From assembly GCA_005893265.1 (NCBI GenBank), contig VBOX01000086.1, positions 1-45,112 on the forward strand: a stretch of DNA of 45,112 bases, read 5' to 3'. The translations under genes and the position numbers were made by a program. The stretch is from Candidatus Eiseniibacteriota bacterium. Lineage in GTDB: Bacteria > Eisenbacteria > RBG-16-71-46 > SZUA-252. Shown piece after piece: positions 1-45,112 of the stretch (the stretch's first letter is position 1; every line of letters starts with the position of its first letter). The notes beneath the pieces are model-generated. The model was not told where the DNA came from, made no database searches, and was given only the letters and a program-made list of their open reading frames with translations.

Positions 1-2
1 TC

Positions 3-1886
3 CTGATCATCCTCGCACTGCTCGTCACGGTGTACGCGCTGAATTCCAAGAAGCTGGTGAAGAACAACCTTTTCACCTGGTGGACGATCGCACTGATCGT
101 TGGGTTCACGGTGCAGCTCTTCCTGTTGGTGCGGAGCCACCAACACCCCAACGTGAACGAGGGCGCGCCCGAGACGTTCAATACGTGGAAGGACTACCTG
201 CTCCGGAAGCAGTACGGTCCCTCGAACCCGTTCGAACGCCGCGCGGACCCGTGGTACCAGATCGAGCATATGTATCTCCGATACGTCGGCATGCAGTTCA
301 CGCTGACGAGGGGATTCGGGCCTTTCGGACCGGATTCCTTCTGGGTGATCGCCCTGAACTCGATCCCGTATCTCCTCCTGGCCCTCGGCGCCTACTGGAA
401 TTGGAAGCGGGACAAGAAGACCTTCTGGTTTTTCCTGGCGCAGAACTTCGTCATGGGGCCGTTGCTCATCTTCTATCTCAACTTCACGGACCATGAGGTC
501 CGGGAGCGTGACTACTTCTTCACCAATTCCTACCATTTTCTGGCGATCTGGATGGGGATGGGAGCGGCTGGAGTCGTGGAGTGGCTCGCGCGCGCCCTGG
601 AACCGGCCAAGGTCGCGCCCCAGCTCGCCGCCCCGGCCGGTGCCCCGCCCGCGGTGACGGCGATCACGGGGTCATCCGGGGGAATGTGGTCGCACCGCGC
701 GGGCGTAGCGCTCGGAGCGGGCGCGCTGATCGGGATCTCGCTCCTGCCCATGAAGGAAGGGTGGTTCGAGCACGACCGGTCGCGTTTCTACATCGCCCAC
801 GACTACGCTTACAACATGCTCACGCCCTTGGAGCCGGGGGCGATCGTGATCACGAACGGCGACAACGACACCTTCCCGCTCTGGTACATCCAGGAAGTGG
901 AGCACGTCCGCAAGGACGTGCGCGTCGTGAATCTGAGCTTGCTCAACACGCCCTGGTACATCCGGCAGCTTCGCGATCAGGAGCCGCGCGTGCCCTTCTC
1001 CTACAACGACCCGCAGCTCGCCGCGCTCCAGCCCTACCAGGACGAGAAGACCGGCAAGATCATCTGGGTCAAGGACCAGGCCGTGGTGGATCTGGTACGG
1101 ACGAACCAGTGGAAGCGGCCGATCTACCTGGCGGTCACCGTGCCCGAGCAGCTTGGGTTCGAAAAACATCTCATGCTGGAGGGTCTCGTCTTCCGCGTGT
1201 ATCCCCAGGAGATCGGGGAGCACAGCGTCGACGCCAAGAAGACGCTCCACAACCTTTATCACGTGTTCCAATACGTGGGCTTGCTGGACAAGAACCGCAG
1301 CTTCGACTCCACGGTCTACAAGGACGACAACGCCTACAAGCTCGTGCAGAACTACAGTGCGGCGCACGTCCAGGTTGCCTACGAGCTGCAGAAGGCGGGG
1401 CAGGACAAGGACGCGATCTCCTTGCTCAAGGACGCGGTCAAGATGACACCCGATTTCCCCGGGCTCCTCGAGTACCTTGGGAAGGCCTACCAGGATATGG
1501 GGGACACCGCCGAAGCGGAGCGTGTCTTCACGCAGGCGCTGCAGCGCTTCCCCAACTCGGCGGAATTCTATTTCCACCTCGGCGTGATCCACTGGCAGCG
1601 GGGACATAAGGAGCACCGGGCCGATTGGATCGAGCAGGGGCTTCAGGAGCTTCGACGTGCGTGCTCGCTCGACCAGCGCTACTTCGACTGGTTTGGCAGC
1701 CTGTTCAGCGCGCTCTGGATCGAGGGGCGCCACGAGGAGGCGGTGGACGCCCTGCGGACCTGGGCCCGCGCGCATCCCGAGGATCCGCAAGGGAACGCGT
1801 GGCTCCGGAACTACGAGGACTCGCTGAAGGTGCTCTCGGCTCCGCCACGCGGAGGCGCTCGGCGCGGGGCAGGCGGCGCGCGCTGA
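3..1886 (+). CDS. DUF2723-family (TMEM260-like, GT-C-type) membrane protein with C-terminal TPR repeats; 5' truncated by window edge
   Basis: Frame is open and hydrophobic to the window edge (LIILALLVTVYA...). HEVRERDYFF-type motif, multiple TM stretches, TPR-like C-terminus (DAISLLKDAVKMTPDFPGLLEYLGKAYQDMGDTAEAERVF). Confidence 0.8.
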   Translation: MIILALLVTVYALNSKKLVKNNLFTWWTIALIVGFTVQLFLLVRSHQHPNVNEGAPETFNTWKDYLLRKQYGPSNPFERRADPWYQIEHMYLRYVGMQFTLTRGFGPFGPDSFWVIALNSIPYLLLALGAYWNWKRDKKTFWFFLAQNFVMGPLLIFYLNFTDHEVRERDYFFTNSYHFLAIWMGMGAAGVVEWLARALEPAKVAPQLAAPAGAPPAVTAITGSSGGMWSHRAGVALGAGALIGISLLPMKEGWFEHDRSRFYIAHDYAYNMLTPLEPGAIVITNGDNDTFPLWYIQEVEHVRKDVRVVNLSLLNTPWYIRQLRDQEPRVPFSYNDPQLAALQPYQDEKTGKIIWVKDQAVVDLVRTNQWKRPIYLAVTVPEQLGFEKHLMLEGLVFRVYPQEIGEHSVDAKKTLHNLYHVFQYVGLLDKNRSFDSTVYKDDNAYKLVQNYSAAHVQVAYELQKAGQDKDAISLLKDAVKMTPDFPGLLEYLGKAYQDMGDTAEAERVFTQALQRFPNSAEFYFHLGVIHWQRGHKEHRADWIEQGLQELRRACSLDQRYFDWFGSLFSALWIEGRHEEAVDALRTWARAHPEDPQGNAWLRNYEDSLKVLSAPPRGGARRGAGGAR

Positions 1887-1929
1887 CGCCCGAGCCACGT
1901 ACCACGCTGGAGCGGGGTCTCGAATCGCC

Positions 1930-2913
1930 ATGGGAATGGCAAAAGAACACGTGATGGAGGGCGATCGATTGTCCGGGGAGGCGATCTACGACGTGGAAAT
2001 CACGGCGCTCATTCCCGTGTACAACGAGGCGGAGAATCTGAAGCCCCTACTCGAGAAGCTCACCGCGGACCTGCGCGCCCTGGGCAAGACGTACGAGATC
2101 CTGGTCGTGGACGACGGGAGCACCGACGACTCCATCGGAAGGCTCCGCGAGCTTCATCGCTGCATCCCGCATCTCCACGCGATCGTGTTCCGGCGGAACT
2201 ACGGCAAGTCGGCCGCCCTGTCGGTCGGTTTCGCCGCGGCGCGCGGACGCCATCTCGTGACGCTCGACGGGGATTTGCAGGACGACTCCGCGGAGATCGG
2301 GCCGTTGCTTCGGAAGCTCGAGGAGGGCTATGACCTGGTCTCGGGGTGGAAGCAAAAGAGGAAGGATCCCATCACGAAGACGATCCCCTCCAAGCTCTTC
2401 AACGCGGTGACCTCTTGGATGACCGGGGTCAGGCTCCACGACATGAATTGCGGTCTCAAGGCCTACCGCGCCGAGGTCGTCAAGACCCTCCGGCTGCGCG
2501 GTGAGCTGCACCGCTTCATTCCGGTGCTGGCTCACTGGAACGGGTTCCGCACCGGCGAAATCCGAACCGTGCACCACCCCCGGCTTCACGGGACGACGAA
2601 ATTCGGCGCGGCGAGGTTCCTGAACGGCTTCCTCGATCTCCTCGCGGTGATGTTCCTGACGACCAGCTCGAGCCGCCCGCTTCATCTCTTCGGCCGGATC
2701 GGCGTCTTCTTCGCCCTGGTCGGCGCCGCGATCACAATCGGGTTTTCCTGGCGATGGGTCCTGGGGGAAGGGCTCAGGCTCAGACCGGCCCTCCTCTTCG
2801 GGGCGGTGCTCATCATCCTGGGCATCCAGTTCATCTCGATGGGATTCTTGGGCGAGCTCATCGCCAGCACTCGCGCGCACGAGCCCGACTACGCGATTCG
2901 CGAGCGGCTCTAG
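1930..2913 (+). CDS. Family 2 glycosyltransferase, DPM1/GtrB-like with two C-terminal TM helices
   Basis: ALIPVYNEAENL, VVDDGSTDDS, DGDLQDD motifs; two hydrophobic C-terminal segments. Confidence 0.9.
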   Translation: MGMAKEHVMEGDRLSGEAIYDVEITALIPVYNEAENLKPLLEKLTADLRALGKTYEILVVDDGSTDDSIGRLRELHRCIPHLHAIVFRRNYGKSAALSVGFAAARGRHLVTLDGDLQDDSAEIGPLLRKLEEGYDLVSGWKQKRKDPITKTIPSKLFNAVTSWMTGVRLHDMNCGLKAYRAEVVKTLRLRGELHRFIPVLAHWNGFRTGEIRTVHHPRLHGTTKFGAARFLNGFLDLLAVMFLTTSSSRPLHLFGRIGVFFALVGAAITIGFSWRWVLGEGLRLRPALLFGAVLIILGIQFISMGFLGELIASTRAHEPDYAIRERL

Positions 2914-2940
2914 CCGCGTCCCGTACGGGCGAGGGAAGCA

Positions 2941-4080
2941 TTGAAGGCCGCGATCCTGGGCCCCACCTACCCCCACCGAGGCGGGATCGCGCACTACACC
3001 ACCCTCCTTGCCCGCGCGCTCGACCGGCGGCACGAGCTTGCGATCGTTTCCTTCGCGAGGCTCTATCCGCGACTCCTGTTCCCCGGCACGACCCAGTTCG
3101 ACACGAGCGCGAGCACGATCGAGCCCCCGGTCCGTCCGGAGCCGATCCTCGACAGCCTGAACCCTCTGTCGTGGCTCGGCGCCGGGGCGAGACTCCGCGC
3201 CCTAGGGCCGGATTTCATCGTCGTCCCCTGGTGGCATCCCTTCTTCGGTCCGTCGCTCGGGACGGCCGCGCGGCGCGCCCGGCGTCCGGGGAAGCGCACC
3301 GCGCGGATTTTTCTCTGCCATAACGTTTCGCCGCACGAAGCGACGCCGATCGACCGGGCGCTCACCGCGTACGGCCTGGGCGGTGCCGACGCGTTCCTCG
3401 TTCACGCGCGGTCGGAAGAGGAAAAGCTTCGCCGCATCACGCGCGGAAAGCCGATCCGGGTGCACCCGCACCCTTCCTACGAAATCTTCAGCGAACGGGC
3501 ACCGAGCCGGGAAGAGGCCCGTTCGGCCCTTGATCTCCAAGGCCGCGTCCTCCTTTTCTTCGGCCACGTGCGACCGTACAAGGGCCTCGCCGATCTTCTC
3601 TCCGCTCTGAAGCTCGCGCGCCGTGACGCGTGGGATCGCGCGCTCGTCGTGGGGGAATTCTACGAGCCGCTCGAGCGTTACCGTGCGCTCCTCGAGGATC
3701 CGTTGATCAAGGAGCGCGTTCGCGTCGTGAACCGCTACGTGGCGAACGAGGAGGTGGCGCGCTATTTCGCGGCCGCCGACGTGGTCGCGTTGCCGTATCG
3801 CGAGGCGACCGGCTCCGGCATCGCCCAGATCGCGTTCGGCGCGGGCGTTCCGGTGATCGCGACCCGCACCGGCGGATTGGAGGATGTCGTCGAGGAGGGC
3901 GTCTCCGGGCTCCTCGTCCCGCCGGGCGACCCCCCATCGCTCGCGCGCGCGATCGAGCGTTTCTTCGACGATGCCATGTCGGAACGGCTCCGCGAAGGCG
4001 TGGCGCGGAATCGGGGCCGTTTCGGATGGGACGCGCTCGTGGGGGCGCTCGAATCGCTCGCGGCGGAATGCGCATCATGA
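2941..4080 (+). CDS. Family 4 glycosyltransferase (TTG start)
   Basis: N-terminal YPHRGGIAHYT; C-terminal GT4 pattern (FGHVRPYKGLADLL, ADVVALPYREATGSGIAQIAFGAGVPVIATRTGGLEDVVEEGVSGLLVPPGD). Confidence 0.88.
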   Translation: MKAAILGPTYPHRGGIAHYTTLLARALDRRHELAIVSFARLYPRLLFPGTTQFDTSASTIEPPVRPEPILDSLNPLSWLGAGARLRALGPDFIVVPWWHPFFGPSLGTAARRARRPGKRTARIFLCHNVSPHEATPIDRALTAYGLGGADAFLVHARSEEEKLRRITRGKPIRVHPHPSYEIFSERAPSREEARSALDLQGRVLLFFGHVRPYKGLADLLSALKLARRDAWDRALVVGEFYEPLERYRALLEDPLIKERVRVVNRYVANEEVARYFAAADVVALPYREATGSGIAQIAFGAGVPVIATRTGGLEDVVEEGVSGLLVPPGDPPSLARAIERFFDDAMSERLREGVARNRGRFGWDALVGALESLAAECAS

Positions 4081-5024
4081 CCGCGCATCCGACCTGGGCG
4101 GTCGTCCTGGCCATGAACCAGGTCCGGATGACGCGCGAATGCCTCACCTCGGTCTCGGCGCTCGATCCGGGCGCCGAACGCATCGTCCTGGTAGACAACG
4201 GCTCCACGGACGGGACCGCGGGAGCGGTTCGGGCGGAGTTCCCCAACGTCGAGGTTCTCCGCCTCGAGAAGAACCTCTATTTCGCGGGGGGCGTGAACGA
4301 AGGAATCCGGTCGGCGCTCTCGCGCGGCGCGGGCTCGATCCTCCTCCTCAACAACGACGTCGTGCTGGAGCGCTCCGCGCTCGGGAAATTGCGTGCCGCG
4401 CTCGAAGCGGATCCGGCGCGGGCCGCCGTGTCGCCGAAGATCTACTACTACGATCCTCCCGACATGATCTGGTTTGCCGGGGGCGTCGTCGGCCGCGGCC
4501 TCGGGCTGATCCGCCACCGCGGCGCGAACATGAAGGACGAGAAGCTTCGCGACGGGCCCCGCGCGGTCGACTACGTGTCGGGCGCGGCCGCGCTCCTGTC
4601 CAGGGATGCGCTTGAGAAGGTCGGGCTCCTGGATCCGAGCTACGTCATGTACGTGGAGGACGTGGACTGGTGCGCCCGTGCCCGGGAGCAGGGTCGGGTT
4701 CTCTGGTACGAGGCCTCGGCCAAGGTGTGGCACCACGTGTCCGCCACGAGCGGGGGGGGCCTGACGCCCCTCAAGGCCTATTACCGGCTTCGGAGCGGGG
4801 CCCTCTTCCTGGTGCGGCACGCCACGCCTTGGCAGCGAGCGCTCTCGTGGGGTTCCTACCTCGCATGGTCGGGGTGGCTGCTTCTCCTCTCGATCACGCG
4901 TCGTGATTTCAGGTCCGCGGGCGCGCTGGCGCTTGGGTTCGCCGATTTCACGCGGATCCTTTTCGGCGCGCCGCCGCCGCTTCGTACACCCGAGTCATTC
5001 GCTCCGCCAGCAGGTCGACGCTGA
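4077..5024 (+). CDS. Family 2 glycosyltransferase (rhamnosyltransferase-like)
   Basis: LVDNGSTDGT, LLNNDVVLERSAL, YVMYVEDVDWCARARE. Start ATG overlaps the preceding stop (ATGA); the 464-aa ORF in the track starts too far upstream. Confidence 0.87.
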   Translation: MTAHPTWAVVLAMNQVRMTRECLTSVSALDPGAERIVLVDNGSTDGTAGAVRAEFPNVEVLRLEKNLYFAGGVNEGIRSALSRGAGSILLLNNDVVLERSALGKLRAALEADPARAAVSPKIYYYDPPDMIWFAGGVVGRGLGLIRHRGANMKDEKLRDGPRAVDYVSGAAALLSRDALEKVGLLDPSYVMYVEDVDWCARAREQGRVLWYEASAKVWHHVSATSGGGLTPLKAYYRLRSGALFLVRHATPWQRALSWGSYLAWSGWLLLLSITRRDFRSAGALALGFADFTRILFGAPPPLRTPESFAPPAGRR

Positions 5025-6096
5025 ATCGGGCCGCCCTCTCCTTCCCGAGCCGGGAGCGGGCGGCGAGGGCGCCTGGATCGCGGGCAATCGTTTCCAGCCG
5101 CTCCGCGAGCGCCCCCACGTCGCCCGAGGGAAAGGACACCGCGGCGTCCCCGACGACTTCAGGCAGCGCGCCGGCGTCGCTGACCACGCACGGCGTCCCC
5201 AGCGCCATCGCGAGGAGCGGGGGGATGCCGAAACCCTCGTAGCGGGATGGGTAGATGAAAAGCTCCGCGCCCCCCAGGAGCGCGGCCAGATCGGAGTCGG
5301 GGACGTATCCGGGCCAATGCGCGCGCAACCCGTTCGCATTCGCCGATTCCGCCAGGCGATCGGCAAGAGGGTGCCTCGTGCCGGCCAGGACGAGCGCCGG
5401 GGCGCTTCTTCGCTCGGGAAAGGCTCGTGCCACCGCTTCGATGAAGAGCTCGACGCCCTTCCTCGGGTCGAAGCCTCCGAGGTAGAGCCAGTACGGCGCG
5501 CCGCCGTACCTGGATCTCGACTGTGCGATCCGGTCCGCGGGAGCGGGCGTGAGCCATCGGGGTACGGCGCAGGGGACGACTTCGATCTTCGCGGCGGCCT
5601 CGGGGATTCGGGAAGCAATGTCGCGGCGGCTCGCTTCGCTCAGCGTGACGATCGCGGAAGCGTGCCGCGCCGAGGCGCGCACGGCGCGTCGGTAGAGCCA
5701 CTGGTGGAGGAGCGCGGGCTGGGGCCAGGGGACGAGTCGCGGCATCATCCACGGAATCACATCATGGAGGGAGAGAATGGACGGGAAGGGAAGGTCTGCC
5801 GGCACGCCGTGGTTCCAGGTCGCGTGAAAGAGGTCGGGAGGCGGCTTGATCTCGCGCAGAATCCGCGGAAGCTCGCCTGCCTCCCAGCGGATTCTGCCGC
5901 CCCCGGGTCCGGAGGCCCGTACCTCAACCGATTCGGGAAGGGCGCCCGGCTCGACCGGCCGGTCGCTCACGCCGATGAACCTGAAACCGCGCGGGGAGAG
6001 CTCTTCAAGGACCTGGGTCAGGATGAGGCCGATGCCGGTGGCGGGCCCCCGCGCGAGGGGCCTCAGGTCGATCGCGACTCGGATCGGACGGGGCAC
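4948..6096 (-). CDS. Family 4 glycosyltransferase
   Basis: GGFDPRKGVELFIEA, LFIYPSRYEGFGIPPLLAMALGTPCVVSDAGALPEVVGDAAVSFPSGD. GTG start, TGA stop at 4948-4950. Confidence 0.88.
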   Translation of the reverse strand: MPRPIRVAIDLRPLARGPATGIGLILTQVLEELSPRGFRFIGVSDRPVEPGALPESVEVRASGPGGGRIRWEAGELPRILREIKPPPDLFHATWNHGVPADLPFPSILSLHDVIPWMMPRLVPWPQPALLHQWLYRRAVRASARHASAIVTLSEASRRDIASRIPEAAAKIEVVPCAVPRWLTPAPADRIAQSRSRYGGAPYWLYLGGFDPRKGVELFIEAVARAFPERRSAPALVLAGTRHPLADRLAESANANGLRAHWPGYVPDSDLAALLGGAELFIYPSRYEGFGIPPLLAMALGTPCVVSDAGALPEVVGDAAVSFPSGDVGALAERLETIARDPGALAARSRLGKERAARFSVDLLAERMTRVYEAAAARRKGSA

Positions 6097-6104
6097 GCAT
6101 GGGC

Positions 6105-6133
6105 ACGCTACGGGACGCCTGGGGAAAGGTCAA
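6105..6133 (-). promoter_or_regulatory. Candidate sigma70-type promoter TTGACC-N17-TAGCGT for the GT at 4948-6096
   Basis: On - strand: TTGACC = complement of 6128-6133, TAGCGT = complement of 6105-6110; 8 nt from -10 to the GTG at 6096. Confidence 0.5.
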
Positions 6134-6154
6134 CGAGTCCGCGCATCTCACGTC

Positions 6155-6184
6155 TTGACGCTCGATTGCGGCCCCCCGTACTCT
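6155..6184 (+). promoter_or_regulatory. Candidate promoter TTGACG-N18-TACTCT for the GT at 6213
   Basis: TTGACG 6155-6160, TACTCT 6179-6184; GGAGG at 6203-6207 precedes GTG 6213. Confidence 0.4.
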
Positions 6185-6212
6185 GAGACCGTGCACGACC
6201 TCGGAGGCTCAC

Positions 6213-7361
6213 GTGCGTCCCGGCTGGGACGTCGTCTGGCTCAGTGATATTCCGTGGGGGAGTCTCTGGCAAAGGCCGCAGCAGCTCGCCACGAGGTTCC
6301 CGCCTGACTCGCGGATTCTCTTCGTGGAGCCCTGGACCATTGGCCATGCGCCTGCCCTCCGGCCGACTCAGGTCACCGAGCGGATCTCCCGCGTTTCATT
6401 TCCCTTTCTTCCGTTGCACGCGCGCTCGATTCGCTTGAGACGCCTCGCGTACCGGCTCGGAGGCTCGGCGCTCGCGGCTCGGTGCCTATTCGCGGCCCAG
6501 CGCGCGTGGGCAGCGACTCTTCGAGGATTCGGCCGACCCGGGGCGAGGCGCCTGGCGCTCGTGCAGAATTTTCTAGCCCGTCCCTCGCTCCGAACGTTTC
6601 GCCCCGAACGGGTCGTGTACGACATGATCGATGCTCCACTCCACTTCGCCCCCGTGCCGCCGCGTCTTGTGCCGCAGTGGGAGCGGCTCCTCCGCGAGGC
6701 CGACCGCGTTTCCGTCACTTCGCGGCCGCTCGCCCAGCTCGCGCGCTCGGGCGGCGCCCCGAATCCGCGCCCGATCGGGAACGGGGTCGACGTCGTGCGA
6801 TTCCAGGTGGCCGCTCCGGCCGATTCCCTCCCGGGAGACGCGGGCGCGCCGATCCTTGGCTACGTCGGATCGCTCCATTCCTGGTTCGATGTGCCTCTCA
6901 TCGCCACCCTCGCCCGGTCGCTTCCGGGCGCGCGGGTCGTTCTGGTCGGCCCCGCGCACCCCTCGACCCGCGCGGAGCTAGAACGCGTCTCCTCTTCGAC
7001 GCCGAATCTCTTCTGGCTCGGCCTCAAGCCCTACTCCGAGATTCCGTCGATCGTGCGGGCGTTCCGGGTGGGATTGATCCCGTTCCGCCGCACGCCTCTC
7101 ACGGAAGCGGTGAATCCGGTCAAGCTCTACGAGTACGCGGCGGCCGGCGTTCCGTGCGTCACGACACGGTTCACCGATGAGGTCGGGACGTGGGGAGGCG
7201 CGGCGCGCGTCGCGGATTCGGAGGAGGCTTTCGTTGCCTGCGTGAGATCCTTCCTCGAATCGCCCCCGGATCCGACGCCTCTGGTCGCGTTCGCGCGTCT
7301 CCACGATTGGGACGAGATCGCGCGGGAGTTCGTCGCCTTTTGCCTGGAGGACGCCGCGTGA
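6213..7361 (+). CDS. Glycosyltransferase (GT4/GT1-like)
   Basis: WQRPQQLATRFPPDSRILFVEPW N-terminus; GYVGSLHSWFDVPLIATLARSLPGARVVLVGPAHP; VKLYEYAAAGVPCVTT. GGAGG 5 nt before the GTG. Confidence 0.82.
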   Translation: MRPGWDVVWLSDIPWGSLWQRPQQLATRFPPDSRILFVEPWTIGHAPALRPTQVTERISRVSFPFLPLHARSIRLRRLAYRLGGSALAARCLFAAQRAWAATLRGFGRPGARRLALVQNFLARPSLRTFRPERVVYDMIDAPLHFAPVPPRLVPQWERLLREADRVSVTSRPLAQLARSGGAPNPRPIGNGVDVVRFQVAAPADSLPGDAGAPILGYVGSLHSWFDVPLIATLARSLPGARVVLVGPAHPSTRAELERVSSSTPNLFWLGLKPYSEIPSIVRAFRVGLIPFRRTPLTEAVNPVKLYEYAAAGVPCVTTRFTDEVGTWGGAARVADSEEAFVACVRSFLESPPDPTPLVAFARLHDWDEIAREFVAFCLEDAA

Positions 7362-9701
7362 GGCGCCCCTCGCGAGGGGGAACGAGCGCCGTACGGCAGG
7401 CGGGATCCCGCGAAGCCAAGGAGTCCGACCTCTCGCGCTGGGCTTGGGCGGTGGTGGCACTCCTCGTCCTCGTCTTCTTCTATCCAATTACGTTCGGGAA
7501 GGTTTTCCTCACTCCCGATTCGGTCGCTCCGGCCGGATTCGCGCGGGTCGCGCTCGACGCGCTCCAGAACCGGCACGTCTACGCGCTCTGGAATCCGTAT
7601 CACTTCCTGGGAATGCCTTCGTTCGGGAGTCTCGCGTTCGTCCCCTACGTCTATCCTTTGGATCCCGTTTTCGGATTCCTGAACAAGACGCTCCACTTTC
7701 CTGATCTAACCTGGCTTCTCACGCACTACCTGCTGCTTGCGCTCTCCATGCTGGCCCTCTTGAGGGCGCTCGGCGCCTCGACGGAAGGAGCGACCTTAGG
7801 AGCGCTCACGTTCGCGCTCACCCCGAATCTGGTGGCCGTCGGCGTGTTCGGACATGGAAGCCAGATCATGACCGCGGCGTATCTGCCGCTCCTGGTCTTC
7901 CTGCTCGATCGGTTCGTGCGTCGCGGATCGCCCCTTGCCCTCGCCGGGTTCGCCCTGGCGGCGGCGCTTCAACTCCTCCGGGGGCACGTGCAGATCGTCT
8001 TCTACACATGGCTCGCCCTCGGCGGCTACGCGCTCTTTCAAGTGATCCAAGGACTGAGGGAGGGGCAAAGGGGCGCGGTGGTGCGCGCGCCCGTCGGGCT
8101 TCTGGTCGGGCTCCTCTTAGGATTTGGGATGAGCGCCTTCCTCTATCTCCCTACCCACGAATACGCGAAGCTCTCGGTCCGCGGAGGTGGGGAAGGGGGC
8201 GGCGCGGGTCTCGACTACGCGACCCAGTGGTCCTTCCATCCCCGCGAGATCCTCACGTTCGCCATCCCCAGCATGTTCGGCTTCGGCGGCCGTACCTACT
8301 GGGGAAGCATGCCCTTCACCGACTATCCCAACTACATGGGCATCGTGCCGCTCGCGCTCGCCGTCTACGGTGCGATGCGGTGGCGCGGGAGAGTGCGGTG
8401 GTATCTCCTCACGATGGCGGTGGCGGCGCTCCTCATGTCGTTCGGAAAACACTTCCAGCCTCTCTATGCGCTCCTTTACTTCCATTTGCCGTTCTTCAAC
8501 AAGTTCCGGGTCCCCGTCATGATCCTGGTCTTGGTCCAGTTTGCGACCGCTGCCCTCGCCGCGTTCGGGCTCACGAGGGCGCTCGAGCGTGGAGCGACCG
8601 CCAAGGGCAAGGACGTGGACCCCGGTGCTTTGTGGATGCGGGCGGGGGTGTTGTCGGGGGTGGGCGGGGTCGCCGTCGTCGCGCTCCTCCACGCACTCTC
8701 GGGAGCGATCGAGACCGCCGCGACCCAGAGTCGTCCTTCCTTCAGCACGGACCTGGCCCGGCAGGCGATCGACATGGCTTCGCTCGACGCGATCAAGTCG
8801 GGGATCCTCCTCGGGATTGGGTGCATCGCCATCGCGCTCGCGCGACGCGGCCGGATGCGCCGGGTCACGGCGGCGGCGCTGGTTCTCACGGTCACGGTGG
8901 TCGATCTCTGGGTGATCGATCGCAAGATCATGGACGCGCAAGTCGGCTCCCCCCAGGAGTACGCGGAGTATTTCAAGGAAACACCCGAGGTGACCTTTCT
9001 CAAGTCCGACTCCACGCTCTTCCGGGTGCTCCCGATGGATCCGCACGACAGCCGGCTGGCTGCCTACGGCATCGCGTCGGTTATGGGCTACCACCCAGCA
9101 AAGCCCAAGCTGTACCAAGCTTTCGCCGACACCGCGCAGATCATGAGCAGCCTCGACATCCTCCGCTTCCTGAACGTGAAGTACGTGCTCACCGACGGTT
9201 ACATCCCGAAGGACACGCCAGGATTCACGCTGCGGCACGACGGCGAGGTGAAGGTATACGAGCTGGACGGCGCGTTGCCGCGCGCCTATGTGGTGCACCG
9301 ACTCGTCCCCGTGCGGAATGAATCCGTCGCTCTCGCGATGATCCGGACCGGCAATTTTCATCCGACCCATGAAGCGCTCTGGACCGGTCCTGACCCGTTG
9401 CCGCCGATGGCCGAGCCGAGCCAGCCGGACTCCGTCCGGGTGATCCGGTACGACCGTGGACGGCGCGCCCACGACGATCCATCAGGTGGATTACCTGATT
9501 CGCGGCGTCGTGGTCGGCCCCGGCGTGCACAGGATCCGCTTCCACTACGAGCCTCGCGCGCTCCAAGCGGGGATCCGGATTTCCATCGCATCGCTCGCGC
9601 TCACGGTCGTGCTGGCGGGCGCGGGTCTGATCCGCCGGCGCCGTCCCGTGGCCCCGCCGGGCCCCGTAGCGGGCGAGCCTGCGGGAGGATCGCCCGCTTG
9701 A
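7358..9701 (+). CDS. YfhO-family membrane protein, apparently frameshifted with internal loss near 9450
   Basis: GTG 7358 overlaps the previous stop (GTGA). Many TM helices. The C-terminal piece VDGAPTTIHQVDYLIRGVVVGPGVHRIRFHYEP lies in a different frame (9456-9701) and ends in TGA overlapping the next gene's TTG. Confidence 0.75.
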
Positions 9702-10411
9702 AAGCGCTCGTGATCATCCCGACCTACAACGAGCGGGAGAATCTGCCGGAGCTCTTGAGGCGGATCTTCGCGGAAGGGCTGCCGCTCGAGGTGCTCATTG
9801 TCGACGACAATTCGCCCGATGCAACAGGGGCGGCGGCGGACGCCCTGGCCGCGACCGATCCGCGGGTCCACGTCATGCACCGTCCTGGGAAGATGGGGCT
9901 TGGGTCCGCGTATGTCGCGGGCTTCCGCTACGCGATCGAGCACGACTACGACGCGGTGTTCGAGATGGACGCGGATTTCTCACACAATCCGGATTCGCTT
10001 CCGGAGTTTCTGAGGGAGCTCGAGAACGCGGACCTCGTGGTCGGATCGCGGTATCTGCACGGTGTCACGGTCGTGAACTGGCCGCTGAAGCGACTGATCC
10101 TCTCCTACCTCGCGAACGTGTACTGCCGCGTCATCACGGGCATGCCCATCAAGGACGCGACCGGCGGATTCAAGTGCTTCCGCCGACAGGTGCTCGAATC
10201 GCTCGACTTGAGCCACGTCAGATCGGACGGCTACGGCTTTCAGATCGAGATCAATTTCAAAGCGTGGAGAAAGGGATTCCGCATCCGCGAGATTCCGATT
10301 CTCTTCGTCGACCGTCGCGCGGGGGAATCCAAGATGTCACGGCGGATCGTATGGGAAGCCGCGTGGATGGTCTGGAGGCTCCGCGTCCTCGACCTGCTCG
10401 GCGCCCTCTAG
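9698..10411 (+). CDS. Polyprenol-phosphate mannosyltransferase-like GT2 (DPM1 family)
   Basis: LKALVIIPTYNERENLPELL, VDDNSPDATG, FEMDADFSHNPDSLPEFL, VGSRYLHGVTVVNWPLKRLILS. TTG start 9698. Confidence 0.88.
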   Translation: MKALVIIPTYNERENLPELLRRIFAEGLPLEVLIVDDNSPDATGAAADALAATDPRVHVMHRPGKMGLGSAYVAGFRYAIEHDYDAVFEMDADFSHNPDSLPEFLRELENADLVVGSRYLHGVTVVNWPLKRLILSYLANVYCRVITGMPIKDATGGFKCFRRQVLESLDLSHVRSDGYGFQIEINFKAWRKGFRIREIPILFVDRRAGESKMSRRIVWEAAWMVWRLRVLDLLGAL

Positions 10412-10423
10412 GCTGGACCACCC

Positions 10424-12367
10424 ATGTCCGTCTCCCTGATCGTCATCCATTACCATACCCGCCCGGCGCTCGGACGCCTGCTCCAATCCCTCCGCGACGC
10501 GCTCCCGGAGCCGCTTCGGGAGATCCTCATCGTGAACAACTCGGGAGAGCCGCTCGAGGATCTGCTCCCGGGGCTGCCGTGGCCGGCGAGGATCCTCGCC
10601 CCGGGAAGCAACCTGGGCTATGCGCGCGGCGTGAACGAGGGAATCCGGGCCGCCCGGGAGGACGCCATCCTGATCCTGAACCCGGACATCCAGGTGCTGC
10701 CGGGCTCCATCGAGGCGCTCGTCCGGTGTGCCGGGGAACACCCCAGGGCGGGAATCGTCGCCCCCAAGCTCATGAACTCCGACGGAACGCTTCAGCTTTC
10801 CGCCAGGCGATTCTACAATTGGAAGACCCTTTTCCTGAGACGGGCACCGCTCGGGCCGTACGCGGCCAGGAGCCGAACCCTCCGGAACCACCTCATGGCC
10901 GACTGGGACCACGCGGAAACCCGCCCCGTCGACTGGGTTCTCGGAGCGGCCATGTTCGCGCGAAGGCGGGCGGTGCGGGACGTGGGGATGATGGATGAGC
11001 GCTACTTTCTCTACTTCGAGGACGTGGATTGGTGCCAGCGGATGTGGCGCCACGGATACGAGGTCCTGTACTGCGCGGATGCCTCGATGGTGCATGAGTA
11101 CGCCCGCGGGAGCGCCCAGCTCCGCGCGCGCTCGATCCGGGCGCACGCGGCCGGGCTCCTCCGTTTCGCGGAAAAGTGGAGCGCCGTTCTCTACGCCGTG
11201 AGCCAGAATCGCAAACGCATTCTGTCGCTGGCTACACTGGCGACCGACGTACTTGCGGCCGTCCTCGCTTTCCTTGGCGCGTACGCGATCCGGGCTTCGC
11301 TCGCGCCGGTCTTCGCCAAGCCGATCTACCCGCTCCCGGGCTACGGTGGCCTCCTCTTTTTCACGGTCGCGGTCTCGCTGGCCGCGCTCGCGGCCAACGG
11401 GCTCTACCGTCGATCCACGTTCCTGGACGGGATCGAGCGCGCGTTCTCGATCGGGCAGGCCGTGGTTCAAGCGGTGCTCTTCCTCATGGCGGCGACCTTC
11501 CTGTTCCAGACCCCGCGATACTCGCGCGTGCTCGTGCTTCTCCTGGCCCCTCTTCTCTACGGGGCGCTCCTGGCATCCAGGACCGTCGTCGGAAGGCTCG
11601 GCGCCGGGGCTCGACGGCAGGGCTTCGCGTTTCGCCGTGTCCTCATCGTGGGATCCGGCGACGAGGCCGAACGGACGAGGGAGGCGCTCGAGGAGGCGCG
11701 CGGCGAGGGATTCGAGCCGCTCAAGACGGTGGTCCCCTCCGACCCCGGCGAGGCGCCGAAGGAGGCGGCCGCGAGGCTCAAGGCGCTCGTCGAGAGCGAG
11801 CGGATCCAAATCGTCTGCGTCGTGCCGGAGCCTGGGGAAGTGCCCTACCTGCTCGCCGCGGCGGCCGCGCTACGCGACTCAGGCGCGGCGGTCTATTGGG
11901 CGGGCTCGGTGGCCCAGCTTGCCGCCGAGGAACGCCTCGCCTCGCTGGGCCGGGTGCGCGCGGTCCTGCTCCATTCCCCCAGCCGGGGCCTCTCGCTTCG
12001 CGTGAGGAAGCGCGCGAGCGATCTTCTCCTCTCGATCTTCGTCGCCCCGTTTCGCTGGGGCGCGCTGCGCGCGTACCTCGCGGGGCGTGGCGAGGGGTAC
12101 GGTCCAGCCGAAGCCTGGGGGCGGGTGTGGTCGGGACGTCTGAGCTGGGTCGGCCGGAGCGCCTACGAAGGGGATCGGTGGGCAGGCGTCCCCGATTGGG
12201 CACGGCTCGCGCTCGAGTCGGTCCGACCCGGCGTCGTGACTCCGCCCGACGGGGCGTCCGGGGACCCCATGACCAAGGTAGCGGCCGAGCTCGCCTACCT
12301 GTCTCGCTTCTCGCTTGCCGAGGACCTGCGCGTATTTCTCCGGGCCACGAGGGGAACCATCCGTTGA
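10424..12367 (+). CDS. Fusion: GT2 rhamnosyltransferase-like domain + membrane/CoA-binding-like module + degenerate polyprenyl-phosphate sugar-1-phosphate transferase tail
   Basis: GT2: IVIHYHTRPALGRLLQSL, ILNPDIQVLPGS, YFLYFEDVDWCQRM. Then TM helices, VLIVGSGDEAERTREALE, RKRASDLLLSIFVAPFRW and LSRFSLAEDLRVFLRA, without a KFRSM-like motif. Confidence 0.82.
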   Translation: MSVSLIVIHYHTRPALGRLLQSLRDALPEPLREILIVNNSGEPLEDLLPGLPWPARILAPGSNLGYARGVNEGIRAAREDAILILNPDIQVLPGSIEALVRCAGEHPRAGIVAPKLMNSDGTLQLSARRFYNWKTLFLRRAPLGPYAARSRTLRNHLMADWDHAETRPVDWVLGAAMFARRRAVRDVGMMDERYFLYFEDVDWCQRMWRHGYEVLYCADASMVHEYARGSAQLRARSIRAHAAGLLRFAEKWSAVLYAVSQNRKRILSLATLATDVLAAVLAFLGAYAIRASLAPVFAKPIYPLPGYGGLLFFTVAVSLAALAANGLYRRSTFLDGIERAFSIGQAVVQAVLFLMAATFLFQTPRYSRVLVLLLAPLLYGALLASRTVVGRLGAGARRQGFAFRRVLIVGSGDEAERTREALEEARGEGFEPLKTVVPSDPGEAPKEAAARLKALVESERIQIVCVVPEPGEVPYLLAAAAALRDSGAAVYWAGSVAQLAAEERLASLGRVRAVLLHSPSRGLSLRVRKRASDLLLSIFVAPFRWGALRAYLAGRGEGYGPAEAWGRVWSGRLSWVGRSAYEGDRWAGVPDWARLALESVRPGVVTPPDGASGDPMTKVAAELAYLSRFSLAEDLRVFLRATRGTIR

Positions 12368-14583
12368 GATGGATCCTGCCTTTCCTCCCCGGACGCAGCC
12401 AGCTCGTGACGCTCGCGCTCGCGGCCTCCGTGTCCTGGCAATTGGGGGTCCCTCTATCCGCGGCAGCCAAGACGTCGCTCTTCGTGAGCAATTACGTCAA
12501 CTCGAACGAAATCCAGAGCCTCACGGCGTGGAACGGGCTCCTCGCGGCGGGGACCCTCGGAGGGATCGTGACCATCGTCCCAGCGACGGGCATCGCGACG
12601 AAGATCCTCCGCTCGCAGGGAGGACTCCCCTCCAACAGCGTTCTCTCGACCGAGGTATCCCCTTCGGGTGCGCTGTGGATCGGGACGGCCGAGTCCGGAA
12701 TCGCCCGGCTTCGGACCGACGGGACGTTCCGGCGCACCCTCAGCTCCTTCGACGGTCTCCCGAGCGACCGCGTCCAGGCGCTGTACGTGCGAGGCGATAC
12801 GGTGTGGGTCGGCACGAGCGGGGGTGTGGCGCTCTTCACCGAGAGCCCCGCGACCGGGCAGATCGGGCTCACGCGGGTCTACACCAACGCGAGCACGTCG
12901 GGGGCGCTCGCCGGCGATGACGTGCGCGCGTTCATCCAAGTCGGGGACACGCTCTGGTGCGCGACGATGTCCGGGCTCTCGGCCTTCGCGTCCGGCGTGT
13001 GGGTTGCGCGGACCGCCGCGCTTGCGATCCCGGCGACTTCGCTCGCGTTGTACGCGGATACGCTCTGGGCGGCCACTTCTCTCGGTCCGTATCAATACGC
13101 CGGCGGCGTCTTCCGCGCTGCGAACGCGGGCCATGCCTTCGCGAGCCAGACGCTCTTCGCGGGCCCGCAGGGGTTCTTCTCGGGGTCCGCCACGCTCGGC
13201 GCGTATCGCTACGCCGCCGGCGCATGGACCGCCGTGAACACCGGACTCCCTGGCCTCCGCGTCACCGCATTTCGCGACGGCCCCGACGGGGCCCTCTGGG
13301 TGGGAACGCTGGCGGGGGCCGCGCGGCTTCTTCCGGCGAGTCTCTCGTGGGAGCCACACGTATCCGACGGCCCGCTCGTCAACGCGACGCAACGTGCCGT
13401 AGCGGATCGCCGCGGCGCATGGTTCTCGACCGGCAACGCCTTCCCGCCCGGCTCCGGACGCGGCGTCGTGCTTCACTTCGACGGGGCCTCGTGGAGCGCG
13501 CTTACATACGGCTCGACCGGCGGCACCTTCCAGGATGCGGACGCCTTCGCGATCTTCTCCGATAACTCCTCGAAGCTGTGGGTCGGCCATTGCTGCCTCG
13601 ACGGGGATCCGCGTCCCCGCATCGATCGATATGATCCCGGAACCGGGGTTTGGGATACGCCTCCCGCGTTCAACATTTGGGCCATCGACCAGTCGCCCTC
13701 CGGGCGGATCTACGCTGGGAGCGTGGAGCACGAAAACGGGATCTACGAGTTCGCCGCTACCGGCGCGATCCTCGATTCCCTCACGCCCTTGAACTCCGGC
13801 CTCACGAGCAACAATCTCAGGGCGGTGCGCTTCGACTCCGCGGGGAAGGGGTGGTTCGGAACGGCGTTCAACGGCGTCGACGTATGGGACGGACGAGGCA
13901 CGCAGGACCACGCGGATGACGTCTGGACCCACCTCATCGTGCAGCCGAGCGACCAGGTCTCCTCGATCGCCGTGCTCGGCCCCCAGACCGCCTGGATCGG
14001 CACGTCGGGAGGGGCGGGCCTGGTCCAGAACGGGGTGTTCATCCGCGTCCTGACCCCCTTGGGAAACCCAGGTCTTCCGAGCGGCCAAGTGAACGACCTC
14101 GCCGTCGACTCCCGAGGGAACGTGTGGATCGCCACGTCGGGGGGTCTGGCGCGGGCCGACGCGTCCGGGACCGGCGCGATCGAGGTCTTCACGACCCAGG
14201 ACGGCCTCGTCGATAACGACATCCGTGCCCTGGCTTGGGATGGTGCCCACGGCGCGCTGTGGGTGGGCACGGGTCACGGAATCTCCCGCGTCGTTTCCAC
14301 GACGGGAGGGGAGCCGGGCATCACCGATCAGAGTTACGTCTATCCGAATCCCTCACGCGCGGCTCTCGGCAGCCTGAAACTCGGCGGCATTCGAAACGCG
14401 CTTGATGGAGAAATACGCGATCTTGCGGGGAACGTGATCCACCGTTTCCGCTGCGACCCGGCCGCGAACGAGATCTGGGATTTGAGGAACGACGGAGGCG
14501 ACCCCGCCCCCTCCGGGGTCTATCTCGTCGTGCTTCGGGACAAGAGCCAATCGCGAATCCTGCGCGTGGCGGTGGTGCGATGA
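12364..14583 (+). CDS. Secreted/periplasmic-type beta-propeller protein (two-component-regulator propeller repeats) with C-terminal FlgD/T9SS-like Ig domain
   Basis: Repeated propeller blades (GALWIGTAESGIARL, DTVWVGTSGGVALF, GALWVGTGHGISRV). C-terminus YPNPSRAALGSLKLGG...GNVIHRF...SGVYLVVLRDKSQSRILRVAVVR. TTG start overlaps the previous stop. Confidence 0.8.
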   Translation: MRWILPFLPGRSQLVTLALAASVSWQLGVPLSAAAKTSLFVSNYVNSNEIQSLTAWNGLLAAGTLGGIVTIVPATGIATKILRSQGGLPSNSVLSTEVSPSGALWIGTAESGIARLRTDGTFRRTLSSFDGLPSDRVQALYVRGDTVWVGTSGGVALFTESPATGQIGLTRVYTNASTSGALAGDDVRAFIQVGDTLWCATMSGLSAFASGVWVARTAALAIPATSLALYADTLWAATSLGPYQYAGGVFRAANAGHAFASQTLFAGPQGFFSGSATLGAYRYAAGAWTAVNTGLPGLRVTAFRDGPDGALWVGTLAGAARLLPASLSWEPHVSDGPLVNATQRAVADRRGAWFSTGNAFPPGSGRGVVLHFDGASWSALTYGSTGGTFQDADAFAIFSDNSSKLWVGHCCLDGDPRPRIDRYDPGTGVWDTPPAFNIWAIDQSPSGRIYAGSVEHENGIYEFAATGAILDSLTPLNSGLTSNNLRAVRFDSAGKGWFGTAFNGVDVWDGRGTQDHADDVWTHLIVQPSDQVSSIAVLGPQTAWIGTSGGAGLVQNGVFIRVLTPLGNPGLPSGQVNDLAVDSRGNVWIATSGGLARADASGTGAIEVFTTQDGLVDNDIRALAWDGAHGALWVGTGHGISRVVSTTGGEPGITDQSYVYPNPSRAALGSLKLGGIRNALDGEIRDLAGNVIHRFRCDPAANEIWDLRNDGGDPAPSGVYLVVLRDKSQSRILRVAVVR

Positions 14584-15554
14584 AGGTCAAGTCGCGGGTC
14601 GCCTGTCTTGCTCCGCCCGACCGCGCGGCGTGGGACGCGCTGGTCGCGACCGCTCCCGAGGCGACCGTCTTCCATACCTCGGCGTGGGCCGAGCTCTGGC
14701 TCGCGGAGTGGCGCGGAACGCGGTGGGTCGCGTTCGTGGTCGAGGACGAGAAAGGCTACGCGGGCGGGATTCCCGCCATCGTGCGGAATCGAGGCATCGG
14801 CCGAACCGTTTTCTCGATGCCGTACGGCACCTACGGCGGGCCGCTCGTGCGCGCGGACCATCCCGACCCCGCGTCCGTGCGTCGCGAGCTGCTCGAATCC
14901 TACGCACTGCTCGCCGGCGGGAGCTGGACGATGCGCTCCGAGCTGATCTGGTACCGGGGAACCCGAGACGAGATCCCGGCGCGTCTTCCGGCGTTGGAGC
15001 GGTCCACGCACGTGCTCACGCTCGCGCCCGATTTCGAGGCGCTGGCCGAGGGATTCGCCCCTCCGACGCGCCGCCTCGTCAGGCAGGCAGAGGAGAGCGG
15101 CCTCACGATCCGCTCCGCGGCCGACGAGTCCGACGTGCGCACCTATTACGGTCTGGCGGTGGAGACCGTTCGCCGCCGCGGCGGAAGGCCGAAGCCCTAT
15201 TCGGTCTACGAACGGATCTATCGGACTTTCGTGCCCCAGGGGCTTGCCCGATTTCATCTGGTCCACCACGGCGAGACGCCGGTCGCCGGGAGCCTTCATC
15301 TGTTTCACCGAGGGGTCGCCATGAACTGGCTCACGGTTTCCTCCGAGGAGAGCTGGCCCCTGCGGCCCAACAACTTCATCATCGCGGGAATACTGGCGAC
15401 CCTCTGCGATGCCGGATACCTCGAGTACGACTTGGGCGGCTCTCCTTCCGACGCGGCCGGCCTGATCCGTTTCAAGGAGGGGTGGGGCGCGACGCCGCGA
15501 CCGCTCGTCGTGGCCGGGCGGCGGAGCTCGGCTTACCGGAAGCTTCGGGGATAG
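14580..15554 (+). CDS. FemAB/GNAT-like transferase (peptidoglycan-bridge-type acetyltransferase fold)
   Basis: VFHTSAWAELWLAEW, APPTRRLVRQAEESGLTIR, PVAGSLHLFHRGVAMNWLTVSSEESWPLRPNNFIIAGILATLCDAGYLEYDLGGSPSDAAGLIRFKEGWGA. Confidence 0.78.
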   Translation: MKVKSRVACLAPPDRAAWDALVATAPEATVFHTSAWAELWLAEWRGTRWVAFVVEDEKGYAGGIPAIVRNRGIGRTVFSMPYGTYGGPLVRADHPDPASVRRELLESYALLAGGSWTMRSELIWYRGTRDEIPARLPALERSTHVLTLAPDFEALAEGFAPPTRRLVRQAEESGLTIRSAADESDVRTYYGLAVETVRRRGGRPKPYSVYERIYRTFVPQGLARFHLVHHGETPVAGSLHLFHRGVAMNWLTVSSEESWPLRPNNFIIAGILATLCDAGYLEYDLGGSPSDAAGLIRFKEGWGATPRPLVVAGRRSSAYRKLRG

Positions 15555-15560
15555 CGCCGG

Positions 15561-16643
15561 GTGCGCATCCTCCTTCTCGCGCATGGGCCTTCGATCCACA
15601 CGCGGCGCTGGGCCACGGCGCTTCGCGACCGCGGGCACAACATCCTCCTCCTGACCGCCCACGCCGGCGAGGACGTGGGAATTCCCACGCGCGTCGTCGG
15701 CAGCCCCTCCCCGGTGAGGGCGCTCCACTATTGGAGCGCCCTGGGCGCCGTGCGCCGCGAGTTGAGTGCCTTTCGCCCCGACGTGACCGTCGCCCACTTT
15801 CTGCCGAACTACGGCTTCCTCGCCGCGCTGGCCCAGGCTCGGCCGTGGATGCTCGTCTGCTGGGGTTCCGATCTCTTGACCAACGCGCGCCTATCGCCCC
15901 TTCATCGGGCCCGCGCCCGTTATGTTCTCCGCCGCGCGGGGCTCATCCACGTGGACGCGGCTGTGCTCGCGGAGGCCGCCGTCGCGCTCGGGGCGCCCCT
16001 CGCGCGGGTTTGGACGCGGCCCTGGGGTGTGGACGCGGGAGCGTTCGAGCGCGCGGGCGAGCCGCGACCCTCGCGGAACGGAGCCGAGGCAGCCCGCCTC
16101 TTATGGACCCGCCAGCTCGAGCCGGTCTACGATCCGGAAACCTTCGTTCGCGCTCTCGGCCTCCTCAAGCGACGTGGTTTCACGTTCCGCGCCACCATGG
16201 CAGGGGATGGACCGCTCCGCGCATCGGTCGAGGCTTGGGTTCGGGAAGAGGACGTGACTCGCGAAGTGGTGCTCGAAGGGTTCGTCGGCTCAGATCGACT
16301 CCGGGCGCTCCACCGCGAAGGGGACCTCTACATCTCGCTCTCCCGCTCCGACTCCACCTCGCAGTCTCTGCTTGAGGCCATGGCGGCCGGCTTGGTCCCG
16401 ATCGTGAGCGACATCGCGGGAAACCGCGAATGGGTGACGCACCGGCAGGAGGGTTACCTCGTGCCGGTGGGTGATGCCAACGCCCTTGCCTGCGCCATAG
16501 CCGAGGCTTCGACGGATCCGGCTGCCGATGCCTATCGCGCCCGGGCCGGCGCCGCGGTGAAGGCGCGCGCGAGTTTCGCGGACACGCTCGATCAGCTTGA
16601 GGCGAAGCTCGACGCGCTCGCAGGATCCGGAAGCGCGCCGTGA
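15561..16643 (+). CDS. Family 4 glycosyltransferase (GTG start)
   Basis: HGPSIHTRRWATALRDRGH; DLYISLSRSDSTSQSLLEAMAAGLVPIVSDIAGNREWVTHRQEGYLVPVGD. Confidence 0.86.
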   Translation: MRILLLAHGPSIHTRRWATALRDRGHNILLLTAHAGEDVGIPTRVVGSPSPVRALHYWSALGAVRRELSAFRPDVTVAHFLPNYGFLAALAQARPWMLVCWGSDLLTNARLSPLHRARARYVLRRAGLIHVDAAVLAEAAVALGAPLARVWTRPWGVDAGAFERAGEPRPSRNGAEAARLLWTRQLEPVYDPETFVRALGLLKRRGFTFRATMAGDGPLRASVEAWVREEDVTREVVLEGFVGSDRLRALHREGDLYISLSRSDSTSQSLLEAMAAGLVPIVSDIAGNREWVTHRQEGYLVPVGDANALACAIAEASTDPAADAYRARAGAAVKARASFADTLDQLEAKLDALAGSGSAP

Positions 16644-17983
16644 GGCGGGTTCTCTTTCTCGCCTATTTCTTCCCACCGCTGGGAGGGGGAGGATGCCAGC
16701 GCACGCTCAAGCTGGTCCGGTATTTGGAGCCCCTCGGATGGTCCTCCGCCGTCGTGACGACGCGGGACCGCGACTACTGGATCCTCGATCCAAGCCTCCT
16801 CTCCGAGGTGCCTGCGGAAGCGGAGGTGATCCGGGCCGGGGGGTTCACGGCGCTCAACGCCCTCCGAATCCTCATGCGCGCGGGCGTCTCGATTGAGGAG
16901 CCGCAAGGCGCGCGCCGGCCCGCGCCGTTCCGGGCGCTCCGCGCCCTCCAGCGCTGGACGCTCTTCCCGGACGGATACCGCGGGTGGGCCGATGCCGCCC
17001 GCCGCGCCGCGGGAACGCGTATCCGGGCCGGGGGAATCGACGCGCTCTGGACGACCTCCTCACCCGAGAGCGCTCACGTGGCTGGGCTCTCCCTCAAGCG
17101 GAAGCACGGCCTTCCATGGGTCGCCGACTTTCGCGACCCGTGGGTGGGGCGCGTCACCTACCGGCCTCCCACGCGCTGGCACGACGGGAGACATCGCGCG
17201 ATGGAGCGACGCGTGGTCCAGGAAGCGGATCGCGTGACCCTCGTGAGCGAAGCGATGGTCGAGCTCTATCGGGAGCGATATCGGGACGTCTCCCCCTCGC
17301 GTTTCGTTTTCCTTCCGAATGGCTTCGATTCCGATGATTGGCGCCGCGCGGCCCGCGTGGCGCAGGAGGAAGACCGGATCGCACACGGCTCGCCGGGGGC
17401 TCGGCGATTCGTGCTGCTCCACGCAGGGCAGCTCGCGCACCGTCCGACGGTCCGTACGCTCCTCGGCGCCGCGCGCCGCGTGCTCGAGGCGGATCCCGCC
17501 GCGCGCGAGGATCTACGGATACGATTCGTCGGCGGGAACGAAGATCTGAGCTCGCGCGAGCGGGAGCGATACGGCCTGGGCGCGGTGCTCGAGCTTCACC
17601 CCTCGCAGCCCCACGTCGAGGCGCTTGTCTCGATGCGGCGTGCCGGGGCGCTCCTGCTCCTGGGGCACGGAGGGGAGGCGGACTCGCTCCTCTACACGGG
17701 AAAGATCTACGAGTACCTGAGCAGCGGGCGTCCTGTGCTCGGGATCCTAGATCCCGGTCCGGGCGCGGCTCTGATCCGGTCCTCGCGCGCCGGCGCGGTG
17801 GTCGCGCCCGGGGACGAGCAGGGTGCGGCGCAGGCCATCCTCGGGTGGCTACAAGCCTGGCGCGGCGGCGCAGACCTCTCGACCCACCTCGCCGAGGAAG
17901 CCTCGGCCGCGTGGGAGCGCTCGAAAACAGCCGCCGCCGCCGCCAAAATCCTCTCCGAAATGTTGCCGACTCGTACCCGCTAG
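16640..17983 (+). CDS. Family 4-like glycosyltransferase (GTG start)
   Basis: VLFLAYFFPPLGGGGCQRTLKLVRYLEPLGW, WVADFRDPW, YTGKIYEYLSSGRPVLGI. Confidence 0.82.
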   Translation: MRRVLFLAYFFPPLGGGGCQRTLKLVRYLEPLGWSSAVVTTRDRDYWILDPSLLSEVPAEAEVIRAGGFTALNALRILMRAGVSIEEPQGARRPAPFRALRALQRWTLFPDGYRGWADAARRAAGTRIRAGGIDALWTTSSPESAHVAGLSLKRKHGLPWVADFRDPWVGRVTYRPPTRWHDGRHRAMERRVVQEADRVTLVSEAMVELYRERYRDVSPSRFVFLPNGFDSDDWRRAARVAQEEDRIAHGSPGARRFVLLHAGQLAHRPTVRTLLGAARRVLEADPAAREDLRIRFVGGNEDLSSRERERYGLGAVLELHPSQPHVEALVSMRRAGALLLLGHGGEADSLLYTGKIYEYLSSGRPVLGILDPGPGAALIRSSRAGAVVAPGDEQGAAQAILGWLQAWRGGADLSTHLAEEASAAWERSKTAAAAAKILSEMLPTRTR

Positions 17984-18068
17984 ACCACTTTTCCCCACAT
18001 CCGGCCACGCTCGGCCAAGCCTATGCCTTCCAACAGAATAAAAATTTAGTCCGACGCGTGAAATCGGC

Positions 18069-18098
18069 TTGACACCCCTTTTGGAGGGGCAGTAGGAT
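18069..18098 (+). promoter_or_regulatory. mraZ/dcw promoter TTGACA-N18-TAGGAT
   Basis: TTGACA 18069-18074, TAGGAT 18093-18098; AT-rich tract upstream (18037-18050); inverted repeat CCCCT...AGGGG (18075-18089) in the spacer. Confidence 0.65.
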
Positions 18099-18105
18099 GC
18101 GCCGG

Positions 18106-18130
18106 TGGTGATTTGTGGGGAATAGTGGGG
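18106..18130 (+). promoter_or_regulatory. Candidate MraZ operator: TGGTG-N5-TGGGG-N5-TGGGG
   Basis: Three TGGNG-type boxes at 18106, 18116 and 18126, exact 10-bp period, upstream of mraZ; matches the published TGGGN/5-nt-spacer MraZ box architecture. Confidence 0.7.
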
Positions 18131-18177
18131 ATCCTGACAGCCGCGGGAGCCAGCCCGATGGCGGATAGGGACGGTGG

Positions 18178-18618
18178 ATGGCGACGTTTCGGGGGAGCTA
18201 CCGGCACTCGATTGACCATAAGGGTCGGATCAGTATTCCCGCGCGGTTTCGCCGCCTGCTCTCCGGGGACGCCTCAGACACCTTCATCATCCTCCGTGGT
18301 CTCGAAACGTGCGTGGCGCTCTATCCGCTCGATGAATGGCAGCGGATGGAGGAGCGGCTCCGCTCCCGCTCGTTTCACGACGAAACCAATCGCCGCTTCT
18401 TGCGGATCATGTCGCTGGATCTCAACGAGGGAACCATGGACGCGCAAGGACGTGTCGCGATTCCCCCGCGCCTACTCACCCATGCGCAGCTCAAGGGCGA
18501 GGCCATGGTGAACGGCGTCGTGGACCACATCGAGATCTGGGATCCGACCCAATTCGACGAATACCTCCGAACCTCGAATCGAAGCTACGAGGACATGGCC
18601 GGGGAGCTGCTGCTGTGA
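18178..18618 (+). CDS. mraZ: Transcriptional regulator MraZ
   Basis: MATFRGSYRHSIDHKGRISIPARFRRLL and second repeat DAQGRVAIPPRLLTHAQL; first gene of the dcw cluster. Confidence 0.96.
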   Translation: MATFRGSYRHSIDHKGRISIPARFRRLLSGDASDTFIILRGLETCVALYPLDEWQRMEERLRSRSFHDETNRRFLRIMSLDLNEGTMDAQGRVAIPPRLLTHAQLKGEAMVNGVVDHIEIWDPTQFDEYLRTSNRSYEDMAGELLL

Positions 18619-19070
18619 CGGCGGCTCGGGGGGTGGCGCGCCTTCCGCTCGCGTTTGACCGTCCGGTCTTCCAGTGGGATTCGCGGCGTGGGGCCGGGCC
18701 GCTCATCGTGAGGCTATTCGGAAGGCTGGGAGAACGCGAGCTCGCGCAGATCGTCCAGGCGGTATGGGAGAGGGGCCGCTCGCCGCGCGATCTCGTGTGC
18801 ATCGAATTCGAGCAGGTGACGCATCTCGACTACCGTGCGCTCTCCGAGTTCACGCGCGCGCTCATCCGGCAGCAGAACCGGGGCGCGGACGTGTGCCTCG
18901 TCGGTTTGAGCGTCTACCTGAGAAGCTTGTTCGGCGTCGCGGGTCTGGGACCCGCTCTGCGCCGTCTGGAATGGATGCCGGTGAAGGAGGCCGAGGCGCC
19001 GCGCCGTCCGCTGGGTCTTGGGGACGTCATCTCGCAATTCCCGGCTCGTCGTCGCGATATCAGGCGTTAG
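18615..19070 (+). CDS. STAS-domain protein (anti-sigma-factor-antagonist-like), noncanonical phosphosite
   Basis: GTG overlaps the mraZ stop. LVCIEFEQVTHLDYRALSEFTRALIRQQNRGADVCLVGLSVYLRSLFGVAGLGPALRRLEW fits the STAS core. Confidence 0.72.
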   Translation: MTAARGVARLPLAFDRPVFQWDSRRGAGPLIVRLFGRLGERELAQIVQAVWERGRSPRDLVCIEFEQVTHLDYRALSEFTRALIRQQNRGADVCLVGLSVYLRSLFGVAGLGPALRRLEWMPVKEAEAPRRPLGLGDVISQFPARRRDIRR

Positions 19071-19092
19071 CGGGAGAAATCCGAGGAGCTGA

Positions 19093-20007
19093 ATGCCGGG
19101 TCACGTCCCGGTTCTCAAGGAGGAGGCCGTCCAGTTGCTCCTGACAGATCCGAACGGGACCTATGTGGACGTGACTTTAGGGGGCGGCGGTCACGCCGCC
19201 GCAATTCTGGAGTCGCTGGGGGTGGATGGGAGGCTGGTGGGTTTGGACTGTGACCCGGCTGCAATCGATCACGCGCGCGCCATGCCGCCCGCACCGGATC
19301 CCCGGTTCGTGGCCGGGCGCGCGCGCTTTTCCGAGATCAGGCCCGCGCTCCAAGGTCTCGGGATCAGCGTCGTCGATGGAATCCTGGCGGATCTCGGAAT
19401 TTCCTCGATCCAGCTCGATGACCCAGCACGCGGGCTTTCCTACACCGCTTCGGGGCCGCTTGACATGCGCCTCGATCCCTCGCTTCCAAGAACCGCCGAC
19501 GCGTTGCTCCGGGCGATCGACGACGACGAGCTGCTGCGCGTGTTGCGGGAGCTGGGCGAGGTGCCCCGACCCCGAGCGGCCGTTCGCGCGATCCGCCGCG
19601 CGCTCGCGGCCGAGGTCACGGTCACGGCGGAGACGCTCCGCAAGGCGCTCGAACCGCTCTACCCGGGGCCCGCGCGACCCCGGCGCCTTTCCCAGGTCTT
19701 TCAGGCTCTGCGGATCGCCGTGAACCGCGAGCTCGACGAATTGGAATCGCTGCTCCACGAAGCGGCACACCTTTTGCGGCCGGGCGGGACGCTATGTGTC
19801 ATCGCGTATCACTCGCTCGAGGACCGTATTGTCAAAAATACGTTCCGCCCGCCGCGTCCATACGATCCGAGGGAGCCCATCCCCGAGTCGCCTTGGGTTC
19901 CTCTAACCAAGAAGCCCATTCGTCCATCCGACGAGGAATGCCGCCGGAACCCACGCGCCCGAAGCGCGCGCCTTCGCGCGGCGCGGCTCAAGGCGGAGGC
20001 CGCGTGA
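19093..20007 (+). CDS. rsmH: 16S rRNA (cytosine1402-N4)-methyltransferase RsmH (MraW)
   Basis: HVPVLKEEAVQLL, YVDVTLGGGGHAAAILE, GILADLGISSIQLDDPARGLSY, DMRLD, CVIAYHSLEDRIVKN. Confidence 0.97.
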   Translation: MPGHVPVLKEEAVQLLLTDPNGTYVDVTLGGGGHAAAILESLGVDGRLVGLDCDPAAIDHARAMPPAPDPRFVAGRARFSEIRPALQGLGISVVDGILADLGISSIQLDDPARGLSYTASGPLDMRLDPSLPRTADALLRAIDDDELLRVLRELGEVPRPRAAVRAIRRALAAEVTVTAETLRKALEPLYPGPARPRRLSQVFQALRIAVNRELDELESLLHEAAHLLRPGGTLCVIAYHSLEDRIVKNTFRPPRPYDPREPIPESPWVPLTKKPIRPSDEECRRNPRARSARLRAARLKAEAA

Positions 20008-20573
20008 GCCTCGCGATGAAGGTCGCAGCGGCGCCGCGCCGCGGCGCGGGACTCGCTCCGGGACGGCGCTCGCGCGTCGAGCTCCGGGTCGCCGACGAGG
20101 GTGGGGAGGACGGGGGACGCGAGCTGCATGGGCCCTACCTGCGCTCGTTCCGGGCTCAGCCCAAGCGGCGCGTGAACCCCCGCGTGATCGCGCTCCTCCT
20201 TCTCGCGGCGTCGCTCCTCTTTCTCAAAGTATGGGAGCGCACGGTCGCGAATTCGCTCTCCATGGACCGCGACCGGTTGGCCCGGGAGGTGCGGACGCTT
20301 GAGAACCGAATCCGGATCACGCGCGACCTCGAGGAGCAGGCGGCGTTCCGGAGCGGCTTCGACCTCACGAGCCTGAGCCAGCTCGGCTTCCAAAACCCCG
20401 ATCCGGCGCGGGTCGTGGACGTCGATCTCGTTGAGCCCCGCGGCCGGCGCGGGGCGCGCGCCGGCTTGGGCGTGAGGCTCCTTGGAGCGGTGCGGCGGGC
20501 CGTGCCCAGCGCCTGGACCGAGCGCATCGTGGGGCTGCCGGCGGCACCCGTAGAAGCTGGAGGAAACCGATGA
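20004..20573 (+). CDS. ftsL: FtsL-like cell division protein
   Basis: Position between rsmH and ftsI; one TM (RVIALLLLAASLLFLKVW) followed by coiled coil (DRLAREVRTLENRI). Confidence 0.72.
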   Translation: MSLAMKVAAAPRRGAGLAPGRRSRVELRVADEGGEDGGRELHGPYLRSFRAQPKRRVNPRVIALLLLAASLLFLKVWERTVANSLSMDRDRLAREVRTLENRIRITRDLEEQAAFRSGFDLTSLSQLGFQNPDPARVVDVDLVEPRGRRGARAGLGVRLLGAVRRAVPSAWTERIVGLPAAPVEAGGNR

Positions 20574-22651
20574 GCCCACTCGATCTGCGCCGTCTCAAGC
20601 TCCTGGCTGTCATTGGGCTGCTCTTCTACGGCGCGATCCTCGCGCGCCTGATTTCGATCCAAGTCCTTGGCCATTCCAGGCTGGATCGGGAGGCCCGCGG
20701 GCAGCAGACCTCGCGCGTCATCCTGGAGCCCGAACGCGGCCGGATTTTCGACCGTCACCTGCTCCCCCTCGCCGACAACGTGGACGTGAGCCAGATCTCG
20801 GTCCGCCCGGCCGAGGTGCGCAACGCCTCGGCGGCCCAGCGTTTCATCCGTGCCGCGGTGGGGCCGCGCGGTCTGGACCGGCTCCGCCGAGGGAGGAGAA
20901 ACGCGTATATCCGTATCACATCGCAAGTTACACCTGAACAAGAGATTGCGATCCGGAAATCGGCGCTCCCGGCCGGGGTACAAGTGGAGGAGGTCCCGGC
21001 CCGCGTCTATCCGCTGGACGAGCTGGCGCGCCCCGTCGTGGGCGTGGTCGGCGTCGATGGTGTAGGGCTCGAGGGGATCGAGCGCGTGTTCGACCGCGAG
21101 CTACGCGGCGTGGGCGGGTGGGCCACGCTTTTCAGGGACGGGCGCGGCCTGGAGCACCAGCTCCCGCAGAGCATCGTGAAAGTCCCCGAGCCTGGATGGA
21201 GCTTGGTGACGACGATCGATCGGGACGCACAGTCGGTCCTCGTCATGGAGCTGAAACGGGCGGTGGCGCGCACCGGCGCGCGGAGCGGAATGGCGGTGTT
21301 CGCCGATCCGCACACCGGGGACATCTTCGCCATGGCGACCGTGGACGGCGCGAATCCGCCCGATGGCTCGGCGGGGAGGAACCGCGTGATCGCGGACCAG
21401 TACGAGCCCGGATCCACGTTCAAGCTGCTCGTCGGATGCGCGGCGCTCGAAGAGCACATCCTGGCCCCGGAGGATTCGTTCTACGTGAATCACGGCGAGG
21501 CGGACCTGGGCGGATTCACGATGCACGACTCGCATCCGGAGACGCGCTGGTACACCGTGCGCGAGGCGACCGCACTCTCGAGCAACGTCTGTTACGCGCA
21601 AATCGGGATGAAGGTCGGCGCGAGCGTCCTCTACCGCTACGCCCGGCTGTTCGGCTTCGGCCAGCCGACGCGGATCCAGCTTCCGGGGGAGACGTCGGGG
21701 CAAATCCGGAATCCGTCCCGGTGGTCGGCCCGGTCCTTGGCAACGATCTCGATCGGTCAAGAGGTGACGGCGACACCGCTTCAGATGCTCATGGCCTACT
21801 GCGCCGTGGCGAACGGCGGAATATTGATGCGGCCGAGGATCGCCTCGGCGCTCGTAAACGAGCTCGGCGAGCCGGTGCGGCTCTACCCGGTCGAGCGCGT
21901 GCGCCGCGTGATCTCCCCGGAGACATCGGAGACCTTCCGCTCGTTCCTTCGGGACGCGGTCACCATGGGAACGGCAACGGAGGCAGCGCTTCCTTGGTGC
22001 GAGGTGGCCGGGAAGACCGGCACGGCCCAAAAATCGGATGAGGGAGGCCGAGGATACGGGCAGGGACGTTACGTGTCTTCGTTCGTAGGAATGGCCCCGG
22101 CGAGGAATCCCCAGATCGTGGGTCTCATCGTTTTGGATGAGCCCCGCGGCGCCTATTACGGCGGCACCGTCGCGGCGCCCGTATTTCGGGACATCGTGGC
22201 GACCTGGGCCACGCTGGGCAAGGGTCCGGTCCGTCTCCCGGCACAGACGCTCGTTACGGCGGCCAGGCGGAAGGAGCAGGCGGTGCGCGTTCCGGACGTC
22301 AGGCTCATGGCGGCCGAGCAAGCCCGCTTCGTGCTCCGCTCCGCGGGGATGGATTGCGCCGTCGAAGGAAACGGCGCCCGCGTGGCGGTTCAGTCGCCGG
22401 AGCCGGGCGCGAACGCGCGATCAGGGGAGGTGGTTCGGGTCGTCCTCTCGACCGATCCCGCGCCGGACATCGGGTTCCCCGATCTTCGGGGCCTTTCGCT
22501 GCGCGAGGCGCTGGCGCGCCTGAGCGCCCTCTCCGTTCACATCGGGGGCGTCTATGGGAGTGGACAGGTCGTGGAACAGGATCCTCCGCCCGGCGCGGCG
22601 ATCAAGGCCGGCCAATCTTGCGCGATCCGGTGCGCGCCCCGGAGCTTGTGA
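20570..22651 (+). CDS. ftsI: Peptidoglycan transpeptidase FtsI (PBP3-like) with two C-terminal PASTA-like domains
   Basis: Motifs STFK (YEPGSTFKLL), SSN (ALSSNVCYAQIG), KTGT (AGKTGTAQK); tails VRVPDVRLMAAEQARFVLRSAGM... and IGFPDLRGLSLREALARL...VVEQDPPPGAAIKAG. Confidence 0.95.
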   Translation: MSPLDLRRLKLLAVIGLLFYGAILARLISIQVLGHSRLDREARGQQTSRVILEPERGRIFDRHLLPLADNVDVSQISVRPAEVRNASAAQRFIRAAVGPRGLDRLRRGRRNAYIRITSQVTPEQEIAIRKSALPAGVQVEEVPARVYPLDELARPVVGVVGVDGVGLEGIERVFDRELRGVGGWATLFRDGRGLEHQLPQSIVKVPEPGWSLVTTIDRDAQSVLVMELKRAVARTGARSGMAVFADPHTGDIFAMATVDGANPPDGSAGRNRVIADQYEPGSTFKLLVGCAALEEHILAPEDSFYVNHGEADLGGFTMHDSHPETRWYTVREATALSSNVCYAQIGMKVGASVLYRYARLFGFGQPTRIQLPGETSGQIRNPSRWSARSLATISIGQEVTATPLQMLMAYCAVANGGILMRPRIASALVNELGEPVRLYPVERVRRVISPETSETFRSFLRDAVTMGTATEAALPWCEVAGKTGTAQKSDEGGRGYGQGRYVSSFVGMAPARNPQIVGLIVLDEPRGAYYGGTVAAPVFRDIVATWATLGKGPVRLPAQTLVTAARRKEQAVRVPDVRLMAAEQARFVLRSAGMDCAVEGNGARVAVQSPEPGANARSGEVVRVVLSTDPAPDIGFPDLRGLSLREALARLSALSVHIGGVYGSGQVVEQDPPPGAAIKAGQSCAIRCAPRSL

Positions 22652-24141
22652 TCGGAATCGGCGGCTTGCGCACCGAGGCGCTCCCCGGGCTTTTGGGCGC
22701 CTCCGAGACGAGCGGAGAGCTTCGCGGCGAGTGGGGGATGGTCCGCTACAACTCGCGCGACGTGAAGGCGCGGGATCTCTTTGTCGCCATCCCCGGCCTC
22801 ACGCACGACGGCCATGCGTACGTCGCGGCCGCGGCGCGGAGCGGCGCCACGGCGGCTGTCGTCGAGTGCTTCGTGCCGGAGGTCGACCTTCCGCAAGTCC
22901 GCGTTCCGGATGCACGGCGCGCGCTTGCGATTCTGGCGGGGGAGGAAACCGGGAACCCCTCTCGCGAGATGGTGATCGCGGGAGTGACCGGGACCAACGG
23001 AAAGACAACCACCGCGCACCTGATCCGCGCGGTGTTCGAGCAAGCGGGTCATCGCACAGGATTCATCGGCACCGTCGGATACGAGTTCGAGGGACACCAC
23101 GAGCCGGCACCCCATACCACGCCCGAAGCGCCCGACTTGATGCGCATGCTTCGAGCCTGGCGGGCGCGCGGGGCGGCGGCTGTGGCCATGGAGGTTTCAT
23201 CGCACGCGCTCGCTCTCGAGCGAACCTATGGCGTCGCGTTCGATGTCGGTGTCTTCACCAATCTGACTCAAGATCATCTCGATTTTCACGGAACCCTTGA
23301 ATCGTACCGCGAAGCGAAAGCCCGCCTCTTTCGCGCCGAGGAGAGAGGGGACCGGACGAAGCGGTTTTCGGGTGCCGTCAACGTGGACGATCCGGCGGGC
23401 CTCTGGATCCAGGCCCGTGCCGACTGCCCCATCGTCGGATTCGGGATGGGCGCTCGAGCAGACATCCGGGCGGAAGATGTGCGCTCGAGATCGGACGGCA
23501 CGGATTTTCGGATTCGGGAGCGGAACCAAACCACGATGGTTTCCCTGCGCCTGCGAGGCGCATTCAACGCCATGAACGCGCTCGCCGCGTTCGCCGCCGG
23601 CCGTGCGCTCGAGATTCCCACGGGCACGATCGTCGCCGGTCTCGAAAGGGTCGCGTCGGTGCCGGGGCGGCTCGAGCCGGTGGACGAGGGACAACCCTTT
23701 CAGGTGCTGGTCGATTACGCACACACGCCGGACGCGCTGAGCCGGGCCCTCGAGGCGGTACGGGAATTCCGTCCCAAGAGGCTTCTGTGCGTCTTCGGTT
23801 GCGGAGGAGACCGCGATCGGGGCAAGCGACCGCTGATGGGTGCCGCCGCGGCACGGCTCGCGGACCAGGTGATCCTCACGTCCGATAACCCACGGAGCGA
23901 GGACCCGGCTGCGATCCTGCGCGAGATCGAGGCGGGAGTGCGTGGAGCGTCCAACGTGCGGACGATCGCGGATCGGGCTCTGGCAATCGCGGCCGCCATC
24001 GACGTGGCCGCTGCCGGAGACGCTCTCCTGATCGCGGGGAAAGGGCACGAGACCTACCAGATCATCGGCGCCCGCACGCTCCCATTCGATGACCGAGAGG
24101 TCGCGCGGGCGGCTCTTCGGCGGCGGGGATTCGGACGTTGA
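22648..24141 (+). CDS. murE: UDP-N-acetylmuramoyl-tripeptide synthetase MurE
   Basis: GVTGTNGKTTTAHLI, HTPEAPDLMRML-type region, DYAHTPDALSRAL, DNPR motif (SDNPRSEDP; typical of meso-DAP-adding enzymes). GTG start 22648. Confidence 0.95.
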   Translation: MIGIGGLRTEALPGLLGASETSGELRGEWGMVRYNSRDVKARDLFVAIPGLTHDGHAYVAAAARSGATAAVVECFVPEVDLPQVRVPDARRALAILAGEETGNPSREMVIAGVTGTNGKTTTAHLIRAVFEQAGHRTGFIGTVGYEFEGHHEPAPHTTPEAPDLMRMLRAWRARGAAAVAMEVSSHALALERTYGVAFDVGVFTNLTQDHLDFHGTLESYREAKARLFRAEERGDRTKRFSGAVNVDDPAGLWIQARADCPIVGFGMGARADIRAEDVRSRSDGTDFRIRERNQTTMVSLRLRGAFNAMNALAAFAAGRALEIPTGTIVAGLERVASVPGRLEPVDEGQPFQVLVDYAHTPDALSRALEAVREFRPKRLLCVFGCGGDRDRGKRPLMGAAAARLADQVILTSDNPRSEDPAAILREIEAGVRGASNVRTIADRALAIAAAIDVAAAGDALLIAGKGHETYQIIGARTLPFDDREVARAALRRRGFGR

Positions 24142-25586
24142 ATCAGACACCGAGCCCCTGGCTGACACTCGACGAGGTGATCCGCGTGACCGCGGGGCGG
24201 CTCGCCCACACGATCGAAAAGCGACATGCGTCGGTGTCATTCAGCGCGTGCTCGATCGACACCCGGTCGCTTTCTGGCGGGGAGCTTTTCGTCCCGCTCC
24301 CCGGGACCCGCGCGGACGGGCATGATTTCGTGGTCTCGGCCCTTGAGGGGAAGGCGGCGGGGAGCCTCGCTTCGGACGCGCGGCCGCGCGATGCCGGCTG
24401 GGAGCGATCCGGGAAGCCTGTCGTCCTTGTCAAGGATCCGCTCCGGGCGCTTCAGGCTCTGGGACGCCACTGCCGGACCAAATCGGGAATTCCGTTGACC
24501 GCGGTCACCGGCTCGAATGGGAAGACGACCACGAAGGAGATGATCGCCGCCGTGCTCGGCGCGCGCTACCGAGTGCACAGGAATCGGGGAAACCTGAACA
24601 ACCACATCGGCGTCCCTCTTACGCTCACCCGGCTCAGGCAGGAGCACGAGATGGTCGTGATCGAGATGGGAATGAGCGCGCGCGGCGAGATCCGCGAGCT
24701 CGCGCTCGTCTCCCTCCCGAACGTGGGCGTCCTCACGAACGCCGCCGCGGCGCACTTGGCCTCGCTTCGCACCGTCGAGGAGGTGGCGCGGGCGAAGAGC
24801 GAGCTCGCGGAAGCGCTGCCTCGCGACGGCTTTCTGGTCCTGAACGCGGATGACGAGCGCCTCTGGAACATGAACCGCGGGCGGCCGGTCCCGCACAAGA
24901 GCTACGCGCTCGAGAATCGCGCGGCGGATCTCATACCGACGCGCGTCTCGCTCAGCGCCCACGGGGGCGCCTCCTTCGCGCTGGCGGACGGGACGGAATT
25001 CCGCCTGACGCTCCTCGGGCTCCACAACGTGCGCAACGCGCTCGCCGCGATCCTGGTGGGCGACCACTTCGGTATCCCGCGGGCGCTGGCGGCCGAGGCC
25101 TTAGGCTCGCTCCGCCCGGAGCGGCACCGACTCGAGCTTCTCGAGTCCGGCGGGGTCTTCGTCCTCGACGACGTCTATAACGCGAACCCCGCTTCGATGC
25201 TCGAGGCGCTCCGGCTCCTGGGGGCGATCGAGACCCGGGGCCAGCGGCGCGCCGTGCTCGGCGACATGCTGGAGCTGGGCCCGGATTCGGAACGGTTCCA
25301 CGAAGAGGCGGGCCGCGAGGTGCCGCGCGAATCATGGCTTTACGTGGCGGGGGAGTATGCCGGGGCGGTGGAACGCGGCGCCCGCGCCGCGGGGGTCTCG
25401 GCCGCGCGTATCCGGCTGTTTCCTTCCGTGCCGGAAATGGCTTCGGCCGTCGAGAAGGACGCGAAGCCCGGAGACCTGATTCTGGTCAAGGGCTCACGTG
25501 GGATGCGGCTCGAGCAGGTCGTGGAGCGTTTGGTTCCCGGGCAGAAGGACGCGTTTGATCCGATGCACGCGGCGGGAAGGAACTAG
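24138..25586 (+). CDS. murF: UDP-N-acetylmuramoyl-tripeptide--D-alanyl-D-alanine ligase MurF
   Basis: TAVTGSNGKTTTKEMI, RNRGNLNNHIGVPLTLTRL, DDVYNANPASMLEAL. TTG start. Confidence 0.95.
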   Translation: MNQTPSPWLTLDEVIRVTAGRLAHTIEKRHASVSFSACSIDTRSLSGGELFVPLPGTRADGHDFVVSALEGKAAGSLASDARPRDAGWERSGKPVVLVKDPLRALQALGRHCRTKSGIPLTAVTGSNGKTTTKEMIAAVLGARYRVHRNRGNLNNHIGVPLTLTRLRQEHEMVVIEMGMSARGEIRELALVSLPNVGVLTNAAAAHLASLRTVEEVARAKSELAEALPRDGFLVLNADDERLWNMNRGRPVPHKSYALENRAADLIPTRVSLSAHGGASFALADGTEFRLTLLGLHNVRNALAAILVGDHFGIPRALAAEALGSLRPERHRLELLESGGVFVLDDVYNANPASMLEALRLLGAIETRGQRRAVLGDMLELGPDSERFHEEAGREVPRESWLYVAGEYAGAVERGARAAGVSAARIRLFPSVPEMASAVEKDAKPGDLILVKGSRGMRLEQVVERLVPGQKDAFDPMHAAGRN

Positions 25587-25587
25587 G

Positions 25588-26676
25588 GTGTTCTACCACT
25601 TCCTCTATCCCCTTCACGAGCAGTTCCCGGCCCTGAATGTCTTCCGGTACATCACCTTTCGCTCCGCCTATGCGGCGGCGACGGCGCTCTTCCTGGCGTT
25701 CTTGCTCGGCCCCCCGGTCATCCAGTGGCTCCGGGCGCTCAAGATCGGCCAGCAAGTGCGGGATGACGGCCCGCGGAGTCACCTGCCGAAGGCCGGAACG
25801 CCCACGATGGGTGGTGTCCTCATCGTCATCGCCATCGTGATCCCGACGCTCCTCTGGGGGAATCTCGAGAATCGGAACGTCTGGATCGCGCTGCTCGCGA
25901 CGGTGTGGATGGGTCTGGTCGGCTTCATCGATGACTATCTTCGGGTCGTCAAGAGGATGCGGAAGGGGCTCCTCGGGCGGTACAAGTTGGCCGGGCAGCT
26001 GGTGCTTGGGATCGCGGTATTCTCGGCGGTGTATTTCTATCCCAGCCACGGCGTCCTGGATCCGGCCGAGACCAACGTGCCGTTCCTGAAGCGCACGGTC
26101 GTGGACTTCGGCTGGCTCTATCTCCCGTTCGTGATCCTCGTCGTGACCGGCGCCTCGAACGCGGTGAATCTCGCGGATGGGCTCGACGGACTCGCCGCGG
26201 GGATGACGACCTTCGCCGCGCTCGCCTTGGGTGGAATGTGCTACGTCACGGGCCACGTGAAATTCTCCCAGTACCTTCAGATTCCCTATTTCCAGGGCGC
26301 CGGGGAGCTCACCGTCTTCTGCTCCGCGGTTGTCGGCGCCACGCTGGGATTCCTGTGGTGGAACTGCCATCCGGCGGACGTCTTCATGGGGGACACCGGC
26401 TCGCTCGCGCTCGGGGCCGCGTTGGGCACGGTCGCGGTCCTGATCAAGCGTGAGTTCCTCCTCGCCATCGTCGGGGCGGTCTTCGTCGCCGAGGCGCTCT
26501 CGGTCATGGCGCAGGTTCTGTCGTTCAAGATATCAGGGAAGCGGATCCTCAGGATGGCGCCGCTTCATCACCATTTCGAGCTCAGCGGGTGGGCGGAGCC
26601 GCGCGTCGTGGTCCGGTTTTGGATCGCGGCGGCGCTCGCAGCCCTGCTGGGATTGAGCACGCTCAAGCTGCAATGA
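25588..26676 (+). CDS. mraY: Phospho-N-acetylmuramoyl-pentapeptide-transferase MraY
   Basis: KAGTPTMGG, FIDDYLRV, NAVNLADGLDGLA, CHPADVFMGDTGSLALG, APLHHHFE. Confidence 0.96.
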   Translation: MFYHFLYPLHEQFPALNVFRYITFRSAYAAATALFLAFLLGPPVIQWLRALKIGQQVRDDGPRSHLPKAGTPTMGGVLIVIAIVIPTLLWGNLENRNVWIALLATVWMGLVGFIDDYLRVVKRMRKGLLGRYKLAGQLVLGIAVFSAVYFYPSHGVLDPAETNVPFLKRTVVDFGWLYLPFVILVVTGASNAVNLADGLDGLAAGMTTFAALALGGMCYVTGHVKFSQYLQIPYFQGAGELTVFCSAVVGATLGFLWWNCHPADVFMGDTGSLALGAALGTVAVLIKREFLLAIVGAVFVAEALSVMAQVLSFKISGKRILRMAPLHHHFELSGWAEPRVVVRFWIAAALAALLGLSTLKLQ

Positions 26677-28061
26677 CGAAGCCGACCCGGGCCTGGTTCG
26701 AAGGATCGCGGGTGCTGGTTGTGGGGTTGGCGCGAAGTGGGCTCGCCGCGGCGGGTTTGCTCGTCCGACATGGTTGCAGCGTTCGCGGCGTGGACCGGAG
26801 GCGCCCGGAGGAGTTGGGAGCCTCGGCGCAGGAGTTGCGGGATCTCGGCGTGGAGCTCCGCTCCGGCTCGATGGATCCGTCGGAGCTGGACGGTCGCGAT
26901 CTGGTCGTCGTGAGCCCGGGAGTACCGCTCGATCTACCGCTCTTCACCGAGGCGGAACGGCGCGGCATCCCGATCGCCGCGGAGGTGGAGCTCGGATTCG
27001 GCGTCGCGCGCGCTCCGATCATAGCGGTAACCGGAACGAACGGGAAGAGCACGACGGTGGAGCTCCTGGGCGCGATCGGGCGCGCGGCGGGGCGGAAGAC
27101 AGAAGTGCTCGGCAATATTGGCACGGCGCTTTCGGAGAGGGCGGAGTCGGTCCCCGAAAACGGGCTCTTGGTGGTCGAGATCTCGAGTTTCCAGCTCGAG
27201 GCTTGTACGCGGTTCCATCCCAAAGTTGGAGTGCTGCTCAACGTGACGCCGGATCACCTGGACCGCCATCGGAACATGGAGCGCTACGCGGGGCTCAAGG
27301 CGCGCCTCTTTGAATTCCAGACCAAGGACGAGTTCCGCGTTCAGCCTCTCGGCGACTCGAGGATCGAGCTTCTGCTGCGGCCGATGAAATCGCGGCCGCT
27401 CTGGTTCGGATTCGCGGACCCGACCGGGGACGGGGTGTGGCTCGAGGACGGCTCCCTCCGCTTCCGCTTCGCGGGACGGTCCGGGGATCTGATCCGTCGC
27501 GAGGAGGCGGCGCTGCCCGGGCCGCACAACACGGAGAACATGGCCGCGGCAGCGGCGGCAGCCCTCGCCGTCGGCATTCCCGAGCGCGCGATCGCGAAGG
27601 CCATGCGCGAATTTCGAGGGCTGCCCCACCGGCTCGCGCTGGTCGCGGAGATCGACGGGGTCCGTTACGTGAACGACTCGAAGGCGACCAACGTGGATGC
27701 GCTCAAACGAGCGCTCGAATCCTTCTCGCCGCCGGTGACCCTCATCGCGGGCGGGAGGGACAAGGACGGAGATTTCGCCGCGATCCGGGCGCTCGTCATG
27801 GAGCGCGTGCGCCACGCCGTCTACGTCGGCGAAGCGGCTGGGAAGCTCGAGCAATCGTGGCCGGACGTGCCACATGAGCGGGCGCCCACGCTCGAGGACG
27901 CCGTTCAGGCCGCGCGCGCCCGCACCCTTTCCGGCGGCGTGGTGCTTCTCTCGCCGGGTTGCGCGAGCTACGACATGTTCCGGAATTTCGAGGAGCGGGG
28001 CGCCCGGTTCGAGGCCGCGGTCCTTGAGCTGAAGCGTTCGCTCGCGAAGGCGCGCCGATGA
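26673..28061 (+). CDS. murD: UDP-N-acetylmuramoylalanine--D-glutamate ligase MurD
   Basis: GLARSGLAAAGLL, AVTGTNGKSTTVELLGAI, NVTPDHLDRH, PHRLALVAEIDGVRYVNDSKATN, LSPGCASYDMFRNFEERG. Confidence 0.96.
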   Translation: MTKPTRAWFEGSRVLVVGLARSGLAAAGLLVRHGCSVRGVDRRRPEELGASAQELRDLGVELRSGSMDPSELDGRDLVVVSPGVPLDLPLFTEAERRGIPIAAEVELGFGVARAPIIAVTGTNGKSTTVELLGAIGRAAGRKTEVLGNIGTALSERAESVPENGLLVVEISSFQLEACTRFHPKVGVLLNVTPDHLDRHRNMERYAGLKARLFEFQTKDEFRVQPLGDSRIELLLRPMKSRPLWFGFADPTGDGVWLEDGSLRFRFAGRSGDLIRREEAALPGPHNTENMAAAAAAALAVGIPERAIAKAMREFRGLPHRLALVAEIDGVRYVNDSKATNVDALKRALESFSPPVTLIAGGRDKDGDFAAIRALVMERVRHAVYVGEAAGKLEQSWPDVPHERAPTLEDAVQAARARTLSGGVVLLSPGCASYDMFRNFEERGARFEAAVLELKRSLAKARR

Positions 28062-29233
28062 GCACCGCCATCGCGGCGACCCGCAGATTGGATTGGGCCA
28101 TTCTCCTCCCGGTGGTCGGGCTGCTGGCGCTCGGGCTCGTGATGGTCTACTCCTCGAGCGCGGTCCTGGGCGCGGACCGCTATCACTCCGAGTTTTTCTT
28201 CCTGAAGCGACAGGCCATGCGGCTCCTGCTCGGGCTTGTGGTCATGCTCTTTCTCGCGCGCCTCGACTATCACCGCCTGGTGGCGTTCTCCCCATGGGCC
28301 CTTGCGGGAAGCGTGGTGCTTCTCGCCGCGCTCGTCGTCCTCGGGGGCGCGGGCGTGCGCGGCGCCAACCGCTGGCTCTCCGTGGCCGAGTTCACGCTCC
28401 AGCCAACCGAGGTCGCGCGGTGCGTGTGCGTCGTCTATCTGGCGAAGCTCCTCGACCGAAAAGGGGATCGAATCCGCTCGTTCCGGGATGGGGTGCTTCC
28501 CGCGGCGGCGGTGCTCGGCGTCCTCGCGATCCTGATCTTGAAGCAGCCGAATCTCGGGAGCACGATCGCACTCCTCGTAACGGGTTTCCTCATGCTCCAC
28601 CTCGCGGGAGCCCGGCCGAAGCATCTGGCCTTCCTCGCCGGCGCCGGGGCGCTCCTGGCCCTGGTTCAGGTCCTGCGCCATCCCTACATGATGGACCGCG
28701 TCCAGGGATGGCTTTCGCACTGGGCGACGGGGTCGGTCGACGCTCAAGGGAAGAGCTGGCAGCTGCACCAATCCATCGTGGCGCTCGGGTCGGGAGGGGT
28801 CTTCGGAGAAGGTCCGGGCCGGGGAATGCAGAAGTTCTTCTTTCTGCCCGATCCGCACACCGATTTCATTTACGCCGTCATCGGCGAGGAGCTTGGCCTG
28901 GTGGGCACCGTGTCCGTGCTCGTCGCGTACGTGGTCCTTTTCTTGCGCGGGCTCAAGATCGCCGGCCGGGCGCCGGACCGTTTTGGATTCCTGCTCGCGG
29001 CCGGTCTGACCGTGAGCCTCGCCGTCTACGTCGGCATGAACATCTCGGTCGTGACCGGGATCATCCCGACAACCGGACTGCCGCTTCCGTTCCTGAGCTA
29101 CGGGGGATCGGCTTTGGTCGTGAACTTGGGGGTCGTGGGTGTCCTACTCAACGTCGCAAGCCAAATGCAAACCGGCATTCGAACCGGTCCGGCCACAAGA
29201 TCGAGCACTCGGAAACGCCCGGGTGGCCGGTAG
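28058..29233 (+). CDS. ftsW: SEDS peptidoglycan polymerase FtsW
   Basis: LPVVGLLALGLVMVYSSSAV, GANRWLSVAEFTLQPTE, DFIYAVIGEELGLVG, TGLPLPFLSYGGSALVVNL. Confidence 0.95.
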   Translation: MSTAIAATRRLDWAILLPVVGLLALGLVMVYSSSAVLGADRYHSEFFFLKRQAMRLLLGLVVMLFLARLDYHRLVAFSPWALAGSVVLLAALVVLGGAGVRGANRWLSVAEFTLQPTEVARCVCVVYLAKLLDRKGDRIRSFRDGVLPAAAVLGVLAILILKQPNLGSTIALLVTGFLMLHLAGARPKHLAFLAGAGALLALVQVLRHPYMMDRVQGWLSHWATGSVDAQGKSWQLHQSIVALGSGGVFGEGPGRGMQKFFFLPDPHTDFIYAVIGEELGLVGTVSVLVAYVVLFLRGLKIAGRAPDRFGFLLAAGLTVSLAVYVGMNISVVTGIIPTTGLPLPFLSYGGSALVVNLGVVGVLLNVASQMQTGIRTGPATRSSTRKRPGGR

Positions 29234-30359
29234 CGCCGGGGCGATTCGCGTGCTGATCGCCGCCGGAGGAACCGGCGGGCATCTCTATCCGGGCCTTGCC
29301 ATCGCGGAGGAGTGGATGCGGACGCATCCCGATTCGAAGGTGGTGTTCGTGGGAACGAGTCGCGGGCCGGAAACACAGGCGGTCCCGCGCGCCGGGTTCG
29401 AGCTCACGACCATCTCGGCACGAGGGTTCCCGCGCCGTCCCGGTTTGGGGTGGTTTCGCGCCGTGTTCGGGCTGGGGAGGGCCTTGGTGCAATCGTTCCG
29501 TCTGGTCGTGGATTTCAAACCGCACGTGGTTGTGGGAACCGGGAGCTATGTGAGCGCTCCGGTGGTGTTGATCGCGAGGCTCTTCGGGATCCCCGTGATC
29601 ATTCAGGAGCAGAATTCCATTCCTGGCGCCACGAACCGCTGGCTCAACCTGGTCGCGACCGAGGTGCACATCAGCTTCGTGGAATCCCGAGGGTATTTTC
29701 GCCGAAAGAACAACCTCCGCGTCTCGGGGAATCCCATACGTCGGTCCCTTCTCCAGCAGGACCGGCTGAGCGCGTATGAGGCGTTCGGGTTGGATCCCCA
29801 GAAGCGGACGCTCTTCGTGTTCGGGGGAAGCCGCGGCGCGCAGAGCATCAACCGGGCCGTCCAGGGCGCGCTCGAGCGCTGGAAGGGCCTCACCCAGCTC
29901 CAGGTGATCTGGCAGACGGGTTCGGACGATTTCGAGGCGATCCGCGAGCGCTTTCAGAACTTTCCGCTCCGGGTACAAGTCTTCGCCTACCTCGAGGCGA
30001 TCGAGAAGGCCTATGCGGTCGCGGACCTCGCGATCTGCCGAGCGGGCGCGATGACCATCGCCGAGCTGGCCGCCTCCGGCGTCCCCGCGATTCTCGTGCC
30101 CTACCCGTATGCAACGCGGGACCATCAGACCCACAACGCGCGGGGGCTCCTGGACCGTGACGCCGCCGAAGTCATCGCGGACAAGGACCTGGATCCCGAG
30201 GTCCTCGCCGCCAAGGTCGAGGCTCTGCTTCGCGACGAGCCGCGGCTTCGCCGATTGGCGAGGAACGCGCGGGCGTTCGCGCGGATCGATGCCGCTCAGC
30301 GAATCGCGCGTTCCATGGACCAGCTCGTCCATGCGAGCCCGATCCCGCGTGAAAGCTAA
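29223..30359 (+). CDS. murG: UDP-GlcNAc--lipid I GlcNAc transferase MurG
   Basis: VLIAAGGTGGHLYPGLAIAEE, EQNSIPGATNRWL, FGGSRGAQSINRAV, CRAGAMTIAELAASGVPAILVPYPYATRDHQTHNARGL. Confidence 0.95.
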   Translation: MAGSAGAIRVLIAAGGTGGHLYPGLAIAEEWMRTHPDSKVVFVGTSRGPETQAVPRAGFELTTISARGFPRRPGLGWFRAVFGLGRALVQSFRLVVDFKPHVVVGTGSYVSAPVVLIARLFGIPVIIQEQNSIPGATNRWLNLVATEVHISFVESRGYFRRKNNLRVSGNPIRRSLLQQDRLSAYEAFGLDPQKRTLFVFGGSRGAQSINRAVQGALERWKGLTQLQVIWQTGSDDFEAIRERFQNFPLRVQVFAYLEAIEKAYAVADLAICRAGAMTIAELAASGVPAILVPYPYATRDHQTHNARGLLDRDAAEVIADKDLDPEVLAAKVEALLRDEPRLRRLARNARAFARIDAAQRIARSMDQLVHASPIPRES

Positions 30360-30365
30360 GTTCGC

Positions 30366-31733
30366 ATGTACGGAAGAATTCGTCGGATTCACCTCGTGGG
30401 GATTGGCGGAAGCGGAATGAGCGGGATCGCGGAGGTGCTTCTGAATCTGGGCTACCAGGTGTCGGGATCGGACGTGAAGGAATCCGAACCGGTGGCGCGG
30501 CTTCGCTCGCTCGGCGCGCGCGTCTTCATTGGCCACCGTGCCGAACAGGTGGAAGGGGTCGACGTGGTCGTCGCCTCGACGGCGATCGCGGAAGCGAATG
30601 CGGAAATCCTTCGCGCGCACGAGCGCGCCATCCCGGTGATTCCGCGCGCGGAGATGCTCGCCGAGCTGATGCGAATCAAGTACTCGGTCGCCGTCGCCGG
30701 GGCGCATGGGAAGACAACGACCACGTCGATGGTCGGGGAGCTTCTCGCGCACGGCGGGCTCGACCCGACGGTGATCGTCGGGGGCCGGGTCCGTGCGGTC
30801 GGCGCACACGCGCGGCTCGGGAAGGGGCCCTTCCTGGTCGCCGAAGCCGACGAGAGCGACGGGAGCTTCCTCCTGCTCAACCCAACGATCGCGGTGGTGA
30901 CGAACATCGACGCCGAGCATCTCGACTACTACAAGGATCTGGCCCACGTGCAGGAGACGTTTCTCGATTTTGTGAATCGCGTTCCCTTCTACGGCACGGT
31001 CGTTCTGCCGCATGACGATCCCAACGCCGAGCCGCTTCGGTCACGGGTGAAGCGCCGTCTGCTCACGTACGGATTCTCGGAGGGCGCGGACTTCCGTGGC
31101 TCCGAGCTCCACGTCGATGGGCGGGGCGTCCGATTCAGCCTGAACGCGCGGGGGCGGGACGAGGGCGTATTCGACCTTCGGATCAGCGGCAAGCACAACG
31201 CTCGAAACGCGCTGGCCGCGATCGTCGCCGGCTGGGAGCTGGGAATTCCCATTTCCAAGATTCGCGAAGCGCTCCACGAGTTCAGCGGCGTGAGCCGCCG
31301 GCTCGAGGTCCGTGGGGAAGTGAGGGGCGCGCTCTGGGTGGACGACTACGGTCACCACCCGACCGAAATCGAAGCCGCGATCCAGGCCCTCCGCGAAACC
31401 TACGGGCGGAGGATCGTCGCCGTGTTTCAACCGCACCGATTCACGAGGACGAAGGCGCTGCGCGACCGGTTCACGACCTGCTTCGCCGGCGTGTCGGAGC
31501 TCGTGCTCCTTCCGATCTACCCGGCGGGCGAACCCCCGATTCCCGGCATCGCCTCCGAGATTCTGGCCGATGGGATCCGCGCGAACGGCGCCGCGACGGT
31601 GCGGATGGCCGCGGATTTCGGCCAGGCCGCGAAGATCGCACGCGAAATCCTGCGCGAGGGGGATCTCCTGGTCACGATCGGCGCCGGGGACGTCTACCGC
31701 GTGGGGGAGCTGGCGCGGGGAGGCTCCGCGTGA
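30366..31733 (+). CDS. murC: UDP-N-acetylmuramate--L-alanine ligase MurC
   Basis: IHLVGIGGSGMSGIAEVL, VAGAHGKTTTTSMVGELL, VVTNIDAEHLDYY, DDYGHHPTEIEAAI, FQPHRFTRTKAL. Confidence 0.96.
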   Translation: MYGRIRRIHLVGIGGSGMSGIAEVLLNLGYQVSGSDVKESEPVARLRSLGARVFIGHRAEQVEGVDVVVASTAIAEANAEILRAHERAIPVIPRAEMLAELMRIKYSVAVAGAHGKTTTTSMVGELLAHGGLDPTVIVGGRVRAVGAHARLGKGPFLVAEADESDGSFLLLNPTIAVVTNIDAEHLDYYKDLAHVQETFLDFVNRVPFYGTVVLPHDDPNAEPLRSRVKRRLLTYGFSEGADFRGSELHVDGRGVRFSLNARGRDEGVFDLRISGKHNARNALAAIVAGWELGIPISKIREALHEFSGVSRRLEVRGEVRGALWVDDYGHHPTEIEAAIQALRETYGRRIVAVFQPHRFTRTKALRDRFTTCFAGVSELVLLPIYPAGEPPIPGIASEILADGIRANGAATVRMAADFGQAAKIAREILREGDLLVTIGAGDVYRVGELARGGSA

Positions 31734-31764
31734 GCGCGCGCCGCGTCCGGGAAGGGGGGAGCAC

Positions 31765-32598
31765 GTGAGGGTGGGTTGCCGCACGACCGCAAGGCTCAAG
31801 CTCCCCGAGAGGCGGCGGCGCAATCGAAGGATCGCCGCCTACGCGGTCCTCGCGGCCCTGGCCCTCTGGGGGCTCACGGGGCTCGCGCGTCCCGCCGCTC
31901 GCGTGCTCGGCACACTACCCCTGTTCCAGGCGGGACGGGTCGAGGTGACCGGCCTTCTCTACCTCACGCGGGAGGAGGTTCGGCCGTCGATCCCCGTGAG
32001 CGAGGGAGAGAGTCTCTTCAACGTGCGTCCGGCGGAGATCATTCGCGCCGTGACACGGAATGCGAGAATCGAGAGCGCGTCGGTACAGCTCCTTCCTGCG
32101 GCGGTCCGGGTTTCGGTCCGCGAGCGCCGGCCGTTCGTGCTTGTGAACGCCGAGGGTCTCCTGGAGGTGGATTCGACCGGGACCATCCTGCCCCCGCTTG
32201 CCAGGGGGCTGATCGCCGACCGCCCGGTGGTCACCGGTCTTTCGATCCTGGCGCGTCGCCCGGGCGCGCGCGTGAACCTGCCGCGCTTCGACGACGTCCT
32301 CCGCGTCGTAACGCTCCTCGAGTCGCCGGACGTGGCGCTCCTGCCTGAGATTTCGGAAATCGTGGTGAGTGATCCCCGGTGGTTCGTCCTGCGAACCTCC
32401 CGGGATCAGATCCCGATCCTGATCGATCCGAAGGGGTTGACGCCGCGCTGCATGAGGGCGCTGGCGGCGACCCTTCGCGATTTGCGGGATCGCGATCGAC
32501 GGGTTCTAGGTTTGGACGCTCGATATCGGGGACAGGTGATCGTGCGGTGCGCTCCCGACAGCTTGGGCGAGGCACCGGCGGTGCGGGACAAGGTGTAA
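31765..32598 (+). CDS. ftsQ: Cell division protein FtsQ
   Basis: One N-terminal TM, POTRA-like FQAGRVEVTGLLYLTREEVRPSIPVSEGESLFNV; position between murC and ftsA; GGGGGGA 4 nt before GTG 31765. Confidence 0.85.
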   Translation: MRVGCRTTARLKLPERRRRNRRIAAYAVLAALALWGLTGLARPAARVLGTLPLFQAGRVEVTGLLYLTREEVRPSIPVSEGESLFNVRPAEIIRAVTRNARIESASVQLLPAAVRVSVRERRPFVLVNAEGLLEVDSTGTILPPLARGLIADRPVVTGLSILARRPGARVNLPRFDDVLRVVTLLESPDVALLPEISEIVVSDPRWFVLRTSRDQIPILIDPKGLTPRCMRALAATLRDLRDRDRRVLGLDARYRGQVIVRCAPDSLGEAPAVRDKV

Positions 32599-32612
32599 TT
32601 GGAGGGGGACTG

Positions 32613-33842
32613 ATGGCGGAAGCGAGAATCTACGCTGGGCTGGACATCGGCACGACGAAGATCACCGCCATTGTCGCAGAGCCGGAGGAGGACGGGGAAG
32701 GGATCCGCGTCATCGGCGTGGGCACCGCGCCTTCGGACGGGCTCAAACGCGGCGTGGTCGTGAATCTGGAGAAGACGACCCGGTCGATTCAGTATGCGGT
32801 TCAGGAAGCGGAGCGCATGTCGGGCCGGACGATCCGTGGCGTGTTCGCCGGGATCGCGGGGGACCACATTCGCGGGATCAACAGCCGCGGCGTGATCGCC
32901 GTGTCGCGCAAGGACGCGGAGATACGCCCGCACGACCTGGAACGGGTCATCGAGGCGGCCAAGGCCGTCGCGATCCCCGCCGACCGGGAAATCCTTCATG
33001 TCTTGCCGCAGGAGTTCATCGTCGACGACCAGGACGGCATCCGCGACCCGGTCGGGATGTCGGGCGTGAGACTCGAGGCGGAGGTCCACATCATCACCGG
33101 GGCCGCGTCCGCGTGCCGCAACGTCATTCGCGCGGCGGAGCGCGCCGGGCTCGAGGTGGAGGAGCTGGTGCTGGAGCCGCTCGCTTCGGCGGACGCGGTT
33201 CTGACGCAGGACGAGCGCGACCTGGGCGTCGCGCTGCTCGATATCGGGGGAGGAACCACCGATGTCGCGATTTTCTATGAGGGGAGCGTGCGCCACACCG
33301 CGGTCATCGGACTCGGAGGCTCCAACGTGACGAACGACCTCGCGATCGGACTCAGAACCCCGGTCGAGCGCGCCGAGCAGCTCAAGCTTCAAAGCGGATG
33401 CGCGCTCACGTCGATGGTGCGGCCCCAGGAGGTGGTGCAGGTGCCGAGCGTCGGAGGCCGCTCGGACCGCGAGGTGTCGCGGCACATGCTCGCCATGATG
33501 ATCGAGCCGCGTATCGAGGAGATCTTCGAGCTGAGCAAGAAGGAGATCCGCACGAACCACATCGCCGACCTGCTCGGCGCCGGCGTGGTGCTCACCGGAG
33601 GCGCCTCGTCGCTCATGGGCATGCCGGAGCTGGCGGAGCAGGTCTTCGACCTGCCGGTTCGTCGCGGATTCCCGATGGGGATCACCGGGTTGACGGAGGC
33701 GGTATGCGATCCACGATTTGCGACCGGCGTGGGGCTTGCGATCCACGCCCATTTGACGGGTGCGAGGCCGCACACGGCCGAGCGGGGGGTGCTGAGCCGT
33801 ATTTCATTCGGGTTGAAGCGGTGGATCGAGGAGCTGGTCTAA
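32613..33842 (+). CDS. ftsA: Cell division protein FtsA
   Basis: IYAGLDIGTTKITAIVAE, ALLDIGGGTTDVAIFYEG, GAGVVLTGGASSLMG; C-terminal amphipathic GLKRWIEELV. Confidence 0.95.
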   Translation: MAEARIYAGLDIGTTKITAIVAEPEEDGEGIRVIGVGTAPSDGLKRGVVVNLEKTTRSIQYAVQEAERMSGRTIRGVFAGIAGDHIRGINSRGVIAVSRKDAEIRPHDLERVIEAAKAVAIPADREILHVLPQEFIVDDQDGIRDPVGMSGVRLEAEVHIITGAASACRNVIRAAERAGLEVEELVLEPLASADAVLTQDERDLGVALLDIGGGTTDVAIFYEGSVRHTAVIGLGGSNVTNDLAIGLRTPVERAEQLKLQSGCALTSMVRPQEVVQVPSVGGRSDREVSRHMLAMMIEPRIEEIFELSKKEIRTNHIADLLGAGVVLTGGASSLMGMPELAEQVFDLPVRRGFPMGITGLTEAVCDPRFATGVGLAIHAHLTGARPHTAERGVLSRISFGLKRWIEELV

Positions 33843-33869
33843 TCCAGCGGAGGAGGGAGGAGTCGAGCG

Positions 33870-35099
33870 ATGCTTGAGTTGATTGATGACGGGAAGGCTG
33901 TGTTGGGTGCCTCGATCAAGGTGATCGGAGTCGGGGGGGCGGGAGGAAACGCGGTGAACCGGATGATCCAGTCCGGACTGCAGGGGGTGGAGTTCATCGC
34001 CGCGAACACCGACGCCCAGGTGTTGGACCAATCGCTCAGCCCGAGGAAGCTGCAGCTCGGGGCGGGCATCACGAAGGGGCTCGGCTCGGGAGCGAATCCC
34101 AACGTCGGGCGGGATGCGGCGGAGGAGGATGAAGCGAACATCGCCGAGGCGCTCGAGGGAGCCGACATGGTCTTCGTGACCGCGGGGATGGGGGGAGGCA
34201 CGGGCACGGGTGCGGCGCCGGTGGTCGCACGCATCGCCCGGACGCAGGGCGCGCTCACCGTCGCGGTCGTAACCCGCCCCTTCGAGTTCGAGGGGCGGCG
34301 CAGAATGCAGCTCGCGGACGATGGTTTGCGGGAGCTTCGGGAACGGGTCGACACGCTGATCGTCATTCCGAACCAGAGGCTTCTCACGATCGTCGATCGC
34401 ACCACGCCGCTCAAGGAGGCATTCCGGGTGGCGGATCAGGTCCTGCATCACGCGACCAAGGGGATCTCGGATCTCATCACCGTTCCCGGCCTCGTGAACC
34501 TGGACTTCGCGGACGTGAAGACGGTCATGGTCGAGCGCGGAAACGCGCTGATGGGTGCCGGGCACGCGACCGGCCCGAACCGCGCGTACGAAGCCGCCCA
34601 GTCGGCGGTCTCCAGCCCGCTTCTCGACGATGTTTCGATCTCCGGGGCCGAGGCGCTCCTCGTGAACGTCACGGGCGGAGAATCGATGACGCTCCACGAG
34701 ATCAACGAAGCGGTCACGGTGGTGGTCGACGCCGCGGGCCATGACGCCAACGTCATCTTCGGAGCGGTCATCGACGAGCATATGGGTGACGGGCTCTCGA
34801 TCACGGTGATCGCGACGGGATTCGGAAAGGGGGAGGCGAGGCAGAAGCCGCTCGCCATGCCGGCGCCCCATGCACCGGCGCCTCGGATCTACGAGATGGA
34901 CCCGCGCGAGCGCGCCGCGAGGCCGGTCACGGCTCGACCATCGCTCGAGGATCCCACCCCGGAGGAAGAAGGTGTCGTGGCGGGCGCGCGCCCCGGCTAT
35001 CGGATGTCGCCCGGGTCGCCGCGCCGTCCGTTCGGCGGCAGGGCGATCACGCGGGACAACATGGACGTGCCGGCCTTCATGCGGAAGCAGATGGATTAA
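33870..35099 (+). CDS. ftsZ: Cell division GTPase FtsZ
   Basis: [58 protein letters not shown]-terminal peptide [12 protein letters not shown]. Confidence 0.98.
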
Positions 35100-35100
35100 C

Positions 35101-35117
35101 GCCCGCGCGACGCGGGC
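35101..35117. terminator. GC hairpin directly after ftsZ
   Basis: GCCCGCG-CGA-CGCGGGC 7-bp stem starting 1 nt after the ftsZ stop; no clear T-run. Confidence 0.4.
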
Positions 35118-35138
35118 TCAGGAACTTAGGGAGAAGCG

Positions 35139-35171
35139 AGCGCGCCCGGGCTTAAACGGTTCGGGCGCGCT
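35139..35171. terminator. Long GC hairpin overlapping the 3' end of rpmB, between convergent ftsZ and rpmB
   Basis: AGCGCGCCCG (35139-35148) pairs with CGGGCGCGCT (35162-35171). Confidence 0.4.
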
Positions 35172-35376
35172 GGGCTTCCTTGGCGCGCATGCCCTTCTGG
35201 ACGGCGCCGGAGCGGATGCAGCGCGTGCAAACCCGCATCGTGCGCGGCCTTCCTTGCACCACCGCACGCACGGTCTGTAGATTTACTTCCCAGCGGCGTT
35301 TGGTGACGTTGTGGGCGTGACTCACGTTCTGCCCGTGTAGGACGCCCTTGCCGCAGATGTCGCAGGTCCTAGCCAT
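35152..35376 (-). CDS. rpmB: 50S ribosomal protein L28
   Basis: MARTCDICGKGVLHGQNVSHAHNVTKRRWEVNLQTVRA...MRVCTRCIRSG; four-Cys (zinc) form; GAGGAGG ribosome-binding site upstream of the ATG. Confidence 0.95.
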   Translation of the reverse strand: MARTCDICGKGVLHGQNVSHAHNVTKRRWEVNLQTVRAVVQGRPRTMRVCTRCIRSGAVQKGMRAKEAQRARTV

Positions 35377-35406
35377 GAAACCTCCTCTGGATCATGAGAG
35401 CCTTCG

Positions 35407-35435
35407 AGTGTAGCCGGTCTGTCTTCCGCGGGCAA
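35407..35435 (-). promoter_or_regulatory. Candidate rpmB promoter TTGCCC-N17-TACACT
   Basis: On - strand, complement of 35430-35435 and 35407-35412; back-to-back with the recG promoter. Confidence 0.35.
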
Positions 35436-35440
35436 CCCGT

Positions 35441-35470
35441 TTGACACCGTGGCGGAATGCGCCCTAGCAT
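35441..35470 (+). promoter_or_regulatory. Candidate recG promoter TTGACA-N18-TAGCAT
   Basis: TTGACA 35441-35446, TAGCAT 35465-35470; ATG at 35478 lies 7 nt after the -10. Confidence 0.5.
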
Positions 35471-35477
35471 CGATCCA

Positions 35478-37550
35478 ATGGCTTCGTTCAGCGATCCCGT
35501 CCGCTACTTGAGCGGCGTCGGCCACGAGATGGCCCGGCGCCTGGCCAAACTCGAAATCCGCACCATCCGGGATCTCCTCTTCCACATTCCAAGAAGCTAC
35601 CTCGACCGGCGCACGGTCACGCCGATCGCCTTCCTCCGCCCGAACGAGGAGGCCTCTATCCTGGGCACGCTCGCGAGCGTTCGCCTCGAGCGGCGCCTGC
35701 GCGGGAGGCGCGACGTGGCCGGCGTCGTTCAGGACGGAACCGGCGCGTTGCGCATCGTGTGGTTCAATCAACCCTTCGTGGAGCGGTTGCTCCGGCCAGG
35801 GGAGCGGTACTTCTTCTCCGGATCGGTGCAGCCGTTTCGCGGTTTGGAGATGCACAATCCTGAGTTCGAGCCCGATGAAGAGGGGGCCGAGCATCGGAAC
35901 CTCGCACGGGTCGCGCCGGTGTATGGGCTCACGGAGGGAATCACGCAGCGCTGGCTGCGCGCACGCGTTGCGGACGCGCTCCGCTCCCTGTCCGCGACGC
36001 CCGATCCGGTTCCACCCGAGTGGCGAAGGGCGCAGGCGCTTCCCGGCCTCCGGGAGGCGCTCGCCCAGGTCCACTTTCCCGAGCGACCGGAGGACGCGGA
36101 GCCAGCGCGGCGGCGGCTCGCGCTGGAGGAGCTCCTCGCATTGCAGGTGTCGCTGCAGTACGCGCGGGCGCGCCACCGCGGGCGCCGCGCGGCCCGGTCG
36201 CTCGAGCGCGGCGCCCCGCTCGCGGTCCGCTTTCGCGAATCGCTCCCGTTCACGCTCACGCGCTCGCAGCAGGAGGCTCTCGCGGCGATCGAGCGCGATC
36301 TGGATCGCGAGGTTCCCATGCGGCGGCTCCTGCTGGGGGACGTGGGCTCGGGAAAGACGGTCTTGGCCCTCGCCGCGGCGGTCCGCGCCGGAGGCGCCGG
36401 AATGCAGACGGCGATCCTGGCGCCGACCACCCTACTCGCCGAGCAGCACGCGGAAACGGCTGCTCGGCTCCTGGGCCCGGCCGGCCTTCGGTTCGCGCTC
36501 CTGACCGCCGCGACGCCGTCCAAGGAACGGGACCGGATCGCCGCGGGGGTGTCCTCGGGGGAGACCTCTCTCGTCATCGGAACCCACGCGCTCCTGGAAC
36601 GGGATCTCGGTTTCGGGTCCCTCGGGCTCGTCGTGGTCGACGAGCAGCACCGCTTCGGGGTCCGACAGCGCGTGTCGCTCGCGGCGAAGGGCAACGGAAT
36701 CCAGGACGCACACCTGCTCGTGCTCACGGCCACCCCAATCCCGCGCAGCCTCGCGATGACGCTTTATGGGGACCTGGACCTTTCCCTCCTCGCGGAAAAG
36801 CCCCCGGGGCGGGCTCCCGTACGTACGTCCTTCGTGCGCGCGGATGGGATTGAAATGCTGGCCCGCGTGCTCGGCGAAGAGACGAAGCGGGGAGGCAGCG
36901 CCTTCGTCGTGTATCCGGTGGTCGAGGAGAGCGAGACGCTCGATCTCAAGTCGGCCGCCGCGATGGCGCAGAAGCTGGCCCGCGTGGGATCGCTCGCGGA
37001 GGCGGGGGTCGTGCTCGTGCACGGCCGCCTCAAGCCGGCCGAGCGGCGGCTTGCGATCGAGCGCTTCCGCTCCGGGGAGGCGCGAATCCTCGTCGCGACG
37101 ACCGTGGTGGAAGTGGGGCTCGACATCCCCGACGCCACGCTCATCGTCATCGAGCACCCGGAACGATTCGGCCTGGCGCAGCTGCATCAGCTCCGGGGAC
37201 GAGTCGGCCGCGCCGACCGGCCGGGCCGTTGCGTGCTCCTCGTCGGAAGAGCCATCGGTGACGTCGCTCGGAAACGCCTGGAGATTTTCCGGCGCGTGGA
37301 AAACGGCCAGGAGCTTGCGGAGGAGGACCTGAAGCTCCGCGGCCCCGGCGAGCTGCTTGGAACGTCCCAGCACGGCTTCCCCGAGTTTCGCGCGGTAGAT
37401 CCGGTCGCGGACCTGGATCTCATCGAGGCGGCCCGGGGGCTGGCGAAAGAGGTACTCTCGAAGCAGGAAATCGAGGGGGACGAAGCTCGGCTCAAGACCT
37501 GGATCGAGGCGCACTTCGCGGGAGCGGAGCGCTATTTGGAGAGCGGGTAG
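35478..37550 (+). CDS. recG: ATP-dependent DNA helicase RecG
   Basis: RLLLGDVGSGKTVLALAAA, ILAPTTLLAEQH, VVDEQHRFGVRQR, LTATPIPRSLAMTLYGDLDLS, QLHQLRGRVGRADRPGRCVLL. An alternative in-frame start is at 35457. Confidence 0.96.
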   Translation: MASFSDPVRYLSGVGHEMARRLAKLEIRTIRDLLFHIPRSYLDRRTVTPIAFLRPNEEASILGTLASVRLERRLRGRRDVAGVVQDGTGALRIVWFNQPFVERLLRPGERYFFSGSVQPFRGLEMHNPEFEPDEEGAEHRNLARVAPVYGLTEGITQRWLRARVADALRSLSATPDPVPPEWRRAQALPGLREALAQVHFPERPEDAEPARRRLALEELLALQVSLQYARARHRGRRAARSLERGAPLAVRFRESLPFTLTRSQQEALAAIERDLDREVPMRRLLLGDVGSGKTVLALAAAVRAGGAGMQTAILAPTTLLAEQHAETAARLLGPAGLRFALLTAATPSKERDRIAAGVSSGETSLVIGTHALLERDLGFGSLGLVVVDEQHRFGVRQRVSLAAKGNGIQDAHLLVLTATPIPRSLAMTLYGDLDLSLLAEKPPGRAPVRTSFVRADGIEMLARVLGEETKRGGSAFVVYPVVEESETLDLKSAAAMAQKLARVGSLAEAGVVLVHGRLKPAERRLAIERFRSGEARILVATTVVEVGLDIPDATLIVIEHPERFGLAQLHQLRGRVGRADRPGRCVLLVGRAIGDVARKRLEIFRRVENGQELAEEDLKLRGPGELLGTSQHGFPEFRAVDPVADLDLIEAARGLAKEVLSKQEIEGDEARLKTWIEAHFAGAERYLESG

Positions 37551-37631
37551 AGAATCCCCGAAAGATGGGGCGCACGAAGCCGATAGAGTCATCGACCGCC
37601 TGTCCATTTCAGCTTCCGAAGGAGCGCATGG

Positions 37632-38555
37632 ATGCACGTTGAATGCAGCGCCTGCGGCGCTCGTTACGTTATCGCGGACGACAAGATCCCGGCACAAGGG
37701 GCGCGGGTCCGATGCCGAAAATGCCAGGCGGTCTTCTCGGTCGCGAGGCCGGAGGTGCCGGCGCCGACTGAGCTTCCGCTGATTCCTCCCTCTCCCCCTG
37801 AGCCCCGGCCCGCTCCCCCGGCCGCGCCCGGCGGGGCCTTCCTCGAGTCCTCGGCGCCATCGCCGCCGCCAGGGCGCCCTCCATCCGCTCCGGCGGATCC
37901 AACAGGCGACTCTCCTCCTACTCCCGAGAGGGGCTCCCCGCCCGACATTGAAAGGTTTGCGCCGTCCTTCGCCGAGCATCCACCGGCCGTGGGCGTCGAG
38001 TCCTCCCCCCGGCCTGAGTTTACGCGCGGGTACGAATCGGACATGCCGCGATCCGCGACAGCGCAGAGCGGGCCCCTGGTGGGCGAGCTCAGCGAGCCCG
38101 CGAGCGCTCCCGCGCAGCCTCTGGCCGCGCCAGCCGAGCCCAATCCGTTTGCCTCCGAACCGGGGCCGGCAGCGCCCAATCCGAGGCCGCCCGCGGCGGA
38201 GGCGCGCCCGTCCGCGCAGCAGGCAATGCCTTCCGCGGCGGTGGAACCGGGAGCCGCGGCGGGACGCTTTTCGGCCACAGCGGGAATACCGGAAGGGCTT
38301 CCGGAGGCGGAGCGCCTGAAGCACGAGCGCGCCCGCAGGCTCGCGCGCGTGCTTGCCTCGGACATCGCGATCTACAACAAGGAGAAACGCGACCGTGGGA
38401 TTAAGGATGGCAATCTGGTCGCGGTGCTTGGCTACGAGATCAAGAAGTCGTGGGAGGTCTATAAGGAGCGCGTGACCCCCGAGATGGCGAACTCCACGCC
38501 TTACTTCCGCGACGCGCTGAACGAAATGCTCGCGGAAGGAAAGAAGGTCTTCTAG
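37632..38555 (+). CDS. MJ0042-type zinc-finger protein with Pro/Ala/Glu-rich linker and conserved-looking C-terminal domain
   Basis: MHVECSACGARYVIADDKIPAQGARVRCRKCQAVFSV (CxxC...CxxC); ~170-residue low-complexity linker; C-terminal HERARRLARVLASDIAIYNKEKRDRGIKDGNLVAVLGYEIKKSWEVYKERV. Confidence 0.8.
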   Translation: MHVECSACGARYVIADDKIPAQGARVRCRKCQAVFSVARPEVPAPTELPLIPPSPPEPRPAPPAAPGGAFLESSAPSPPPGRPPSAPADPTGDSPPTPERGSPPDIERFAPSFAEHPPAVGVESSPRPEFTRGYESDMPRSATAQSGPLVGELSEPASAPAQPLAAPAEPNPFASEPGPAAPNPRPPAAEARPSAQQAMPSAAVEPGAAAGRFSATAGIPEGLPEAERLKHERARRLARVLASDIAIYNKEKRDRGIKDGNLVAVLGYEIKKSWEVYKERVTPEMANSTPYFRDALNEMLAEGKKVF

Positions 38556-38568
38556 CCGGCAGACCGCG

Positions 38569-39798
38569 TCACGGCTTCCACCCGAGCAAGGCCAGGATCC
38601 CCGCAGAGATGAGCATGGTTCCGGCGCCTGCCACCGCTACGGTCGGCGTGACCCACCCATGTCCGAGCGCGAGCCCGAGGAGCCCGGCGGCCCCGAGCAC
38701 GGCCACGCGAGTGGAAAAGTCCCGAAGCGCGAACACGCGCCCCCGAGCCCCCGGAGCCACCGCCGATTGCACGGCGGCTTCCGTCGTCACGAGGAGGAGC
38801 GCCACGAAGATTCCGGCGGTGAAGCCGACCGCCGCCAGCGCTGGGAAGGACGCCGCGCGCGTGAAGAGCGCAAGCATGATTCCGGTTCCTATAAGGCCGA
38901 TCGCGGCCAACGTCCTTCTCGGCCAGCGCGCGCCGCGCCACGTCAGGACGACCGTGCCCGCGACCATACCGAACCCGAGCGAGGCGAGGATTCCCCCGGT
39001 CCCTGAGATGAACCCGGTCATCCGCCCCCGGAGGAGCACGGTCCCGGCGACGTGCAGCGCCCCTCCCGCGATCCAGAGGCAGACGAGGGCCAGGAGCGAT
39101 CCCAGGACGGCGCGATTCGAGACGGAGATGCGCGCACCCTCGCGGACATCGCGGCCGAGGGCGCGGTAGACGCCGCCCCAGGTCGCCGGTCTCGGCATTC
39201 TCTGGCGCGGCCTCGGCTTCGTGACGGCGAGAAACCCCGCCGAGACAAAGTACGTGGCTGCGTCGATCCCGAATCCCCAACGCCACCCGGCGCGCTCGAC
39301 GAGGATCCCTCCTACCAAAGCGCCCGCGATCGTTCCGGCCACCCCCGCCAGCGTGGCCAGCGAGTTCGCTTCCAGAAGATCGTCCCCTTGGATCAGGTCG
39401 GGGACGATGGCCGAGCGCGCGGGGAGGAAGAACGAGTTCACCATGTAAAGAAGAAACACCACCGCGAACGCCGCCGGGAGACCGCCGTGCGCGGCCGCCG
39501 GAATGAGGAGCAGTGCCAGGCATCCCCGGAGGAGATCGGAAACCACGAGGACGCTTCGCGTCTCCCAGGAGTCCACCAGCGCCCCCGCCAGTGGGCCGAT
39601 CAGAATCGTGGGGAGGAAGCTCACCGCCGGGACGAGGGCCAGCTCGGGCGTCGGATTGAGAGGGTTGTGGGCGCGCTCGACGATCAGCGCGAGCAGGGCG
39701 AGATAATGAAGGCGGTCGCCGAAGATCGAGGCAAACTGCCCCAGCCAGAGCGCGCGGAAGCTGCGGTTGCGGAAAAGGCGCGTGCCCGCGCCGCTCAT
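38569..39798 (-). CDS. MFS transporter
   Basis: About 12 hydrophobic segments; FRALWLGQFASIFGDRLHYLALLALI, GPLAGALVDSWETRSVLVVSDLLRG. Confidence 0.88.
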   Translation of the reverse strand: MSGAGTRLFRNRSFRALWLGQFASIFGDRLHYLALLALIVERAHNPLNPTPELALVPAVSFLPTILIGPLAGALVDSWETRSVLVVSDLLRGCLALLLIPAAAHGGLPAAFAVVFLLYMVNSFFLPARSAIVPDLIQGDDLLEANSLATLAGVAGTIAGALVGGILVERAGWRWGFGIDAATYFVSAGFLAVTKPRPRQRMPRPATWGGVYRALGRDVREGARISVSNRAVLGSLLALVCLWIAGGALHVAGTVLLRGRMTGFISGTGGILASLGFGMVAGTVVLTWRGARWPRRTLAAIGLIGTGIMLALFTRAASFPALAAVGFTAGIFVALLLVTTEAAVQSAVAPGARGRVFALRDFSTRVAVLGAAGLLGLALGHGWVTPTVAVAGAGTMLISAGILALLGWKP

Positions 39799-39817
39799 CG
39801 GCCCGTCGCGCCGAACC

Positions 39818-41053
39818 TCAAGCTTGGGCCGGCTCGAGGGCCACGACGCGCTCGCGCGAATCGTCCAGGGACCCCGCCGTCCGGGCGCCGCCCAGAACCA
39901 CCCGATAGATTTCCTCGAGCTTCTCGACGATCAAGGGCCATGCGTATCGTCGCGAGGTCTCGACGCCGCGCGCGCCCATCTCGCGTCTCAAGTCCTGGCT
40001 CCCGAGCACAGTTTCCAGGGCGCGCCGGAGCTGGTCCGAATTCCGCGGCGGCACGGCGAGACCCTGCGCCCCCGGGGTGAGCACGGTCCGGTATCCGGGC
40101 AGGTCCGTCGCGACGATCGCGACCCCCGCGGCCATCGCCTCGAGGAGCACGATCCCGAAGCTTTCCCCTCCGCGGGCGGGCGAACAGAAGACGTCCGCCG
40201 AGGCGTAGTACCTCGGCAGATGCTCGTTGCTCACGTGTCCTTCGAAATGAACGCGTCCCTGGAGCACGCCCCCAGCCATCCGCTCGATGCGATGCCTCAG
40301 CCGGCCGTCCCCGACGACGATGAGGCGGAAGGGAACGGAATCGCGCGCGAGCGCCGCGCACGCGGCCATCAGCTCCGGGAGACCCTTTCTCGGATCGTGG
40401 CGTCCCACGAAGAGGATGTTGGGTGTGCCGTCGTCGAACCGCTCGAGGCGTTTGAGTCCGGGGCGGAACCGCTCGAGATTCACCCCGTTCGGAAGGATTT
40501 CGACCGGTCCCGGGAAGTGGCGCAGCACGCAGGCGCGCGCCTCTTCCGAAACCGCGAGGATGCGGTCGAGCCTCCGGTACGAGGGGCGCAGCGCCCGGCG
40601 GAAGAGACGGAACGCGAGATCGGACGTGACCGTGGAATGGAACGTGCCCACGATCGGCTGCTTCGCTACCTGGAGCGTGAGGAGCGGCAGGACGGGGGAA
40701 ATGGGGCAGTGCACGTGCAGGAGATCGAATCGCTCGCGGCGGATGATGTCCGCGAGCTTCTCGCGGAGACCGAACCCCACCGTGACGTTGTTCTCGGCCC
40801 CGTTGTAGGGAACCGAGAAATTCCGGCCGATCCGGAGCACGCGGTGTCCGTCGCCGTTCCCCGGCCTTCCTCGCCCGCGCGCGTCGTGGCCTGCGCCGGA
40901 GGCGGCGTGCTCCCGGTCCGAGAAGCGGGCGGTGATGATCGTGACGTCGTGGCCCCGTTCCCGGAGCGCCAGCGCGGTCGCGTCCACGTGCTCGGTCACG
41001 CCCCCGACGGCGGGGTGGTAGGCCTGGCTTACGATCGCGATCTTAATCGGCAC
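39818..41053 (-). CDS. PimA-like family 4 glycosyltransferase
   Basis: YHPAVGGVTEHV, LLHVHCPISPVLPLLTLQVAKQPIVGTFHST, VGRHDPRKGLPELM, ADVFCSPARGGESFGIVLLEAMAAGVAIVATDLPGYRTVL. Confidence 0.88.
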   Translation of the reverse strand: MPIKIAIVSQAYHPAVGGVTEHVDATALALRERGHDVTIITARFSDREHAASGAGHDARGRGRPGNGDGHRVLRIGRNFSVPYNGAENNVTVGFGLREKLADIIRRERFDLLHVHCPISPVLPLLTLQVAKQPIVGTFHSTVTSDLAFRLFRRALRPSYRRLDRILAVSEEARACVLRHFPGPVEILPNGVNLERFRPGLKRLERFDDGTPNILFVGRHDPRKGLPELMAACAALARDSVPFRLIVVGDGRLRHRIERMAGGVLQGRVHFEGHVSNEHLPRYYASADVFCSPARGGESFGIVLLEAMAAGVAIVATDLPGYRTVLTPGAQGLAVPPRNSDQLRRALETVLGSQDLRREMGARGVETSRRYAWPLIVEKLEEIYRVVLGGARTAGSLDDSRERVVALEPAQA

Positions 41054-41927
41054 CGGCTCGGGCGAAGAGAGGGCGGAAGACGCACCATTGGTCCACGCGG
41101 GCGGCGATCGTCCGCTCCTGGAATTCGGCGACGCGGCGTGTTATGCGGCGGATATCCTCCTCCACCGAAAGAGAGGGCTCGGGCGACTCGGTCCCATCGA
41201 AGGAGATGACGTGGCAGCCGGATGCTCGGCGCTCCGCGTGCGCATGGAGCAGGCGGACCTTCGCCCGCCGCGCCAAGATCGCCGGTCCGACGGGAAAGGG
41301 GACGCGGCTGCCAAAAAACTCGGTATCGATGGAGCGGACAAACACGTCGCCGTCCGTGAGCAGCACGACGATTCCTCCCCGTCTCAGGGTTTCAAGGAGC
41401 GGCCGAAAGCCATCGCCAGGGGTGCTCACGAGGATCCGTTCGCGCTCCTTGAGAATCCTCGCGATCCGGGTGAGCCTCCCGTGGAACTGGACCCCCGTGA
41501 CCACGTGAACTCGGAAACCGAGCCGCGCGAGCGCAATCCCAGCCAGCTCCCAGTTGCCGACGTGCGGCGCGGAAACGACCGCGCCGCGCCCGGGCTTGAG
41601 CGCCCGGTAGAGAAACTCCATGCCCTGGAAGCGGAAGCGCGTGTCGAGCGCCCGCGAATCAATCGAGCCCTGCGCCAGGTATTCCAGGACGAACCGGTGA
41701 TAACTTCCGAACATCGCCCGCGCCGTCCTGGTCACGGAGCGCGGCCCCGCCGCCGAGAGGCGTCCGGAGCTCGCGATTTGGGCCAGGTTGGACAGCACAG
41801 CACGCCGGCGTGTCCGCGCGAAGGCGAACTCGAGCCGTGAGGTCGCGCGCGCCAACGAGGAAAGGACCGGGTCAGGGAGCGTGGGGGCGAGCACACGAGC
41901 TGCCTCAAGAAGGAGGCTTGAAATCAC
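41043..41927 (-). CDS. LpxL/HtrB/PatA-type lysophospholipid acyltransferase
   Basis: HX4E motif in SAPHVGNWELAGIAL; DGDVFVRSIDTEFFGSRVPFPVGPAILARR; GTG start; 11-bp overlap with the GT4. Confidence 0.85.
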   Translation of the reverse strand: MISSLLLEAARVLAPTLPDPVLSSLARATSRLEFAFARTRRRAVLSNLAQIASSGRLSAAGPRSVTRTARAMFGSYHRFVLEYLAQGSIDSRALDTRFRFQGMEFLYRALKPGRGAVVSAPHVGNWELAGIALARLGFRVHVVTGVQFHGRLTRIARILKERERILVSTPGDGFRPLLETLRRGGIVVLLTDGDVFVRSIDTEFFGSRVPFPVGPAILARRAKVRLLHAHAERRASGCHVISFDGTESPEPSLSVEEDIRRITRRVAEFQERTIAARVDQWCVFRPLFARAGAD

Positions 41928-41971
41928 AGGCGGCGCGCGTGGGACCGCAACATGAAAGCCGGCACGCGCAG

Positions 41972-42000
41972 ACGCTACACGAGCCCCGGGGGACCGTCAA
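41972..42000 (-). promoter_or_regulatory. Candidate promoter TTGACG-N17-TAGCGT for the acyltransferase/GT/MFS operon
   Basis: Complement of 41995-42000 and 41972-41977. Confidence 0.45.
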
Positions 42001-42020
42001 CAATCGGGGAGGGCTTTTGT

Positions 42021-42049
42021 TTGACTTGGCGAGACGCGCTGCCTAGAGT
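42021..42049 (+). promoter_or_regulatory. Candidate promoter TTGACT-N17-TAGAGT
   Basis: TTGACT 42021-42026, TAGAGT 42044-42049; divergent from the - strand promoter just upstream. Confidence 0.4.
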
Positions 42050-42103
42050 CCGGGCCGCAATGGCGTCATTTCTCCCACGGCGGAGCGGATCCAGCCATTG
42101 GCT

Positions 42104-42301
42104 TCAGTGGGCGAATTCGCTGTCCGTCGCCTCCGACTCGAACAATGCGTCTGCCGTTTCCACGTCGGAGAGGCAGCGGCAGCGCGAGCCGGCGGCTACG
42201 TGCGGGCAGACCGCGTAAACGCGATTGTCGCGCCGACAATAGACTTCCGTCGCGCGCCTGGCGCCGTTCCTTGTGGCGGGGGAAAGTGGGTTCCGTTTCA
42301 C
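42104..42301 (-). CDS. Possible small Cys-rich protein (65 aa)
   Basis: Strong Shine-Dalgarno (GGAGGAGGACACC-GTG), GC-rich third positions, Cys cluster VYCRRDNRVYAVCPHVAAGSRCRC and acidic tail. Confidence 0.4.
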   Translation of the reverse strand: MKRNPLSPATRNGARRATEVYCRRDNRVYAVCPHVAAGSRCRCLSDVETADALFESEATDSEFAH

Positions 42302-42436
42302 GGTGTCCTCCTCCGGTCCTTGGGCCTCGAGCGAGCCGGTGTCCGCGCCACCTCACGGGATCCACGATCAGCTCTCGACCAATGTGGAAATGCAACGCGC
42401 ATGCCATGGGTGGGCGGTTCTCGATAGGGGGTGTCG

Positions 42437-42859
42437 ATGGCGAGCCAGAAGCTGGTGCGATGCGAGATACGGAGGTCCGATGCCGCGGAAGACGCGACCG
42501 TTCGCTACGTTCCGCTCGAGATATTCGGGCTTTGGGAGTTTCTGATGCGCAACAAGCATCGATTCGAGGTGAGGCGAAGCGTTGCGTCGCTGTGGATCGA
42601 CGTGGACGAAACCCCGGAAGCGGCGTACGGGGAAAACCAGTACGAGCGCGTCACGGAGGTGGAATTGCTCCGCTATTCCGATCGCGACGGCATGTTCAGC
42701 CGGGTGAGCCGGTATTTTCCGACCGCCGAATATCCGCAGCTCAAGGAGCTCCTCCTCCGCCACTACGAGAGCGTGTCGGATCCCTCGGCGCCGCAGCTGC
42801 AGATCAAAGAGCGCCCGGGAATCTGGATCCGCCGCGATCCCCGCGATCCCCGCGGCTGA
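42437..42859 (+). CDS. Conserved-looking hypothetical protein, 140 aa
   Basis: AGGGGG 5 nt upstream of the ATG; MASQKLVRCEIRRSDAAEDATVRYVPLEIFGLWEFLMRNKHRF...; no family recognised. Confidence 0.7.
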   Translation: MASQKLVRCEIRRSDAAEDATVRYVPLEIFGLWEFLMRNKHRFEVRRSVASLWIDVDETPEAAYGENQYERVTEVELLRYSDRDGMFSRVSRYFPTAEYPQLKELLLRHYESVSDPSAPQLQIKERPGIWIRRDPRDPRG

Positions 42860-42875
42860 GGGGGTGGTTCCATTT

Positions 42876-42904
42876 TTGGCGCCGCACCGCCGGGCCGCTA
42901 TCCT
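42876..42904 (+). promoter_or_regulatory. Weak candidate promoter TTGGCG-N17-TATCCT upstream of the MglA-like gene
   Basis: TTGGCG 42876-42881, TATCCT 42899-42904. Confidence 0.3.
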
Positions 42905-43135
42905 CCGGTGGCCGTGCGGAGTGCACGATTCTCATCCTGCCGCCGGACGGCAACTCCATCCAGACTAAGCAGCATTTTTCCTAAAGATTAGGCCCCCATC
43001 CACCGTTCTCTGTCCCGAGGCACGGTGGCATCGGCCGTGCTCTCATGAACGGAGCCGGCGATCGGCCGCAATGGTCACTCTTCCCGCCGCGCGCCCAGTC
43101 CGGATACGAAACCAAGAGAATCGAGGAGCGACGCC

Positions 43136-44425
43136 ATGGTGGTGGTCAGCTATTCGGGACGCGAGATCAACGCGAAGATCGTGTACTACGGCCCCGGTCT
43201 GAGCGGAAAGACCACGAACCTCGAGAAAATCTACGATAGCGTCCCGGAGACGAACCGAGGCCGCATGGTCTCGATGAAGACCCAGACCGACCGTACGCTA
43301 TTCTTCGATCTCCTGCCCTTGGACCTTGGTGATCTCCAGGGAATGAAGACGCGGCTTCTCCTCTACACAGTTCCAGGTCAGGTCTATTACAACGCGACCA
43401 GAAAGCTCGTCCTGAAGGGGGTCGACGCGGTCGTGTTCGTCGCCGACTCCGCCGCCGACAAGATGGCGGAGAATCGGGAGAGCTTTTCCAACCTCGAAAT
43501 GAACCTCAAAGCCTATGGAATCGATATCCGAGGGATTCCACTGGTAATCCAATTCAACAAGCGCGACCTCCCGAACGCCGTCCCGGTCGAGGACCTGAAT
43601 CGGGAGTTGAATCGCCTCAACGTTCCCTGGTTCGAAGCCCAGGCAGCGAACGGCGTCGGCGTGTTCGAAACCCTTCGGGGCGTATCCAAGCTCCTGCTGG
43701 CCAAGATCTCGAAAGATGTGCTGGAAAAGGACAAGGGCGCCGTGGCGGGGCTCTCTCGCTCCAAGCCTTCTGCGGCCGCGACGGGCCAGCCCCGGGCGGA
43801 AACGGCTTCACCGGCAAAGCCGGAGCAGGGGGCCTCCGGGGGAAAGCTCCTCAAGTTCTTGAAGCGCGGGAAGGGTGCGCATGGCGACGAGCAGGAAGCT
43901 GATATCCAGGAGCAGCGCGTGGAGGCCCGGCCAGCCGCGGCACCACCGCGTCGCGCGCCCGCGCCGGTCGAGTCCCCTCTCTTGGAGGACGAAGCCCTGG
44001 TCGAGGATGCTCCTCCGCCCGAGCTTTCGCGCCCGCTCAACGCGGAAGAGGAGCTGGTCCTTTCCGAGACCGATCTCGTGGAGGGATCTGAGTTGGGCGA
44101 CGCGAAGCCCGTGCGTCCCTCCAGCGGGTTTCGAGCCCCAACGGCCGATGAGGATTCCATCGGTGATTTCGAGCGCGAGCCCAGCGGGATCACGTCGAGT
44201 ACCGGCTCCGCCCGTCTTCGCTCGGTCGATGCCGGGTCCGGAGACGCTCGGCGGATCGTCGTGCCGATCGATCTGGGCGCGCTGCCTTCCTCGGGACGCG
44301 TCACCCTCTCCGTCGAGATCTCGGTCCGGGTTGATTCGGACGAGCCGCGGATGGGTGGAAAAGGCGGCCGGAAGGCGAGCGGTTTGGACGAATCCTTCAC
44401 GCGGGACCTAGAACCCATCCCATAG
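43136..44425 (+). CDS. MglA-like small Ras-family GTPase with ~220-residue C-terminal extension
   Basis: KIVYYGPGLSGKTTNLEKIYD P-loop, TVPGQVYYNATRKLVLKGVDAVVFVADS, IQFNKRDLPNA; long acidic/proline-rich tail ending RRIVVPIDLGALPSSGRVTLSVEISVRVD. Confidence 0.88.
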   Translation: MVVVSYSGREINAKIVYYGPGLSGKTTNLEKIYDSVPETNRGRMVSMKTQTDRTLFFDLLPLDLGDLQGMKTRLLLYTVPGQVYYNATRKLVLKGVDAVVFVADSAADKMAENRESFSNLEMNLKAYGIDIRGIPLVIQFNKRDLPNAVPVEDLNRELNRLNVPWFEAQAANGVGVFETLRGVSKLLLAKISKDVLEKDKGAVAGLSRSKPSAAATGQPRAETASPAKPEQGASGGKLLKFLKRGKGAHGDEQEADIQEQRVEARPAAAPPRRAPAPVESPLLEDEALVEDAPPPELSRPLNAEEELVLSETDLVEGSELGDAKPVRPSSGFRAPTADEDSIGDFEREPSGITSSTGSARLRSVDAGSGDARRIVVPIDLGALPSSGRVTLSVEISVRVDSDEPRMGGKGGRKASGLDESFTRDLEPIP

Positions 44426-44436
44426 GCCGTTTCCTA

Positions 44437-44466
44437 TTGACACGATCCGCGGGCGCTCCCTAGGCT
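44437..44466 (+). promoter_or_regulatory. Candidate promoter TTGACA-N18-TAGGCT for the TPR gene
   Basis: TTGACA 44437-44442, TAGGCT 44461-44466; GTG at 44473 lies 6 nt after the -10. Confidence 0.5.
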
Positions 44467-44472
44467 GCGCCC

Positions 44473-45112
44473 GTGGATCGCGCCCTGCCGATGGCCATGT
44501 CGGACGCTCATCTGAGAGCGCCCCAAGCGGGCGGCGAGGAGAGCCTCGCGCTCGCCGAAAACCTCGCGCGCGGTTCATCCGATCCCGAGCAGGCGCGTGA
44601 AGCCGCGCGAATCTTCGCGCTCGAGGGACTCCGCGAGCGCGCGATCGACGTGCTGCGCCAAGGAATTCTCACCCATCCTCGCCATTCCGAGATGCTCGCC
44701 TCCCTCGCGGATCTCCTCTCGCGTACGGGTACCTTCGAGGAGGCGGATCTCTATTTTGGGAAGGCGCTCGAGTCAGAACCCAAGAACGTCGAGACGTGGT
44801 ACCTCCAGGGGCTCCACCATGGGCGGCAGGGACACGTGGCGCCGGCCCAGGCCGCCTACGAGGAGGTCGTGAGGCTCAAGCCCGACCACGTGAAGGCGTG
44901 GGTGAACCTGGGGCTCGCGCTCGCTGACGGCGGTGACCGGGACGGCGCCCGGCGCGCGCTCGAGCGCGCAGTGCGAGCCGACCCCGGCTGCGCCGAGGCC
45001 CACTCGAATCTCGGAGTCCTGCTGGCGGAGGCGGGGCACAAGGAAGAAGCGCTCGATGAGTTCCGCCGCGCGGTGGACATCAATCCGGATTGTTCGGAGT
45101 CCCACTTCAACC
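44473..45112 (+). CDS. TPR-repeat protein, 3' truncated by window end
   Basis: Open frame from GTG 44473 to the window end: VDRALPMAMSDAHL...EADLYFGKALESEPKNVETWYLQGLHHGRQGHVAPAQAAYEEVVRLKPDHVKAWVNLGLALADGGDRDGARRALERAV...; absent from the ORF track because no stop is reached. Confidence 0.82.
   Translation, partial: MDRALPMAMSDAHLRAPQAGGEESLALAENLARGSSDPEQAREAARIFALEGLRERAIDVLRQGILTHPRHSEMLASLADLLSRTGTFEEADLYFGKALESEPKNVETWYLQGLHHGRQGHVAPAQAAYEEVVRLKPDHVKAWVNLGLALADGGDRDGARRALERAVRADPGCAEAHSNLGVLLAEAGHKEEALDEFRRAVDINPDCSESHFN

Follow-up and report, generated by a model that had tools for sequence, protein, structure and literature searches.

In most bacterial division clusters mraZ is followed directly by rsmH. 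The DNA analysed here is a stretch of 45,112 nucleotides (contig VBOX01000086.1, assembly GCA_005893265.1) from a Candidatus Eiseniibacteriota bacterium, referred to below as the window. In this stretch a STAS-like gene lies between the two. The locus raises the question of whether this gene belongs to the division operon, and what a STAS protein might do there when its phosphoacceptor serine appears to be absent.

The additional gene and its operon

The adjacency of mraZ and rsmH, which the original prediction took as the normal arrangement, was seen in all 20 control loci, which were taken from genomes lacking the STAS gene. In each of them the two genes adjoin on the same strand, with no STAS match between them. 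In the window, this interval contains a 151-codon open reading frame (Table 1). Its GTG start lies within the mraZ stop (ctGTGAc), and the GTGA coupling claimed for this 151-aa ORF is therefore confirmed as a 4-bp overlap at 18615. The dN/dS among four congeners was 0.28-0.45, indicating purifying selection, so the frame is a genuine gene. The window otherwise matches the canonical dcw cluster (mraZ-rsmH-ftsL-ftsI-...-ftsZ) in order and content, and differs from it by one additional gene in the mraZ/rsmH interval. The cluster downstream of rsmH includes ORFs for an ftsI-type PBP, murE/murF-like and mraY-like proteins and a murD-like ligase, together with ftsW, murG, a further Mur ligase at the murC position, ftsQ, ftsA and ftsZ (annotated by Pfam for 26589-35099, and by ORF translations alone for 20570-26676).

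Table 1. Features of the mraZ-STAS-rsmH region in window coordinates
Feature	Position	Strand	Basis
Sigma-70-like promoter, TTGACA-18 nt-TAGGAT	18069..18098	+	consensus scan, 10/12 matches, 0.2 expected in scanned stretch
MraZ-box-like direct repeat TGGGGAATAGTGGG, 10-bp period, mraZ leader	18116..18129	+	pattern search
mraZ	18178..18618	+	PF02381, 112.8 bits; two AbrB-type stretches
STAS gene, dcw-embedded, 151 aa	18615..19070	+	ORF reading, Pfam, fold model, phylum conservation
Predicted STAS domain core, residues 29-112	18699..18950	+	AlphaFold pLDDT, Foldseek matches to RsbV/SpoIIAA
Signature H70-L-D72-Y73-R74, beta3/alpha2 turn, Tyr73 for SpoIIAA phosphoserine	18822..18836	+	alignments, residue counts
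Second conserved patch S99-V-Y101, beta4/alpha3 turn	18909..18917	+	conservation in family alignment
rsmH (mraW)	19093..20007	+	PF01795, 268.6 bits
Remaining dcw cluster, ftsI-type PBP through ftsZ	20570..35099	+	

MraZ of E. coli represses the dcw cluster, and MraW/RsmH antagonises MraZ (PMC8475190). Of the 70 STAS-bearing loci, 46 had MraZ-box-like repeats in the 200 bp preceding mraZ; the chance expectation for the main spacing is about 1.2 per 45-kb window on both strands. The promoter, these repeats and the overlapping or close frames suggest that the operon is likely to be MraZ-controlled and the STAS gene co-transcribed. The claim that the gene is set with the division cluster thus holds in the form of an MraZ-type operon position with coupled frames.

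Several other elements of the window were recorded. A second TGGG-N6-TGGG repeat lies within the rsmH frame at 19217-19230, and the six repeats of this type in the window exceed every one of 100 shuffles (mean 1.2). A GT4-type glycosyltransferase gene (16640-17983) directly precedes mraZ, as it does in many relatives of several families (loci L002-L009, L012, L013, L027, L028, L062-L064, L067 and L068), and the neighborhood is therefore conserved past the dcw genes. Downstream of the cluster, shortly after recG, a 307-aa ORF (37632-38555, +) carries an N-terminal zinc ribbon (PF13717). About 8 kb after ftsZ, a 429-aa ORF (43136-44425, +) gave a weak match to Arf-type small GTPases (PF00025, 26.3 bits) and possibly holds an MglA-like GTPase domain.

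Distribution and origin of the gene

Within the window's phylum the gene is a regular member of the operon. A protein search found it in all eight genomes of the same family and in most of the same class, and a profile search combined with locus reading placed it between mraZ and rsmH in 44 of the 47 genomes of the phylum, the same 44 that carry MraZ. Reading of divergent loci confirmed its place and frame (in locus L063, rsmH is beyond the stretch read). In the remaining three genomes neither the STAS gene nor mraZ was found; rsmH had no match in two of them and matched only from profile position 69 in the third. These look like draft-assembly gaps, since mraZ is missing and rsmH is missing or partial. 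Loss of the gene was considered and set aside because an intact mraZ-rsmH locus is lacking in all three. In the synteny survey, every relative whose locus is intact thus has the gene within its dcw cluster. The mraZ and STAS frames overlap in 36 of 43 loci of the phylum versus 4 of 24 outside it, and the gap between the STAS gene and rsmH is usually shorter than 50 bp or an overlap.

Of the 385 genomes in the wider survey, 338 lie outside the window's phylum; all were searched with the family profiles A2 and A6 before the loci were read. The mraZ-STAS-rsmH arrangement was found in 20 outside genomes from 14 families. A separate scan of named records showed it in Citreicoccus inhibens (on the same contig as surveyed genome G074) and Archangium sp. 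(both Myxococcota), Candidatus Edwardsbacteria and UBP2. MraZ was found in 307 of the 385 genomes. Outside the phylum the STAS gene is a minority feature, in at least about 20 of 264 MraZ-bearing genomes, a lower bound because profile sensitivity limits detection. A scan of genome contigs with the single protein gave 91 pattern matches and no relatives.

In a maximum-likelihood tree of 104 STAS domains, built with the signature columns excluded, the dcw label required 2 changes as against 33.6 for shuffled labels, and a tree with all dcw STAS proteins as one clade was not rejected (AU p = 0.36). Most or all of the dcw members therefore share ancestry. Either one or two recruitments into the cluster are possible, given a short alignment with several long branches. 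Many independent insertions were also considered; the two label changes do not support them, on a tree of a short domain with weak forks. Members of the window's phylum did not form a single clade, a split that the weak forks could explain.

Distant phyla carry this gene at the same spot and with the replacement described below, so it seems to be a component of the division operon that has been overlooked in these lineages. A cross-phylum reconstruction of the dcw cluster counts 17 genes, and STAS is absent from its text (PMC8871954). Searches of the open literature (subscription journals excluded) for STAS together with mraZ or dcw returned nothing relevant and no paper describing the gene. 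NCBIfam and Pfam contain no model specific to this group, the best being the general anti-sigma antagonist and STAS models, and many such genes are surely auto-annotated as 'STAS domain-containing protein'.

A STAS domain with a replaced phosphosite

The window protein itself scored narrowly below the Pfam cut-offs for STAS_2 (25.2 bits, cut-off 29.2) and STAS (22.3 bits, cut-off 22.6), and phmmer against the PDB returned only SpoIIAA, at an E-value near 1. The profile of the wider family, on the other hand, matched SpoIIAA at 1.7e-15, and 28 of 29 diverse members matched PF01740 at E <= 0.01 (best 1.3e-18). An AlphaFold2 model with 44 relatives as input had a pLDDT of 83.4, with most of the core above 95. 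RsbV (6m36) and SpoIIAA (1th8/1tid) ranked first among the solved structures in Foldseek, with probability 1.00, and the Citreicoccus relative was modelled with the same order of elements. Since fold model, family profile and relatives agree, identification as a STAS protein, as had been predicted, can be regarded as settled despite the sub-cut-off Pfam scores. No other domain was found in the 151 residues, the N-terminal part included, by Pfam or in the AlphaFold model.

The window segment VTHLDYRALSEF aligns to LTFMDSSGLGVI of SpoIIAA, and in the phmmer alignment VTHLDYRAL stands over LTFMDSSGL. Tyr73 therefore occupies the position of the SpoIIAA phosphoacceptor serine, and the serine is indeed absent, as was originally suspected. 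In the model, strand beta3 ends at residue 71 and helix alpha2 starts at Y73. In the family alignment (A2), conservation is 90% or more at G97 and Y101, and Y101 does not characterise ordinary STAS proteins. The signature of the dcw type can be written H-x-D-[YF]-R ... G-[LIV]-S-x-Y. The dcw form has His three residues before the phosphosite, where ordinary STAS proteins have Tyr, Phe or Trp, and Arg after it in place of Ser, Ala or Thr, and gains the Tyr of G-L-S-x-Y.

The replacement follows the location of the gene. Outside the phylum, the 24 dcw STAS loci have Tyr at the phosphosite in 19 cases, Phe in 2, Val in 2 and Leu in 1, with Ser or Thr in none, while all 60 STAS loci outside the dcw cluster, which include paralogues from the same genomes and from the window's phylum, have Ser (57) or Thr (3). 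The separation is complete; the Fisher p of 1.6e-21 is uncorrected for relatedness and too small because the sequences are related. The 44 dcw loci inside the phylum have Tyr (31), Phe (10), Leu (1), Arg (1) and Ser (1). All loci were read aligned to one profile, and sampling was by similarity to profiles that carry Tyr at this position, so the search should have been biased towards any Tyr-type STAS proteins outside the dcw cluster; the loci read contained none. Loss of the serine is thus not a local oddity. It is a fixed signature shared by the STAS proteins embedded in dcw clusters of at least three phyla.

Two variants were noted among the loci. In two members of the phylum (L066 in genome G028 and L069 in G040) the STAS gene lies between mraZ and rsmH with a degenerate signature (SRFERF and HDIESR), which possibly reflects decay or a changed partner. 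A small subgroup (L132 in G110 and L141 in G381) reads H-[IV]-N-V-S-G; here the phosphosite is Val and the next residue is Ser, to which the phosphosite has perhaps shifted.

In SpoIIAA, the beta3-alpha2 and beta4-alpha3 turns form the kinase-binding face. The signature and the second patch sit on these two turns as judged from the predicted strands and helices. The dcw protein probably uses this docking face, and it is presumably insensitive to kinase at the phosphosite, since the serine is missing.

Partners of the dcw STAS protein

The comparison with known systems shows what is shared and what is changed. Antagonists of the SpoIIAA/RsbV type (TIGR00377, PF01740) have the same single STAS domain and fold. 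However, the window protein lacks their phosphoacceptor Ser and carries H-x-D-[YF]-R, and its gene sits between mraZ and rsmH with no kinase or sigma gene alongside. The stressosome proteins RsbS, RsbR and YtvA use STAS modules in multiprotein signalling, but the window protein has neither the N-terminal sensor domain of the RsbR/YtvA type nor Ser/Thr at the phosphosite. RsbS signalling partly persists without its phosphosite (S59A) (PMC3944199), and it is therefore a precedent for phosphorylation-independent STAS function. MlaB of the Mla lipid transporter (PF13466-type) is likewise a STAS_2-like single domain and acts as a docking subunit; the window gene differs in its operon, with no mla genes beside it at the dcw locus, and its fold and profile similarity to MlaB is weaker.

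We think it rather probable that the protein is an adaptor of the dcw operon that works outside the Ser-phosphorylation cycle, and that its likeliest partner is an operon product, MraZ first. It would be made from the MraZ-type promoter along with MraZ and RsmH and would fold as a SpoIIAA/RsbV-type STAS domain. The usual docking face would have been remodelled to H-x-D-[YF]-R and G-L-S-x-Y, and with such a face the binding of a conserved partner might be constitutive or governed by a switch that does not involve Ser phosphorylation. Even without the Ser, the protein may be controlled by a ligand or by a modification of another kind. The protein would then tune the repression of division genes by MraZ, as anti-anti-sigma factors tune a transcription regulator, and this tuning is perhaps set within the MraZ/RsmH antagonism, in which a protein whose gene separates mraZ from rsmH is naturally a candidate. 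MraZ is a first guess as the putative partner, made from operon position, and RsmH adjoins the STAS gene just as closely. Between genomes with and without the STAS gene, 2-3 MraZ columns differed beyond shuffled labels; these differences are not readable as co-evolution because the control MraZ proteins were taken from the top of the score list.

It is rather unlikely, in our estimate, that RsmH is the partner and that the STAS protein serves as an accessory or regulatory subunit of this neighbouring 16S rRNA methyltransferase. The gene is always immediately upstream of rsmH, and in most loci the frames overlap or lie close. However, RsmH functions without a STAS protein in most bacteria, and no RsmH column exceeded shuffled labels between genomes with and without the gene, in a weak test whose controls were again chosen by the best-scoring MraZ. 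We regard as unlikely an ordinary partner-switching anti-anti-sigma factor that still works with an RsbW-like kinase encoded in the genome and is fixed in its unphosphorylated, kinase-binding form, its expression from the dcw operon constitutively sequestering an anti-sigma factor. The closest folds are RsbV and SpoIIAA, HATPase_c_2 matches are plentiful across the phylum, and at least 17 occur in the window's genome. However, no kinase is on the window's contig among the matches listed, and the neighbours of the gene are mraZ and rsmH, with no anti-sigma kinase or sigma gene beside it. A bare loss of Ser need not fix new residues, whereas His, Tyr/Phe and Arg are conserved here, and the dcw proteins stand apart from ordinary STAS proteins on the tree. 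The suggested link to partner switching or polarity is unsupported; RsbW-like HATPase_c_2 candidates occur in the genome, none of the listed ones on the window's contig.

A role like that of MlaB towards MlaF, in which the STAS protein would regulate an ABC ATPase as one of its subunits, with FtsE as the candidate at the division site, seems distinctly improbable. MlaB structures were among the fold matches and the NCBIfam MlaB model was weakly matched by 4 of 29 members, but MlaB ranked well under RsbV and SpoIIAA and no adjacent ABC ATPase was present in the loci read. The chance that the ORF is spurious or decaying and is carried along by the mraZ overlap is negligible. The slightly sub-threshold Pfam scores of the window protein would fit it, but the confident fold argues against it, and the dN/dS and the conservation across phyla rule out a chance ORF.

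Few bacterial gene clusters have been studied as well as dcw, and the reason for the position of MraZ at its head is still poorly understood. The conserved additional gene in the mraZ/rsmH interval, which cultivable myxobacteria also carry, is a direct handle on MraZ, and the STAS protein may be the partner that explains MraZ or the MraZ/RsmH antagonism. More tentatively, and with less than even confidence, the protein might be an ancient dcw component of several phyla, in which a STAS phospho-switch became a permanently docking modulator of MraZ, as an extra regulatory layer in the control of division genes. The family also presents a clean evolutionary conversion of the STAS phospho-switch, the converted form of which was seen here only in the division operon.
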